Assembly: GCF_017569925.1 (NCBI RefSeq)
Contig: NZ_CP050854.1
Span: 3,844,001-3,908,000 of the forward strand
DNA: 64,000 bases
Direction: 5' to 3'
DNA from: Brenneria izadpanahii
GTDB lineage: Bacteria > Pseudomonadota > Gammaproteobacteria > Enterobacterales > Enterobacteriaceae
The position numbers and the translations under genes are program-made. Of the stretch, positions 1 through 64,000 are shown one piece after another. Below the pieces are notes generated by a model. That model saw only the letters and a list, made by a program, of their open reading frames with translations, ran no database searches and was not told the DNA's origin. Numbering within the stretch: the stretch's first letter is position 1; the number at the start of each line of letters is the position of its first letter.

Positions 1-1706
1 AACAGCGGCCACAGGCTCTTCACGCCGCCCAACGGATCCACCACGCCCTGATACAACAGATAGCCCCACAACCCCACGCACCCGGCGGTACCGATAATCC
101 CGGCGACCAGCGAATCGGTTTTCTTCAGGAACGGCACGAAGTTACCCAGCAGATCCTGCAGCATAAAGCGGCCGGAACGCGTACCCGCATCCAGCGCGGT
201 CAGAATAAACAGCGCTTCAAACAGAATACCGAAGTGATACCAGAAGCCCATGTTGGCGCCCGGAATAATCTGATGGAATACGTGCGCAATCCCTACCGCC
301 AGCGTCGGCGCGCCGCCGGCGCGATTCAGAATGGAAGGTTCGCCGATATCTTTCGCCGTTTGCATAATCAGCTCTGGCGAAATGACGAATCCCCACGAAC
401 TGACGGTGGCCGCCGCATGAGCGGAAACTTCCTGCAACTGCGCCAGAATCGCCGGCGCATCGGCCGTTCCCAACTGATGCAGGTTAGGCATGGTGATCCC
501 TAACGCCGCCGGCGGGGTATTCATCGCAAAATACAGACCCGGTTCAATAATGGATGCCGCAACCAGCGCCATCACCGCGACGAAAGACTCCATCAGCATC
601 GCGCCGTAACCGATGAAACGGGCGTCGTTTTCGCTAGCCAGCAGTTTCGGCGTCGTGCCGGAGGCAATCAGCGCATGGAAACCGGATACCGCGCCGCAGG
701 CGATGGTGATAAACAGGAAGGGGAACAGCGTGCCTTTCCAGACAGGCCCGGTGCCGTCGACAAACTGCGTAACCGCCGGCATTTTCAGATCCGGATTCAA
801 AATCACGATCCCGATCGCCAGACCGACAATTACCCCGATTTTCAGGAAAGTCGCCAAATAGTCGCGCGGGGCCAGGATCAGCCATACCGGCAACAGCGCG
901 GAGACAAACGCATAACCAATCAGCGTGAAGGTGATGGTGGTATCTTTAAAGGTTAACGCCGGCCCCCAGTACGGGTCGTGCGCGATAACGCCGCCGAACC
1001 AAATCGCCAGCACCAGCAGCACAATACCGATAACCGAAACTTCGCCCACGCGTCCGGGGCGAATAAAGCGCATGTAGACGCCCATAAACAGCGCGATCGG
1101 CACCGTTGAACAGACGGTAAATACGCCCCACGGGCTTTCCGCCAAGGCTTTCACCACGATCAGCGCCAACACCGCCAGGATGATGATCATAATTAAGAAG
1201 CAGCCGAACAGCGCGATCGTTCCCGGCACCGGTCCCAGCTCTTTCTTGACGATTTCACCCAGCGAGGCGCCGTTGCGGCGCGTAGAGAGGAACAGCACCA
1301 TAAAGTCTTGTACCGCGCCGGCCAGCACCACCCCGGCCAACAGCCACAGAGTGCCCGGCAGGTAGCCGATTTGTGCGGCCAGCACCGGTCCGACCAGCGG
1401 CCCCGCACCAGCGATGGCGGCGAAATGGTGGCCGAAAAGCACGTTGCGATTGGTTGGAACATAGTTCAACCCATCATTATTCACCACGGCCGGCGTCGCC
1501 CTATTCGGGTCCAGCTTCATAACCTTCTGAGCGATATACAGGCTGTAGTATCGATAAGCCACCAGGTATACGGCGACAGAGGCGACAATAATCCATAAGG
1601 CGCTGACATGCTCGCCGCGGCGTAGTGCGACCACGCCCAGACAAGCAGCCCCGATGATCCCCAGGATCATCCAGGGGATGTGTTTAAGAATGGTACTGCT
1701 CTTCAT
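1..1706 (-). CDS. btsT: BtsT-type pyruvate/H+ symporter, CstA family (3' end cut by window edge)
   Basis: The minus strand is open from an ATG at 1706 to the window edge, giving about 568 residues of a protein that is about 716 long in E. coli. The N-terminus (MKSSTILKHIPWMILGIIGA) and many inner stretches such as NDGLNYVPTNRNVLFGHHFA match E. coli BtsT (YjiY) more closely than its paralogue CstA. The family is polytopic inner-membrane carriers; BtsT takes up pyruvate by proton symport and is induced by the BtsS/BtsR two-component system. An AAGGA Shine-Dalgarno lies just upstream of the start. The C-terminal quarter and whatever follows lie outside the window. The choice of BtsT over CstA rests on remembered sequences, so it is strong but not searched. 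Confidence 0.88.
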   Translation of the reverse strand, partial: MKSSTILKHIPWMILGIIGAACLGVVALRRGEHVSALWIIVASVAVYLVAYRYYSLYIAQKVMKLDPNRATPAVVNNDGLNYVPTNRNVLFGHHFAAIAGAGPLVGPVLAAQIGYLPGTLWLLAGVVLAGAVQDFMVLFLSTRRNGASLGEIVKKELGPVPGTIALFGCFLIMIIILAVLALIVVKALAESPWGVFTVCSTVPIALFMGVYMRFIRPGRVGEVSVIGIVLLVLAIWFGGVIAHDPYWGPALTFKDTTITFTLIGYAFVSALLPVWLILAPRDYLATFLKIGVIVGLAIGIVILNPDLKMPAVTQFVDGTGPVWKGTLFPFLFITIACGAVSGFHALIASGTTPKLLASENDARFIGYGAMLMESFVAVMALVAASIIEPGLYFAMNTPPAALGITMPNLHQLGTADAPAILAQLQEVSAHAAATVSSWGFVISPELIMQTAKDIGEPSILNRAGGAPTLAVGIAHVFHQIIPGANMGFWYHFGILFEALFILTALDAGTRSGRFMLQDLLGNFVPFLKKTDSLVAGIIGTAGCVGLWGYLLYQGVVDPLGGVKSLWPL

Positions 1707-2096
1707 AAGACATCCTTCATAAAAGTCATAATTATTTGGTTTTGATGTTTATTAAATAAATCAACGCGATGACGATATTCATCACGCAGAGGGGCCGGAT
1801 ATAAAGGGAACGAGGCGGACGCAGCAATGGAGGCGGTACGGAAAACGACAACAGGCCGGCTTGGCGCGCCAGCCGATCCGCCGGATTGAAGACAGGATTA
1901 CGGATAAGTGAAAAAACCAATGAAGTTGTCATCATGTTCCGCCGAAACACTGCTGGTGGCAGAACATTACGTCAGCGCCGACCGACGAACTATCGCTATT
2001 TTGCTAGCCGGTAATATAGCGCGCTAAGCGGTTAGAATCGTCGGGTGAACGGTTGACGGGTGAATGCCGCTTATCGCTCCGTCACGCTAAGCGGCG
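1707..2096. other. Intergenic region upstream of btsT
   Basis: This 390-base stretch separates the btsT start from the end of the LysR gene. It must hold the btsT promoter. The 72-codon minus-strand ORF inside it has no recognisable similarity and I do not call it. Near 1768-1783 there is an imperfect GATGA-N6-TCATC dyad with the TGA-N6-TCA core of a CRP site, too weak to call. The direct repeats at 2025-2053 are listed separately. Confidence 0.6.
2025..2053 (-). promoter_or_regulatory. Candidate BtsR (YehT)-type direct repeat upstream of btsT
   Basis: Read on the minus strand, ACCGTTCA (2053-2046) is followed after exactly 13 bases by ACCGCTTA (2032-2025). The E. coli BtsR site upstream of btsT is described as two direct repeats of ACC[G/A]CT[C/T]A with a 13-base spacer. 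The second copy fits fully and the first has one mismatch. The repeats point toward btsT. The distance to the btsT start codon, about 320 bases, is long and would imply a long leader, which lowers confidence. Confidence 0.45.
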
Positions 2097-3011
2097 TCAA
2101 CGCCGGGAAAAATTAAGCTGCGGCGTCAGAAAGGCTTGACGGAAATATTCGCGGATAGCCTGCATCGCCGGGGTAAACCTGGCGTCTCGATGCCAGGCCA
2201 ACCCGACGCTCATCGGATGAACGGTATCTTTCAAAGAGCGGGTTTCAATACGCCGCCCTTCCAGCGACCACGGCCGATAAACCAGATCGGATAAAATCGC
2301 CACGCCTAACCCATTGGCGACCATACTGCGCACCGCTTCCACCGAGCTGGTGCGCAGCATGATGCGCGGGCGATGTCCGCTCTCATCCCAATAGCGCATG
2401 GCGCTGTGATCCGCTTCATCAACCGTCAGCATAATGAATGGTTCTTTCGCCACATCGGCCAGACTCACTTGCGGCTTATCGCACAGCGGATGACGGCTAG
2501 GCAGCCATAAGCGCCGCTCGGAGTTGAACAACTTTTCCGAGGTGATTTCCGGGTGGGTGAGATTCGCGGTCAACACCAGCGAAATATCAAAAGAGCGGTT
2601 GATCAGCCCCTGCTCAATGTCGCTGCGCTCCCGCTCGTTCAGGTTGATGGTGATATGCGGAAAACCGTAGGCCAGGCGTTGCAGATGAAACGGCAGAAAG
2701 TACCCCATCACGGTGTAGCTGGCCGCCACATTCAGCGCCCCCTGGGTGCGGTTATCCGTCAGCGGCACCATCATCGCGTCATCAACGCTGCGCAGGATGG
2801 AATAGGCGTGATTAAGAAAGTAGCTGCCGTTTTCGGTCAGCGTCATTCCATGAACCGAACGCAGAAACAGCGGTTTCCCCAGCATGCTTTCCAGCTCTTG
2901 AATCGCCGTGGTTACGGCCGACTGTGAAATATTTAAATGAATAGCGGCTTGTGATATTTGCCCCATCTCAGCGGTCGCGACGAAATAACGGATTTGGCGA
3001 AGTGTGATCAT
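2097..3011 (-). CDS. LysR-family transcriptional regulator
   Basis: This 304-residue protein has the standard LysR layout: an N-terminal winged helix-turn-helix over roughly residues 1-60 (FVATAEMGQISQAAIHLNIS, then a recognition helix with QSAVTTAIQELE) and a two-lobed substrate-binding domain to the C-terminus. It is transcribed away from the pxpA-accBC-pxpBC-permease operon with a 127-base shared upstream region, the usual arrangement for a LysR regulator controlling its divergent neighbour. Its inducer is probably a substrate or intermediate of that operon; this is inference from position. I do not recognise it as a named orthologue. Confidence 0.9.
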   Translation of the reverse strand: MITLRQIRYFVATAEMGQISQAAIHLNISQSAVTTAIQELESMLGKPLFLRSVHGMTLTENGSYFLNHAYSILRSVDDAMMVPLTDNRTQGALNVAASYTVMGYFLPFHLQRLAYGFPHITINLNERERSDIEQGLINRSFDISLVLTANLTHPEITSEKLFNSERRLWLPSRHPLCDKPQVSLADVAKEPFIMLTVDEADHSAMRYWDESGHRPRIMLRTSSVEAVRSMVANGLGVAILSDLVYRPWSLEGRRIETRSLKDTVHPMSVGLAWHRDARFTPAMQAIREYFRQAFLTPQLNFSRR

Positions 3012-3072
3012 ATTTTTCTCTTATTGTTTAAGCATTCTGTTTTTCAGATATCAAAGCATCTAAAAATACGTC

Positions 3073-3086
3073 TTTCCGAATGGAAA
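3073..3086. promoter_or_regulatory. Candidate LysR-type operator between the divergent regulator and pxpA
   Basis: The dyad TTTCC-GAAT-GGAAA lies in the 127-base divergent region, 52-65 bases upstream of the pxpA start. It fits the general T-N11-A partly dyadic form of LysR recognition sites and sits near the expected -65 position. Only its position and symmetry support the call. Confidence 0.4.
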
Positions 3087-3138
3087 AAATTCACTCTATA
3101 TTATTTTTAAACAAAGCCATCACAAATAAGAAATAATT

Positions 3139-3924
3139 ATGAAATATGAAATCGACCTGAATTCCGATATGGGTGAAAATTTCGGTCCTTGGACCATCGG
3201 CGATAACGTCGATAAAGAAATTATGCCTTATATAAGTTCCGCGAATATTGCCGCCGGATTTCATGCCGGCGATCCCAATACCATTAACCAGACAATTGAA
3301 TTGGCGAAATATTATGACATTGCTATTGGAGCGCATCCCGGCTTTCGCGATCTGGCGGGTTTTGGCCGGCGAAATATTAATATGCCGCCACAGGAATTAA
3401 CCAATGATATTATCTACCAATTAGGCGCATTGCGCGAATTTGCTACGCTGTATCAATTACCGTTACAACATATAAAACCACACGGCGCACTGTATATGCA
3501 TCTGGCGCGGGATCAGGCCGCGGCGCAATTTTTTGTGGAAACGCTGCACTCGTTGGCGCCCGATTTATTGTTGTTCTGCATGCATAACTCGGCGGTATGG
3601 CAGGCCGCAAAAAATCTACAACACCCTGTTATTTGTGAATTTTATGCCGACAGAGATTATGACCGCAGCGGATCGATCGTGTTTACCCGCCGGGTTGGCC
3701 CGCTCGTTCCTGAGCACGTGGCGCAGAAAGTATTACGCGCCTGCCGGGAAGGAAAGGTCCGCACCATCGAAGGAGACGACATTCCGGTCGTATTTGATTC
3801 GGTCTGTATTCACAGCGATACGCCGGGCGCGCTGGCATTAATAAAAGCCATACGCGAACAGCTTCATGCCGCTGATATTAATGTTAAATCGGCAGCCAGA
3901 ATAATTTCTTATCCAACAAAGTAA
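3139..3924 (+). CDS. pxpA: PxpA-like (LamB/YcsF family) 5-oxoprolinase subunit A
   Basis: This 261-residue protein belongs to the LamB/YcsF family. Visible signature stretches are DLNSDMGE (residues 6-13), FHAGDP (41-46), AHPGFRD (65-71) and KPHGALY (113-119), which supply the acidic and histidine residues of the TIM-barrel-like active site. In E. coli, PxpA works with PxpB and PxpC in ATP-dependent opening of the lactam ring of 5-oxoproline. It is slightly longer than E. coli PxpA (244). It is the first gene of an operon that also encodes a biotin carrier and a biotin carboxylase, so the substrate may not be 5-oxoproline. The family call is firm; the substrate is open. Confidence 0.88.
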
Positions 3925-3945
3925 AAATTTTAAGGGAATCCAGTG

Positions 3946-4194
3946 ATGAAAGAATATGAAGTACGTTCCCCTTTACCCGGTGTTTTTTATCGTCGTCCCG
4001 CGCCGGACGCCGCCGTTTTTATTGAAGAAAAAGATGTTGTTAATGAAGACACCGTCATTGGTTTAATTGAGGTTATGAAACAATTCAGCGAAGTTTATGC
4101 AGAACAAGCTGGACAATTAATCTCGTTTAATATCAATAACGGCGATGCTGTCGAACCAGGGCAGGTAATAGCCATCATAAAAACGAATAGATAA
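3946..4194 (+). CDS. Biotin carboxyl carrier protein (short, single-domain)
   Basis: The 82-residue product is a bare biotinyl/lipoyl attachment domain with the modification motif EVMKQF and its lysine at residue 45, where most carriers have EAMKM. AccB of fatty acid synthesis has a long N-terminal extension and a protruding thumb; both are missing here, so this resembles the carrier domain of catabolic carboxylases. I chose ATG 3946 over the in-frame GTG three bases earlier because AAGGGA (3932-3937) is well spaced to it. It lies between pxpA and the biotin carboxylase gene, which must act on it. Confidence 0.87.
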   Translation: MKEYEVRSPLPGVFYRRPAPDAAVFIEEKDVVNEDTVIGLIEVMKQFSEVYAEQAGQLISFNINNGDAVEPGQVIAIIKTNR

Positions 4195-4217
4195 AGACAG
4201 CAATATAGGAGGCGGAG

Positions 4218-5606
4218 ATGGAAACACCAATAAAAAAACTACTTATCGCCAATCGGGGCGAAATAGCCGTCAGAATTATCCACGCGGCCAAAAGCCTGGG
4301 CATCCCCACGGTGGCGGCATGCAGTGACGCGGACGCCGATTCTCTGCCGGCCCGTCTTGCCGATGAAGTCTATATTCTTGGCCCGGCGCGCGCCGATCAA
4401 AGCTATCTGAACGTCGAGGCGCTGCTTCAAGGCGCCCGTCGCAGCGGCACCGACGCCATTCATCCGGGGTATGGTTTCCTATCTGAAAACGCCGACTTTG
4501 CTCAAGCGGTGGAACAAGCCGGATTGCGGTTTATCGGCCCTACCCCGCAAACCATCCGCATGATGGGCGATAAAGCCGTCGCCCGGCGCACCGCGCGGGA
4601 GGCCGGCGTTCCCGTGGTGCCCGGTTCCACCGCCGCATTGGGCGACATTGACGCAGCGCTGCGATGCGCCGAAGAGATTGGTTATCCGCTGTTGATTAAA
4701 GCGGCGGCCGGCGGCGGGGGCCGCGGTATCCGCGTTGTCGCCGACGCGACAGAACTGGCTCGTGATTTTCCCATCGCCCAGAATGAATCCAACGCCGCAT
4801 TCGGCTGTGGCGATGTCTATCTGGAACGTTTTATCCGGCACGCCCGGCACATTGAAGTGCAAATACTCGGCGACGGAGAGCGGGTCATCCATCTCTACGA
4901 GCGGGAGTGTTCATTGCAACGGCGGCGGCAGAAGATATTTGAAGAAGCCCCGTCGCCGGCGCTTTCCCCGGTTCAGCGCGAAGCCATTTGCCATAGCGCG
5001 CTGCAACTGGCGCAACAGCTGCGTTACCGCGGGGCGGGGACGTTGGAATATCTGTTCGATGAGGATAGCGGTGAATTCTATTTCATTGAAATGAATACCC
5101 GCATTCAGGTGGAACACCCGGTGACGGAGATGGTCACCGGCGTCGATCTGGTGCAATGGATGCTGCGTATCGCGCAGGGAGAAAAACTCAGCCTGCGTCA
5201 GCAAGATATCGCGCTTAACGGCAACGCCTGCGAAATGCGGATCAATGCCGAAGATCCGGATCGCAACTTTTTCCCCTGCCCCGGCGTGGTGGACAAGCTG
5301 CTCTGGCCGCAGGGAGAAGGCATCCGTATTGATAGCCATCTATTCAGCGGCTACCGCATTCCGCCCTATTACGATTCCCTGTTGGCGAAACTGGTGGCGC
5401 ATGGCCCCGATCGTCGGCAAATGCTGGCGCGCGCGGAGCTGGCGCTGCGGCAATTACGCCTGACGGGGATCGTCACCACGCAATCTCTCCATCAATGGCT
5501 GATAGCCGATCCGCGCCTGCGCGCCGGGCAATTTGATACCACCGCGCTGGAAGAGTGGCTGAAAGCGCGCGCGCAAGCCAAGACGCCGATTTCCCGGGAG
5601 GCCTGA
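4218..5606 (+). CDS. Biotin carboxylase (ATP-grasp) of a catabolic carboxylase
   Basis: This 462-residue protein is a complete biotin carboxylase subunit. It shows the N-terminal fold start ANRGEIAVR (11-19), HPGYGFLSEN (82-91), the glycine-rich ATP loop KAAAGGGGRGIRV (161-173), and the active-site stretch EMNTRIQVEHPVTE near residue 290. It would carboxylate the biotin of the small carrier encoded just upstream at the expense of ATP and bicarbonate. A strong AGGAGG precedes the start. It is AccC-like, but the neighbours (no accA/accD; PxpB/PxpC-type carboxyltransferase halves instead) argue for a dedicated catabolic role rather than fatty acid synthesis. It ends just before the next start codon. 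Confidence 0.9.
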   Translation: METPIKKLLIANRGEIAVRIIHAAKSLGIPTVAACSDADADSLPARLADEVYILGPARADQSYLNVEALLQGARRSGTDAIHPGYGFLSENADFAQAVEQAGLRFIGPTPQTIRMMGDKAVARRTAREAGVPVVPGSTAALGDIDAALRCAEEIGYPLLIKAAAGGGGRGIRVVADATELARDFPIAQNESNAAFGCGDVYLERFIRHARHIEVQILGDGERVIHLYERECSLQRRRQKIFEEAPSPALSPVQREAICHSALQLAQQLRYRGAGTLEYLFDEDSGEFYFIEMNTRIQVEHPVTEMVTGVDLVQWMLRIAQGEKLSLRQQDIALNGNACEMRINAEDPDRNFFPCPGVVDKLLWPQGEGIRIDSHLFSGYRIPPYYDSLLAKLVAHGPDRRQMLARAELALRQLRLTGIVTTQSLHQWLIADPRLRAGQFDTTALEEWLKARAQAKTPISREA

Positions 5607-5607
5607 T

Positions 5608-6489
5608 ATGGAAAACACCGCAATCCGTTACAGCTTTGGCGGCGATGAACATCTTTTCGCCGAAATTGATGAAGCGATGTCGCTGTCCGCATTCTTTCGC
5701 GGTCTGGCGATCACCCGTACCGTCGAACAGTGGGCGATCCCCGGCATTCTGGATATTTGTCTGGCGAACGCCTCTTTTCAGATTCGCTTCAACCCGGATA
5801 TTGTTGCCCCCCAGGCGCTGCTGGATACCGTCCAAAAGGCGGAAAACCAGGCGCAGACGGTGAACCGGCTTGAGACGCGCATCATTGAAATTCCGGTGCT
5901 ATATAACGATCCCTGGACGCGCGAAACGCTGATGCGCTTTCGCGATCGCCATCAGGATCCCAGCGTAACCGATCTGGAGTACGCCGCCGCCATCAACGGT
6001 TATCAAGATATCGACGCCTTTATCGACGCCCACAGCGGTACGCCGTGGTTTGTGTCGATGGTCGGATTCGTCGCCGGTTTACCGTTTATGTTCCAGATGG
6101 TCGAGCAGGAAAAACAGCTTCAGGTTCCCAAATATCTGCGTCCCCGTACCGATACGCCGCGCCTGTCGCTGGGGCACGGCGGATGTTTCGGCTGTATTTA
6201 TTCGGTACGGGGCGCCGGCGGTTATCAGCTATTCGGCGTCACCCCCGCCCCCATCTATGACCCGCAGCAAAATCTGGACTATTTCCGCGAATCGCTGGTG
6301 TTTTTCCGCGCCGGGGACATCGTGCAGTTCAAGCCTATCGACCGGCAACGCTATGACGAGGCGATACAGGCGGTTGAGGCCGGAACCTTTAACCTGCGCA
6401 TCCGGCCCGTAACCTTCGAGCTGGATAAATTTGCCGCCGATCCCGCTGGCTATAAACACTATCTCCAGGAGGTGCTGTATGCAGATTAA
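5608..6489 (+). CDS. pxpB: PxpB/KipI-like (allophanate hydrolase subunit 1 family) protein
   Basis: This 293-residue protein carries the AHS1/carboxyltransferase domain found in PxpB, KipI and the C-terminal part of urea carboxylase; recognisable stretches are FVAGLPFMF and LGHGGCFGCIYSV. It is about 75 residues longer than E. coli PxpB (218). The extra length lies in an insertion with QEKQLQVPKYLRPRTDTPR and a longer C-terminal tail, so it is not a simple PxpB orthologue. Its start follows the biotin carboxylase stop by one base and its end overlaps pxpC by 11 bases, so the genes are translated together. With PxpC it should form the carboxyltransferase-like partner of the biotin enzyme. Confidence 0.82.
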   Translation: MENTAIRYSFGGDEHLFAEIDEAMSLSAFFRGLAITRTVEQWAIPGILDICLANASFQIRFNPDIVAPQALLDTVQKAENQAQTVNRLETRIIEIPVLYNDPWTRETLMRFRDRHQDPSVTDLEYAAAINGYQDIDAFIDAHSGTPWFVSMVGFVAGLPFMFQMVEQEKQLQVPKYLRPRTDTPRLSLGHGGCFGCIYSVRGAGGYQLFGVTPAPIYDPQQNLDYFRESLVFFRAGDIVQFKPIDRQRYDEAIQAVEAGTFNLRIRPVTFELDKFAADPAGYKHYLQEVLYAD

Positions 6490-7456
6490 TGTCCTCAAAC
6501 CCGGACTGGCGACCTCTGTGCAGGATACGGGGCGTGAAGGCTATTACCATCTCGGCATCCCGCCCTCCGGCGCGCTGGATCAGTATTCCCTGCGCATGGC
6601 GAACCTGCTGGTGGGAAATCCTGAATCGGCCGCGGCGCTTGAAATTACGTTGCTGGGGCCGGAACTGGAGTTTACCGGCGCAGGGCTGGCGGCCGTGTGC
6701 GGAGCGAGTATGAAACCGCAATTGGACGGTGTGGAAATGCCTATGCATACCGCCTTTAGCGTCAAGGCCGGACAGGTTCTGCGCTTTGGCTACGCCGCCG
6801 CGGGTTGCCGCAGCTATCTGGCCGTCGCCGGCGGCATTGACGTTCCCGTCGCGCTGGGCAGCCGTTCGACTTATACATTGGGCGCGCTGGGCGGTCATCT
6901 GGGACGGCGTCTGGCGGCGAACGATACGCTTCCCGTCGGCGCGCCGGCGACAAAAGCCAAACCGGGAACCACCGTGCCAGAAGATTATCTGCCGGCGTTC
7001 AGCAAGGATGTCTCGCTGCGCATGGTGCCGGGGCTGTATATCCATCGCCTCACCCCGGAAGCGACGACACGATTTTTTGCTGATACCTGGTCGGTGGGGA
7101 CGGAAGCGGACCGTATCGGCTATCGGCTGAAAGGCGGCAGCCCGCTGGCCTTCCAACCGCGCACGCCGCCGTTTGGCGCGGGCTCCGATCCCTCCAATAT
7201 CGTCGATGCCTGTTATCCGATTGGTTCGGTGCAGGTGCCCGGCGGATTGGAGCCGATAGTTCTACTGCGTGATGCGGTATCCGGCGGCGGTTATATGACG
7301 CTGGGAACGGTGATCGGCGCCGATCTGGATATCATCGGGCAGTTACAGCCCAATTATCGCGTGCGTTTTGTTCCGATCTCGCTAGAAGAGGCACTGGAGG
7401 CGCGACGGCAATATCGTCAGCGTCTGGATCGGCTTGAACATCTATTTGTGAACTAG
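6479..7456 (+). CDS. pxpC: PxpC/KipA-like (AHS2, biotin-dependent carboxyltransferase family) protein
   Basis: The 325-residue product matches the AHS2 family (PxpC, KipA, urea carboxylase carboxyltransferase half): LKPGLATSVQDTGREGY at the N-terminus, GIPPSGALDQYSLRMANLLV, and AGCRSYLAVAGGIDVP in the middle. I chose ATG 6479 over an in-frame upstream start because AGGAGG lies about eight bases before it and it begins with the family's normal N-terminus. PxpB and PxpC pair in E. coli 5-oxoprolinase. The stop codon lies inside a perfect 24-base tandem duplication (7442-7489). Confidence 0.87.
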   Translation: MQINVLKPGLATSVQDTGREGYYHLGIPPSGALDQYSLRMANLLVGNPESAAALEITLLGPELEFTGAGLAAVCGASMKPQLDGVEMPMHTAFSVKAGQVLRFGYAAAGCRSYLAVAGGIDVPVALGSRSTYTLGALGGHLGRRLAANDTLPVGAPATKAKPGTTVPEDYLPAFSKDVSLRMVPGLYIHRLTPEATTRFFADTWSVGTEADRIGYRLKGGSPLAFQPRTPPFGAGSDPSNIVDACYPIGSVQVPGGLEPIVLLRDAVSGGGYMTLGTVIGADLDIIGQLQPNYRVRFVPISLEEALEARRQYRQRLDRLEHLFVN

Positions 7457-7490
7457 ACCTACACACTATTTGTGAACTAGACCTACACAC
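7442..7490 (+). repeat. Perfect 24-base tandem duplication over the pxpC stop codon
   Basis: Bases 7442-7465 and 7466-7489 are identical, and one further base also matches. The unit begins CTATTTGTGAACTAGACC and contains the last codons and TAG of pxpC, so the second copy repeats the gene's tail in the intergenic space. The 3' copy is untranslated. This is a recent-looking duplication with no divergence between copies. Confidence 0.95.
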
Positions 7491-7619
7491 GCTGGACGTC
7501 TTTCCCATTGGTTTTGGCATGCGCCGAAACCAGGGGTTTGCTCGCTCCGAATACCGACGATCCCAGTCAGGCTTCCCTTGTCGTCCGGCAAGGCGCGGCC
7601 TGATTTCTGGAGGTGTACA

Positions 7620-8945
7620 ATGGCTGATTTATCTCAAGTTGAAGGTACGCATAACGCCACATCCGCTGAAACGGTCACTGATACGGAGCGGATGGGGAAA
7701 CTGTCCCTGACAATGGCCTGGTGGGCCGTATGCAGCGCCATATTTTATATCGTGGTCGGCGCGTCGCTGGCGCAGAGCTATGGCGCCAAGAACGCCATTA
7801 TCGGTATGGTGCTGTCGGTGATCAGTTATGGTCTGGTGAATGCGGCGATTAGCCGTTTCGCCATCCGCAGCGGTTTATCGGTTGCGCTGTTTTCCAATCT
7901 GCTGTTCGGACGCCTCGGCTCGACGCTGGCTACGCTGATCTTCTTTTCGACCGCCATCTACTACGCGGTATTCGAAGGCGCGGTGATCGCCTATGCCATC
8001 AATCATCTCTTCCCTCAACTGCCCTACTACTGGGCTGCGCTGATCGTGGTGTTATACAGCGTGCCGCTGATTTTCGGCAGCGTACAGCACTGGCTGGATA
8101 AGTTTAACGGCATTTTACTACCCTTCTATCTGATCGGCCTGCTGCTCACGGTATTGGTCGCCATTAACCACTATGGCTATCAGCCGCAATGGCTGGATTT
8201 CGGACCGGCGTCGCCGCCGGCTTACGGTTGGTGGAACTGCTTCACTTACTATATGGGGGTGTGGATCCTGATGATGTATACCTTCGATTATGCCCGCTTC
8301 GGTAAACAGAAAGACAGCGACTATCATGCGAAATTTAACTTCGGCATGCCGTTCTACCTAATCACATTCCTGCTCAACGGCGTGGCGGGTATTTATCTGG
8401 TCAGCAGCTTTGAGCAGCAAGGCGGCGTGAGCGAGGTGGCGGTGGTAGTGGCGATATTGAATTTGCTGGGGCTATGGGGATTGCTGTTTGTGTGGGTTAC
8501 CCAGACGCGGATTAACACCGCCAATTATTATCTGGCGACGGTGAATATGCAGGTATTTTTCGACCGATTGTTGCGTATCCGCTGCCGTAAGATCGTCTGG
8601 GCCTGCATTGTCGGCGCGGTGGTGTATGTGTTGATGCTGGCGGATATTTTCGCCTACATTCTGCAGGCATTGGCCTATCAGGGAGTATTTGTCGTATCGT
8701 GGGTCGGTGTGGCGCTGGGACATATTTTTTCCGCCGAGCGGACGTCGCTTCCGCATAGCGAACGGACATTCAGCGTGCCTGGACTTAGCGCCTGGTTTTG
8801 CAGCGTGGCGGTAGGCATCGCGCTGATGCACGGCGGCGCCGTGCTGCAAACATTTTCCGCGCCCGTCACCTTCGCTATCGCCCTGTTGCTATACAGCTTC
8901 TGGCCGCGTCAGAAAGACATGACGGAAATTAGCGGCATACGGTAA
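7620..8945 (+). CDS. NCS1-family (purine/cytosine-type) permease
   Basis: The 441-residue product is a polytopic membrane protein with about twelve hydrophobic segments. It resembles the nucleobase:cation symporter-1 family: MAWWAVCSAIFYIVVGASLA near the start and TQTRINTANYYLATVNMQ in the region corresponding to TM8 of CodB-type carriers. I chose ATG 7620, preceded by GGAGGTG, over an earlier in-frame start. It lies 163 bases downstream of pxpC on the same strand and is probably its transporter. Known NCS1 substrates include cytosine, purines, allantoin and hydantoins, so the imported compound is probably a small nitrogen heterocycle; the exact one is unknown. Confidence 0.82.
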   Translation: MADLSQVEGTHNATSAETVTDTERMGKLSLTMAWWAVCSAIFYIVVGASLAQSYGAKNAIIGMVLSVISYGLVNAAISRFAIRSGLSVALFSNLLFGRLGSTLATLIFFSTAIYYAVFEGAVIAYAINHLFPQLPYYWAALIVVLYSVPLIFGSVQHWLDKFNGILLPFYLIGLLLTVLVAINHYGYQPQWLDFGPASPPAYGWWNCFTYYMGVWILMMYTFDYARFGKQKDSDYHAKFNFGMPFYLITFLLNGVAGIYLVSSFEQQGGVSEVAVVVAILNLLGLWGLLFVWVTQTRINTANYYLATVNMQVFFDRLLRIRCRKIVWACIVGAVVYVLMLADIFAYILQALAYQGVFVVSWVGVALGHIFSAERTSLPHSERTFSVPGLSAWFCSVAVGIALMHGGAVLQTFSAPVTFAIALLLYSFWPRQKDMTEISGIR

Positions 8946-9014
8946 CGCTAAGGGATAGTCCCGACTTGCCGCGGACTGCGCCAACCAACACGGCTGCGGA
9001 CAGCGGAATCTACG

Positions 9015-9057
9015 CCTCTGCGCCCGCGGCTCGTTTTTAACGCCGCGGGTGCAGGGG
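9015..9057. terminator. Long GC-rich hairpin between convergent genes
   Basis: The stem runs 9015-9030 against 9042-9057, 16 pairs including three G-T wobbles, with core CCCGCGGC/GCCGCGGG and an 11-base loop containing TTTTT. It lies between the permease gene (plus) and the choice-of-anchor I gene (minus), which face each other. No T-tract follows on either strand, so it is not a textbook intrinsic terminator, but a transcript-end hairpin is the simplest reading. Confidence 0.5.
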
Positions 9058-9077
9058 AAGCGGCAGAGTTGACCGCA

Positions 9078-11009
9078 TCAATAAGTCAGTTTCAGGCGAT
9101 ACACCGCCGTTGTGCCGCTGACCTCATGCCCCACCAGCAGCAATGGCTCTCCATTGGGCGACTGTTCGGCCGGCACGAACGCCAAACCTTCCGGCCCCAA
9201 GTCGCCCACGGCCGCGCCCTGCGCCTTCCAATCCAGCGATTTCAGTTTCTTCGTGGTCCAGTCGGTGCGGGTATTGATGTAATCCTCAAGCACGGGCGAC
9301 TGGGGATGAGTCACGTCGTAGACCAACACGCCGCCGAAACGCTCCAAACCGACAAAAGCATAGGTCTTGCCGCCGATGCCGCCGAGAATCACGCCCTCCG
9401 GCTCCGGCCCTTTATCATCGCTGCGGTTGTCCAGACTGGCGCCTTCCTCATGATTGGAGTTAAAGAATTCTTTGCATGGCACGCTGTTGCCGCCAGAACT
9501 GAGCGTACACGCCTTGCCGCTGCGCGTGTTGATCTGGTTGGCGAAGAATTTTTCGAAATCGGCCCCTGAATCCCAAACCAAAATACCGTTAGCGTCCCGA
9601 ATCGACACCGAACGTCCGCCATAGGTGTACAGCGCGTCATACATCAGGCGATCGCCGTGCGCATCCTGCTCCCCGCGCGTATTGAACAACACCGGTTTCC
9701 CCTGGGCATCCCGGCGGTAGCCTTCCGTCCAGGTGACTTTCAGGCGTCCTAATTTGTCATCCGCGCGGCAATCGCCGGCATCTCCCGCTTTGGCGCCGCA
9801 ATAGCCGAATATTTCCGGGTTAAGCAGCGCGCCGGCGGCAAGCTGACGCAATTGCGGCGGCAGGTCGTCACCCGCGCGGCGGTCGAACCCTTTCTGGTGC
9901 ACCAGATGCTTGACGCGAAACTCCTCCACGAATCCCTTGCCGGCGTCGCCCGCCCAGTAGGCATCGTTATCTTCGCCCCACGCCCGCGCATCGCCTTCAT
10001 TGGCGGTCACCAAGTAGGTGTTGCCGTCCGACGGGGCGGTATAGGCGGCAATGCTATCCGGCAGATATAAACCGCGCAGGCCGGGCCAGGCGCGGATATC
10101 CACGCCGACCAGCTTGGCATCGCCATCGCCGTCGGAAACATCGATTTCATTGCCGGCCTCGCCATGATCCTTGAATCCCAGCGGCAGAATATCGATGACG
10201 CTGGCCTTGGCGACATCGATTTTCGCCAAGGCGTTGTTTTCCTGCAACGTCGCCCAGGCGGTTTTCCCATCGGCCGCCACCGCGATATATTCCGGCTCCA
10301 GATCCTGCGCTACGCTGGCATTGGGACCGTAAATACGTACGCCTTTGCCGCGCAGTTCGTCGGCGCGGCCGTTGAACGCGCCGAAATCCGCCGTGCGCAC
10401 TTCCGGCCTGGCGGGATTAGCGACATTGATGATGCTGATGGAGCCCTCGGGATCCTTGCCGTAATCATCGCTTGGCTCGCCTTCGTTGGCGACCAGCAGC
10501 GTTTTGCCATCCGGCGTAAACACCAGGTTATCCGGCAGCGCGCCGACCTCCACATGGCTGATTAATTGCAGATCGGACGCATTGTAAAGCGCCACCCGTC
10601 CCGGTTCGGTCTTGTCGCCGGCTTCAATAGCCAGCGCCACCAGCCCGTTTCGCACGGCCACGCTGTTGACCTCGGAACCCGGCAGAATATTTTCGGTTTT
10701 CAGCGTTTGCAGCAGTTTGGGGTGGGCCGGATCGGACAGGTCGAGAACGTCCAGCGCTCCCGCCAGCGCGTTGACGACGAAAGCGCGTTTGGAGCCGGCA
10801 TCGTAATTGACTATTTCAGCCGCGCTCTTTCCGAAGACGCCCGCCGCGTAGCCGCCGATTTTTTCCAGCGCGATACCGGTCGGCGTCCTTTCTGATGCGG
10901 GCTTACCGACGGCGGTTTCAGCATGGACGGAGGTCGCCATAACGGCGGACAGGATGATGCCTAGCGCCGATAATCTGCGGCGGCGCCCTGGTGGATGTAA
11001 GACATTCAT
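9078..11009 (-). CDS. Secreted choice-of-anchor I / phytase- and alkaline-phosphatase-like beta-propeller protein
   Basis: This 643-residue protein starts with a Sec signal peptide (positive RRRR stretch, hydrophobic core, likely cleavage after SVHA). The mature part has repeated propeller-like blades of the form DVLDLSDPAHPKLLQTLKT and later EGVILGGIGGKTYAFVGLER, as in choice-of-anchor I proteins and the unusual cyanobacterial alkaline phosphatase family. It is acidic-residue rich, consistent with metal binding. It should be periplasmic or surface exposed. A Pho-box-like sequence lies about 80-95 bases upstream, and ushA is the next gene upstream on the same strand. This supports a role in phosphate scavenging from organic phosphates, but activity is not proven by sequence. 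Confidence 0.78.
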   Translation of the reverse strand: MNVLHPPGRRRRLSALGIILSAVMATSVHAETAVGKPASERTPTGIALEKIGGYAAGVFGKSAAEIVNYDAGSKRAFVVNALAGALDVLDLSDPAHPKLLQTLKTENILPGSEVNSVAVRNGLVALAIEAGDKTEPGRVALYNASDLQLISHVEVGALPDNLVFTPDGKTLLVANEGEPSDDYGKDPEGSISIINVANPARPEVRTADFGAFNGRADELRGKGVRIYGPNASVAQDLEPEYIAVAADGKTAWATLQENNALAKIDVAKASVIDILPLGFKDHGEAGNEIDVSDGDGDAKLVGVDIRAWPGLRGLYLPDSIAAYTAPSDGNTYLVTANEGDARAWGEDNDAYWAGDAGKGFVEEFRVKHLVHQKGFDRRAGDDLPPQLRQLAAGALLNPEIFGYCGAKAGDAGDCRADDKLGRLKVTWTEGYRRDAQGKPVLFNTRGEQDAHGDRLMYDALYTYGGRSVSIRDANGILVWDSGADFEKFFANQINTRSGKACTLSSGGNSVPCKEFFNSNHEEGASLDNRSDDKGPEPEGVILGGIGGKTYAFVGLERFGGVLVYDVTHPQSPVLEDYINTRTDWTTKKLKSLDWKAQGAAVGDLGPEGLAFVPAEQSPNGEPLLLVGHEVSGTTAVYRLKLTY

Positions 11010-11086
11010 GAGTGCGTTTCCCTAGAGTGTATTAATTTATTTAAGCTATCGACTATCTGAACGAGACTCGTTTTTAACCGGGAAAG

Positions 11087-11104
11087 GCTACAGTTTTATG
11101 ACAT
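11087..11104 (-). promoter_or_regulatory. Candidate PhoB box upstream of the choice-of-anchor I gene
   Basis: On the minus strand this reads ATGTCATAAAACTGTAGC. Against the consensus CTGTCATA-N-A-N-CTGTCAY it matches the full TGTCATA half and CTGT of the second half. It points toward the gene at 9078-11009 and ends 78 bases before its start codon; the T-rich GGTTAAAAA region follows at about -10 spacing. It is a single box. Confidence 0.55.
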
Positions 11105-11228
11105 GCGCAAGCCGCGCAGTATATCGGCCAATGCAGCGATAACGACGGTAACGCGAGGATAACCATATCGGATTGATGGGTACGGCTTCGGCAACGTTTT
11201 GCCGCGGGGGAGCGGGAAGTAAAGAAGC

Positions 11229-11265
11229 AGCGGTTTTCATCGGCGAAATGGAGACGAAAACCGCT
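11229..11265 (-). terminator. Putative ushA terminator hairpin
   Basis: A perfect 10-base stem, AGCGGTTTTC pairing with GAAAACCGCT, begins 12 bases past the ushA stop codon. The loop is 17 bases. On the minus strand the sequence after the stem is only moderately T-rich (GCTTCTTTAC), so efficiency is uncertain. Confidence 0.55.
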
Positions 11266-11276
11266 TTATTCGTCAG

Positions 11277-12929
11277 TTACTTATAAACAATTTCACCATG
11301 AGGCTGATATGCGGCCGCATCCAGCGGCGAGTTTTTCTCGATGTACTGTTTCAATACATCCGCATCGATAAATCCGGTGTTCACATAGCCAGGGAGATTA
11401 TCAATGCGCGGATACGCATCCCCTCCCATAGCGTTAAAGTTCAGGGTGGACATCCGGTAGACTTTATCCGCCTGTAACGGCTCGCCCTTGATTTTAACAT
11501 CCCGGACGCCTTTACCGTCCGCCGTCAGGCTGACGTTAAGGAACTGCGCATAGGCGCCGGAATCCACGACTTTATTCGCCACCACGGCCAGATATTTCTC
11601 AACGTCGCTGCCTTTCATATCCACATAGACCAGCGTGTTGGCGAAGGGCTGTACTTTCAGCACGTCTTTATAGGTAATATCGCCGGGTTCAATCGAATCA
11701 CGGATCCCCCCGCCGCTCATTACGGCGAAATCGGCATTCGCCCGCTCAAGCTGGGCGGTCAACAATACCCGGGCCAAATTCGTTTGGTGAAAACGGACCT
11801 GGCTGCGATCGCCATCCAGTTTACCGTTGACGCTGCCCACTTTTACGCCAAGCTGTTCTTGCCCTTTTTCCTGGAACGGCGTCAACATTTTCAGCATTGA
11901 CGAATCCTGTTGGATTTCATGGGTATAGAAAACCCGCTCGGTTTTGCCATCCGCCGTTTCGACTTTTTTCTTCAGGTTGACCGGGATCAGTTGATAGTGT
12001 TCCAGTTTCAGCTCGCCGTTACGGAAGGTGAAATCCGCCCGGCCGACATATTTGCCCCATTCGTGAGCCTGAACGATCCAGACGCCGTTCTGACGATCCG
12101 GCGCACAGGGCGTGCCCGGTACATAATCCACCTGTTTTTTATTCTCGCTGGCCATACAGACCGGATCTTGCGAGTGGCCGCCGACAATCATATCCAGATA
12201 GCCGGCGGGTATGCTGCGGGCCATTTCCACGTCGCCCGGCGCATTGGAACCGTGATTGCCGTTGTCATAGTGGCCCATATGCGTCGCGGCAATGATGACA
12301 TCGGGTTTCTCGTTTTGACGTAACTCCTCGACCACCTGCTTCACTTCCACCGCAGGTTTACGGAATTCCATATCGGTAAAATATTCAGGATTGCCTAATT
12401 TGGCCGTATCGTCGGTAGTCAGACCGATAACCGCGATTTTAACCCCTTGCTTGTCGAATAAGGCATACGGTTTGAATAACCGCTGATGGGTGCTTTTTTG
12501 ATAAATATTGGCTGACAGCAGGGGAAAATTCGCCCATTTCTGCTGTTGTCTCAAAACAGAAAGCGGATTATCGAATTCATGGTTACCGAGCGCCATCGCA
12601 TCGTAGCCGACCATACTCATGCCGCGAAAATCGGGTTCGGCGTCCTGCAGGTCTGATTCAGGCACGCCAGTATTAATATCGCCGCCGGAAAGCAACAGTA
12701 CGCTGCCGCCTTTATCGGCGACTTCCTGACGAATCTGATCGACCAGTGTTTTTTGTGCCGCCAATCCGTATTCACCATAATTGTTATGCCAAAAATGCCC
12801 ATGGTGATCGTTGGTATGAAGAATGGTGATGGAATACGTTTTATCTTTTTCCCAAGCCATTGCGCCATACGGCGCCAACACCAGAGATGCCGCCAGCGCG
12901 CATCCCAGTGTTTTTATTGAAAAACGCAT
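11277..12929 (-). CDS. ushA: UshA, periplasmic 5'-nucleotidase / UDP-sugar hydrolase
   Basis: The 550-residue product has the same length as E. coli UshA. It has a signal peptide (cleavage near GAMA-WEKD), the metallophosphoesterase start ILHTNDHHGHF with D41 and H43 as metal ligands, the GNHEFD motif, a central domain with VGGHSQDP, and a C-terminal substrate-binding domain with NFNAMGGDAYP. The cysteine pair of the VCMASEN...GTPCAPD segment, a known disulfide in E. coli, is kept. I chose ATG 12929, with GGAG seven bases upstream, over an ATG 30 bases earlier. It hydrolyses extracellular nucleotides and UDP-sugars to recover nucleosides and phosphate. Confidence 0.96.
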   Translation of the reverse strand: MRFSIKTLGCALAASLVLAPYGAMAWEKDKTYSITILHTNDHHGHFWHNNYGEYGLAAQKTLVDQIRQEVADKGGSVLLLSGGDINTGVPESDLQDAEPDFRGMSMVGYDAMALGNHEFDNPLSVLRQQQKWANFPLLSANIYQKSTHQRLFKPYALFDKQGVKIAVIGLTTDDTAKLGNPEYFTDMEFRKPAVEVKQVVEELRQNEKPDVIIAATHMGHYDNGNHGSNAPGDVEMARSIPAGYLDMIVGGHSQDPVCMASENKKQVDYVPGTPCAPDRQNGVWIVQAHEWGKYVGRADFTFRNGELKLEHYQLIPVNLKKKVETADGKTERVFYTHEIQQDSSMLKMLTPFQEKGQEQLGVKVGSVNGKLDGDRSQVRFHQTNLARVLLTAQLERANADFAVMSGGGIRDSIEPGDITYKDVLKVQPFANTLVYVDMKGSDVEKYLAVVANKVVDSGAYAQFLNVSLTADGKGVRDVKIKGEPLQADKVYRMSTLNFNAMGGDAYPRIDNLPGYVNTGFIDADVLKQYIEKNSPLDAAAYQPHGEIVYK

Positions 12930-13578
12930 TAAAAATCTCCGTGTCTTAAAAATACCCATGTAGAAAAACTTTACCTGAGCAAAGCGGTAAAGCGCAATGA
13001 CGGGCTATGGGCGTAATCGCCGTCATTCCGGCGCTAACGATTCATAATAAACGCAGATGATGAAGAACACATAACGGAGCGTTCTCCGCCTGTCTTTAGG
13101 CTGTAACCAATTTTTTATAATATGAATGGTTCATCCAAATAATCCGTTGTCAGCCCTTTTATTCCCCACTTTCTATGGTTTCCGACTGGCTGATAGCGTT
13201 TTTTTATCGAACGTCCGGATAAAGCGCAAGGCATCCACGGCAATAAACCAGCTTCCCATTGATAATTACGCATGTTTATCAACGCTTATCTGAGGAAACT
13301 GTGTTTAAATCTGTGTTATCATGAGAATAAGCTGATAAGCTAACATTTTTAGCAAAATACCAGTTTTTACCAAGCAACATTTCTCCATATACAATAGAAT
13401 TTATGTGTGCCCAACAGATTTCAACGTGCGGGAAGGCGGCAACAGAAAGAATTCCGATGAGATTACACCAGTAGATGATTCGGGTGAGCAAAAGAAGCCG
13501 ATACTCCTGTGACTTGAAAGATAAAGGGGAATAAGAAGTCCGCTCATTCACGTTTCATACATGGCAAAAGGAGTCGGG
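12930..13578. other. Intergenic region between ushA and ybaL
   Basis: This 649-base gap separates the divergent ushA and ybaL genes; E. coli has the transporter gene fsr here. A 90-codon minus-strand ORF at 13279-13551 has no Shine-Dalgarno or recognisable similarity and I do not call it. The stretch is AT-rich and should hold the ushA and ybaL promoters. A Pho-box-like sequence followed by TATAAT points rightward at 13090-13121 (see findings). Confidence 0.6.
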
Positions 13579-15264
13579 ATGCATGCTGCAACACCTCTAA
13601 TTTCAACGATTGCCGGAGGGCTTGTTCTGGCCTTCCTTCTCGGTATTCTGGCAAACCGCCTGCGTATCTCCCCTCTTGTTGGTTATCTTGTTGCCGGTGT
13701 GCTTGTTGGGCCTTTTACCCCAGGATTCGTCGCTGACACCTCGCTGGCGCCTGAGTTGGCCGAACTCGGCGTCATCTTGTTGATGTTTGGCGTGGGTTTG
13801 CACTTTTCCCTGAAAGATCTTATGGCGGTAAAATCGATCGCCATCCCCGGCGCTATCGCCCAGATCGCGGTGGCGACGCTGCTTGGGATCGGGCTTTCCA
13901 TGCTGCTGGGCTGGAGCCTGCCGAACGGCCTGGTATTCGGTCTCTGTCTTTCAACGGCCAGTACCGTCGTACTCTTGCGCGCGCTGGAAGAACGCCAGCT
14001 TATTGATAGCCAGCGCGGCCAAATCGCCATCGGCTGGCTGATCGTAGAAGATCTGGCGATGGTTCTGACGCTGGTTCTGTTACCCGCCTTCGGCGACATG
14101 ATTAGCTCGGAACATGCCGATACCAATAAGCTGCTGCGCGATCTGGCGTGGACCATCGGTAAAGTCATCGCTTTCATCACGCTGATGATCGTCGTGGGCC
14201 GCCGTCTGGTTCCCTGGGTGCTGGCCAAAAGCGCCAGTACCGGTTCCCGCGAGCTATTTACCCTGGCGGTGCTTGCCATGGCGTTGGGGATCGCCTTTGG
14301 CGCGGTAAAACTGTTCGATGTTTCCTTCGCTCTGGGCGCGTTCTTTGCGGGCGTGGTGCTCAATGAGTCAGAGTTAAGTCAGCGGGCTGCTCACGATACG
14401 CTGCCGCTGCGCGACGCCTTTGCGGTGCTGTTCTTTGTTTCCGTCGGCATGCTGTTCGATCCGATGATTCTAATCAATGACCCGATTGCGGTGATGATTA
14501 CTCTGGCGATCATTGTCTTTGGTAAATCAGCCGCCGCGTTTATGTTGGTCCGGCTCTTTGGCCACTCCAAGCGCACCGCATTAACCATTTCGGCCAGTCT
14601 GGCGCAAATTGGGGAATTCGCCTTTATTCTCGCCGGGCTGGGCATCGCGCTGGGGTTACTGTCCGAAGAAGGGCGCAGCTTGGTATTAGCCGGCGCGATC
14701 CTTTCCATCATGATCAATCCGGTTCTCTTTACCCTGCTTGAACGCTATCTGGCTAAAAATGAAACCATCGAAGAACAGATCGTGGAAGAAGCGATAGAAG
14801 AAGAGAAACAGATCCCCGTGGATTTGTGTAATCACGCGCTGTTAGTCGGCTACGGGCGGGTCGGCAGCCTGATCGGCGCCAAACTTCACCAGGCGGGTAT
14901 TCCGGTGGTGGTAATAGAAAACTCTCGCGCGCGCGTCGACGCACTGCGTGAGCAAGGCATCAAGGCGGTGTTGGGTAATGCCGCCAAGCCGGAAATTATG
15001 GAAATCGCCCGGCTGGATTGCGCACGCTGGCTATTGCTGACGATTCCAAACGGCTATGAAGCAGGAGAAATCGTCGCGGCGGCGCGTGAAAAGCGAAGTG
15101 ATTTGGAAATCATTGCTCGCGCTCATTATGATGATGAAGTCAGCTACATTACCGAGCACGGCGCCGATCAGGTGGTAATGGGAGAGCGGGAAATCGCCAA
15201 CAGCATGATTACGCTACTCAAACTCGATGAAGCGGCGCCGGCGCCGCAGGAATGCCCCATCTGA
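13579..15264 (+). CDS. ybaL: YbaL, CPA2-family cation/proton antiporter with TrkA-N domain
   Basis: The 561-residue product closely follows E. coli YbaL. The first about 390 residues form a Na+/H+-exchanger-type membrane domain (LGVILLMFGVGLHFSLKDLM, LFDVSFALGAFFAG). After a charged linker (EEAIEEEKQIPVD) comes a Rossmann TrkA-N domain with the nucleotide loop GYGRVGSLIG. Proteins of this KefB/KefC-like family export K+ in exchange for protons under nucleotide or thiol control. I chose ATG 13579 because AAAGGAG lies five bases upstream and the product then starts like E. coli YbaL; an ATG 18 bases earlier is less likely. Confidence 0.93.
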   Translation: MHAATPLISTIAGGLVLAFLLGILANRLRISPLVGYLVAGVLVGPFTPGFVADTSLAPELAELGVILLMFGVGLHFSLKDLMAVKSIAIPGAIAQIAVATLLGIGLSMLLGWSLPNGLVFGLCLSTASTVVLLRALEERQLIDSQRGQIAIGWLIVEDLAMVLTLVLLPAFGDMISSEHADTNKLLRDLAWTIGKVIAFITLMIVVGRRLVPWVLAKSASTGSRELFTLAVLAMALGIAFGAVKLFDVSFALGAFFAGVVLNESELSQRAAHDTLPLRDAFAVLFFVSVGMLFDPMILINDPIAVMITLAIIVFGKSAAAFMLVRLFGHSKRTALTISASLAQIGEFAFILAGLGIALGLLSEEGRSLVLAGAILSIMINPVLFTLLERYLAKNETIEEQIVEEAIEEEKQIPVDLCNHALLVGYGRVGSLIGAKLHQAGIPVVVIENSRARVDALREQGIKAVLGNAAKPEIMEIARLDCARWLLLTIPNGYEAGEIVAAAREKRSDLEIIARAHYDDEVSYITEHGADQVVMGEREIANSMITLLKLDEAAPAPQECPI

Positions 15265-15271
15265 TGTCGGA

Positions 15272-15294
15272 CGGGCGGGAAGGATCCCCGCCCG
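15272..15294 (+). terminator. Putative ybaL terminator hairpin
   Basis: CGGGCGGG pairs with CCCGCCCG over eight bases with a seven-base loop, beginning seven bases after the ybaL stop. No T-tract follows (CCTATATATCC), so this could be a rho-assisted end. Confidence 0.5.
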
Positions 15295-15297
15295 CCT

Positions 15298-15421
15298 ATA
15301 TATCCAATAGATTTCGAGCCGCAGGATAAACCTTGCCGTTCTGAACGCCGCTTGCGGCGGGCCCAAGGAAAGCCGAGTAATTTGGCCGCCAACGCACCTG
15401 CGATGTGAAAGATGCAGGCTA
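15298..15421. repeat. Candidate enterobacterial intergenic repeat element
   Basis: The stretch between the ybaL hairpin and bcsZ begins ATATCCAATAGATTTCGAG and ends near CGATGTGAAAGATGCAGG. I recall this pair of ends from a roughly 120-150 base dispersed element in Pectobacterium and Dickeya genomes. The word CCAATAGATTTCG recurs inverted at 29194-29206 and CGAGCCGCAG recurs at 29159-29168. The family assignment is from memory. Confidence 0.45.
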
Positions 15422-15423
15422 CA

Positions 15424-16425
15424 CTAGCGGATTGCCCACCACGCCAGCAGATGCAGGCTGGCGGAATAGTAATCCTCTTCCAACAGCAGCCGATCGCCGA
15501 CCAGGTTATCCTGCCCCAGAGTAATATCGCGAATCGCCATCATCCCGCCGGTAAGCGGATATTCCGCCTGTTCGCCGGTGGCGACGTTAATCCACGCCGG
15601 CGTCTTTTCGCGCGTGAAGCGCTGCCAGTAAAGGCGAAACGGCGTCAGCGCGCGCTCGTCGGCCCGCGCCCAACGCAGATAGAGCGGAATGCGCACCGCA
15701 TCAAAGCTAAAACGGGGCGGCCAGTCGGCGGCCGGCATCATCTTTCCATCGGCGCTCAGCGTCACCCAGTCGGTGGGCAGGCGCGGCTGACCGAAAGTCA
15801 TCCGGCCCAGCAGGCGCAACGCATCCCGCTGTAGGTCAGACCACACTTTCAGATGGCTGTCTCGATAGAAGGCCTGCCAGGCCGGAAACAGAAAATAGGA
15901 CGGATTGAGAACGACTGAGCCGTCATGATTAAAGCCGTTCATGCCGGGCAGCATGATCTGATAGCCGGCGAAAGGGAGCACTGTGTGCTTGACCAGCGCC
16001 GCCTGAATCTGCCGCGATTCGGCGCGATACTCCGGCTCCTGCCATTTATCCGCGGCCAGCAGCAGCGCCCATGCAATAAGCGTATCGCCGTCGGAGGCGT
16101 TATTCTTATCGGTGACTTTCTCCTGCGCGGCCGGATCGTAGCGCCAACTGAACAGACCGGTTTCCGGCTGGTAAAGCGTGCTTTTGGTCCAGCGCCATAG
16201 ACCGTCAAAGGTGGTCCGGTCATCATTGAATACCGCCAGCAACAGGGTAAACCCCTGCCCTTCAGTATGGCTGATGTTATGGTTGCCGGTATCCGCTACC
16301 CGGCCTTCCGGCAAAATGTAGCGCTGCTTGAATTGGCTCCAGCCGCTATCCTGCGCCAGCGCGACGCCGCACAGCAAACTCCATAGCAATAATATCGAAA
16401 TGCCTTTTATCCGCTGTGACGACAT
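15424..16425 (-). CDS. bcsZ: BcsZ/CelY, periplasmic endo-beta-1,4-glucanase (GH8)
   Basis: The 333-residue product is a glycoside hydrolase family 8 cellulase. It has a signal peptide ending ALA-QDSG, the general-acid region SHTEGQGFTLLLAVFNDD, NNASDGDTLIAWALL, and FSFDAVRIPLYLRW near the base-catalyst region. E. coli BcsZ is 368 residues; this length is nearer to CelY of soft-rot bacteria. It trims nascent cellulose in the periplasm during export. It is the last gene of the bcs operon, 17 bases after bcsD. It faces ybaL. Confidence 0.92.
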   Translation of the reverse strand: MSSQRIKGISILLLWSLLCGVALAQDSGWSQFKQRYILPEGRVADTGNHNISHTEGQGFTLLLAVFNDDRTTFDGLWRWTKSTLYQPETGLFSWRYDPAAQEKVTDKNNASDGDTLIAWALLLAADKWQEPEYRAESRQIQAALVKHTVLPFAGYQIMLPGMNGFNHDGSVVLNPSYFLFPAWQAFYRDSHLKVWSDLQRDALRLLGRMTFGQPRLPTDWVTLSADGKMMPAADWPPRFSFDAVRIPLYLRWARADERALTPFRLYWQRFTREKTPAWINVATGEQAEYPLTGGMMAIRDITLGQDNLVGDRLLLEEDYYSASLHLLAWWAIR

Positions 16426-16442
16426 TGCAGTTGCTCCTGGCG

Positions 16443-16937
16443 TTACAAACCGCCTTTATAAAGAAAAACTAAAGTATGTCCTGAAACGTTATCCGATTGC
16501 CAGCGCACCGCGACATGAGGATGACCGCCCTGGGACAGCAGCCATTCGCTGTAGACGCCTTCCAGCACGCAGGTGAAGGCCCGACGCCAGCTCTGCTCCT
16601 CATTTTGCTGTTGTTCGGACGGCAACAGCGCCGGCCACGCCTGATGCAGCAACGTTAATGCCTGCTCCGCCGGCTCCAGTCTGACAAACCCCCAGTCAAA
16701 TTCGGCCAGCCGCTGATTGATGCGATCTTCCAGCTCGCCCAGCGTCAGGCTGGCGGCCAGGGGATAACGGCGGGCAAAATGCTTGCCGGTCAGCCGCAGA
16801 AAGGCGCAGGCGTCGGCTTCATCCGCATCGGCAAAAATGCCGGAAAAAACGACCTGTAACAGATCCTGCCAGCCAGGCTTTTGCTGCCTGTACTGATAAT
16901 ACTCAAGCTGCTGCGCCACCGGGTCATACGCTTGCAT
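16443..16937 (-). CDS. bcsD: BcsD, cellulose synthase subunit D
   Basis: The 164-residue product matches BcsD, the periplasmic octameric ring known from Komagataeibacter, where it helps arrange the exit of glucan chains and cellulose crystallisation. Visible features are the acidic helix FSGIFADADEADACAFLRLT and the C-terminal HPHVAVRWQSDN. Its presence defines a type I bcs operon, as opposed to the type II E. coli operon, which has bcsEFG instead. It starts two bases after the bcsC stop. The call rests on context as well as sequence. Confidence 0.85.
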   Translation of the reverse strand: MQAYDPVAQQLEYYQYRQQKPGWQDLLQVVFSGIFADADEADACAFLRLTGKHFARRYPLAASLTLGELEDRINQRLAEFDWGFVRLEPAEQALTLLHQAWPALLPSEQQQNEEQSWRRAFTCVLEGVYSEWLLSQGGHPHVAVRWQSDNVSGHTLVFLYKGGL

Positions 16938-16939
16938 AG

Positions 16940-19900
16940 TTATTTTCCATCCAGTAAGTACCTGAAATAGACTAAAGCCGTACTTTCGGAGTAATCCCCG
17001 AAGGTATCGTAGCCGGCCTGCCCGCCTATTATCATGTTTTTATTGAGTTTATAGTTTCCCTCGGCTTTCAAGTTATAGCCGATTCCGCTCTGGCTTTGAC
17101 CGGGATACCAGGCTTCCGAGCCATAGCCTGCGGCCACCAGTCCTTCCAGTTCGGACTGCAGCGCCGGATTATTGGGGAAATACGCGCTCTCTTTCTGAGA
17201 GTATGATTGATAACCGACAGCTCCGCTGAGTTTATAACTCCAGTTATCATACTGCTGGCTGTATTCCACCGGGAACGACACGCTGACGTAATCCTGCGGG
17301 CTGAAGTAACCGCCCTGACCGTAGCTGAAGTAGCTCAGGTTTTTGGAGAAGTCCATATAGCTGACGTTGACGCCCAGCTTGAGTTCGCGATCGTCGTAGC
17401 GGTAAGGGCGGATATACACTCCTGATGAGGTGGTCAGCCCTTTGTTGCTGGCGACGTTATCGCCGAGGTAGCTGTAATAGCCCAATCCGGTGTAGAACCC
17501 GGCGTCGCCGTTGTCATAGCCGAGGTTGACGCTGCCGCCGTTGCGCGTGACGGCGCCCCATTTTTTCCCGCTGAACCTGTCACGCGCGCCGACATACGAC
17601 AGCAGGCTATCGGTCACCGGACGCCGCTCGGCGTTCAGGGTGAGCGTGGTATAGTCGCTCAGCTTCGGCGACCACTGCGCGCCGCCCACCAGCGAGCTCA
17701 TATCCTGGCCCAGCGGCGTGGTGCCGATATCCGCTTTATAGCTGTCGCCGGCCAACGCCAGATTCAACTCAACGCCGTTAGCCCTTTGCGCGCCGGGCGA
17801 TGCGGCGTTGAAATCGTTGGGTCCGAACGTTTGCGCCGTGGTGACGTTACTGTCAGCCAGCTGTTTAGCTATATAGGCCTCGCTCGCCGCGCTTGTCGCC
17901 GCCAGACACTCAGAGGAGGTGGAACTGACCGCGCAAACCGTATCCTGGTTGCTCTTTAGCGTCTGGTAGTTGGTATCCGCGGTTACGGCGGCCTGAGCGG
18001 ATTCCGTCGCCGCCTGCGCAGAAGCCGCGGTTGCCGCCTCCGCCAACTGCGCTTGCTGCAACGCGCCGGTTCCGAAGCGGTTGCTGGTGGTGCCGGTCGG
18101 CGTACCGGCATTCAACGTCAGCGGCGTAACGGTAAAACTCAGGCGCGAGGTATCGAAGGGCACGCCGGACAGACTAAGCGGCGCTTTGGCCTCGGTCAGT
18201 TTGCTCAGGCCGCTCTCCCCGTCGCGTCCGCGCACGCTGACGTTGCCCTGCGCCCAGCTGGCCTCGCGTCCCTGCACTTCGTCCAACAGGCGATCGACTT
18301 CGCGCAGCGTTGAACTCTCCGTGCCGGCCGCCGCGGTCTGCGCCGCGCCGGTCGTCAGATCGTAGCGGTTTTCCGCCTGACGCGGCGACAGCTGCCAGGG
18401 AAGAACCTGACCGTAAGCCGATGGACTGCGGCTGGTACGAGTCTGCTGGTTGATAAACGGGTTGTCGGTGATGGGCAAACCGGCGATGGTCGCGTTGCTG
18501 TCGGCGCCCTCCAGGCCGATCATCTTCCCTTTGGCCGAACGCAGCAGCGCCAACGCCTGCTGACGATCGCCTTCCGCCTGCGCCACCCTCGCCGCCAGCA
18601 ACAGACGTTCCGGCGTGCGCGGTCCGCTCATGCCGGCCATCAGCGTTTTCGCCCGCGCCACATCGCCAGTGGCCAGCGCGACATTCACCGCGCCTTCGCG
18701 CGCCTGCTGATTCTGCCCGTCGCGCCGCAGCAGGTAGTCGTATACCTGACCGGCCTCCCGATTCATTTTGCCGGACTGATACAGGCGGCCCATTGCCAGC
18801 ATCAGATCATCGTTCTGGGGATCCTGCTGCAGGGCCACAATCAGTTTATCGTACGCAACGGCGTATTGCCCTTGCTCGCGCAGCCTGTCCGCTTCGTTAA
18901 TGACGGAGCCGGTGCGCAGCCGGCTGATATCCACCGGCGAGCTGCGGCTCTGGATGGCGGGATCGTTCAGCCAGGCGTCGGCTTCCGCCGTCAGGCCCGC
19001 CTGATTCAGCACGTTAAGCTGGGCGGCATAATCGCCGGCGTTGCCCTGCACGCCGCGCTGCATATTTTGCCGCACCAGCCGCACCGCGCCGGCGCTGTCG
19101 CCGGCCTGCTGCAACGCCAGCGCCAGATTGCCGAGATCCGCCGGCGCGGCGGGCGGCGTTTCGGCCAATTGATGCAACAGCGCGGCGGCGGCCGGCCGGT
19201 TGCCCTGCTGCAAGTAACGGCGGGCCTGCTCCATCTGCTGGTTGAATTCCACCCGCCGGGCCAACGACGCCATTTCTCTGGAGCGCCGGGCCGGCGCGAT
19301 ACGCGCCATCAGCGCGCCGGCTTCCGCCCAGCGTTCATTATCGGCGGCGAACAAGGCGGCCACATACAGATTTTCGCTGGAGGCGCCCGGCTGCGCGAGC
19401 GGCGCCACGGTCGACTGAGCCTGCGCATCGTTGCCCTTCTGCTGCAGAATACGGGCGATATCCAGCCGCACCCAGGGATTGGCGGGCTGCCTTTGCTGCG
19501 CCTGTTGCAGCAGCGTCAGCGCGCGTTCGGCGTTGCCGGCCTGAAGCGCCAGCGCGGCGTCGCGGCGCAGAGGCTCGACGCTGGCGACGCCCGAAGAGCT
19601 TTGCGGCCGCAAACCGGCAGGCAGGCTTTGCAGCACCTGCTGCGCTTCCGCCGTTTTCTTCTGCTCCTGCAGGCTATAGTACAAACCGAGGCGCGCATCG
19701 TTGTTATCCGACGCGCCGGCGAGGATATTGCGGTATGCCTGCTCCGCCGCGGCCGCATCCCCTTTGCGCCGCAGCAGATCGGCTCGAAACAGCTGGGCGG
19801 CGAGGCCTCGTTCGCCGCTTTGCTGGCTGAGCGGCGCGCTAAGAGCCAGCGCTTCATCCAACGCGCCGCCGGCCGCGGTCTGTTTCGCCCGGTTGAGATC

Positions 19901-20943
19901 GGCATAAAAGCGCGCGTCCTGCGCCAGCGCCACCCAACGTTCACGATTCGCTCCGCCGATGTTTATCGCCTGGTTAAGATAGTTCTCCGCCCCGATGAAA
20001 TCTTCGTTGCGCAGCGCGATAAAGCCCAGCCCGGCCAGCGCGTCGGCATCCTGCGGCTTCTGCGCCAGCAGCGCTTCGAACTGGCTTTTCGCCGCGCTCA
20101 GATCGCCGCGCTGCAGCGCATCGTATCCTTGACCGAGGCCGGCCCCCGCTAAATTACTTTCATAATGGGCCAGAACTTCCGTATCGCCGGGATTACGCTG
20201 CTGATAGCCGCGATAGAGCGATTCGTCGCCGGCCTGCGGCGTCATCCACAGCAGAGCCTGCTTCAAGGCGGGATCGGCCCCGCTGACGTTCTGCGCCGCC
20301 AGCGCGGCTAAACGGTTGACCCCGTCGCGCCGGGTCGTTTCGTCATAGGTCAGAATACGCGCCAACGCGAGCTGGGCCGATCTGTCGTCGGGATGCGCGG
20401 CCAGCCGGCGCTGCAAACCGCTGATGGCCTCAGGGCGCGAAGCGGGAAGACCGGCCATCGTCTGATAATATTCGACCGCCAGACTATCAAGCGGCTGATC
20501 CCCTTTAAACAGAGCGCGATAGCTATCGAGAGCGCTGGCGAGATTGCCCTGGACCGCCAGTTGTCGGGCTCTGGCCAGTTGCGCGGGGGTATCGACGTCA
20601 GGGCGCGCGCTTTATCCAAATCGTCCAACCGGCTGTCGCCCGGCGACAAGGCGGCTAGTTTCTGACGCCAGGACTGCGCGGCGGCGCTATCGTTGTTTTG
20701 CTGGGCATACAGCGCCAGCAGGTACAGCGCATCAACGTTGTTCGGCTCGACTTCCAGAACCTTATGTAAAGCCTCATTGGCCAGATCGCTATGGGTCTTT
20801 TCATGCCAATATGCGGCCTGATCCAGCAGCGCTTTGATCGCCGGACTGTTCTGCGCGGCCACGGTCATGACCGGCAGCATGATCATGCCTGCCATCATCA
20901 GATAACGCGTTTTCCACCTCATTTTCTGCTTCGCTTTCATCAT
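16940..20943 (-). pseudogene. bcsC: BcsC, outer-membrane cellulose exporter with TPR repeats, frameshifted
   Basis: The gene is read in two frames. From ATG 20943 the signal peptide (MLPVMTVAAQ) and first TPR segment run in one frame to about residue 120; the rest (TPR repeats, then a C-terminal beta-barrel ending FRYLLDGK) continues in the next frame to 16940. The break fits a run of five C (20585-20589, GGGGG on the plus strand): one more C gives ...ALTSIPPAQLARARQLAV and a 1334-residue protein, normal for BcsC. As written, the frame-one product stops at 20350 and a restart at 20458 would lack a signal peptide. BcsC carries cellulose through the periplasm and outer membrane. A sequencing undercall is as likely as true inactivation. 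Confidence 0.85.
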
Positions 20944-20967
20944 TGCTGGTACCTGCGCGTAGGCTGA

Positions 20968-23415
20968 TTAAACAGGCCGATCGGGCGTATTGTTTTGATT
21001 TGATCGGGACAGGCGCTGTTGCGCATGGCGGCTCAGCAGCCGGTACAGCGGAAGACCTATCAATACGGAGATCAGTACGGCAAGCAGCGACAGGAGCACC
21101 ACGTGCTGGTTGGCATACCAGATAACCATCAGATACCAGGGCATTTGTCCGCTGGGGTACTGCGGGCTGACGCTGAAACTCTTCACGTTGCCATCAGACG
21201 TGATCACCGCCATATCTCCGCGGATAGCGGCGTTGATTCTCTTCGAATTCAGATCGCTATCTATCTGTCCGAGTTGCTCATCGTTGCTGCCGGTGGCCAC
21301 CACCACCAGGCGATTCCGTCCCCATGGCGACGGAAAGCTGAGAAAACCGCGCCAAGCGCCGATCGAGGAGAGATAACGGTCGGCGGCCAGATATTGCTGG
21401 GTCCACTGGCCGGATAGATAGCGCAAGAGCTTGTCCTGGATAGACGGCGTTTTCAGAGAAAGGCGCGCGTCGTCAAAATCATAAGGAGAGCGGCTCAGTA
21501 GCTGACGCATCAGCGCGCGCTGGGTTAATGGCGCGACGACCAGCACATCGCTGTCGGCCAGCGCGGAGATATGCTCCGGCAGCCCCAGGTTCACCTGCAC
21601 ATGGCCGATCGCCACGCCGGTTGCGCTGCCGGCGCGCGCGACAAGATTGAGCAGCGCCCCGATCTCCGTCGCGCCCGGCTCTCCGGCCAACACGATCCGC
21701 GTTTGAGAAAAGTCGGCCATTTTACTAAACGGGAAAGCCGCCCCGACGTAGTACGACAGGTTGGGCAGCATGGAAAAGTGGTGGGAACCGCTCAGGTCTA
21801 TCGAAGAGTTGCCGTCTATCGAGCTTTTAATGTTGTCGCTGCTCAGCATCTCGCACGGCGTGCCGGGCTTTGGCTTGATGTTGTGGTATAGAGCCATCTG
21901 GTTGTCGCCGTAAATCAGGTACGGCGCCAATTCCAGCTTATAGCTTTCCTGACGGGTATCGCCGCCCAGCCGGCGCCAGGCCGACTCCAGCAGACCGATT
22001 TTATTGACCGACAGGTTGCGTAAAAAGGTGCCGTTCAGCGAAACGTTCAGCAGTGACGCATCTTCATCGATCCAGCTTCCGGTCGGGAAACGGTAATTGA
22101 TGCGCGCCGGAATATTTTGCCCGTCCCACATGAACAGATCGGGCGCGGCGCGAAAATTGATGTGGATACTGTCGTGGTATATCCCCTCGGCGATCAGATC
22201 GCTCGGCTGGCTGACCAACTCGCGAAAGGTAACCGGCCGTTCGGTATTGATCCAGCGCGGCGCGTCGTAAGGCTGGCGCGACGGGATGCTCTGATTCTGC
22301 ACCAGCAGACGATCCTGACCGGAAGGCAACTGCGCGCTAGTCAGCCGGTAAGCCGCCTGCCGCAACTCTTCCCCGTCGCGGCCGGTAACCAACAGCAGTT
22401 TATAAATCGGATTAATCGGGTTATCGATAACCTGGAGCGACGGCCCTTCGCTGGCCGGGATGTTCAGACCGGCGACGTTTTCCCCCGGCATGGCGAAGAT
22501 AATGGCGTTATTTTCCGGCAGCGTGTCCTGATAAACCGGGAAGTAAATATCGCGATAGTTGGCGCGGATGCCGAAGAAAGAAGCGACGATCGTCGCGGCG
22601 GTAATGGTCTGCGAGGAGGGACGGCTGCCGAACACCACCGGAATAGCGCTTTTGCCCATGACCATCGGATCGAAGAACGGGCGCGGGAAATAGCCCAGAT
22701 CTTTACCGGCATTCAGCAACTGGTTGGTCATCTCAATGCGGGTTTCCGGCAGGATACTGACCTGACGGCGGCTTACGTCGCCGGTTTCGCACAGCAAATC
22801 GGCATGATTATGAATGCTGAAATTGAGATTGTTATTGCTGACCACCAGCGCCGCCGGAATATCCAGTTCGTAGGCGTTCGGCGCGGATGAGGATTTGGCC
22901 AGCGGGACGCTGCCCAACGGCTGGCCGTTGAGCATCAGGGACAGTTGATTCCCCTCATCCGCTAATGAAGAGTCGGCTTTGAACACCAGATAGAGTTTGG
23001 CCTGCGTCACCACCTGGCCGTGGGGCAAGGTGAAGCGGATGCCGGACTGCATCTGCCCGCCGCTTAAGGTGAGCCCGTCTCTTTGGCCCATATCGGCAAT
23101 GCTAATCGTATAGCTATCGATCTGGCTTAGCCGTTCCGCGCTTGCGCCGTCGTTGCTCGTCGAGGCCGGGGCAGGCAGGATCGTCGGCACGGCTGGATCG
23201 GCGTTCTGCGGCAAACCGTCCGGCTGCGATGGCGTTTGCGGGTTCGTCGGCGGGCTGTTAAACGGAGGCAGCGCCGGAAAATCAGGCGGCAAGGTCGGCG
23301 CGGTCGCCGAGGTTAACGCGGGCAACAGCATTGCGGCGAACAGACCGCCCACGGTCAGCAGCGCGCGGCGGCGCGATGGCCGCAGTCCGGCGCGCGGTAG
23401 TCGATACCCCATCAT
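20968..23415 (-). CDS. bcsB: BcsB, periplasmic cellulose synthase subunit
   Basis: The 815-residue product has an N-terminal signal segment (LLTVGGLFAAMLLPAL), a proline-rich linker, two repeats of carbohydrate-binding and flavodoxin-like domains typical of BcsB, and one C-terminal membrane anchor (MVIWYANQHVVLLSLLAVLI) followed by a basic tail. BcsB pairs with BcsA and guides the glucan across the periplasm; its anchor is needed for BcsA activity. Its ATG overlaps the bcsA stop as ATGA, suggesting coupled translation at matched levels. bcsC follows after 24 bases. Confidence 0.93.
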   Translation of the reverse strand: MMGYRLPRAGLRPSRRRALLTVGGLFAAMLLPALTSATAPTLPPDFPALPPFNSPPTNPQTPSQPDGLPQNADPAVPTILPAPASTSNDGASAERLSQIDSYTISIADMGQRDGLTLSGGQMQSGIRFTLPHGQVVTQAKLYLVFKADSSLADEGNQLSLMLNGQPLGSVPLAKSSSAPNAYELDIPAALVVSNNNLNFSIHNHADLLCETGDVSRRQVSILPETRIEMTNQLLNAGKDLGYFPRPFFDPMVMGKSAIPVVFGSRPSSQTITAATIVASFFGIRANYRDIYFPVYQDTLPENNAIIFAMPGENVAGLNIPASEGPSLQVIDNPINPIYKLLLVTGRDGEELRQAAYRLTSAQLPSGQDRLLVQNQSIPSRQPYDAPRWINTERPVTFRELVSQPSDLIAEGIYHDSIHINFRAAPDLFMWDGQNIPARINYRFPTGSWIDEDASLLNVSLNGTFLRNLSVNKIGLLESAWRRLGGDTRQESYKLELAPYLIYGDNQMALYHNIKPKPGTPCEMLSSDNIKSSIDGNSSIDLSGSHHFSMLPNLSYYVGAAFPFSKMADFSQTRIVLAGEPGATEIGALLNLVARAGSATGVAIGHVQVNLGLPEHISALADSDVLVVAPLTQRALMRQLLSRSPYDFDDARLSLKTPSIQDKLLRYLSGQWTQQYLAADRYLSSIGAWRGFLSFPSPWGRNRLVVVATGSNDEQLGQIDSDLNSKRINAAIRGDMAVITSDGNVKSFSVSPQYPSGQMPWYLMVIWYANQHVVLLSLLAVLISVLIGLPLYRLLSRHAQQRLSRSNQNNTPDRPV

Positions 23416-25523
23416 GCCGCGTCCCCCTGTACATCGCTTTTCTCCGCCGGGCTGGACGGAGCTTTAGGGTGTTTGTTGCCGCGAATGGCGTACCAAAACA
23501 GTTCCAACACGCAGCGAATAATCCCCAGCAGCGATTTGAGCGGGTTATCCTGCGGATAAGGAGGATTGAGCCAGGCGTCGGCACGGGTCAGCACGACGCG
23601 CACCAGTTCACGCCGTTTCGACAGCGGCATATCCTCGAACTCCAGCCGCAGGATCTCGTCAGTGGCGTCGATAACCTGCACCGGTATACAGACGGCGCCG
23701 GACTGCAACAGCAGTTCCACCTCTTCGATAGTGTCGGTCTTATAGCGTTCGTCGGGCGTAACCAGCTGAACGCCGCCCATGGAAAGGTTCAGCGTGCGCG
23801 TGCGCAGCGAGATGCCGCTGGCGAAATGGATAATGGCCGGGATTTCGACATCGAGCCGAATGGTCTGCCGCACCTGACGGGTTTCGCGCGCAACGGCGAT
23901 AGCGGCCAGCAGGATCAGCACATTGAAGCTGGCCCAGAACACGTTGAGGAAAATAACCTGCGGATTCATGCCGATATAGTGATCCATCAGGGTACGCGCG
24001 CTCCCCCAGATAATCCCCAGAATCAGCAGAATGGTGACGATAATGTGCGGCCGCACGATATTGAAATCGAAGTAGCCCTCTTCCAGCAGCCGCCCTTTAT
24101 CGGTGACGTTGAATTTGCCGCGTTTGGGGGAAAACAGCGTAACCAGCGTCGGAATAATGATATGGAACATGATCACCGTGTCGTATATTTCGCCCCAGAA
24201 CGAGTAGCGATGGCGTCCGTTGATACGCGAGTTGGCGTAGATCGACAGCGCCAGATGCGGCAGAACATAGGCGAAAATCATGGATGCGGATGAGGCGATG
24301 ATATTCTGGTTAAACAGCAGATAGGCCAAAGGGGCGGTAACGAATACCAGGCGCGGCAACCCATACTGAAAATAGAGCATGGAGTTGAGATAACAGATAC
24401 GCTGCTGCCATTTCAGTCCCCGGCCCAGCAGCGGGTTATCCACCCGGAAGATCTGCGTCATGCCTCGCGCCCAACGGGTGCGTTGAATGATATGCAGCGC
24501 CAGGCGTTCCGTCGCCAGCCCGGCGGCGAGCGGAATGGCCAGGAACGCGGCGTGCCAGCCGCGGCGCTGCAGCTTGAGCGAAGTGTGGGCGTCTTCGGTG
24601 ACCGTTTCGACCGCGAATCCGCCTATTTCTTCCAGCGCGCTGCGGCGAATGACCGCGCACGAGCCGCTGAACGAAGTGGCGTCCCAGTTATCGTTGCCCT
24701 GCTGAATCGGGCCATAGAACAGGTCGTTTTCGCCGGGGATGTGGCGGGCGACGGACAAATTGCGTTCAAATGGATCCGGCGAGTAGAAATAGTGCGGCGT
24801 CTGAATCAACGCCAGCTTCGGATCGGCCAGAAACGCGCCCACCGTGGCCTGCAAAAACGCACGGGTCGCAACGTGGTCGCAGTCGAAAATGCAGATCAGT
24901 TCGCCCTGAGTCAGCGTCATGGCGTGATTCAGGTTACCCGCTTTGGCGTGTTTATTGTCGTTACGGGTAATGTAGCCAACGCCCGCGTCGGCGGCGAACA
25001 CCGCGAACTCGCTGCGTTTGCCGTCGTCCAGCAGATAGACCTTGATTTTATCTCTTGGGTAATCAATACATTGCGCCGCCAACACCGTATCGCGCACCAC
25101 GCTCAGGCTTTCATTGTAGGTGGGAATATACACGTCGACCGTCGGCCACAGGCTGGTGTCCGCCGGCAGCGGTTCGATGGTGCGCTGTAAAGGCCAGCTG
25201 GTTTGCACATAGCTAAACAACATCATGACCCAGGCATACAGCTCGGCAAGAAATAGCCCGATGCCCAGTACCGTTTCGATCATGGAGTTAAAATGCAGCG
25301 TTTCGGTGGCGCGCCAATACAGATAACGCGCGGACATTAAAAAACACATCACCATGATCATGATGGTGGTTTTACGGCTGCGCGTGCGTCCGAGCAAAAC
25401 GACGGCGACGATAGAGATAAGACCGAAAAAAAACTGTTTATCGCTATTCATCGGGGTGATGATGATAACCAGAATGAGCGGCGACAAAAGCAGCAACAGC
25501 AATGAAAAAAGGAACTTATTCAT
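23412..25523 (-). CDS. bcsA: BcsA, cellulose synthase catalytic subunit with PilZ domain
   Basis: The 703-residue product is a processive GT2 glycosyltransferase in the inner membrane. Visible motifs in order: YLLDDGKR, DCDH (the DxD pair), TEDAHTS (catalytic base) and QRTRWARG (QxxRW). Transmembrane segments flank the catalytic domain. The C-terminal PilZ domain has RQTIR and NLSMGG for cyclic di-GMP binding. The usual FFCGS stretch reads SFSGSCAVIRR here. I chose ATG 25523 (MNKFLFSLLLLLL) because an earlier start at 25592 would overlap bcsQ by 44 bases and add a segment unlike the family; its Shine-Dalgarno is weak (AGGCAAG). It polymerises UDP-glucose into cellulose. Confidence 0.94.
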   Translation of the reverse strand: MNKFLFSLLLLLLSPLILVIIITPMNSDKQFFFGLISIVAVVLLGRTRSRKTTIMIMVMCFLMSARYLYWRATETLHFNSMIETVLGIGLFLAELYAWVMMLFSYVQTSWPLQRTIEPLPADTSLWPTVDVYIPTYNESLSVVRDTVLAAQCIDYPRDKIKVYLLDDGKRSEFAVFAADAGVGYITRNDNKHAKAGNLNHAMTLTQGELICIFDCDHVATRAFLQATVGAFLADPKLALIQTPHYFYSPDPFERNLSVARHIPGENDLFYGPIQQGNDNWDATSFSGSCAVIRRSALEEIGGFAVETVTEDAHTSLKLQRRGWHAAFLAIPLAAGLATERLALHIIQRTRWARGMTQIFRVDNPLLGRGLKWQQRICYLNSMLYFQYGLPRLVFVTAPLAYLLFNQNIIASSASMIFAYVLPHLALSIYANSRINGRHRYSFWGEIYDTVIMFHIIIPTLVTLFSPKRGKFNVTDKGRLLEEGYFDFNIVRPHIIVTILLILGIIWGSARTLMDHYIGMNPQVIFLNVFWASFNVLILLAAIAVARETRQVRQTIRLDVEIPAIIHFASGISLRTRTLNLSMGGVQLVTPDERYKTDTIEEVELLLQSGAVCIPVQVIDATDEILRLEFEDMPLSKRRELVRVVLTRADAWLNPPYPQDNPLKSLLGIIRCVLELFWYAIRGNKHPKAPSSPAEKSDVQGDAA

Positions 25524-25548
25524 TTTTACTTGCCTGACGAAGTAATTA

Positions 25549-26352
25549 TTAATAAAGGCTGTGTTTCGGCGCAGAATAAAATTCCCCACCACCTACATTA
25601 ACGTCCAGGATGGCCGCGACTTTTTTGCTAATCAGATCAATATCAAAGGCGGCGGCGGACACGGGACTAAATTGGTGAATGGACTGCTGTGACGCATTGG
25701 CTTCCGGTACGCACTCATCGCGGTGGATGGTGCCAAGCAGTTTGTCGCCCAGCCGCTGTTCGAAAAACAGGGTGACGTCGCGGTTGAGCGGGCGACGCAT
25801 ATCGCTCTGGTTTACGATGTAATATTCCCGGCCCTGGCTATTGAGGGGCGAGCCGAGAAACTTATGGTTTTCCATCTGCGGCAGCAAAGAGAGCGAGGCG
25901 GTATCCGCCAGCATAACCACGATGTGCATATCGGCCAGCTCGCGGATCGCTTTCAGCGCCGGCGCCGGGCCGGGAGGAAAATCGGCGATCACCACCATAT
26001 CGGGATAGTTCAGCACGCTGTTTAAACCGCGCTGGATAAAATGTTCGTCGCTGCCGATCGCCTGATCGAAAGCCCCCCGCTGTTCCTGCGTGGTTTCTCC
26101 GTAAGGCAAAATGAATAAGTTGGAGTGCGCCTTAAGGATAAACTGCCCCCAGTCGGAAGCGGAGGTGGCCTGCGCCACATAGCCGCGCCCATCCGACATC
26201 GGCACGCCGAAATGCAAGCGCAAGGCGTTCTGTACGTCGAAATCGACAGCCAGCACTTTAAGCCCGCTACTGGCCAGCGTCCATGCCAGATTGGCTACAA
26301 CAGTGGTTTTCCCTACGCCCCCTTTGGGAGAGCACACACAAACTAACGGCAT
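25549..26352 (-). CDS. bcsQ: BcsQ, MinD/ParA-like ATPase of cellulose synthesis
   Basis: The 267-residue product begins at once with a deviant Walker A, SPKGGVGKTT (residues 8-17), followed by AVDFDVQNALRLHFG and ADFPPG as the switch region. BcsQ localises the cellulose complex at the cell pole and, with BcsR, supports BcsA/BcsB assembly in E. coli. Its start codon lies inside the end of bcsP (TTATGCCGTTAG), so translation is coupled. bcsA starts 25 bases after its stop. Confidence 0.9.
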   Translation of the reverse strand: MPLVCVCSPKGGVGKTTVVANLAWTLASSGLKVLAVDFDVQNALRLHFGVPMSDGRGYVAQATSASDWGQFILKAHSNLFILPYGETTQEQRGAFDQAIGSDEHFIQRGLNSVLNYPDMVVIADFPPGPAPALKAIRELADMHIVVMLADTASLSLLPQMENHKFLGSPLNSQGREYYIVNQSDMRRPLNRDVTLFFEQRLGDKLLGTIHRDECVPEANASQQSIHQFSPVSAAAFDIDLISKKVAAILDVNVGGGEFYSAPKHSLY

Positions 26353-26831
26353 AAGGCAATGGTCTCTAACAGTGGTTTCAGCGGCGTATTTCGGCGCTTG
26401 TCGTTCTCATCTACAGCAGCGCTTTTTTGCCTGAATAGATTACGAAAGCGCGGCTTATCATCGACGTTAAGGGCGGCATCGGCGGCGGCCGGCTCGGGCT
26501 GGCGCGGAGCCGCCGGAACCGGCGATCGTTCGATGGCAACGGCTGGCTGAACGGTTGATTCCTGACCGGCCGACAGTTGCTGACCGACCGCCTGTAGCAG
26601 GGATGCGGAGCGAAACTCCTCCTTGTTCACCGGAACCGGCCTGGCCGCCAGTCCCCCTTTTCCCAGGGGCGCCGCATTATCGGCGTCGGAGCCATTCTCG
26701 CCGGCGACCTGCCTTAAAATCGACCACTCTTGCGATGGTATATAGACATCGTTTTCCGATGTATCTTTATAATCAATCTGTTCCAGATTCAGCTTTTCTT
26801 TGAAATGCTTAATATCGTCATATTTATTCAT
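26343..26831 (-). CDS. bcsP: BcsP/BcsR-like cellulose biosynthesis accessory protein
   Basis: The 162-residue product has a short N-terminal part (YDDIKHFKEKLNLEQIDYKD) that resembles BcsR, a small BcsQ partner, followed by a low-complexity proline/alanine-rich middle and the tail PLLETIALCR. This two-part form is what is called BcsP in type I operons. I chose ATG 26831, preceded by GGATGG, over an ATG 33 bases earlier. It is the first gene of the operon and overlaps bcsQ by 10 bases. The symbol is from remembered operon descriptions; BcsO is an alternative for the proline-rich part. Confidence 0.65.
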   Translation of the reverse strand: MNKYDDIKHFKEKLNLEQIDYKDTSENDVYIPSQEWSILRQVAGENGSDADNAAPLGKGGLAARPVPVNKEEFRSASLLQAVGQQLSAGQESTVQPAVAIERSPVPAAPRQPEPAAADAALNVDDKPRFRNLFRQKSAAVDENDKRRNTPLKPLLETIALCR

Positions 26832-27225
26832 ATACCATCCAGATAAGCAGATGTAGATTATCATTAATGCCGTATGTAAGGAGGGGGGATGCCAATCCTT
26901 TATATTTTTCTAAAATTTTATTTTCTCGATCCTTACAGAAAGACATAAATTCATATAAATCAAAAGCCCCCCTGTCGGCCGACCGCATCTCGAAATCCAT
27001 CGCATATAAGCATAGTCAATAACACGTTGTTTTGATCACAAAACTCGATCTTTACGTAACAGCTACGGGTAAAAACAGAGAGGGGACGGCGAGAGGCTTT
27101 GAATCCTCATCACCGTGCGGTTTTCTCATAAATGCGGGCGGCGATTTAAACGCCATTTGCGGCAATCGTTCAGAATGGAGAGAGTAAACTTAAGATTAAA
27201 TGAATAGTATTCGCTTGTTTTCCGC
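26832..27225. other. Intergenic region between bcsP and hemH
   Basis: This 394-base region holds the bcs operon promoter and lies past the hemH stop. It is AT-rich near bcsP. I see a GTCGGCCGAC palindrome at about 26976-26985 and a weak Fur-box-like 19-mer at 26850-26868 (14 of 19 positions), neither strong enough to call. No gene is supported. In E. coli aes and gsk occupy the interval between hemH and ybaL. Confidence 0.6.
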
Positions 27226-28188
27226 TTATTCCGCCTTGGCGACTAATTGTTCCAGCAGGTCAATATGCGAAGGGTTATCATTTAACGCCGGAATATAGGT
27301 ATATGCCGTTCCTCCCGCGTGTAGAAAGATCTCTTTATTTTGCTCCTGAATTTCCTCCAGCGTTTCCAGACAATCCGCGGCAAAACCGGGACACATGATC
27401 TGGATATGCTTCACCCCCTGCCCCGGCAGCGCTTGCAACGTTTCATCCGTATAGGGCGTCAGCCAAGGCTCACGTCCGAAACGCGACTGGAAAGTCACCA
27501 ATACTTTCTCTTTCGGTAATCCCAAGGCGGCAATCAGCGCTCTTGCCGTCGCCATACAGCGCTGCGGATAATCATCCCCTTCGCTGGCGTAACGCACCGG
27601 AATGCCGTGAAAAGAGAGCACCAGGCGATCCGGCTCGCCGTGCGCGGCGAATGACTGCTCAACCTGGGATTTCAGCGCCGCGATATAGGCCGGATGTTCG
27701 GCATAATCACGGATAAAGCGGATTTCAGGCAACTGGCGGTACTTGCTCAGCGCCTTGGCCAGCCCATCCCAGACGGATGCCGTCGTCGAACAGGAATACT
27801 GCGGATACATCGGCAACACCACCAACGATGTCACCCCCTGGGCCAACAGTTTATCCAGCGCCGAAGCCAGGCTGGGAGAACCATAGCTCATCCCCAGTTC
27901 AACCGGAATGCCCGGCAGACGATGCGCCAACGCCTGTTGCTGCCGGCGGCTAATCACCAGCAACGGCGAGCCGCCGTCCATCCAGATCGACTGATAAAGC
28001 TTCGCCACTCGCGGCGCGCGACGAGGAAGGATAACGCCCCGCAACAGCGGCCACCATAGCAAGCGAGAGGTATCGACCACACGCCGGTCGCTCAGAAACT
28101 CCGTCAGATAGCGTTTCACCGCTCGCGGGGTTGGTGCGTCGGGCGTACCTAAATTCACCATCAGCACGCCATACTTCTCTTGCGTCAT
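27226..28188 (-). CDS. hemH: HemH, ferrochelatase
   Basis: The 320-residue product has the same length as E. coli HemH and matches it throughout: [38 protein letters not shown], and the active-site LSFHGIP with the conserved histidine, followed by [15 protein letters not shown]. It inserts Fe2+ into protoporphyrin IX, the last step of protoheme synthesis, at the cytoplasmic face of the inner membrane. I chose ATG 28188 with AGAGGAAAG upstream, rather than the ATG 42 bases earlier. adk lies upstream on the same strand, as in E. coli. Confidence 0.97.
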
Positions 28189-28420
28189 CACAGCTTTCCT
28201 CTTATGGATAAGTCGGTTATCCCGAACCAATCTGTACGATTAGGTTTTCTATTGTAGCGAAAAACGGCTTACAAAAATTGAAAGATAACAACATTGAAAT
28301 CGATGTTATCGATAGGGGAAAGCTAAGACTAGGGCGAGAAGGTGGAGGATAATGTTGTAAATCAACGCATTGCGGGAGACATGGATCGGCGCGGTTTCCG
28401 TATGATGCAATAATCGGCAG

Positions 28421-28453
28421 CGAGTGTCGCCATACAGGTTCCGGCAACACTCG
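28421..28453 (-). terminator. Putative adk terminator hairpin
   Basis: CGAGTGTCGCC pairs with GGCAACACTCG (one mismatch in an 11-base stem) 20 bases past the adk stop. No T-tract follows on the minus strand, so it may be a weak or rho-assisted terminator. Confidence 0.45.
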
Positions 28454-28472
28454 CAATCACGCTCAGCGGGGA

Positions 28473-29438
<966 letters not shown>

Positions 29439-31328
29439 TCAGGCGCTCAATAACTGATTCATGCGACGGATAAACTGGTTGGGATCGTCCAGCGTGCCGC
29501 GCTCTGCCAGTAAGGCCTGATCCAGCAGCAGTTCAACCCACTCGGCGAACTGCGCATCGTCACTCACGTCGGACGCACGTTTAACCAGCGCATGTTCCGG
29601 GTTCAGTTCGAAAATATACTTCACTTCCGGCGCCTGCTGTCCGGCCGCGGCAAACAGTTTCGCCATCTGGGTGCTCATTTCATTGGCGTCGGTGGTCACA
29701 ATCGCCGGCGTATCGGTCAAACGGTGCGTCAGACGCACTTCCTTCACCCGATCGCCCAGCAGGTTTTTAACGCGATCAACAAAGGGCTCCAGCGCTTTTT
29801 CCGCTTCTTTCTGGGCATCGCTTTCTTCATCCACCAGTTTGTCCAGCGACTCATCCGCTTTGCTGACGGACTGGAACGACTTACCGTCAAACTCCGTCAG
29901 GTAGCTCATCATCCATTCGTCAATGCGATCGGAAAGCAGCAGCACTTCAATGCCTTTCTTGCGGAACAGTTCCAGATGAGGGCTGCTTTTCGCGGCGGCA
30001 TAGCTGTCAGCGGTGATGTAATAGATTTTCTCCTGCCCTTCCACCATGCGGCCGACATACTCTTCCAGCGATACGGTCTGCGCCGAGCTGTCATTATGCG
30101 TGCTGGCGAAACGCAGCAGCTTGGCAATCGCTTCACGGTTGGCGCTATCTTCGGCCGGGCCCTCTTTCAGCACCAGACCGAACTGTTGCCAGAATGTCTG
30201 ATATTTTTCCGGCTCGTCTTTCGCCAGTTTTTCCAGCATCTGCAATACGCGTTTGGTCAGCGCGCTACGCAGACTCTGAGTCACGCGGCTGTCCTGCAGA
30301 ATTTCACGGGAGACGTTCAGCGGAAGATCGTTGGAATCAATCAGGCCGCGCACGAAGCGCAGGTAGTTCGGCATAAACTGTTCGGCGTCGTCCATGATGA
30401 ATACGCGCTGTACATACAGCTTCAGGCCATGTTTATGGTCGCGGTTCCACATATCCCACGGCGCCTGGGAAGGAATGTACAACAGACTGGTATATTCCTG
30501 TTTCCCTTCAACCCGGTTGTGGCTCCAGCATAGAGGATCGGTAAAGTCATGGGCGATGTGCTTATAGAATTCGGTATATTCCTCATCGCTGACTTCAGAT
30601 TTGCTGCGCGTCCATAGCGCCTGGGCCTTGTTGATTTTCTCCCAGCTTACCGTGGCTTCGCCGCCTTCCTCTTCGCTTTCATGATGCGTTTCAATTTCTA
30701 CCGGCAAGGCGATATGGTCAGAGTATTTACCGATGATGGAGCGTATCCGCCAGTCATCAAGAAACTCATCTTCGCCTTCACGCAGGTGCAGGGTAATTTC
30801 AGTACCGCGATCTTCTTTGGTGATATCCGCGACGGTGTAATCGCCTTCGCCGGCCGACTCCCAGAATACCCCTTGATCGGGTTCGGTCCCCGCGGCGCGG
30901 GTACGCACGGTGACTTTATCCGCGACGATAAACGCCGAGTAGAACCCTACGCCGAACTGGCCGATCAGTTGGCTGTCTTTTACCTGATCGGAACCCATCG
31001 ACTCCAGAAAGGCTTTCGTCCCGGATTTGGCGATAGTACCGAGGTTATCGATCACCTCATCGCGAGTCATACCGATGCCGTTGTCGGAAATCGTTAGAGT
31101 ACGTTTTTCTTTATCGGCGGAAACTCGCACGCGCAGTTCGCCATCGCCGGCATACAGTTCGGGAGCGGACAACGCGCGAAAACGTAATTTATCTGCCGCA
31201 TCGGAAGCATTGGAGATCAATTCACGCAAAAAGATTTCTTTATTGGAATACAGTGAATGGATCATCAAATGCAGCAGTTGCTTTACTTCAGACTGGAATC
31301 CGCGGGTTTCTTGGCCTTTCATACTCAT
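29439..31328 (-). CDS. htpG: HtpG, Hsp90 family molecular chaperone
   Basis: The 629-residue product aligns along its whole length with E. coli HtpG (624). The N-terminal GHKL ATPase domain shows [21 protein letters not shown] and [11 protein letters not shown]; the middle domain has the catalytic arginine in [12 protein letters not shown]; the C-terminal dimerisation domain ends [10 protein letters not shown]. It is a cytosolic, ATP-driven homodimer that remodels client proteins with DnaK. Translation may begin at 31328 (MSMKGQ) or 31322 (MKGQ, as in E. coli); the GAGGTAAG is better spaced to the first. A sigma-32-type promoter lies upstream at 31385-31413. Confidence 0.97.
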
Positions 31329-31384
31329 TATTGCTTACCTCAATCCTAATATTATTCAGGCTGATTAAACTGACGATAAGCTTC

Positions 31385-31413
31385 AAGTGGGGATAGAGAA
31401 CGATAATTTCAAG
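31385..31413 (-). promoter_or_regulatory. Sigma-32 (heat-shock) promoter of htpG
   Basis: On the minus strand CTTGAAA (31413-31407) is followed after 14 bases by CCCCACTT (31392-31385). This fits the CTTGAAA / CCCCATnT sigma-32 consensus and matches the known E. coli htpG promoter arrangement. It lies about 60 bases before the start codon. Confidence 0.8.
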
Positions 31414-31500
31414 GGGGAAAAGAAATCCTGACCGGAGAAAAAGCGCAAAGAAATGAAGCAATAGAAACCGCCGTCAGGCATAAAGCCCGACAGCGGGCGA

Positions 31501-32105
31501 TTAAAACTTGAAAGGCTGACGCCCCGCCAGCGAATGGGACAGCGTCGTGCCATCGACCATTTCCAGCTCGCCGCCGACAGGCACGCCGTGGGCAATCCGG
31601 CTGGCCATGACGCCGTGCTGCGCGCACAGTTCGGCAATGTAGTTGGCCGTCGCCTCCCCTTCCACCGTCGGGTTGGTAGCCAGAATGACTTCGCTGATGG
31701 ATTCGCTTTCCAAACGATCTTCCAGCCGTCCCAGACCGATATCATCCGGACCGATGCCGTCCAATGGCGACAGGTGTCCCATCAGGACGAAGTAACGCCC
31801 GGCGAACTGCCCGGTCTGCTCGATGGCGTGGATATCCGCGGGACTCTCCACCACACAGATTTGGCCATTTTGCTGACGCCGAGGATTCGCACAAATCGAA
31901 CATACGTCCTGTTCGGTAAAGGTGCGGCAATCAGCGCAGTGACCGATTTCAGACATCGCGCGAGTCAGCGCCTGCGCCAGACGCATTCCCCCGCTGCGAT
32001 CGCGCTGCAGCAGGTGAAAAACCATACGCTGAGCTGATTTCGGCCCAACGCCCGGCAAACAGCGCAGCGCCTCCATCAGCGATTCAAGAAGCGGACTGGT
32101 TTGCA

Positions 32106-32106
<1 letters not shown>
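31501..32106 (-). CDS. recR: RecR, recombination mediator
   Basis: The 201-residue product shows the RecR domain order: a helix-hairpin-helix ([20 protein letters not shown]), a four-cysteine zinc finger ([17 protein letters not shown]), a Toprim domain ([20 protein letters not shown]) and a C-terminal Walker-B-like segment. RecR works with RecF and RecO to load RecA on gapped, SSB-coated DNA. It lies directly after ybaB, whose stop codon overlaps the recR start by a base, and the dnaX-ybaB-recR order is the usual operon. Confidence 0.97.
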
Positions 32107-34539
<2,433 letters not shown>

Positions 34540-34613
34540 CAATACCGCAACAGTCGAGTTATTGAGGAGGTCATGCTAACACAGCCGCGCGGGTATCCGC
34601 GAGGCCGTTATAA

Positions 34614-35165
34614 TTAATGTCCGGGGAAGTCAACCAGGCTATAGCAGGTCACGCCCATGGCTTCCAGCCGCTGCACGCCTCCCAGATCGAACAGATTGAT
34701 CACAAACGCGGCATCGGTTACCGTCCCGCCTAAACGACGAATCAGTTTTATCGTGGCTTCAACCGTCCCGCCGGTCGCCAGCAGATCGTCTATCACCAGA
34801 ACGTTGTCATTCGCGCCGATTCCATCCTTGTGAATTTCCAGAGAATCCGTGCCATATTCCAGTTCATAGCTTTCGCTGATGGTCGGACGCGGTAGTTTTC
34901 CCGGTTTACGAACCGGCACAAATCCGACGCCCAACGCCAACGCGACCGGCGCACCGAACAGAAAGCCGCGGGCTTCAGTCCCTACGACTTTGCTGATCCC
35001 GCGATTGCGATAACGGTTTGCCAGCATCTCAATACTGGCGGCATAAGCCGTCGGGTTTTCCAGCAGGCCTGTAACATCACGGAACAGTATGCCCGGCTTC
35101 GGATAATCGGGAATGCTTTTGATACTGTTTTTAATCAATTCTGACTGCTGCGCAGTTGAGGTCAT
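34614..35165 (-). CDS. apt: Apt, adenine phosphoribosyltransferase
   Basis: The 183-residue product equals E. coli Apt. It has [18 protein letters not shown], the PRPP-binding loop [13 protein letters not shown], and the tail YSLVDFPGH. It recycles adenine to AMP using PRPP in the cytoplasm. I chose MTSTAQQ at 35165; an adjacent ATG at 35168 is better spaced to AGG and would add one methionine. An earlier in-frame ATG at 35219 would add 18 unlike residues. It lies upstream of dnaX on the same strand, as in E. coli. Confidence 0.96.
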
Positions 35166-35412
35166 CATATCTGTGCCTGATAAAACGTTCTGATCCATAC
35201 CAATGCCGGCCGCTACCAACCCACACCCAGCATTACCTTGATGAAATACTGACTTTTACATAGGAAAGCGGCGATCCGCGCACGAAAGCGCTCAAATCTA
35301 GTCAAACTGGCCAACAAATGCAACAGTCCCGCGATCCCTGCGCGTTTTATGCCGGCTTTCTATAGCCCGCCGCCCTGCGCTGAAACGGCGAACCGCATTG
35401 ATGCGCGCGTCA

Positions 35413-35802
35413 TCAATTTTTTCTGGAAATTTTTTGTTGCTCCGAATCGACAACCGGCAGACGAAGCATAAAGGTCAGTAAGATCGCCATAATCACCAAC
35501 AATAGCACCCTTACCCAACCAATCTTAACCAGCCAGAGCGAAAGCGCAAACGTCAGCAAAATAACGACAACCGCTTTCCATTTTGCTCCCGGAGGCAACG
35601 CCCGATGTTGCTGCCAGTGACGTAAATATCCCCCAAACCAGGAGCGGTATAGCAGCCAGTGGTGGAAACGCGGCGACGAACGGGCAAAACACCAGGCCGC
35701 CAATAATAAAAACGGCGTGGTCGGCAACAAAGGCAACACTACGCCTAACGTTGCCAGAACGACGGCCACCCACCCCATTACAATCAGCAACGCGCGATAC
35801 AT
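35413..35802 (-). CDS. ybaN: YbaN, DUF454 family inner-membrane protein
   Basis: The 129-residue product matches E. coli YbaN along its length: VLPLLPTTPFLLLAAWCFARSSPRFHHWLL is the family's hallmark region (quoted here only in part: PTTPFLLLAAWCFARSS), followed by two further hydrophobic segments and a charged tail. It is a small polytopic membrane protein of unknown function. I chose ATG 35802, with GAAGGTG well placed, over the GTG at 35808. It lies between apt and the divergent priC, as in E. coli. Confidence 0.92.
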   Translation of the reverse strand: MYRALLIVMGWVAVVLATLGVVLPLLPTTPFLLLAAWCFARSSPRFHHWLLYRSWFGGYLRHWQQHRALPPGAKWKAVVVILLTFALSLWLVKIGWVRVLLLVIMAILLTFMLRLPVVDSEQQKISRKN

Positions 35803-36046
35803 ATTCACCTTCAGTCAATCCACCGTTAATGGGTAAGTAAAGCGCAACCCGGCGCAGTTACTTTATCATCAACATCGCGCGCTTGTTAATGGCCGCAATC
35901 ATGGCAACCAGGAAAGCGAAATCTCCATGAGCCGGTTACAGCAGATGCTATATTCGCAAAGGAGAAGAAAAGGGATAATGTTTCGGCATAAAGTTCGTTT
36001 CAATCCCAAAGATAAATTTGCTGCATTCATCGGTATAAGGAACAGA

Positions 36047-36583
36047 GTGAATACTCACAAATTGCTGCTCGCGCTTGAACAACAAATTGATTCGCTGGCA
36101 AAAGAGATCGAACCGTTGGCGGATAAATCCGTTCCGCAGTCGCGTTTCGATCGGCAACTGTTTAGCTGCTATGGCACGCGCCTAAAAGATTATTTCAATG
36201 AAGTGACCCTGAATTTCCAGTCCATCAGGCAGTTGGTAGCCGAGCAGCGCACTGAGCGCGTCGCATTCATGGCTGAAAAGCTGGTAAGGCAAATCACGGC
36301 GCTACAGCGTGAACTGGCGACCCAATCCTTACGGCGACAGGAGAGCCCGGCGCAAAAACCGCCGCAGGATCTGTATCATAAGCTGGCCGAGCATCAGGAT
36401 TATGAAAGACGCCTGCTGTCGATGATCCATGACCGGGAAAGCCTGCTGGGCAGCCAAACGCAATTCAGCGAGCAACAACGCCTGCAAAAAGAATTAGCGG
36501 CCCTTGAAGGACGGTTAATGCGCTGTCGTCAGGCATTAACGAGACTGGAACGGCTCATTGAACGCAAGGAACAAGGGCTGTAG
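36047..36583 (+). CDS. priC: PriC, primosomal replication protein N''
   Basis: The 178-residue product is close to E. coli PriC (175). It is almost all helical and basic: SRFDRQLFSCYGTRL near the start, AEHQDYERRLLSMIHDRE, and CRQALTRLERLIERKEQ at the end. PriC restarts stalled forks by loading DnaB through single-stranded DNA and SSB. I chose the GTG at 36047 because AAGGAA lies four bases upstream and the length then fits. In-frame ATGs at 35927 and 35978 would add 23-40 residues not seen in the family. ybaM follows on the same strand. Confidence 0.88.
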   Translation: MNTHKLLLALEQQIDSLAKEIEPLADKSVPQSRFDRQLFSCYGTRLKDYFNEVTLNFQSIRQLVAEQRTERVAFMAEKLVRQITALQRELATQSLRRQESPAQKPPQDLYHKLAEHQDYERRLLSMIHDRESLLGSQTQFSEQQRLQKELAALEGRLMRCRQALTRLERLIERKEQGL

Positions 36584-36654
36584 CTTCTAGCGGTATTCCT
36601 TAACTTTCTGCTATATGTGAAAAACAGATGACGAACTATAAAAGGTGAAGATAA

Positions 36655-36819
36655 ATGTCCCTGGAAAATGCGCCGCCTGAAATCAAACTGGCGGTCGATC
36701 TCATTATGTTGCTGGAAGATAACCAGATAGAACCGCAGGTCGTGTTGGCCGCGCTGGAAATTGTGCGCCAGGATTTTCAGAAAAAAGCGCAGGAAGAACC
36801 CTCAGGAGAGAAGAAATAG
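36655..36819 (+). CDS. ybaM: YbaM, DUF2496 family small protein
   Basis: This 54-residue ORF encodes MSLENAPPEIKLAVDLIMLL at its start, which matches E. coli YbaM (53) closely, and ends in a charged tail (EEPSGEKK). AAAGGTGAAG precedes the ATG. It lies 71 bases after priC, its normal partner. The function is unknown. Confidence 0.92.
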   Translation: MSLENAPPEIKLAVDLIMLLEDNQIEPQVVLAALEIVRQDFQKKAQEEPSGEKK

Positions 36820-36952
36820 CCTCGCCGACCTACAACAAAATCAGCCGGCGTAACATAGATGGCGCAGTCGTCTGAAACATACGCGGTAAATAGATGCGCA
36901 AATGCGGCCATTCGCTATCCCGGCAGCGATGGCGCCCGGAAAATTCCCGTAG

Positions 36953-37591
36953 TTAGTCCGGCTGACGTAATGTGTTGCTAAAACGCAGCATATCAATAAA
37001 AGAATCAACCAATTCAGGGGCATCCTGATTAAGATCGAAACTTTCCGGCATAAATAGCCAATTTTCCATCAGGCCGGAAAAATAGGCGCGCAACGCAATG
37101 GCCGCCCGGCGGGGCTGAATATCCTCTGGCAGCAATCCCATGCGAATACAGCGTATTAAATAAGCTTCGATATCGGAATAACAATCGAGGTAAAACGCTT
37201 TACGGACGTTAAAAGATGGCAACATTTCGCCAACAAACTCGCATTTATGAAAGACGATTTCCATCATCGAACGCCACTGACAGTCACTTACTGTTAAACG
37301 CAGCATATAAATCAATATTTCACGCATAACATGGAGTGGATTATCAGGAAATTTTGTCTGATACTCTATTTCAAACTTATTGAGCTTTAACTCAGCCTGA
37401 GCCCATATTTCGTTAAATAGTTCAGCTTTGTTTTTAAAATGCCAGTAAATAGCGCCGCGGGTCACCCCTGCGGTCATGGCGATATCAGCCAGCGATGTAG
37501 CGGACACGCCATGCTCTGAGAAGACTCTCAATGCTGCATCCAGTATCTGTTGCCGGGTTTCCTGAGCTTGTTGTTTGGTTTTTCGTGCCAT
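36953..37591 (-). CDS. acrR: AcrR, TetR-family repressor of acrAB
   Basis: The 212-residue product has the TetR N-terminal helix-turn-helix (SLADIAMTAGVTRGAIYWHF, about residues 33-52) and an all-helical ligand-binding domain; E. coli AcrR is 215. It binds the operator in the divergent acrR/acrA region and lets go when drugs, dyes or bile salts bind its pocket. It starts 28 bases from the AcrR operator at 37620-37643. mscK, which follows acrR in E. coli, is not present; the next gene is ybaM, convergent. Confidence 0.96.
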   Translation of the reverse strand: MARKTKQQAQETRQQILDAALRVFSEHGVSATSLADIAMTAGVTRGAIYWHFKNKAELFNEIWAQAELKLNKFEIEYQTKFPDNPLHVMREILIYMLRLTVSDCQWRSMMEIVFHKCEFVGEMLPSFNVRKAFYLDCYSDIEAYLIRCIRMGLLPEDIQPRRAAIALRAYFSGLMENWLFMPESFDLNQDAPELVDSFIDMLRFSNTLRQPD

Positions 37592-37619
37592 ATCGCTGTA
37601 TTTGAAAGAAAGTATGATT

Positions 37620-37643
37620 TACATACATTCGAGTATGTATGTA
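37620..37643. promoter_or_regulatory. AcrR operator
   Basis: A 24-base inverted repeat, TACATACAT-TCGAGT-ATGTATGTA, has perfect nine-base arms. The arms and the six-base spacer length are identical to the E. coli AcrR operator (TACATACAT-N6-ATGTATGTA). It sits between acrR and acrA, so it can control both. Confidence 0.92.
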
Positions 37644-37733
37644 ACATAGCACGAACATAAAATTATCGCAGCAATGGGTTTTAAAGCGCGTGATCCATTG
37701 GTCAATTTCAAATCGGATACTTGAGGTTTATCT

Positions 37734-38927
37734 ATGAACAAAAACAGAGGGCTAACGCCTCTGGCGGCAGTTCTGATGCTTTCTGGCGGCTTAATTCTCG
37801 CGGGATGTGATAATAAAGAAGCACAACAGGCTGGAGCACAGCAATCAGCACCCGAAGTCGGCATTGTTACGTTGAAAACCCAGGAGCTAAATGTAACGAC
37901 AGACCTGCCGGGCCGTACCAATGCCTATCGCATTGCGGAAGTCCGTCCTCAGGTTGGCGGCATTATTCTGAAGCGTAATTTTGTTGAAGGCAGCGATATT
38001 CAAGCCGGTTCATCGCTGTATCAAATTGATCCCGCGCCCTATCAGGCTGCTTACAATAGCGCTAAAGGCTCATTGGCCCAGGCTCAGGCAAGCGCTGAAA
38101 TCGCCCATCTGACGCTTAACCGCTACAAACCATTGCTAGGCACCAACTACATCAGCAAACAGGAATACGATCAGACGGTCGCCACATCCCGACAGGCCGA
38201 TGCCAGCGTACAGGCGGCCCAGGCTACGGTAGATAATGCGCAAATCAACCTTGCTTACACCAAAGTCAATTCGCCGATTACAGGACGGGTAGGTAAATCA
38301 ACGGTGACGGAAGGCGCGCTGGTTTCCTCCGGTCAAACCGTCGCATTAACCACCGTGCAGCAACTCGATCCGATTTATGTCGATGTCACCCAATCAAGCA
38401 ATGATTTTCTGCGTCTGAAAAAAGACCTGGAAAACGGCACGCTGAAGCAGAGCGAAGGCAAAGCGAATGTCCGCCTGCTGCTGGAAGACGGCTCTGAGTA
38501 TTCACACCCCGGCACGTTGGAATTTTCCGATGTCACCGTGGATGAAACCACCGGTTCCATCACCCTGAGAGCTATTTTCCCTAACCCGGATCACGACCTT
38601 TTACCCGGAATGTTCGTTCGCGCGCGTCTGGATGCCGGTGTGCAAAATAACGCGCTGCTGGTTCCGCAGATGGGGATTACCCGCACCCCCAGAGGTGAAG
38701 CGACAGCGATGGTCGTAGGCGAAGGCGATAAGGTCGAAGTCCGCAGCGTGACCACATCCAAGGCAATTGGCAATAAATGGCTGGTTACCGATGGTTTAAA
38801 AGAAGGTGACCGCGTTATTGTGACCGGCCTGCAAAAAATCCAACCCGGCATACAGGTGACAGGAAAAGAAGTCGCTCAAGATAATGAACAGCCGCAGCAG
38901 TCGCAGGCTGAATCCGCGAAGTCTTAA
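37734..38927 (+). CDS. acrA: AcrA, periplasmic adaptor lipoprotein of the AcrAB efflux pump
   Basis: The 397-residue product equals E. coli AcrA in length. It starts with a lipoprotein signal (lipobox LAGC, cysteine at residue 25), then the biotinyl-lipoyl half motifs (RVGGIILKRNFVEGSDI-like region and VNSPITGRVG), a helical hairpin with QAQASAEIAHLTLNRYKPLL, and a beta-barrel part. It links AcrB to the outer-membrane channel TolC, which is not in this window. acrB follows after 16 bases. Confidence 0.97.
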   Translation: MNKNRGLTPLAAVLMLSGGLILAGCDNKEAQQAGAQQSAPEVGIVTLKTQELNVTTDLPGRTNAYRIAEVRPQVGGIILKRNFVEGSDIQAGSSLYQIDPAPYQAAYNSAKGSLAQAQASAEIAHLTLNRYKPLLGTNYISKQEYDQTVATSRQADASVQAAQATVDNAQINLAYTKVNSPITGRVGKSTVTEGALVSSGQTVALTTVQQLDPIYVDVTQSSNDFLRLKKDLENGTLKQSEGKANVRLLLEDGSEYSHPGTLEFSDVTVDETTGSITLRAIFPNPDHDLLPGMFVRARLDAGVQNNALLVPQMGITRTPRGEATAMVVGEGDKVEVRSVTTSKAIGNKWLVTDGLKEGDRVIVTGLQKIQPGIQVTGKEVAQDNEQPQQSQAESAKS

Positions 38928-38943
38928 CAGGAGCCGGTAATTC

Positions 38944-41900
38944 ATGGCTAAGTTTTTTATAGATCGACCCATTTTTGCATGGGTAATCGCCATCGTGGTG
39001 ATGTTGGCCGGCGCGCTGGCGATTGTGAGGCTACCAATAGCTCAATACCCAACTATCGCACCCCCGGCAATCGAAATTACAGCAAACTATCCGGGCGCTG
39101 ACGCATCAACGCTGCAAGACTCCGTAACACAGGTTATCGAACAGAACATGAACGGTATCGATAACCTGATGTACATGTCTTCCAGCAGCGATTCATCGGG
39201 CACGGTGCAGATTACGCTGACCTTTGATGCAAGCACCGACCCTGATATCGCTCAGGTTCAGGTACAGAACAAACTTCAGTTGGCAATGCCTTTACTGCCG
39301 CAGGAAGTTCAACAACAAGGGGTTAATGTTCAGAAATCAAGCAGCAGCTTCCTGATGGTCGCCGCCTTCATCAGCAATGATGGCGAAATGACGCAGCAGG
39401 ATATTGCTGACTACGTGGCGGCCAACGTCCAGGATCCCATTAGCCGTACCAATGGCGTCGGTGATGTGCAGCTATTCGGCGCACAATACGCCATGCGGAT
39501 CTGGCTCGACCCAAACAAGCTGAATAAGTACCAGTTGACGACCGGCGACGTCACGACGGCCATTACGGTGCAAAACAACCAAATCGCCGCCGGCCAGCTC
39601 GGCGGAACGCCGCCGGTGGCGGGCCAGCAGTTGAATGCCTCGATCATCGCGCAAACAAGACTGAAATCGCCCGAAGAGTTTTCCAACATTTTACTGAAGG
39701 TCAATACGGACGGCTCCCAGGTACGCCTGAAAGACGTGGCGCGCGTTGAACTCGGCGCGGAAGGTTATGACATTATAGCCAGGTACAACGGGCAGCCCGC
39801 CGCCGGTATCGGGATCAAACTCGCCACCGGCGCCAACGCGCTGGATACGGCTTCCGCGGTTAAATCCGAATTATCCCGGCTGCAGGAATTTTTCCCGAGC
39901 GGATTAAATGTGGTTTATCCCTACGACACGACGCCTTTCGTTAAAATCTCCATTAACGAAGTGGTGAAAACGCTGGTGGAAGCCATCGTGTTGGTATTCC
40001 TGGTAATGTATCTGTTTTTGCAGAACTTCCGAGCGACGTTGATTCCGACCATCGCCGTCCCCGTTGTGTTGTTGGGCACATTCGCTATCATTTCGGCGTT
40101 TGGCTACTCCATCAACACCCTTACCATGTTTGGGATGGTGCTCGCCATCGGCCTGCTGGTGGATGATGCCATCGTGGTGGTGGAAAACGTTGAACGCGTG
40201 ATGGCGGAGGAAGGATTGCCGCCGAAAGAAGCCACCAAAAAATCGATGGAGCAGATACAGGGCGCCCTGGTCGGGATTGCGCTGGTCCTCTCCGCGGTAT
40301 TTGTTCCGATGGCCTTTACCGGCGGTTCAACCGGCGCCATCTACCGTCAGTTTTCCATCACTATTGTTTCCGCGATGGTGCTCTCGGTACTGGTTGCATT
40401 GATTTTAACCCCGGCGCTCTGCGCCACGCTGCTAAAACCCATAGCCAAAGGCGACCACGGCGAGAAAACAGGATTTTTCGGCTGGTTTAACAGGCTGTTC
40501 GAAAAGAGTACGCACCACTACACCGATAGCATTGCCAACATTCTGCGCAGCACCGGTCGATATCTGGTGGTTTATCTGCTGATTGTCGTGGGGCTGGCGC
40601 TTCTGTTCTTACGTCTGCCAAGCTCCTTCCTGCCCGAAGAAGATCAGGGGGTGCTGCTTAACATTGTGCAACTTCCCGCCGGTTCGACGCAGGAAAACAC
40701 TCAAAAAGTGATGGACCGGTTGACCAATTACTATCTGGAAAACGAGAAAAATACCGTGAGATCGGTCTTTACGGTCAGCGGTTTCGGTTTCTCCGGACGT
40801 GGGCAGAACGCGGGTCTGGCGTTTGCCAGCCTGAAAGACTGGAGCGAGCGTGACGGCGCGGAAAATAAAGTCGCGGCTATCGCAGGCCGGGCCAACGCCG
40901 CATTCAGCCAAATCAAAGAAGGGATTGTGATTGCAACCAACGTCCCCGCGATTGTAGAGCTGGGAACGGCGACAGGCTTTGACTTCCAGTTGGTCGATCA
41001 GGCTAACCTGGGGCATGAACAGCTTACTCAGGCGCGTAACCAACTGCTCGGCATGGCCGCGCAGCGACCGGATATGCTGGTTCAGGTCCGCCCGAACGGC
41101 ATGGAAGATACGCCGCAGTTCCGGCTTGATATCGATCATGAAAAAGCACAGGCGTTAGGCGTCTCCCTATCGGATATTAACGCTACGCTGGCGACGGCGC
41201 TGGGCGGAAGTTATGTGAATGACTTTATCGATCGCGGCCGGGTGAAGAAAGTGTATGTTCAGGGCGACGCGCCTTTCCGTATGCTGCCGGATGACATTAA
41301 AAATTGGTATGTGCGCGGCAGCGACGGACAGATGGTTCCTTTTTCCGCATTTTCGCAAAGTCACTGGGAATACGGCTCTCCACGCCTGGAACGCTATAAC
41401 GGTCAGCCGTCCATGCAAATACAGGGTGAAGCCGCGCCGGGTAAAAGTACCGGTGAAGCAATGGCGCTGATGGAAGAGTTCGTCGCCAAGCTGCCTAAAG
41501 GCGTTGGATACGAGTGGACGGGCATGTCCTATCAGGAACTCTTGTCCGGCAGTCAGGCGCCGGCGCTGTATACCATATCCCTGATAGTGGTCTTCCTCTG
41601 TCTGGCTGCATTGTATGAAAGCTGGTCGATTCCGTTCTCGGTTATGCTGGTCGTGCCCTTGGGGGTTCTGGGCGCCGTGGTGGCGGCATCCATGCGCGGT
41701 CTTGAAAACGATGTCTACTTTAAGGTAGGTCTGCTGACGACAATTGGGCTATCGGCGAAGAACGCCATATTGATCGTCGAATTTGCTAAAGACCTAATGG
41801 AAAAAGAAGGCAAAGGTTTGATTGAGGCGACGCTGGATGCGGTACGTATGCGTCTACGCCCGATCCTGATGACCTCCCTCGCCTTTATCCTCGGGGTTGT

Positions 41901-42078
41901 ACCGCTGGTTATCAGCTCAGGCGCAGGTTCCGGCGCGCAGAATGCGGTTGGTACCGGCGTAATGGGCGGGATGATTACCGCTACCGTACTCGCTATTTTC
42001 TTCGTTCCCGTATTCTTTGTGGTGGTCCGCCGCCGCTTTGGCAAAAAGAATGAGGATATAGAGTCCCAACATCGGTAA
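38944..42078 (+). CDS. acrB: AcrB, RND multidrug efflux transporter
   Basis: The 1044-residue product aligns over its length with E. coli AcrB (1049). It has twelve transmembrane segments in two halves and two large periplasmic loops. The proton relay is kept: the DD pair in [17 protein letters not shown] (TM4) and the lysine of [17 protein letters not shown] (TM10). It is a homotrimer that captures drugs, dyes and bile acids from the periplasm and inner membrane and exports them by proton-motive force. The start overlaps a GGAGC site just past acrA. A strong terminator follows. Confidence 0.97.
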
Positions 42079-42110
42079 TTTAAACACCGTCAACACATTA
42101 GCATTCTCCA

Positions 42111-42135
42111 AAGGCCGCAGTTGCGGCCTTTTTTA
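42111..42135 (+). terminator. acrAB terminator
   Basis: AAGGCCGCA and TGCGGCCTT form a nine-base stem with a two-base loop, followed by TTTTTA. It lies 33 bases past the acrB stop and is a classic intrinsic terminator. Confidence 0.92.
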
Positions 42136-42251
42136 TATCCCCTCTCCCGCTGTTTCATCATTCCATACACCGTAAACGCCATACGCGGGCGGCAATATCC
42201 ATACAAATCGCATGGTTGAATCGCGCAATAAAAAAGCGCAACATATGTATA

Positions 42252-42266
42252 TGTTATAACATAACA
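42252..42266. promoter_or_regulatory. Candidate Zur box upstream of rpmE2-rpmJ2
   Basis: TGTTATAACATAACA differs at one position from the dyad TGTTATA-N-TATAACA seen in enterobacterial Zur sites. It lies 12 bases upstream of the rpmE2 start, overlapping where the promoter or leader must be. Zinc-independent L31/L36 paralogues are Zur-repressed in E. coli and other bacteria, so context agrees. Confidence 0.75.
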
Positions 42267-42277
42267 ATAGAGGTTAT

Positions 42278-42526
42278 ATGAAGAAAGGCATTCATCCTGA
42301 CTATCGGACCGTGGTATTTCATGATACCAGCGCCGATATGTATTACAGAATCGGTTCAACCATCAAAACTGAACGCACTATCGAACTGGACGGAGACAGC
42401 TACCCTTACGTCACGATTGATGTTTCCTCTGCCTCTCACCCATACTACACCGGGAAGCAGAAAGAATACGCGAAGGAAGGTAGTACCGCGCGATTCCAAC
42501 AACGTTTTGGCAACTTTTTCAAATAA
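42278..42526 (+). CDS. rpmE2: Type B ribosomal protein L31 (zinc-independent)
   Basis: The 82-residue product matches YkgM/RpmE2: [20 protein letters not shown], then [12 protein letters not shown] near the end. It has no cysteines, whereas the standard L31 binds zinc with a CxxC site. When zinc is low it replaces the zinc form and frees metal. GAGGTTAT precedes its start. The partner L36 paralogue lies 203 bases downstream, a wider gap than in E. coli. Confidence 0.95.
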
Positions 42527-42729
42527 TCCAGATCACCCAGGCAGAGAAACTAATTGAACTTAAGGCGCTTAAACAACTCGGCAAACGGTACATTCGCCTA
42601 AAGCCGATTCTAACGCTTGCAGGCAGCCCCGGAGAGGAAGCGTCCCAAAGGGAAGCCTGAGGAGTTTGATAAAGCCGACCATACGGTCATCGCCTGGATG
42701 ATGATGAAAATATAACGAGGAACATTCAA
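42527..42729 (+). other. Spacer between rpmE2 and rpmJ2 with split coding-like frames
   Basis: The 203 bases contain one open frame reading about QITQAEKLIELKALKQL up to 42660 and, shifted by one base, a second reading [16 protein letters not shown] up to the stop before rpmJ2. Neither has a supported start. It may be a decayed short gene or non-coding leader. I do not recognise a family. Confidence 0.35.
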
Positions 42730-42873
42730 ATGCAGGTGCTTAGCTCCCTACGCTCGGCGAAAAACCGTCATAAAGACTGCGTCGTAGTACGCCGCCGCGG
42801 ACGTATCTATGTGATATGTAAAAGCAACCCCCGCTTTAAAGCCGTTCAAGGTAGAAAGAAGAAAAAAAGCTGA
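42730..42873 (+). CDS. rpmJ2: Type B ribosomal protein L36 (alternative)
   Basis: This 47-residue ORF ([20 protein letters not shown] at the start, then [20 protein letters not shown]) matches E. coli YkgO. It lacks the full zinc-binding set of the standard L36. It lies downstream of rpmE2 and is probably in the same zinc-controlled transcript. ACGAGGAAC lies upstream of the ATG. A strong terminator follows 26 bases after the stop. Confidence 0.93.
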
Positions 42874-42898
42874 TCCTATTTCCGTAACAATTTTCTAC

Positions 42899-42929
42899 AG
42901 CTCTGTTATGTATGTAACAGAGCTTTTTT
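42899..42929 (+). terminator. rpmE2-rpmJ2 terminator
   Basis: AGCTCTGTTA and TAACAGAGCT form a perfect ten-base stem with a six-base loop, directly followed by a T run. It is a textbook intrinsic terminator. Confidence 0.94.
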
Positions 42930-43456
42930 ATATTTTTGATAAAAACTGTAAAAACAATAGGATAAAAAACAGCCTAACGCTACATATCTTTACATTAGAG
43001 GAATAGCTATTGTCTTTCTCAGGTTATGACGTTGTCCCATACACCAATTAAATTAATAGGCTGATATTATGGTTATTCCAAAACTATTCCGTCTTTGGAA
43101 AATTCTGTGATTTAATCCTGATAAATAGCATTAAAAACCATATCTAATGCCCGCGAATCTTACTGACTCTTTTGCTATAGTTATATACAGAACGACCCGA
43201 TATGTATCAAAATGGCACAGCGTAAGTGTCTCTTGTTTTCATTAAATTGAAAAGATACTCTGTCGGCATCGGGAGGCGTAAAACCATTGTGGGCTAAATT
43301 GTGGTTGTCTAAATCCCAGACGTTGAACTCTTGCATGTAGGCATCATGATTGTAGAAACATGGTTGAGGCTATTCTCTTATGAGTTTTGTCAGTCTGCCT
43401 GTTTACCAGGTGTTAACTGCTGTAACACTGAATAACGGCTTAACGGAGGGATTGAT
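42930..43456. other. AT-rich intergenic region upstream of tomB
   Basis: This stretch of about 530 bases is markedly richer in A+T than the flanking genes. It should contain the tomB-hha promoter. A weak dyad GTGTTA-N7-TAACAC lies at 43410-43428, 29 bases before tomB. No ORF of more than a dozen codons with a ribosome site is visible. Confidence 0.5.
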
Positions 43457-43825
43457 ATGGATGAGTACACACCCAAACATTATGATATTGCCCAACTCAA
43501 ATTCTTATGTGAGTATCTATGCGACGAAAGCATTGCAACGTTAGGCGATAGCAGTCACGGCTGGGTCAATGACCCGACATCTGCGATCAATCTTCAATTA
43601 AATGAACTTATTGAGCATATCGCTACATTTATTCTCACATTTAAAATAAAATATCCTGACGAAGGCGAGCTTTCTCAGCGGGTTGAAAAGTATTTAGATG
43701 ATACCTATGTACTGTTTAGCAACTATGGCATCAATGATGCTGAATTGCGCGGATGGAAGAAATCTAAAGAAAGATTATTCGGAATGTTCTCAGAAGGGGA
43801 CATCTGTACGCCTGCTAAAACTTAA
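43457..43825 (+). CDS. tomB: TomB (YbaJ), Hha toxin attenuator
   Basis: The 122-residue product matches E. coli TomB (124), with HGWVNDPTSAINLQLNELIE and EKYLDDTYVLFSNYGIND as clear shared stretches. TomB counteracts the toxicity of Hha and influences biofilm formation. ACGGAGGGATTG lies just upstream of the start. hha follows after 56 bases on the same strand, the usual pair order. Confidence 0.95.
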   Translation: MDEYTPKHYDIAQLKFLCEYLCDESIATLGDSSHGWVNDPTSAINLQLNELIEHIATFILTFKIKYPDEGELSQRVEKYLDDTYVLFSNYGINDAELRGWKKSKERLFGMFSEGDICTPAKT

Positions 43826-43881
43826 GCAATAATTTATCTTATATTTATTAACCACCAGGTACTGTTAGCATAAAGGCCAAC

Positions 43882-44085
43882 ATGAAAAAAATCGATTATT
43901 TGATGCGTTTACGTAAATGCACCACCATAGATACATTGGAACGCGTTATTGAGAAAAACAAGTATGAGCTCTCCAACGATGAACTGGAGATGTTCTATTC
44001 TGCGGCGGATCATCGTCTAGCCGAACTGACGATGAACAAACTTTACGACAAAGTCCCCACTGCTGTATGGAAATACGTCCGTTAA
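43882..44085 (+). CDS. hha: Hha, nucleoid-associated regulator (toxin partner of TomB)
   Basis: The 67-residue product is close to E. coli Hha (72): [20 protein letters not shown], then [20 protein letters not shown] and [10 protein letters not shown]. Hha is a small all-helical protein that binds H-NS and modulates silencing of acquired genes. It forms an operon with tomB. An intrinsic terminator follows at 44138-44165. Confidence 0.96.
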
Positions 44086-44137
44086 TTCCCCCGACGCCCA
44101 AAAGCACATTGATAGTGAGATAAAATTAATACATCGC

Positions 44138-44165
44138 GCCGATGTCATTATCGGCCTTTGTTTTT
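44138..44165 (+). terminator. hha terminator
   Basis: GCCGAT and ATCGGC form a six-base stem with a six-base loop, followed by CTTTGTTTTTATTG with many T. It lies 53 bases after the hha stop. Confidence 0.75.
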
Positions 44166-44630
44166 ATTGTTTTTTTTCACACCTTAATAGAATAAGAGTT
44201 GTAACAAAGTGTATTTTATATAATAAAAATAATTAGAATACTGCGTTTTACAACTCGCTCAATCCGCTATAACTGATACCTTTCTCACAATACAATTGAT
44301 AAACCCATTTCAATAATCCAGATTATTCCGCATCGATTCGACAGGCATATTGCGCTCAACAAATCGCCGGAAAGAATTTACATACCAACCAGGCGCAAGA
44401 ACGAAATTTTCGTATCTAAATTTATTTACGCTCATTAATACAAAACAAATCGCTCCCGGTTATCTGAGTAAACCAAACAGACGGATAAGATCAGAGAAAC
44501 AACTATCGCCGCATAAAAGATAAAAAAATCTGAACTCAGGCAGACAGCCAGCGAAGTATAAGCCGGCATAACGGAATCGCTTTTAGCTGCTTTGGATTTT
44601 TTGCAAGAGAATGGATATAGAAAGGGAAAT
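44166..44630. other. AT-rich non-coding stretch between hha and ffs
   Basis: About 465 bases with no supported gene. The composition is AT-rich, unlike the coding regions around it. It follows the hha terminator and lies past the 3' end of the minus-strand ffs gene. Confidence 0.5.
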
Positions 44631-44743
44631 GGTGGAGGCCCTGCCAGCTACATCCCGGCACACACGTCTCCTGCTGCGGCTGCTTCCTTCCGGACCTGAC
44701 CGAATCCACAGGTTAGTGTTGCGGGAGAACCGACAGGGCCCCC
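44631..44743 (-). ncRNA. ffs: 4.5S RNA of the signal recognition particle
   Basis: The 113 bases read on the minus strand begin GGGGGCCCTGTCGGTTCTCC and contain the conserved domain IV core GTCAGGTCCGGAAGGAAGCA, with the GGAA tetraloop and the Ffh-binding bulges. They end GGCAGGGCCTCCACC, pairing with the 5' end. The E. coli gene is 114 bases. It forms the signal recognition particle with Ffh. The exact ends are set by pairing with the E. coli form. Confidence 0.95.
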
Positions 44744-44902
44744 ATTGACAGCTCTAACTAAATATTCATTACTATAGAGCGGTGGGCATTATGGGTGATG
44801 GGCAGTTCAATTGCAAGCTAACGCATACCAATCGTTGCTTTCTTACCCAGCACGCCATACTGCTATGTGTTCTTCTACCGATTGAAAAGCAAGGTTTTGT
44901 TG

Positions 44903-45223
44903 ATGACAGGAGAAATGGACACGTTTCAACAACGTGTTTTCCAAATTGTCGCCGCGATCCCATATGGGAAAATAGCGACCTATGGTGATGTGGCCCTGAT
45001 GGCGGGATCGCCGCGAGCCTCCCGCCAAGTTGGCGGCGTACTGAAGCGTTTACCCAAAGAAAGTAAACTCCCCTGGCACCGGGTGATAAACCGAAAAGGA
45101 GAAATATCGCTCACCGGAGACGATCGCCAACGTCAAAAATCAGCCTTACAAGCGGAGGGAGTCCTCTTTAACAAGCAGGGCAAAATCGACCTCGCTACGT
45201 TCCGTTGGCAGTCCGTGCCATAA
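44903..45223 (+). CDS. atl: Atl (YbaZ), alkyltransferase-like DNA damage protein
   Basis: The 106-residue product is a methylguanine-methyltransferase-like protein. The helix-turn-helix with RQVGGVLKRLP is kept, but the active-site PCHR is PWHR here (LPWHRVINRKG), the hallmark of Atl proteins: it binds O6-alkylguanine lesions and flags them for nucleotide excision repair without removing the alkyl group. I chose ATG 44903 (AAGG about eight bases upstream). An ATG at 44915 with AGGAG very close is possible; an earlier frame start at 44867 is less likely. E. coli Atl is 129 residues. Confidence 0.9.
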   Translation: MTGEMDTFQQRVFQIVAAIPYGKIATYGDVALMAGSPRASRQVGGVLKRLPKESKLPWHRVINRKGEISLTGDDRQRQKSALQAEGVLFNKQGKIDLATFRWQSVP

Positions 45224-45236
45224 CATCATGGCACGG
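45213..45236. terminator. Hairpin over the atl stop codon, between convergent atl and ybaY
   Basis: CCGTGCCAT and ATGGCACGG form a perfect nine-base stem with loop AACATC, and include the atl stop codon. No T-tract is adjacent. It lies between two genes that face each other, so a shared transcript-end role is plausible. Confidence 0.45.
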
Positions 45237-45254
45237 CCCCGCCTTAGGCTGTTT

Positions 45255-45809
45255 TTACCAAACAGATTGAACTGGTTGCGATGACGGCAACATTTTTGAT
45301 GGCGCAGGCGAAGAAGGTTCAGCGCCTTGCACCGGCAAAGGTACGGACGTTACGGGCACCATAACCAGATCGGCATTATTTACGCCATTGGTGATCACCG
45401 GCAAGACATTTTCCGTCACCATCGACACCCTGTTATTTATCGCGATAGCCGCGCTGAGTAAAATACGGGCATGGGGTTGAATGTCAGCCGGATTATACGG
45501 TAACGCAAATGTGAAAGGAGCCTGTTTCCCCTCGGTGCGGGTTACATGCTGGCTGATCACTTTTGAAGGCGCATCGGACAATGATGCATCGGACACCGTA
45601 ACCGTCAATACCGCATCGGCCGGTAAGGCAATACGCTGGCGAATATTCACCGTCCCGGTAACGGAAGGCATTGATACCGCTGGATGTTGGGTAGAAGCAG
45701 CGGTTACGGATGCCCCGGTTTCAGGCGACACGCCATAATCATTCCTGTCGGCGCAGGCTGCCAAAGTCATTGATAACGTGATACTGCCTAAGATATGCCA
45801 TAATTTCAT
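45255..45809 (-). CDS. ybaY: YbaY-family lipoprotein
   Basis: The 184-residue product has a lipoprotein signal with lipobox LAAC (cysteine at residue 19), then a single YbaY/YscW-like beta domain containing VTGTVNIRQRIALPADAVLT, and a low-complexity proline/serine tail (EPSSPAPSKMLPSSQP). It should be anchored in the outer membrane facing the periplasm. The function is unknown. It sits between atl and tesB as in E. coli. Confidence 0.88.
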   Translation of the reverse strand: MKLWHILGSITLSMTLAACADRNDYGVSPETGASVTAASTQHPAVSMPSVTGTVNIRQRIALPADAVLTVTVSDASLSDAPSKVISQHVTRTEGKQAPFTFALPYNPADIQPHARILLSAAIAINNRVSMVTENVLPVITNGVNNADLVMVPVTSVPLPVQGAEPSSPAPSKMLPSSQPVQSVW

Positions 45810-46062
45810 TTCGGTCAGTCTCCTTTGTTATTGTCAGACTGCCGGCATCAGAAAAACCGGCGTTCACTTATTTCGATAGATGCCAAAGAGCGGAAAGTCA
45901 ATTACAGCGACTTGAAAAATGATGAATATAAGTAGTATGAATCACGCAATAGCACAATTGATAGTGCAATATTCTGATATTCCTCTGATAAATAATTTAA
46001 ATTACTGAATTCAACTCGTTAGCTGCTTAATTTAGAGACGTTCAACCAATGAGAACAACACT

Positions 46063-46926
46063 ATGAGCCAGGCACTACAAAACCTCCTCGATCTGCTCAA
46101 TTTGGAAAAAATCGAGGAAGGGTTATTTCGGGGAAACAGCGATGACTTGGGGCTGCGACAGGTGTTTGGCGGACAGGTAGTGAGTCAGGCGATGTCGGCG
46201 GCTAAACAAACCGTGCCGGCAGACCGTAAAATCCATTCATTCCATAGCTATTTCCTGCTACCTGGAGATAGTCAGAAACCTATTATTTACGATGTGGAAA
46301 ACCTGCGTGACGGCAATAGTTTCAGCGCTCGCCGGGTCAACGCCATTCAGAATGGTAAACCGATATTTTATATGATGGCCTCGTTTCAAAGCCACGAGGC
46401 TGGGTTTGAACATCAGAATGTAATGCCTGTTGTTATTCCCCCTGAAGAACTCAAGTCAGAGCAGGAAATCGCGCAAAGTCTCGCGCATTTACTGCCGCTA
46501 CAATTCCGTGAAAAATTTACCAGACCCAGGCCCATTGAATTTCGCCCGGTAAAGTTTCACAACCCATTAAAAGGGAAAGTGGAGGAGCCAGTACGACATG
46601 TCTGGTGCCGTGCCAATGGCCCGTTGCCTGACGATGAAAGAATTCATCAGTACCTGCTTGGCTACACGTCCGACTGTAATTTTCTGTTAACCGCATTACA
46701 ACCGCATGGCGTTGGTTTTCTGGAGCCAGGCATGCAGGTCGCCACTATCGATCACTCAATGTGGTTCCATCGTGATTTCCGGCTGGATGATTGGTTGTTA
46801 TACGCGGTAGAAAGCACCTCGGCTTCGGGCGCCAGAGGGTTTGTACGTGGGCAATTCTATACCAGAGAAGGCGTGCTGGTTGCTTCCAGCGTGCAGGAGG
46901 GAGTGATACGCCATCACCGCCATTAA
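46063..46926 (+). CDS. tesB: TesB, acyl-CoA thioesterase II
   Basis: The 287-residue product equals E. coli TesB (286) in size and matches it: [29 protein letters not shown], and the catalytic stretches [17 protein letters not shown] and [10 protein letters not shown]. The double hot-dog enzyme hydrolyses medium and long acyl-CoAs in the cytoplasm. It lies between the divergent ybaY gene and amtB, which faces it. A shared hairpin (46973-47000) follows. Confidence 0.96.
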
Positions 46927-46972
46927 AGCCTTAAAAACGCGATTGACGGAGCCAGGAAGCAGGATAAAGAAA

Positions 46973-47000
46973 CAGGGCGTGGATATTATCCGACGCCCTG
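46973..47000. terminator. Bidirectional terminator between tesB and amtB
   Basis: CAGGGCGT pairs with ACGCCCTG over eight bases, and GGAT pairs with ATCC inside. On the minus strand TTTCTTTATCC follows, so it suits amtB best. It lies 24 bases after the amtB stop and 46 bases after tesB. Confidence 0.78.
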
Positions 47001-47024
47001 CTTATCAATGAAGATTCACATTAC

Positions 47025-48317
47025 TTACTGGTTGTAAGCATTCTCGCCATGGCTGTTGACGTCCAGGCCTTCGCGTTCCTGTTCTTCCGGTACGCGCAGA
47101 CCAACGACCATATCGGCCACTTTGAAAGCGATAAAGGAAACAACGCCAGTCCATACGAAGCAGACAATAACGCTGAACAGCTGAACCCAAACCTGGTGAG
47201 CCATGGTTACGCCTTCCGCATAACCCACACCGCCCAGAGAAGCCGAGGTGAAAACGCCCGTCAGGATACAACCTACGATACCGCAAACGCCATGGACGCC
47301 GAACACATCACACGGGTCATCAACGCGCAGCCATCTTTTCAAGACGGTCACACCCCACAGACCAGCGATACCAGCGGCGATGCCGATGATCAGGCCGCCG
47401 CCGACGCCAACTGTACCTGCCGCCGGCGTAATCGCAACCAACCCGGCGATACAACCGGAACATGCACCCAACAAAGAAGGCTTGCCACGCGCCATCCACT
47501 CACCGACAACCCATGCCAGGATCGCAGCGGCAGTAGCGACGACGGTATTGAGGAAAGCCAGACCGGCAATTTCGTTAGCGGCCCCGGCAGAACCGGCGTT
47601 AAAACCAAACCAGCCGATGTAGAGAATCGCCGTACCAATAAATACCATTGGCAGATTATGCGGCTTAAGCGCTTCTTTACCGAAACCGGCGCGTTTGCCC
47701 AGCAGGTAAGCGCCGACCAAACCAGCGACAGCGGCGTTAATATGCACCACCGTACCACCGGCAAAATCCAGCGCGCCATCAGCAGCCAGATAACCGCCGC
47801 CCCATACCATGTGAGTCATCGGCAGGTAAGAGAAAGTCAGCCACAGCGCAACGAAAATCAGCACGGCGGAGAAACGCACGCGTTCAGCGATGGCGCCCAC
47901 AATCAGCCCTACGGTAATACATGCGAAAGAGGCCTGATAAGCGACGTGAATGTACTGGTAGAAAGTACCGGTAATCGAATCAATGGCGATGCCCTTCAGC
48001 ATGAAGTTGGAAAAACCGCCGAAGAACGAATTGCCTTCGCTAAAGGCCAGGCTATAGCCATACACAACCCATAAAATACAAACCAGCGCAAAAGAGACAA
48101 TCACCTGCGACAACATGGAAAGTACGTTTTTAGAACGAATCAAACCGCCATAAAACAGCGCAATCCCAGGTATAGTCATAAAAAGTACCAAAGCGGTACA
48201 AATCATAATAAAAGCATTATCTGCTTTATCGATCGTGGGTGCTGCAGCCATAGCCCAGGACGGGAGCAAAGCAGCCACACCAAGACCCAATGAGGAGACA
48301 AGTTTTTTCATTTTCAT
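47025..48317 (-). CDS. amtB: AmtB, ammonium channel
   Basis: The 430-residue product (E. coli 428) begins with a cleavable signal peptide (WAMA-AAPTI) and has eleven transmembrane segments. The twin-histidine pore is visible in THMVWGGGYLAADG and GVHGVCGIVG. It conducts ammonium/ammonia into the cell and is blocked by deuridylylated GlnK when nitrogen is plentiful. It starts 30 bases after glnK, in one transcript from the sigma-54 promoter upstream of glnK. An in-frame ATG at 48311 is also possible. Confidence 0.97.
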   Translation of the reverse strand: MKMKKLVSSLGLGVAALLPSWAMAAAPTIDKADNAFIMICTALVLFMTIPGIALFYGGLIRSKNVLSMLSQVIVSFALVCILWVVYGYSLAFSEGNSFFGGFSNFMLKGIAIDSITGTFYQYIHVAYQASFACITVGLIVGAIAERVRFSAVLIFVALWLTFSYLPMTHMVWGGGYLAADGALDFAGGTVVHINAAVAGLVGAYLLGKRAGFGKEALKPHNLPMVFIGTAILYIGWFGFNAGSAGAANEIAGLAFLNTVVATAAAILAWVVGEWMARGKPSLLGACSGCIAGLVAITPAAGTVGVGGGLIIGIAAGIAGLWGVTVLKRWLRVDDPCDVFGVHGVCGIVGCILTGVFTSASLGGVGYAEGVTMAHQVWVQLFSVIVCFVWTGVVSFIAFKVADMVVGLRVPEEQEREGLDVNSHGENAYNQ

Positions 48318-48347
48318 CCATCCCTATTAACGAATCTAAGTCAGGTG

Positions 48348-48686
48348 TTAAAGTGCGGCTTCGTCAGTTTCGCCGGTACGAATACGAATAACCCTTTGTA
48401 ATTCAGCGACAAAAATTTTGCCGTCACCAATTTTTCCGGTATAGGCCGCTTTACTAATCACATCAATGACTTCATCGAGCTGATCATCAGCTATTGCGAT
48501 GTCAATTTTCACTTTTGGTAAAAAGTTAACGCTGTACTCCGCGCCGCGATACAGTTCCGCATGCCCTTTCTGGCGTCCAAAACCTTTCACTTCAGTGACC
48601 GTTAGTCCCTGAATGCCAACGGAAGATAATGCTTCACGCACATCTTCCAGTTTGAATGGTTTTATTACCACAGTAACCAGTTTCAT
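48348..48686 (-). CDS. glnK: GlnK, PII signal transduction protein
   Basis: The 112-residue product equals E. coli GlnK. The T-loop GRQKGHAELYRGAEYSVNF has the uridylylated tyrosine at residue 51. The protein forms trimers that read 2-oxoglutarate, ATP/ADP and glutamine and, when unmodified, plug AmtB. It is the first gene of the glnK-amtB operon. Confidence 0.97.
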   Translation of the reverse strand: MKLVTVVIKPFKLEDVREALSSVGIQGLTVTEVKGFGRQKGHAELYRGAEYSVNFLPKVKIDIAIADDQLDEVIDVISKAAYTGKIGDGKIFVAELQRVIRIRTGETDEAAL

Positions 48687-48774
48687 TCATCATCCCCCTA
48701 ACCGTTAAGTTCAGACTTGCGCCCGCTGCTATCTCGGATTTCCATCATTTCGAATTATCTTCACGCAATGATAA

Positions 48775-48790
48775 AGCAAAGGATGTGCCA
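48775..48790 (-). promoter_or_regulatory. Sigma-54 promoter of glnK-amtB
   Basis: On the minus strand TGGCAC-ATCCT-TTGCT matches the sigma-54 -24/-12 consensus TGGCAC-N5-TTGCW at every fixed position. It lies 89 bases upstream of the glnK start codon. Confidence 0.92.
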
Positions 48791-48898
48791 TAAATGATTT
48801 ATCTGGCAGATATCAGGTAGGAGAACGCGGGCAAGGTCTATTAACGGCAGGATGCATGCCGCCGTAAAAAGAAAAACTTATAAAAGAGGGGCAGACAA

Positions 48899-48935
48899 TG
48901 CACCAATGTAGTGCACTGAGAGTAATCTTAGTGCA
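48899..48935. promoter_or_regulatory. NtrC binding site region for glnK-amtB
   Basis: TGCACCAATGTAGTGCA (48899-48915) is a 17-base dyad like the E. coli glnA NtrC sites (TGCACCA-N3-TGGTGCA form), with one arm mismatch. A half site, TGCACTAA on the minus strand, lies at 48928-48935. They are 109-160 bases upstream of the sigma-54 promoter, a normal enhancer distance. Confidence 0.8.
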
Positions 48936-49025
48936 TTGGGGCTAAAAACAGAATGAATATGCTTAGTGATGGTGCGAAGCAAACATTAACCATCCATTAC
49001 CGTCGGTATTTGAACGCGCGCCGGC

Positions 49026-50807
49026 TTACGATACGGTAACGGACTCATGAATCGCTGCAGCCGCCAGCTCTTCCCCAGCCAACTGCAACTGATACATCTG
49101 GTAATAACGCCCCTTCCGGGCCAACAACTGCTGATGCGTACCCTGTTCGACGGCCTGTCCATGATGGAGCACCATAATGGTGTCGGCCTCGACAATTGTC
49201 GATAAACGATGAGCAATAACAATCAGCGTCGTTTGGGCCCGAATAATATTCAACGCCTTTTGCACCGCCTGCTCAGTGCCGGAGTCAATATTCGCCGTCG
49301 CCTCATCCAATATCAGGATTTTGGGCGTCTGTACCAATACCCGGGCTATCGCCAGCAGTTGTTTCTGTCCCGTTGACAGATTGTTGCCCTGCTCTCCAAT
49401 CGGAGTATGCAATCCATCAGGGAACGAATGCACCAACTCGGACAGCTGTACAATGTCCAGCACTCGCCATACTTCATCTTCAGCGATATCGCGCCCCAGC
49501 GTAACGTTCATATACATAGATTCGGCCAGCACCACCGGATCCTGCTGCACCATCGCCACATTACGGCGTAAAACCTGATGCGATAACGTTTGCAGCGGGC
49601 GTCCGTCCAGGCGGATCTCGCCTTCATCGGGCGGGTAATATCCCATCAACAGATTAGCCAACGTACTCTTACCGCTGCCGGTATGACCGACCAGCGCCAC
49701 AAATCCCCGTTCAGGAATGGTCAGCGAGATATGCCGCAAAACCTTTTTCCCCGAACCATAAGAGAAAGAAACATCATCAATCTCAACACGTCCGTGAGAA
49801 AGTGTCCGCATATCATCGCCATAGCCTTGCTTCACGCCGTCCATCAGTTCGAAGATCCGTTCACCGGCGACCACCGCCTGCTGCAACATCGACTGTTGAG
49901 TCGTCATCTCAATCAGCGGCTCATTCAGGCGACCAAGATAGTTAATAAACGCATACAGAACACCGACGCCGACCGAACCTACGGAGTTGAAGCCAAATTG
50001 CATCAACAGCCCGCACAATACCATTGCCGAAAACAGGCTAAGCAACGGGCGCAGCAGAAAGCCATCAAGGCGCAACGTTTGCATACGCGCCCGATAATGC
50101 GCCCAACTGGTATCGCTCAGCCGCTCGCCAAACCGGGCCTGCTGGCGGAATTGCTGAATAACGCCCATGCCGTTGATAATTTCATTAAAGCCGTCATTGA
50201 TATCCGCCAGATAACTGCGAACCCGACGAACAATAGGCGTGCTGTAACGTTGATAAATCAGCATGACAGTCAACACGGCCGGGAAGATCGTCAGCGCAAC
50301 CAGCGCCATCCGCCAATCCAAGCTGAACATAGCCACCAGCATGGCGCCGATCAGCGCCGCGCTGCGTAATGCGGTTGACACCACCATGACATACAGATCT
50401 TTCACCACCTCCGTATCGTTCGTTACACGGGATATCAATTGCCCTACCGGCTGGGTGTCAAAAGTGCTAAGAGGCTGGCGCAGCGCCGCATCCATGACAT
50501 CAATGCGCAGCTGTTGCACCACCCCGACCGCTATCCGATTAAATAACAGCGCCTGAAAATATTGCAGCGCCGCGGCTAAAATCTGTAACAGAAGATAGGC
50601 GCAGGCCAATCCCGCAGCCAATGCGAGCGGAAACTCGCCTTTTGCAACCAGATTATCAATGAAATAGCTCACCAGTACCGGGCCGGAAACCTCGGCGGCG
50701 GCGGCAATCCATAGCATCAGCATCGCCAGCGCCAACGGCTTTCGCCACGGCGAACCATAAGCCAGCAGCCGCTTTAAGGTAGGCCAAAGCTGTTTAGGGC
50801 TATTCAT
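49026..50807 (-). CDS. mdlB: MdlB (SmdB), ABC exporter half-transporter
   Basis: The 593-residue product matches E. coli Mdl[21 protein letters not shown] at the start, six transmembrane segments, then an ABC domain with Walker [10 protein letters not shown], signature LSTGQKQ (LSVGQ in E. coli), and Walker B ILILDEA. It pairs with MdlA as a heterodimeric exporter; SmdAB in related bacteria exports drugs. I chose ATG 50807 over 50837. The start overlaps the end of mdlA by eight bases, so the two are translated together. Confidence 0.95.
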
Positions 50808-52568
50808 TGGTTTCCCCTTCCGCCAGCGGCACATCATCCAGCGCGGCCTCTAATTGTTGATAGCGATACATATCCCGATACCAGCCAAATTGCGCGACAA
50901 GTTCGCGGTGGTTACCCCGTTGGACCGCCTGTCCACGCTGCAGTACCAAAATTTCATTTGCTTCCGTCAAGGCAGAGAGGCGGTGGGCACTGATGATCAC
51001 TGTGCGTTGCTCTCCCCATTGTTTGAGATTCCGCAGGATCTGGTGCTCCGTGCGCCCATCAACGGCGGATAGCGCATCATCCAGAATCAGGATTTCAGCT
51101 TCCAGCAATAATGCGCGGGCAATGGCGATCCGTTGTTTCTGACCGCCGGACAGCATAACGCCGCGCTCCCCCACTTCGGTATCATATCCTTGAGGAAGCC
51201 GCAGAATGTCCTCATGCACGCTCGCAAGGCGGGCCGCTCGCTCAATCTGCTGCTTGGTTGCATCCGGCCGTCCCAGAGAAATATTGTTGGCAACAGTGTC
51301 AGAAAACAGAAAAGGCATTTGTCCTACAACGGCGAAACGGTGACGTAATTCATCCAGACGAATGTCTGACAAAGAGAGGTTGTGGTAGCGAATCTCACCA
51401 GACTGAATATCAAAATGGCGAAGGATAAGCGCCAACAGCGTGCTTTTACCTGACCCCGTAGGGCCACATAATCCCAGCACTTGACCGGGCTTCAGCGTAA
51501 AACTGACTTTTTTCAGCGCGCAACGATCGCTTTGCGGGTAATGAAACTCATGAATATTCGCCTCCAGCGCGCCGCGCCCATCGGGCAGAGATTGCGTACC
51601 GTCCATAACGACAGGTTCTTCAGACAAGAGCCGGCGAATCCGGCTATATGCCGCACTTCCGCGTTCAACGATATTGAACATCCATGCCAGCGCCAACATC
51701 GGCCATATCATCAGGCCGAGATACATGACAAAACTGGTTAACATGCCCAACGTCAGAGAGCCATGGATCACCATCCAACTGCCACCGCCGATAGCCAGCA
51801 GATGCGACAACCCGATGGCGATATAAATTGTGGGATTAAACCGCGCGTCAACCCGTGCGACATACATGTTTTTGGCGCCGGCATCCGCGGCGACCTGAGC
51901 AAAACGCGCCGACTGATAATCCTCCAACCCAAACGATTTAATCATTCGAATGCTGGTCAAACTTTCCTGAGCCTGATCGTTAAGCGAGGAGAATGCCGCC
52001 TGCGCCAATTTAAAACGCTGGTGCAATTGAGTGCCGTAATGTTTAATAATCAGCGCCATGATCGGCATCGGCAGCAGCGCCAGCAACGTCAATTGCCAGC
52101 TAATCTGGGTGCACATAATAAACAGCACCGCGCATCCCATGACCATGGAATCGACCAGCGTCAGCACCCCTTCCCCGGCGGCAAACACCACGCGGTCAAC
52201 ATCATTGGTGGCAAGAGCCATCAAATCACCGGTACGATAGCGCAAATAAAAAGCAGGATGCTGCCGGCTAAGCTGGCGGTAGAAATCCTCCCGCAGCTCA
52301 ACCGCCAACTGATAAGACGCCCCGAACAGCAGCACGCGCCAGACACAGCGCAGCAGATAAACCATCACGGCGGTAATCAGCATTATGCCGATCCACTGCA
52401 TGACCTTGCCAGTTGTCATATTGTGTTGCGTAACGCCATCAACCACCACCCCGACCAGCTTGGGGGCAACAATTGCAGGATGGCAATAACAATGAGCAAT
52501 ACCACCGCGCCTACATAGCGCCGCCATTCTCGGCGAAAATACCAGCTTAGTTGAGCAAACAGTCTCAC
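50800..52568 (-). pseudogene. mdlA: MdlA (SmdA), ABC exporter half-transporter, N-terminal frameshift
   Basis: From a GTG at 52568 the first 34 codons match the E. coli MdlA N-terminus ([20 protein letters not shown]). The frame then breaks at a run of five C (52462-52466, GGGGG on the plus strand) and continues one frame away as [12 protein letters not shown] down to the stop at 50800. One more C would give LQLLPPKLVG and a 589-residue protein; E. coli MdlA has 590. The rest is intact: six transmembrane helices, Walker [17 protein letters not shown] and ILILDDA. As written, the intact part starts only at 52527 in the wrong N-terminal frame. A sequencing undercall is a real option. Confidence 0.85.
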
Positions 52569-52646
52569 GCAGTTTTGATTCCGATATCCAGAGGAGTCAT
52601 TATAAACTCAGAAAAATGACACAGTACGCTTATTAAAAATGATTAA

Positions 52647-53108
52647 TCATAGCGTTAATGGCAGCGCGGTCGTGTACTTGATACGTTCCATGGCGAAACT
52701 GGATGTCACATCAACCAGACCGGGAATGCCATTCACCAATCGCTTATAAAAGTCATCATAGCTTTTCATATCAGCGACCTGTACCTGCATCAGGTAATCA
52801 TACTCTCCGGCCATCCGATAGAAAGACAATACTTCGGGCATTTCCGATACAACGCTGGTGAATGTTTGATACCAGACGCTATTGTGTTGCTGCGTCTTCA
52901 ACAACACAAAAGCCGTTAACCCAAGGCCCAGGCGTTCATTATCCAGTAGCGCGACACGCGCCCGGATATACCCCTCTTCTTCCAGCCGCTTTAGCCTTTT
53001 CCAGCAGGGCGTCGACGTCAGATTCACCGATTCAGCCAGCGTTTGTAGTGAAAGCGTGCAGTCCTGTTGCAGCAAGCTTAACAAAGTACGATCTGTTTTA
53101 TCTAACAT
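52647..53108 (-). CDS. decR: DecR (YbaO), Lrp/AsnC-family regulator
   Basis: The 153-residue product closely matches E. coli DecR (152). An N-terminal helix-turn-helix ([20 protein letters not shown]) is followed by the RAM/AsnC ligand domain with [20 protein letters not shown]. In E. coli it activates the anaerobic cysteine desulfidase genes cyuPA in response to cysteine; those genes are not in this window. I chose ATG 53108 over an ATG 30 bases earlier to match the family N-terminus. Confidence 0.93.
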
Positions 53109-53483
53109 AGCGTCATTCCGTAGGAAAATTTTCTTCAATTTCCCGCATTCAAAGATAAAAAGGCAACCATTTGGCGAAAAAAATCACTTTATCACTTACA
53201 ACCTGAACGAACGACAGATATACCGGGGACAAGCGGCCTCCTCATGATAAAAACAAACGCCCAACGTTCATCTACTCCCCCGCGTGTCGCCGCCAACGTG
53301 ACGGCAATCCAGCGGTACAACGTGCGGAAAGAGGCTGCGTAATTGAAGCAATGCCGCACATCTGCGATGAGCCAGATAACGGGAGCCGCTGAACGATCGT
53401 CATTTTTCAGGTAACATACTGGTTTTACGCCTCAACGTATTCTGTTCCGCGTTGAGTCCCAATTGCAGCAGGGTGAATGAAAA
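53109..53483. other. Intergenic region between decR and queC
   Basis: The 375 bases separate divergent decR and queC. E. coli has cof and ybaE here; neither is present. A CTCAACG-N12-CGTTGAG dyad lies at about 53433-53458, just upstream of queC. No ORF is supported. Confidence 0.55.
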
Positions 53484-54179
53484 ATGAAGCGCGCGGTTGT
53501 CGTTTTTAGCGGTGGACAAGACTCCACAACCTGCCTTATTCAGGCTCTAAAACACTATGATGAAGTTCACTGTATTACCTTTGATTACGGCCAACGCCAC
53601 CGAGCAGAAATCGATATAGCCAGAGACCTCGCGCTGCAACTCGGGGCAACCGCGCATAAAGTTCTGGATGTCGGCTTACTGAATGAACTAGCCACCAGCA
53701 GCCTGACGCGCGAAAACATTCCTGTCCCGGACTACGGCAGCGACGCTCAAGGGCTTCCCAGTACATTTGTTCCGGGGCGGAACATTCTGTTCCTGACTCT
53801 GGCGTCGATCTATGCCTATCAGGTCGGAGCCGAAACCGTTATCACCGGCGTATGCGAAACGGATTTCTCCGGTTACCCCGACTGTCGCGATGAATTCGTC
53901 AAAGCGTTGAATCAGGCCATCGTGCTGGGTATTGCACGCGATATTCGCTTTGTCACGCCGCTAATGTGGCTCAATAAAGCAGAGACCTGGGCGTTGGCAG
54001 ACTATTACCAACAGCTGGATACTATCCGTCACCACACTTTAACCTGTTATAACGGCATTAAAGGTGATGGATGCGGTCATTGCGCCGCCTGTCATCTACG
54101 GGCCAACGGACTGCAAGAATACCAGCGCGATCCCGCCGGGGTGATGGCGGCAATGAAGCAGAAAACCGGTCTGCAATAA
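53484..54179 (+). CDS. queC: QueC, 7-cyano-7-deazaguanine synthase
   Basis: The 231-residue product equals E. coli QueC. The PP-loop SGGQDSTT lies at residues 9-16, and a four-cysteine zinc site ([19 protein letters not shown]) near the C-terminus. It converts 7-carboxy-7-deazaguanine with ATP and ammonia to preQ0, a step to queuosine in tRNA. GGGTGAATG lies upstream of the start. Confidence 0.97.
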
Positions 54180-54327
54180 CGCTCGGTATTAAAAAACAGG
54201 CAAGGCCGAACCTCGCTCACCTCCTTGCCTGTCATATGATTTCAATTATTCCGCGCTTATAGCTTCCCCTGGCAGGCGGACGTGCAACAGTTCGCCACCG
54301 GCGGTATTTCTCCGGTCGCGGAACTCA

Positions 54328-54690
54328 TCACAGTTTTAAACGCGACAGATTGCGCTCAACCAAAGCGGCGCCGATCCCCGGAACTTCCCGCAATTGTTCT
54401 ATCTGCGTAAAAGGGCCATTTTGTTCGCGATAATTAACGATCGCCTCGGCTTTTTTAAGACCGACGCCGTTCATTACCTGCGCCAGCTCTTCCGCTGTTC
54501 CCGTGTTAATGCTTACTTCATCCTCATCGGCAACGGGAAGCGATACTTTTTCCATCTTTTGAGAGACGGGCTCGGATGTCACCGCGCCTCCGGCATTTTC
54601 AGTCTTTGACGACGCCTGAGCTAATAGCGGCAACCCGGACAAACTCATTCCAACGATTAGGCAAAGCGCCTTTACTCCTGACTTTTTCAT
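54328..54690 (-). CDS. ybaV: YbaV, secreted ComEA-like helix-hairpin-helix protein
   Basis: The 120-residue product has a signal peptide (cleavage near AQA-SSKT), a short variable part, and a ComEA domain with two helix-hairpin-helix motifs (AQVMNGVGLKKAEAIVNYRE, then LREVPGIGAALVERN). Such proteins bind double-stranded DNA in the periplasm; ComEA acts in DNA uptake in naturally competent bacteria. E. coli YbaV sits in the same place, between queC and ppiD. The thioesterase gene fadM (ybaW), normally next to it, is missing. Confidence 0.92.
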   Translation of the reverse strand: MKKSGVKALCLIVGMSLSGLPLLAQASSKTENAGGAVTSEPVSQKMEKVSLPVADEDEVSINTGTAEELAQVMNGVGLKKAEAIVNYREQNGPFTQIEQLREVPGIGAALVERNLSRLKL

Positions 54691-54771
54691 GCTGTTTCCT
54701 CCATGTGTTTGACAGCATGGCTACCTTGCCGTAGCGCCCATCGCATCGCAAATGGCTTTGTCCGGATGTGG

Positions 54772-54795
54772 AAAAGGCCGCGAAAGCGGCCTTTT
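54772..54795. terminator. ppiD terminator (bidirectional)
   Basis: AAAAGGCCGC and GCGGCCTTTT form a perfect ten-base stem around GAAA. The A and T runs on both sides make it work in either direction. It lies 34 bases past the ppiD stop. Confidence 0.9.
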
Positions 54796-54828
54796 CTTAT
54801 TGCAACGGTTTGCAAATTTATGCGGAGC

Positions 54829-56709
54829 TTATTGCTGCTCCTGCGCCGCTGCGCCCAGCTTAATTTTGGCTTCACTACGCAGGCTTATCAGCAGAGCATC
54901 GAATAATGAGCCCATCGAAGTTTGCTGTATCTGACTGGCGAACTGTTCCTTTTGTTGATCGGTCAATTGATGCGGAGTCACGCTATCAACAGCCACCAAC
55001 ACCACATTACCAGCCTGATCCTGGGTAATCCCATAAGACGGATTGTCTTTGGTCGGATGGGGTAGAGCGAAAACAGATTCGGCCATGACATCTCCCTGCG
55101 AGAGGGAAGACAGAGTTTTAGGCTCGCCAAAGCTCAGTTTCGCCGCTTTCAGCGCATCATCCTTACCCTGCTTCAGCTCAGCCAGGATTTTTTCAGCATC
55201 TACCCGGGCCGACTGCTCCGCCTTTTGACGCTTAACCGTCTGAATCACCTGCTCGCGCACCTGATCCAACGGCTGCGTACTTTCCGCTTTATGCCCGGTA
55301 ATACGGATGACGAAGGCGCGATCGCCATCGACATTAATGACGTCGGAGTTACTTCCCTGGCTACCGTTCTCGCCGACCAATCCGCCGCCGAAAATAGCCT
55401 GGGTGACAGGCTGGAAATTCAAGGCAGCGGGAACCTGTTCACGGGTAAACCAGTCGGTTTCCGCCGATTTCACACCGGCAGCCTCTTCGGCGGAGGCTAA
55501 AGATTCGTTGTCGTTACTGGCAGCCTCGCTGACTTTCTGCTGCAACGCGAAATACTCATCAAGCGCTTTTTCGTGCTTAACTTTGGCGGCAATCTCGTCG
55601 CGCACTTCGCTCAGCGGCTTAACCTGCGGCGGCTGAATATCATCAAGACGGACAATCAAATACCCTACGGAGGACTTGATCGCCGAAGAGAGCTGCCCTT
55701 TTTCCGTCAGATTAGCCTGCTTAAGTTCGTCGACGGTGGAATTCTCATCCATCCATCCCAAATCGCCGCCATTGCGGCGAGAGATCGGATCTGTCGATTT
55801 TTCTTTCGCCAGCGCCGCAAAATCAGAACCCTGTTTGAGTTCATCAAGAACAGACTGCGCATCAGCTTCGGTTTTTACCTGAATAACGCTGAATTTCTTG
55901 CGCTCAGGCTGCGTATAGTCGTTTTTATTTTTTTCATAGAAATCGGCGATGGCGGCGTCGTCAACCGCGATCTTGTCCATCAGGCTCGCGGCGTCCAGCG
56001 TGATATAACTGACTTTGAACGACTCAGGCGCGATGAAACGACTCTTGTTCTGGTCGTAATAGCTTTGGATTTCTTCATCGGAAGCGGTTTGCGTTTTTGC
56101 GCTGGCATCAATATCAATGGTCGCCAGACGAATAACCCGATCCTGCGCGGCGAGCTTGACCAGATTGTCGATTTCCTGCGGCAGGATGAACGCCGTATCG
56201 CCAAACCCGCGAATAAGCTGCTGAGAGGTCAATTGCTTACGCAGCAATTCAGCATATCTATCCGGGGTTAAGCCCAGACGGCGAACCTGATCCAGATATT
56301 TTTCATTATCAAAACGGTTGTTAGTCTGGAATGCCGGAACATCAAAAATCGCCTGTTTTATTTGTTCATCGCTGATGTTCAATCCCAGCTTATTGGCATA
56401 TTGGTCCAGCAGAACTTCATCAATCAGCTGTGAGAGCGCCTGCTTGCGCAGTTGCTGCATATAACCCTCATTTCCGGCCAGAAGGGAAAAGTTTTCACCC
56501 AATGCGCTCTGCTGGCGGTTGCGTTCGTTCTGTACGGCCTGCTCAAGTTGAGCGCGGGAAATTTCCTGCCCGTTAACCTTCGCGGCGTAATTCCCAGAAC
56601 CACTGATAAGATAATCACCAACGCCGGTTAAAACGAACGATGCAATGATCAAGGCAAGAATAATTTTGAGCACGACGTTATTAGCGGCCGCGCGTAAATT
56701 GTCCATCAT
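54829..56709 (-). CDS. ppiD: PpiD, periplasmic SurA-like chaperone / PPIase-like protein
   Basis: The 626-residue product (E. coli 623) starts with one membrane anchor (VVLKIILALIIASFVLTGVG), followed by a SurA-like N-terminal region and a parvulin domain (KKFSVIQVKTEADAQSVLDE, then RNGGDLGWMDE). PpiD sits at the SecYEG exit and helps newly exported proteins. I chose ATG 56709; a frame start at 56769 would add 20 residues before the family's MMDNLR start. It is the next gene after hupB in the same direction. Confidence 0.96.
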   Translation of the reverse strand: MMDNLRAAANNVVLKIILALIIASFVLTGVGDYLISGSGNYAAKVNGQEISRAQLEQAVQNERNRQQSALGENFSLLAGNEGYMQQLRKQALSQLIDEVLLDQYANKLGLNISDEQIKQAIFDVPAFQTNNRFDNEKYLDQVRRLGLTPDRYAELLRKQLTSQQLIRGFGDTAFILPQEIDNLVKLAAQDRVIRLATIDIDASAKTQTASDEEIQSYYDQNKSRFIAPESFKVSYITLDAASLMDKIAVDDAAIADFYEKNKNDYTQPERKKFSVIQVKTEADAQSVLDELKQGSDFAALAKEKSTDPISRRNGGDLGWMDENSTVDELKQANLTEKGQLSSAIKSSVGYLIVRLDDIQPPQVKPLSEVRDEIAAKVKHEKALDEYFALQQKVSEAASNDNESLASAEEAAGVKSAETDWFTREQVPAALNFQPVTQAIFGGGLVGENGSQGSNSDVINVDGDRAFVIRITGHKAESTQPLDQVREQVIQTVKRQKAEQSARVDAEKILAELKQGKDDALKAAKLSFGEPKTLSSLSQGDVMAESVFALPHPTKDNPSYGITQDQAGNVVLVAVDSVTPHQLTDQQKEQFASQIQQTSMGSLFDALLISLRSEAKIKLGAAAQEQQ

Positions 56710-56986
56710 AATGTGACAACACTCCGCTGTAGAATGAATAACGCTCCCTGCGCTGGCAAAACCATGCATCCTCCACGAACAAGGCCAGGGCGCGTTTAAT
56801 CTTTGTCTGACAATAGTAACCTGAATTACCAGCTAAAAAACATCAGGAATGTTCTTTAACGTTGCACAGCAATGGTCCGTATGGCGATCCGGCAAAGATA
56901 GCCCGACATGAAAAATCGCCGGGAGCGACTTTCAACGTCGCTTGCGACGGTCCAAAAGGCGGCGGCAGGATAACCCGTCATAATAA

Positions 56987-57014
56987 AAGGCACATCATAA
57001 AAATGATGCGCCTT
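56987..57014 (-). terminator. hupB terminator
   Basis: On the minus strand AAGGCGCATCAT pairs with ATGATGTGCCTT (one G-T pair in a 12-base stem) around TTTT, and TTATTATG follows. It lies 81 bases past the hupB stop. Confidence 0.85.
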
Positions 57015-57095
57015 GTATTTTACCTTACCAATAATCCTGCGTCAGGTAATGTTTGACAACACAAGGTGTTGTCCGCCAAACCTGTGACGCAGTAA

Positions 57096-57368
57096 TCAGT
57101 TAACGGCGTCTTTCAACGTCTTACCGGCACGGAAGCCAGGTACTCTCGCTGCGGGAATACTGATTTCTTTACCTGTTTGTGGGTTACGACCGGTACGAGC
57201 AGCGCGTTCACGCACGGAGAAAGTACCAAAACCAACCAGAGCAACATCATCCCCATCCTTCAGAGATTCGGTTACGGAACCAATAATCGCATCCAACACA
57301 CGCCCTGCCGCTGCTTTGGAAATGTCAGCATCCGCAGCAATTTTATCGATCAATTGTGACTTGTTCAC
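57096..57368 (-). CDS. hupB: HupB, HU-beta nucleoid protein
   Basis: The 90-residue product matches HU-beta: [20 protein letters not shown] at the start, [21 protein letters not shown] with the DNA-binding arm ([20 protein letters not shown]) at the end. It dimerises, bends DNA and compacts the nucleoid. It lies between lon and ppiD as in E. coli, with its own upstream region. Confidence 0.98.
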
Positions 57369-57495
57369 TCTATCATCCCCTTTGGAATTCTATGGTCGCG
57401 CTGAAATTCCCAAAACACGACGCCAAATTTATATCAATCCTGTCAGACCTTAGCAAGTTACAGCTAAAACCAACAGTGCTCTAACTTAGCGGTAC

Positions 57496-57532
57496 AAAAA
57501 AAAGCTGGCAAGCACGATTTCACTTACCAGCT
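57496..57532 (-). terminator. lon terminator
   Basis: On the minus strand AGCTGGTAAG pairs with CTTGCCAGCT (one G-T pair) and is followed by eight T. It lies 32 bases past the lon stop and is a strong intrinsic terminator. Confidence 0.93.
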
Positions 57533-57564
57533 CTGATTTTCTCAAGGGTTTTTGCGATATGTCA

Positions 57565-59931
57565 CTATTTGGCCTTGGCCGTAGAGGTAACGACCTGCAT
57601 ACCATATGGCGAATTCTGCAACGCCAGCGACAACACTTCCTCGATTCGTTTCACCGGATGGATATCCAGGTCGGCAATCACGTTTTGTGGAATGTCTTCA
57701 AGATCGCGCTTGTTATCATCCGGGATCAATACCGTTTTGATGCCGCCGCGATGAGCGGCCAGCAGCTTCTCTTTCAGACCGCCGATTGGCAGCACCAAAC
57801 CACGCAGTGTAATTTCCCCCGTCATCGCGACGTCCGCGCGAACTGGATTTCCGGTCAGACAGGACACCAGCGCGGTACACATCGCGATCCCGGCGCTCGG
57901 TCCGTCTTTGGGCGTCGCGCCTTCGGGAACGTGAACGTGGATATCGCGTTTCTCATAGAAATCCGCATTAATACCCAGTTTCTCGGCTCTGGCGCGCACC
58001 ACGGTGAGCGCAGCCTGGATCGACTCCTGCATGACCTCGCCCAATGACCCGGTATATGTCAGCTTGCCTTTACCAGGAACACAGGCGGTTTCAATGGTCA
58101 ACAGATCGCCGCCCACTTCCGTCCACGCCAATCCGGTAACCTGACCGACACGGTTTTCATCATCCGCCCGGCCATAGTCGAAACGTTGTACGCCGAGGAA
58201 ATCCTTGAGGTTATCGCCCGTGATCTGAATATGCTTAACCGATTTATCCATCAACAGCGTTTTCACCGCTTTCCGGCACAGTTTGGAAATTTCACGCTCC
58301 AGACTACGCACGCCGGCTTCACGGGTGTAGTAACGGATAATGCCGACAATCGCGCTATCCTCAACCGACAGCTCGCCTTTTTTCAGAGCATTGCGTTCAA
58401 TCTGCTTCGGCAGAAGGTGCTGTTTGGCGATGTTTAGCTTTTCGTCTTCGGTATAACCGGAAAGACGGATCACCTCCATACGATCGAGCAAAGGCGCCGG
58501 GATGTTCATTGAGTTAGACGTTGCGACGAACATCACATCCGACAGATCGTAATCCACTTCCAGATAGTGGTCGTTAAATGCCACGTTCTGTTCCGGATCC
58601 AGCACTTCCAGCAATGCGGAGGCGGGATCGCCGCGCATATCGGAGGACATTTTGTCGATCTCATCCAACAGGAACAGCGGGTTTTTCACCCCGACTTTCG
58701 CCATCTTCTGGATCAGTTTACCCGGCATGGAACCGATATAGGTACGGCGGTGCCCGCGGATTTCCGCTTCATCACGCACCCCGCCCAACGCCATACGCAC
58801 ATACTGGCGTCCGGTTGCCTTGGCGATAGACTGTCCCAGAGAGGTTTTACCCACCCCTGGAGGCCCAACCAGACACAGGATCGGCCCTTTTATCTTGCTG
58901 ACGCGACTCTGAACCGCCAGATATTCCAGAATGCGCTCTTTGACGCGTTCAAGGCCATAATGGTCGGTATCCAGCATTTCCTGCGCCTTGCGCAAATCTT
59001 TCTTAACTTTGCTGCGGGCATTCCAGGGAACCTGCACCATCCAGTCGATATAGCCGCGTACGACGGTCGCTTCAGCCGACATCGGAGACATCATCTTCAG
59101 CTTTTGCAGCTCCGCTTCGGTTTTTTCGCGCGCTTCCTTCGGCATTTTCGCCGCTTCAATCTTGCGCTTCAGCGCTTCATGCTCGTCCGGCGCATCATCC
59201 ATTTCACCAAGTTCTTTCTGAATGGCTTTCATTTGCTCGTTCAGATAATACTCGCGCTGGCTCTTCTCCATCTGTTTTTTGACGCGACTGCGGATCCGCT
59301 TTTCAACCTGCAATAAGTCGATTTCGGATTCCATCATCGCCATCAGGTACTCCAAACGTTCCGTAATATCGGACATTTCAAGTACAGACTGCTTATCCGC
59401 CAATTTCAGCGGCATATGGGCGGCGATGGTATCAGCCAGACGCGCCGCATCATCAATACTGTTCAATGATGTCAGCACTTCCGGCGGGATCTTTTTATTC
59501 AGCTTGATATATCCCTCAAACTGATTGATTGCCGTGCGCATCAATACTTCCTGCTCACGCTCATCAATCGCCGGAGAATCAAGATATTCCGCCTGCGCAG
59601 TGAAGTGTTCGCCGCTGTCAGACAGTGTCGTAATACGCGCACGCTGCAACCCTTCAACCAGCACTTTAACCGTACCGTCCGGCAGTTTCAGCATTTGAAG
59701 AATTGAGGCTACCGTCCCTACCGAGAAAAGATCGTTAATACTTGGCTCATCCGTTGAGGCCTCTTTCTGCGCCACCAGCATGATCTTTTTGTCGTGATCC
59801 ATTGCGGCTTCAAGGCACCGAATTGACTTCTCCCGACCAACAAACAACGGAATCACCATGTGCGGATAAACCACCACATCGCGCAACGGCAATACGGGGA
59901 TTTCTATGCGTTCGGAACGCTCAGGGTTCAT
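57565..59931 (-). CDS. lon: Lon, ATP-dependent serine protease
   Basis: The 788-residue product (E. coli 784) has the LonA order: an N-terminal substrate domain ([20 protein letters not shown]), a coiled-coil part, an AAA+ domain with Walker A GPPGVGKT, and the protease domain with the catalytic serine of PKDGPSAG and lysine of [10 protein letters not shown]. It degrades damaged and regulatory proteins in the cytoplasm as a hexamer. CTCTATGAAC at its start matches E. coli. A sigma-32-type promoter lies at 60019-60047. Confidence 0.98.
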
Positions 59932-60018
59932 AGAGCTCTCTCTTAGTTTCGTTTCCGCCAGGTTAAGGGAATCTCGTGAAACACGATCTTCACGGGTTTC
60001 ACCAAATAGGTAATTGAG

Positions 60019-60047
60019 TATATGGGGATAAATATCTTACATTCAAC
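60019..60047 (-). promoter_or_regulatory. Sigma-32 promoter of lon
   Basis: On the minus strand GTTGAAT (60047-60041) is followed after 13 bases by CCCCATATA (60027-60019). It is the same as the E. coli lon heat-shock promoter in both boxes and lies about 88 bases upstream of the start codon. Confidence 0.85.
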
Positions 60048-60121
60048 GGTCAGAATACGCGTAAAAGCGAATGGGGGATAAAATCCCCCATTTTTGCCTT
60101 TCATTACGGTTTTTTGGTTAA

Positions 60122-61396
60122 CTATTCGCCGGATGCCTGCTGAGCTTCGTGCTTACCGTAGATCAACAAAGGCTCGGACTGACCAGCGATGACCGACTCG
60201 TCAATCACCACTTTATCAACGCTTTCCAATGATGGCAGATCGTACATCGTATCCAGCAACGCGGCTTCCACGATCGAGCGTAAGCCACGGGCGCCGGTCT
60301 TACGAGCCATCGCTTTCTTAGCGATCGCCGTCAGAGCTTCATCACGGAATTCCAGTTCAACGCCTTCCAGATTGAACAATGCCTGATACTGCTTGGTCAG
60401 GGCGTTTTTCGGCTCGCGCAGAATCTGAATCAGCGCCTCTTCGCTCAGCTCTTTCAGCGTCGCGACCACCGGCAGACGGCCAATGAATTCAGGAATCAAA
60501 CCAAATTTGATTAAATCGCCTGGTTCAACCTGGCCTAACAGTTCGCCTTCCGTCGATTTTTCCGATTTTCCTTTTACCGACGCGCCGAAACCGATGCCGC
60601 GCCCGGTGTCGGTACGCTGTTCGATAACCTTATCCAGCCCGGCAAACGCGCCGCCGCAGATAAAGAGGATCTTGGAAGTATCCACCTGCAAAAACTCTTG
60701 CTGCGGATGCTTACGGCCGCCCTGCGGCGGAACGGCGGCGATAGTCCCTTCGATCAGTTTCAGCAGCGCCTGCTGAACCCCCTCGCCGGAGACGTCGCGC
60801 GTGATCGACGGATTGTCTGATTTACGTGAAATTTTATCAATTTCATCAATATAGACAATGCCGCGCTGCGCTTTCTGCACATCATAGTCGCATTTTTGCA
60901 GCAGCTTCTGGATTATGTTCTCCACGTCTTCACCCACGTAACCCGCCTCGGTCAATGTGGTGGCATCAGCCATGGTGAACGGTACGTCGAGAAAGCGCGC
61001 CAGGGTTTCAGCCAGCAGCGTTTTACCGCTACCAGTCGGACCGATCAGCAAAATATTACTTTTGCCCAGCTCGATGCCGTTATTACTGTCGCCGTTGCGT
61101 AACCGCTTATAGTGGTTATATACCGCGACAGCCAGCACCTTCTTGGCCTGTTCCTGACCGATAACGTAATCGTCAAGATGGCGGCGAATTTCATGCGGCG
61201 TCGGCAGCGCACTGCGCTCACGATGCGGAGACACTTCTTTAATTTCTTCGCGAATAATGTCGTTACACAAGTCAACACATTCATCGCAGATATACACTGA
61301 CGGCCCGGCAATCAGCTTGCGTACTTCATGCTGGCTTTTGCCGCAGAAAGAGCAGTACAGCAACTTTCCTGAACCGTCTTTGCGCTTATCTGTCAT
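60122..61396 (-). CDS. clpX: ClpX, ATP-dependent unfoldase of ClpXP
   Basis: The 424-residue product equals E. coli ClpX. It has an N-terminal zinc domain with C15, C18, C37 and C40 (LLYCSFCGK and [10 protein letters not shown]), an AAA+ domain with Walker A GPTGSGKT, and the ClpP-binding IGF loop ([11 protein letters not shown]). It unfolds tagged proteins and feeds them to ClpP, whose gene lies just upstream in the same direction. Confidence 0.98.
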
Positions 61397-61546
61397 CAGT
61401 AAACCTCTTCTTAGTCTTTTGCCCGCAGGCCAACCACAGCGATATCGCTACAGCGAACGCCGACACTCATAGCCAATACGCGCAAGAATACACCGCACTA
61501 CAGACCCCCGGTCGAACACTGATTTTCCTGCTTATATTGCAGAACA

Positions 61547-62170
61547 TCATTGACGATTAGTGAATACAGAATCTACCAGGCCGTAGTCTACCGCCTCGCT
61601 GGCAGAGAGGAAACGATCCCGCTCCGTGTCTCTCTCTATCACTTCAAGAGGCTGACCCGTATGTTTAGCCATCAGTTCATTCATTCTGGCTTTTACTTTC
61701 AATATTTCTTTGGCATGGATTTCGATATCCGTAGCCTGCCCCTGGAACCCGCCCAGCGGCTGGTGAATCATAACCCGTGAATTGGGCAGGCAGATACGTT
61801 TGCCTTTTGCGCCGGCGGCCAACAGGAAAGATCCCATGGAACAAGCCTGTCCCATACAGATCGTGCTCACGTCCGGCTTGATGAACTGCATGGTATCGTA
61901 AATAGACATGCCGGCGGTAATAACGCCCCCGGGGGAGTTAATATACAGAAAGATGTCCTTTTCCGGATTTTCAGCTTCCAGAAACAGCATCTGGGCTACG
62001 ATCAGGTTCGCCATATGATCTTCGACCTGACCGGTCAGGAAGATGATCCTTTCTTTAAGCAGACGGGAATAAATATCGTAAGAACGTTCCCCACGAGAGG
62101 TTTGCTCAACCACCATCGGCACCAAAGCCATATGAGGTGCTTGTTTTTCTTGTTCGCCACTGTATGACAT
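61547..62170 (-). CDS. clpP: ClpP, ATP-dependent protease proteolytic subunit
   Basis: The 207-residue product equals E. coli ClpP, including the short cleaved propeptide. The catalytic S111 lies in [14 protein letters not shown] and H136 in VMIHQPLGG; the [16 protein letters not shown] stretch supplies the aspartate. It forms a 14-mer that degrades substrates from ClpX or ClpA. A sigma-32-type promoter lies upstream at 62327-62355. Confidence 0.98.
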
Positions 62171-62326
62171 TCACGTCTCCTAGATAAAATACATCCGGCA
62201 TCATTATTGCCCGATTCTACTTTAGATAAATGATGATGACCATGCCGACGCATTCGGTTCACTCATCCAAGGGGCAAAACGCAAACAATAAACCGGAGAT
62301 CCCTAACGATGCCCTCTTTCCTGCAA

Positions 62327-62355
62327 TATTTGGGGTATCGGCATCGTTTTTCAAG
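62327..62355 (-). promoter_or_regulatory. Sigma-32 promoter of clpP
   Basis: On the minus strand CTTGAAA (62355-62349) is followed after 13 bases by CCCCAAATA (62335-62327). This fits the heat-shock consensus. It lies about 157 bases before the clpP start. Confidence 0.75.
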
Positions 62356-62481
62356 CTTACACCACCAATTGCCTTAGATTAAAGCGTTATCGGCCCGGCT
62401 TGACGCCCTCTATTCATAGTAGTGCAATTTAACTCATCTCGTTTAAGAACAAACCGATAATTAGAGCAATCACTTAAATAG

Positions 62482-62517
62482 AAAAAAACCCGCGCCATAA
62501 GGCTACGGGCTTTTTTT
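62482..62517 (-). terminator. tig terminator
   Basis: On the minus strand AAAAAAAGCCCGTAGCC-TTAT is followed by GGCGCGGGTTTTTTT. The stem pairs GCCCG with CGGGT and GCC with GGC around a short internal mismatch, with a T7 tail. It is 43 bases past the tig stop. Confidence 0.88.
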
Positions 62518-62559
62518 GACAGGGAAAAACTCCCTGGCACAGCAACAACAAAATGATGC

Positions 62560-63864
62560 TTACGCAGCCGTCGTCTGATTCATCAGTTCATTAAAGCTAA
62601 CGGATTTCTCAACCACTTTTGCCTTGCTAAGCAGCGTTTCAACCGCCTGTTCTTCCAGAGCGACGTTACGCATGTTGTTCATCAGTTCTTTGTTTTTGCT
62701 GTAGAACTCGACAACTTCCTGCGGATCTTCATACGCGGAAGCCATTTCGTCGATCAACGCCTTAACGCGTTCTTCGTCCGCTTTCAGCTCATTGGCGCTG
62801 ATGACTTCACCCAGCAACAGGCCGATAACGACGCGACGCTTGGCTTGTTCTTCGAACAATTCGCGCGGCAATTCCAGCGCCTGCTTTTCGTTGCCGCCGA
62901 AACGTTGTGCGGCCTGGCGGCGCAGAACGTCGATTTCGCCGTCAATCAGCGCGGCGGGAACATCAATTTCATTCGCTTTGATCAGGCCGTCTAGAACCTG
63001 GGTTTTCACACGGTTACGCACCGCGCCTTTCAACTCACGTTCCATATTTTTGCGAACTTCAGCACGCAGACCTTCCTGAGAACCATCTTCCACGCCGAAA
63101 CGTTTAATGAATTCTTCAGTCAATTCAGGTAATTCGCGCTCTTCGACTTTTTTCAGCACGATAGCGAACTTAGCGGCTTTACCTTTCAGATTTTCTGCGT
63201 GGTAATCTTCCGGGAAGTTCACGTCGATAGTGAACTCTTCACCCGCTTTGTGGCCGACAACGCCATCTTCAAAACCTGGGATCATACGGCCTTGACCCAT
63301 AGCCAGTACGAAATCGGAAGCTTTGCCGCCTTCGAATTCTTCACCATCGATAGAACCGGTGAAGTCGATGGTAACGCGATCTTCGGCAGTCGCGGCGCCA
63401 TCGGTTTCTTTCCAGGTCGCCTGCTGTTTACGCAACGTTTCCAGCATAGTATCGACATCGGCTTCCGTTACTTCGACAACCGGTTTTTCGACTTCGATTG
63501 ATTCCAGATCTTTCAATTCCACTTCCGGATACACTTCGAATTCAACGGAGTAGGTGAAGTCGCCGCCCACTTGATATTCACCCGGAACATAGTTCGGCGC
63601 ACCAACTGGGTTAATCTTTTCTTTGATGATGGCATCAACGAAATTACGCTGCATCAAATCGCCCAGCACGTCCTGACGCACGGATGCACCATAACGCTGA
63701 GCAACAATATTCATCGGCACTTTGCCTTTGCGAAAGCCGTCAATACGTACTTTTTTGGCCACGTTGACCAGCTCGCTCTTAACCGCACTCTCAATGCTGT
63801 CAGCAGCAACGGTAATCGTTACACGGCGCCCAAGGCCTTGAGTGGTTTCAACAGAAACTTGCAT
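62560..63864 (-). CDS. tig: Trigger factor, ribosome-associated chaperone
   Basis: The 434-residue product (E. coli 432) starts [20 protein letters not shown] and has the ribosome-docking signature [12 protein letters not shown] (residues about 44-55), a central FKBP-type prolyl isomerase domain ([20 protein letters not shown]), and helical C-terminal arms ending [12 protein letters not shown]. It shields nascent chains at the ribosome exit. GAGGTAAC lies upstream. It starts 137 bases from the right window edge. Confidence 0.98.
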
Positions 63865-64000
63865 CTTGTTACCTCAAAAAATCACAGTGCTCGGTCAACC
63901 CCAAAACTATTCTCACAACAGCAAAGCTCAATTTCAAACAAGCGCCGTCGGCGCTTAACAGAAAAAAGCCTTACAGAACCGGGACGGCCACCATGTTGTT

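Follow-up and report, generated by a model that had tools for sequence, protein, structure and literature searches.

The operon at positions 2097 to 8945 of the window (the whole 64,000-nucleotide stretch of Brenneria izadpanahii DNA analysed here) probably encodes a biotin-dependent carboxylase akin to urea carboxylase but split into subunits, and with it a hydrolase that opens rings, the two serving ATP-driven lactam hydrolysis. This reading draws on the sequences of the parts themselves, on an intact biotin lysine and intact biotin carboxylase (BC) residues, on carboxyltransferase residues of the urea carboxylase type and on linkage to genes of biotin supply. The initial annotation had proposed a urea-carboxylase-like enzyme in separate subunits; residue signatures, the tree and the biotin-gene linkage bear this out, and make the enzyme most likely biotin-dependent.

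Open reading frames and Pfam/NCBIfam matches confirm the seven genes, with the order and directions first given. A gene for a LysR-family regulator (2097..3011, minus strand; PF00126, PF03466) diverges from genes on the plus strand for PxpA, biotin carrier, BC, AHS1, AHS2 and permease. The 127-nt divergent intergenic region (3012..3138), presumably the control region, contains no more promoter-like matches than shuffled sequence. The PxpA-like LamB/YcsF hydrolase (3139..3924, 261 aa; LamB_YcsF PF03746, 298 bits) scores above cut-off with two models of PxpA subfamilies (NF003814: 293.9 bits, cut-off 226). The biotin carboxyl carrier protein (3943..4194; Biotin_lipoyl PF00364; NF005457/PRK07051: 115.9 bits, cut-off 87) has the 82 residues initially reported if translation starts at ATG 3946, but 83 if it starts at GTG 3943; the codon of its expected biotin-accepting Lys46, in EVMKQ, is at 4078..4080. 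It is followed by a BC of PRK12833 type (4218..5606, 462 aa; Biotin_carb_N/C, CPSase_L_D2; NF009471/PRK12833: 825.7 bits, cut-off 686), by AHS1, carrying carboxyltransferase subdomains C/D (5608..6489, 293 aa; CT_C_D PF02682), and by AHS2, carrying subdomains A/B (6479..7456, 325 aa; CT_A_B PF02626), which starts at ATG 6479 and overlaps AHS1 by 11 nt. For the permease (7620..8945), the likeliest start is ATG 7620, which GGAGGTG precedes, as judged by eye. This protein had been called an NCS1-type permease, an assignment that comes from homologues only: the window protein itself has no Pfam match over cut-off and matches a cytosine-permease model weakly (21.4 bits, cut-off 326), and PF02133 (NCS1, cut-off 23.5) is exceeded in two of three homologues 52-53% identical to it (L113, 33.0; L114, 30.7; L108, 16.8). 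With Pfam, no amidase, Hydantoinase_A or Hydantoinase_B domain was found among the seven proteins.

By sequence, the AHS1/AHS2 pair is of the urea carboxylase type and not of the PxpBC type. The 22 PxpBC rows of the AHS tree fall on one side (SH-aLRT 99), with urea carboxylase and the operon family on the other. AHS1 position 175 (codon 6130..6132) is Lys in 69 of 69 relatives with BC, 45 of 45 without and 20 of 20 urea carboxylases, and Arg in 21 of 21 PxpB, the urea carboxylase and PxpB controls being 20 hand-chosen regions each. It aligns with Lys1605 of the K. lactis urea amidolyase, the proposed general base in yeast urea carboxylase. The AHS2 segment Pro238-Ser239-Asn240..Asp243 (codons 7190..7207) is common to urea carboxylase and different in PxpC, and AHS1 and AHS2 miss the PxpB and PxpC equivalog cut-offs (71.6 of 145.55 and 220.8 of 500, respectively). 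Residues of urea carboxylase type replace those of PxpBC type throughout the family, also at loci devoid of the biotin pair (BC and carrier). Lys175 alone fails to sort biotin users from non-users, because the mycobacterial AHS pair on acyl-CoA carboxylase has Arg there.

The family nevertheless differs from known urea carboxylases. No part attains the cut-off of TIGR02712 (1303.85; BC 525.5, AHS2 264.2 and AHS1 99.9 bits), and many positions conserved in the 20 urea carboxylases hold another conserved residue here: AHS1 154 (Asp in urea carboxylase, Phe in the operon family), 158, 182 (Trp versus Asp) and 203, and AHS2 209 (Asn versus Glu), 220 and 267. The K. lactis enzyme (PDB 3va7/5i8i) shares with the operon the carboxyltransferase fold, the lysine at 1605, the AHS2 Pro-Ser-Asn..Asp segment, BC and biotin carrier, but it is one polypeptide of about 1200 aa where the operon encodes four, and the partner in the operon is PxpA, not an amidase.

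The biotin pair appears intact wherever it occurs. The expected biotin-accepting Lys is found in all 70 carriers of genome loci and all 19 plasmid carriers. The residues taken to be catalytic in BC are conserved in the operon BC and its relatives (68 of 70 counted, two partial BC being omitted), with Arg at position 236 where AccC has His. Of the 70 loci with BC, 17 have genes for biotin synthesis or uptake no more than 10 kb away, as against none of the 45 without, a linkage far above chance.

That the cluster is no chance arrangement is shown by Brenneria, Prodigiosinella, Pectobacterium, Lonsdalea and many Pseudomonas, which share the order LysR-PxpA-BCCP-BC-AHS1-AHS2, as do 14 of the 21 annotated plasmid regions read (hand-chosen out of 90 matching records). 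Haloarchaea, Rubrobacter, Thermomicrobium and Agrobacterium rubi have the parts differently ordered, and actinobacteria also contain the family. Its distribution is patchy: 6 of 9 genomes searched of the window's own genus, 16 of 398 sampled across the phylum (the window's own included) and, for another class of the same phylum, which we infer to be Alphaproteobacteria, 19 of 385. Of the 19 matches in that class, 18 were new and, added to 97 first-set loci, make 115 (70 with BC, 45 without).

Co-location of the biotin pair with the rest is not supported as a general rule: among the 97 first-set loci, BC and BCCP are absent from 44, where LysR, PxpA, AHS1 and AHS2 are kept. This figure is not a rate among bacteria, since 80 of the 97 come from the nearest relatives listed, mostly Pseudomonas. 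The 44 comprise 42 Pseudomonas loci and two that nest among them (L101, L102); the remaining locus without BC, L126, lies on a contig with a carrier. In 14 of 14 searched genomes whose locus is without the pair, no operon-type BC or carrier was found genome-wide. A LysR homologue at least 45% identical is present at 94 of the 97 loci, including those without the pair, and the carrier at 52 of 53 with BC, the exception (L108) being cut by a contig end. On the best 96-row tree, which omits L090 (short AHS2), presence or absence of the pair changes five times, two of the changes being forced by well-supported branches, and the pair is present in all deep branches. Within the stretches read, Paenarthrobacter has neither BC nor carrier, and the haloarchaeal L201 has BC, its carrier not being found. 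Loci in or among Pseudomonas seem to have lost the pair, and would either borrow biotin function or no longer need it, which counts against the reading we prefer.

For the enzyme with its pair, we infer an N-carboxylation and an order of steps as follows. The permease would import a small cyclic amide. BC would load CO2 onto the biotin of the small carrier, consuming ATP and bicarbonate, and the AHS1/AHS2 heterodimer would pass it to the amide nitrogen, with AHS1 Lys175 as general base. N-carboxylation would turn the amide into a better leaving group, so that PxpA could hydrolyse the ring, and the resulting carbamate would shed CO2 spontaneously. On balance, a lactam would be hydrolysed at the cost of ATP, bicarbonate being catalytic.

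Could the biotin pair be foreign to this reaction? The public annotation of plasmid relatives names nearly all these genes acetyl-CoA carboxylase, but that the pair is a spare piece of that enzyme, fortuitously located, is very improbable. The carrier lies below the AccB equivalog cut-off (TIGR00531; 67.5 versus 115.2) and BC below that of AccC (TIGR00514; 587 versus 626.5), the genome has elsewhere a BC of AccC length, distinct from that of the operon, and its association with AHS1/AHS2 persists in proteobacteria, haloarchaea, Rubrobacter and Thermomicrobium. Because of this separate BC and the missed cut-offs, a role in fatty acid synthesis only, which the initial annotation had named as a refutation, is unlikely. 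Its other refutation, 5-oxoproline hydrolysis by PxpABC alone and unaffected by deletion of the biotin genes, has a partial counterpart in nature in the loci devoid of the pair, yet their residues of urea carboxylase type are unchanged. A biotin-independent lactamase, in which AHS1/AHS2, PxpA and ATP would suffice as in PxpABC and the pair would be an accessory that some lineages drop, agrees with these absences, with the label changes on the tree (the pair being present in all deep branches) and with the near lack of AHS1/AHS2 differences between loci with and without BC: at 70% consensus no AHS1 column separates them, and AHS2 column 96 (Lys/Arg) alone does so. We consider it unlikely, given the retained residues, the intact biotin Lys and BC residues where the pair is present and the linked biotin supply genes. 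Moreover, housekeeping BC/BCCP could act in trans: PDB entry 9yx5, as deposited, has the AHS1/AHS2 pair MSMEG_0435-0436 with the M. smegmatis long-chain acyl-CoA carboxylase and its BC-BCCP subunit AccA3, which suggests by analogy that supply of AHS1/AHS2 by AccB/AccC is physically possible. A passage of PMC11001197 describes AccA3 as common to other carboxylases; our literature search found no publication on 9yx5.

As for the substrate, the neighbours of the relatives fall in lactam, hydantoin, N-heterocycle or GABA enzyme families, in line with the initial proposal of a PxpA-type hydrolase acting on an imported nitrogen compound. HyuAB genes adjoin 7 of 70 loci with BC, molybdenum hydroxylase genes some relatives and GABA genes a few. 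In Ruegeria sp. TM1040 the operon is flanked by gabT and SSADH genes. Among genome loci, however, the GABA link is weak (3 of 70 with BC: L049, L056 and L124); of 17 genomes, hand-chosen and partly avoiding repeats of a genus, two have SSADH nearby (P about 0.01). No GABA gene was found within positions 1-20000 of the window. The GABA neighbours favour a lactam, for example 2-pyrrolidone, more than a pyrimidine, which the initial annotation had also listed, and they make 2-pyrrolidone, giving GABA, our leading, if tentative, candidate. 5-Oxoproline comes second, and a biotin-dependent 5-oxoprolinase, which would share the mechanism proposed above, is possible but doubtful: PxpA exceeds two subfamily cut-offs, and 15 of 29 genomes with the family (a listed subset) have no other clear AHS1, so that the operon could be their 5-oxoprolinase, but 12 of the 29, the window's included, also hold a PxpB-like match above 190 bits, and GABA and molybdenum hydroxylase genes point elsewhere. 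Other lactams or hydantoin-like imides are lower guesses; transporters and neighbours vary, so that lineages may not all share one substrate. An acyclic urea-type substrate (urea, guanidine or another ureide), the PxpA-like protein replacing allophanate hydrolase, is quite unlikely. Urea carboxylase is the nearest carboxyltransferase, and two separate-subunit sets with PxpA (L116, L191) branch on its stem in the tree, a topology keeping all split sets together being weakly rejected (p 0.035). However, residues at AHS1 154 and 182 and AHS2 209 differ, the seven proteins have no amidase domain, and PxpA and the HyuAB neighbours suit cyclic amides.

The split carboxylase proposed here has several partial counterparts. 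PxpABC is the 5-oxoprolinase of E. coli and B. subtilis. It resembles the operon in encoding PxpA with an AHS1/AHS2 pair, but the operon pair does not group with PxpBC in the tree, scores below the PxpB and PxpC cut-offs, has Lys instead of Arg at 175 and is accompanied by a biotin pair. In C. glutamicum, 5-oxoprolinase genes are given as pxpTABC in a passage of PMC13274462. HyuAB, OplAH and CapAB perform the ATP-driven lactam opening that we propose, CapAB requiring bicarbonate according to part of PMC8453981, but they have unrelated Hydantoinase_A/B domains, and biotin is no part of their described mechanisms. MSMEG_0435-0436 differs from the operon pair by Arg at the position of Lys175.

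The P. aeruginosa PA7-strain locus L087 carries the same gene set as the window operon, and is presumably the counterpart of PAO1 PA0492-PA0496. A passage of PMC6249292 describes PA0493-PA0496 as an operon, calls the precise function of PA0493/PA0494 unknown and reads these genes as a clue to fatty acid synthesis; PA0492-PA0496 also appear in PMC5521831, and neither passage gives functional data for the enzyme. We found no function for the operon family in the literature searched, and database labels for its genes are acetyl-CoA carboxylase, allophanate hydrolase or 5-oxoprolinase.

Taken jointly, these data would also fit, though with rather low probability, a family of biotin-dependent lactamases whose main reaction is 2-pyrrolidone to GABA, in which many Pseudomonas use AccB/AccC carboxybiotin after losing the pair, and from which fused urea carboxylase derived, given the two PxpA-containing split sets that diverge along its stem. 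If our preferred reading is true, this widespread family would be a new biotin enzyme, in which carboxybiotin and not phosphate brings energy to the lactam, and would link urea carboxylase with 5-oxoprolinase. It would raise the question of whether housekeeping carboxylases lend biotin subunits to other transferases, and could supply enzymes that open lactams, for use with nylon monomers and lactam pollutants.

The operon AHS1 is 97% identical to that of Brenneria goodwinii. The window's genome has two further PxpA/AHS1/AHS2 sets, whose PxpA are 35-37% identical to that of the operon; BC adjoins only the operon set. The two other sets are adjoined by phr, ybgI and a gene for an amino-acid ABC protein, names that were assigned by eye.

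The stretch at 2097-8945 of the window carries a LysR gene and, divergent from it and all in one direction, genes for PxpA (a LamB/YcsF-type hydrolase), a biotin carrier, a biotin carboxylase (BC), AHS1 and AHS2 (carboxyltransferase C/D and A/B subunits, whose genes overlap by 11 nt) and a permease. ORF reading and domain searches agree, and confirm the gene order and domain calls of the initial annotation; the permease can be called NCS1-like only by way of its homologues, not from the window protein itself. A protein of Brenneria goodwinii shares 97% identity with AHS1. The gap between the AHS2 and permease genes (7457-7490) contains a short direct repeat, ACCTACACAC, in two copies 24 nt apart, and on the opposite strand two ORFs adjoin the operon (9078-12959), one of 643 aa and one of 560 aa that by eye resembles a 5'-nucleotidase of the UshA kind.

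In urea carboxylase, the CO2 acceptor is a urea nitrogen. The enzyme is described as carboxylating urea to give a product that another enzyme then cleaves (PMC5770610). Caprolactam hydrolysis is reported to be endergonic, and CapAB to require ATP and bicarbonate, lactam carboxylation being one among three mechanisms proposed there (PMC8453981); the operon holds what a biotin version of such a reaction would need. The earlier proposal of a biotin-dependent carboxylase whose product is opened by PxpA is partly supported, and we describe the operon as encoding a split enzyme of the urea carboxylase type coupled with PxpA: the parts, the residues and the linkage to biotin genes are observed, while a substrate, probably a lactam-like cyclic amide, would be N-carboxylated, PxpA would open the ring of the carboxylated form, and the opened product would decarboxylate. 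Our literature search found no published function for the operon enzyme, and one report states that what exactly PA0493 and PA0494 do is unknown (PMC6249292).

The carrier lysine is kept in all 70 carriers of genome loci and in 19 of 19 on plasmids. BC proteins were compared with AccC at 13 positions (E. coli numbering, transferred to the genome's own AccC-like protein): 11 match in 68 of 68, position 159 does so in 67, and position 236 is Arg in all 68 and His in AccC. Among the 115 loci compared, 17 of the 70 with BC have bioB or BioY no more than 10 kb from AHS1, as against none of the 45 without BC, the latter being close kin and not 45 independent cases. The linked genes are bioBFHCD in eight loci named Pseudomonas and BioY in nine others. 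In 17 genomes chosen by hand, 7 of 26 BioY genes fall within 10 kb, against 0.11 expected by random placing (P ~3e-11, a guide value, as related species among these genomes are not independent); in three of them (G461, G575 and G510) the linked BioY is the only one found. The bioB gene directly follows AHS2 in Acidiphilium, and BioY follows PxpA in Thermomicrobium. SSADH (succinate-semialdehyde dehydrogenase), carbonic anhydrase, bioB and bioF lie downstream in Rhizobium CIAT894; carbonic anhydrase adjoins the operon only once in the 115 loci and 21 hand-chosen plasmid regions.

How essential is the biotin pair? In a first set of 97 loci, mostly Pseudomonas, BC is present in 53; the carrier accompanies it in 52 of them, and the remaining locus is truncated at the end of its contig. 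The other 44 lack both genes but keep LysR, PxpA, AHS1 and AHS2. Forty-two of these 44 are named Pseudomonas, and the other two nest among them. The pair occurs in every deep branch of the tree, the best tree having five changes, two of them forced by well-supported branches. One Pseudomonas mandelii locus (6A1 contig) has the pair, with AHS1/AHS2 inside the pair-less clade, by regain or recombination. In 14 pair-less genomes, no operon-type BC was found (top match at most 474 bits, 50 to 52% identity, AccC-like; six genomes that carry the operon BC reach 673 to 856 bits), nor an operon-type carrier (at most 47.7 bits, versus at least 80.7 where the operon BC is present). Two explanations offer themselves for these loci: the pair is no longer required, or a different BC acts in trans. 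At 70% consensus, no AHS1 column and a single AHS2 column (96) separate loci with and without BC. We favour a BC in trans, because the urea-carboxylase-type residues are untouched and because structure 9yx5 of M. smegmatis is titled as an AHS1/AHS2 pair (MSMEG_0435-0436) bound to a long-chain acyl-CoA carboxylase complex, with AccA3 listed in the same entry. However, that pair has Arg at the position of Lys175, the AHS1 residue aligned with the proposed general base of yeast urea carboxylase, which calls for caution; our search found no paper describing the structure. A 4716-base contig (L126) reads PxpA-BCCP-AHS1-AHS2, the carrier kept and BC missing, through true loss or assembly error. In Lonsdalea britannica (L016, ~7501-8300), pxpA appears split into fragments of 153 and 111 aa in an otherwise whole operon, from a broken gene or a sequencing error.

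The Brenneria genome (5.33 Mb, single contig) has three AHS1 and three PxpA genes. By eye, the second set resembles the familiar phr-ybgI-pxpB-pxpC-pxpA order, which already gives the genome a 5-oxoprolinase set of canonical appearance, and the third adjoins an apparent amino-acid ABC protein gene. The two BC C-domains of the genome are in an AccC-like gene and in this operon, so only the operon's set has BC alongside. Among 29 genomes with the operon family, 12 have a PxpB-like match above 190 bits, two an unclear second AHS1 and 15 no other AHS1, urea carboxylase aside; 5-oxoproline is therefore a possible substrate.

Neighbouring genes in relatives fit a pathway that would convert a cyclic amide to an omega-amino acid and feed this into the TCA cycle, the amide arising in some cases from hydroxylation of a ring beside its nitrogen. 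HyuA/HyuB is near 7 of 70 loci with BC and the molybdenum hydroxylase large subunit near 6, each versus 0 of 45 without; HyuAB also neighbours the operon in Methylobacterium and Shinella, and hydroxylase subunits in Diaphorobacter, Rubrobacter and Thermomicrobium. Four of the 21 annotated plasmid regions contain gabT and/or SSADH: Agrobacterium T29 has both immediately downstream and on the operon's strand, Ruegeria TM1040 has both on the divergent side, A. rubi has gabT and CIAT894 has SSADH. GABA genes are found in 3 of the 70 genome loci with BC (L049, L056 and L124); in the SSADH control, two are near versus 0.15 expected (P ~0.01; 36 SSADH, 17 genomes). The lactam corresponding to GABA is 2-pyrrolidone. 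None of HyuAB, molybdenum hydroxylase, gabT or SSADH was found in window 1-20000. Importers vary among relatives (NCS1-like, sugar-type ABC with a TorT-like binding protein, branched-chain type ABC), so substrates may differ. On the conjugative A. rubi plasmid pW2_73_1, the operon lies beside F420 biosynthesis genes, an LLM-class oxidoreductase and gabT, which suggests that an N-heterocycle is reduced before ring opening.

An actinobacterial relative, on Paenarthrobacter plasmid pYJN5-2, has AHS1/AHS2 and two PxpA copies, with no biotin pair within the stretch read; the plasmid further carries genes for a class III aminotransferase, an aldehyde dehydrogenase and a glutamine-synthetase-like protein, and its permease is 45% identical to that of the window. 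Three haloarchaeal plasmids (L187, L190 and L201) have the biotin-type set with gene order and strand reshuffled, no carrier being found in the stretch read of L201. Split AHS1/AHS2, PxpA, carrier and BC occur together in L116 (9741-13263) and on a Thermomicrobium roseum plasmid (L191, 8652-12382). These two sets branch on the urea carboxylase stem, not with the main split family, and are possible intermediates in the origin of the fused enzyme.
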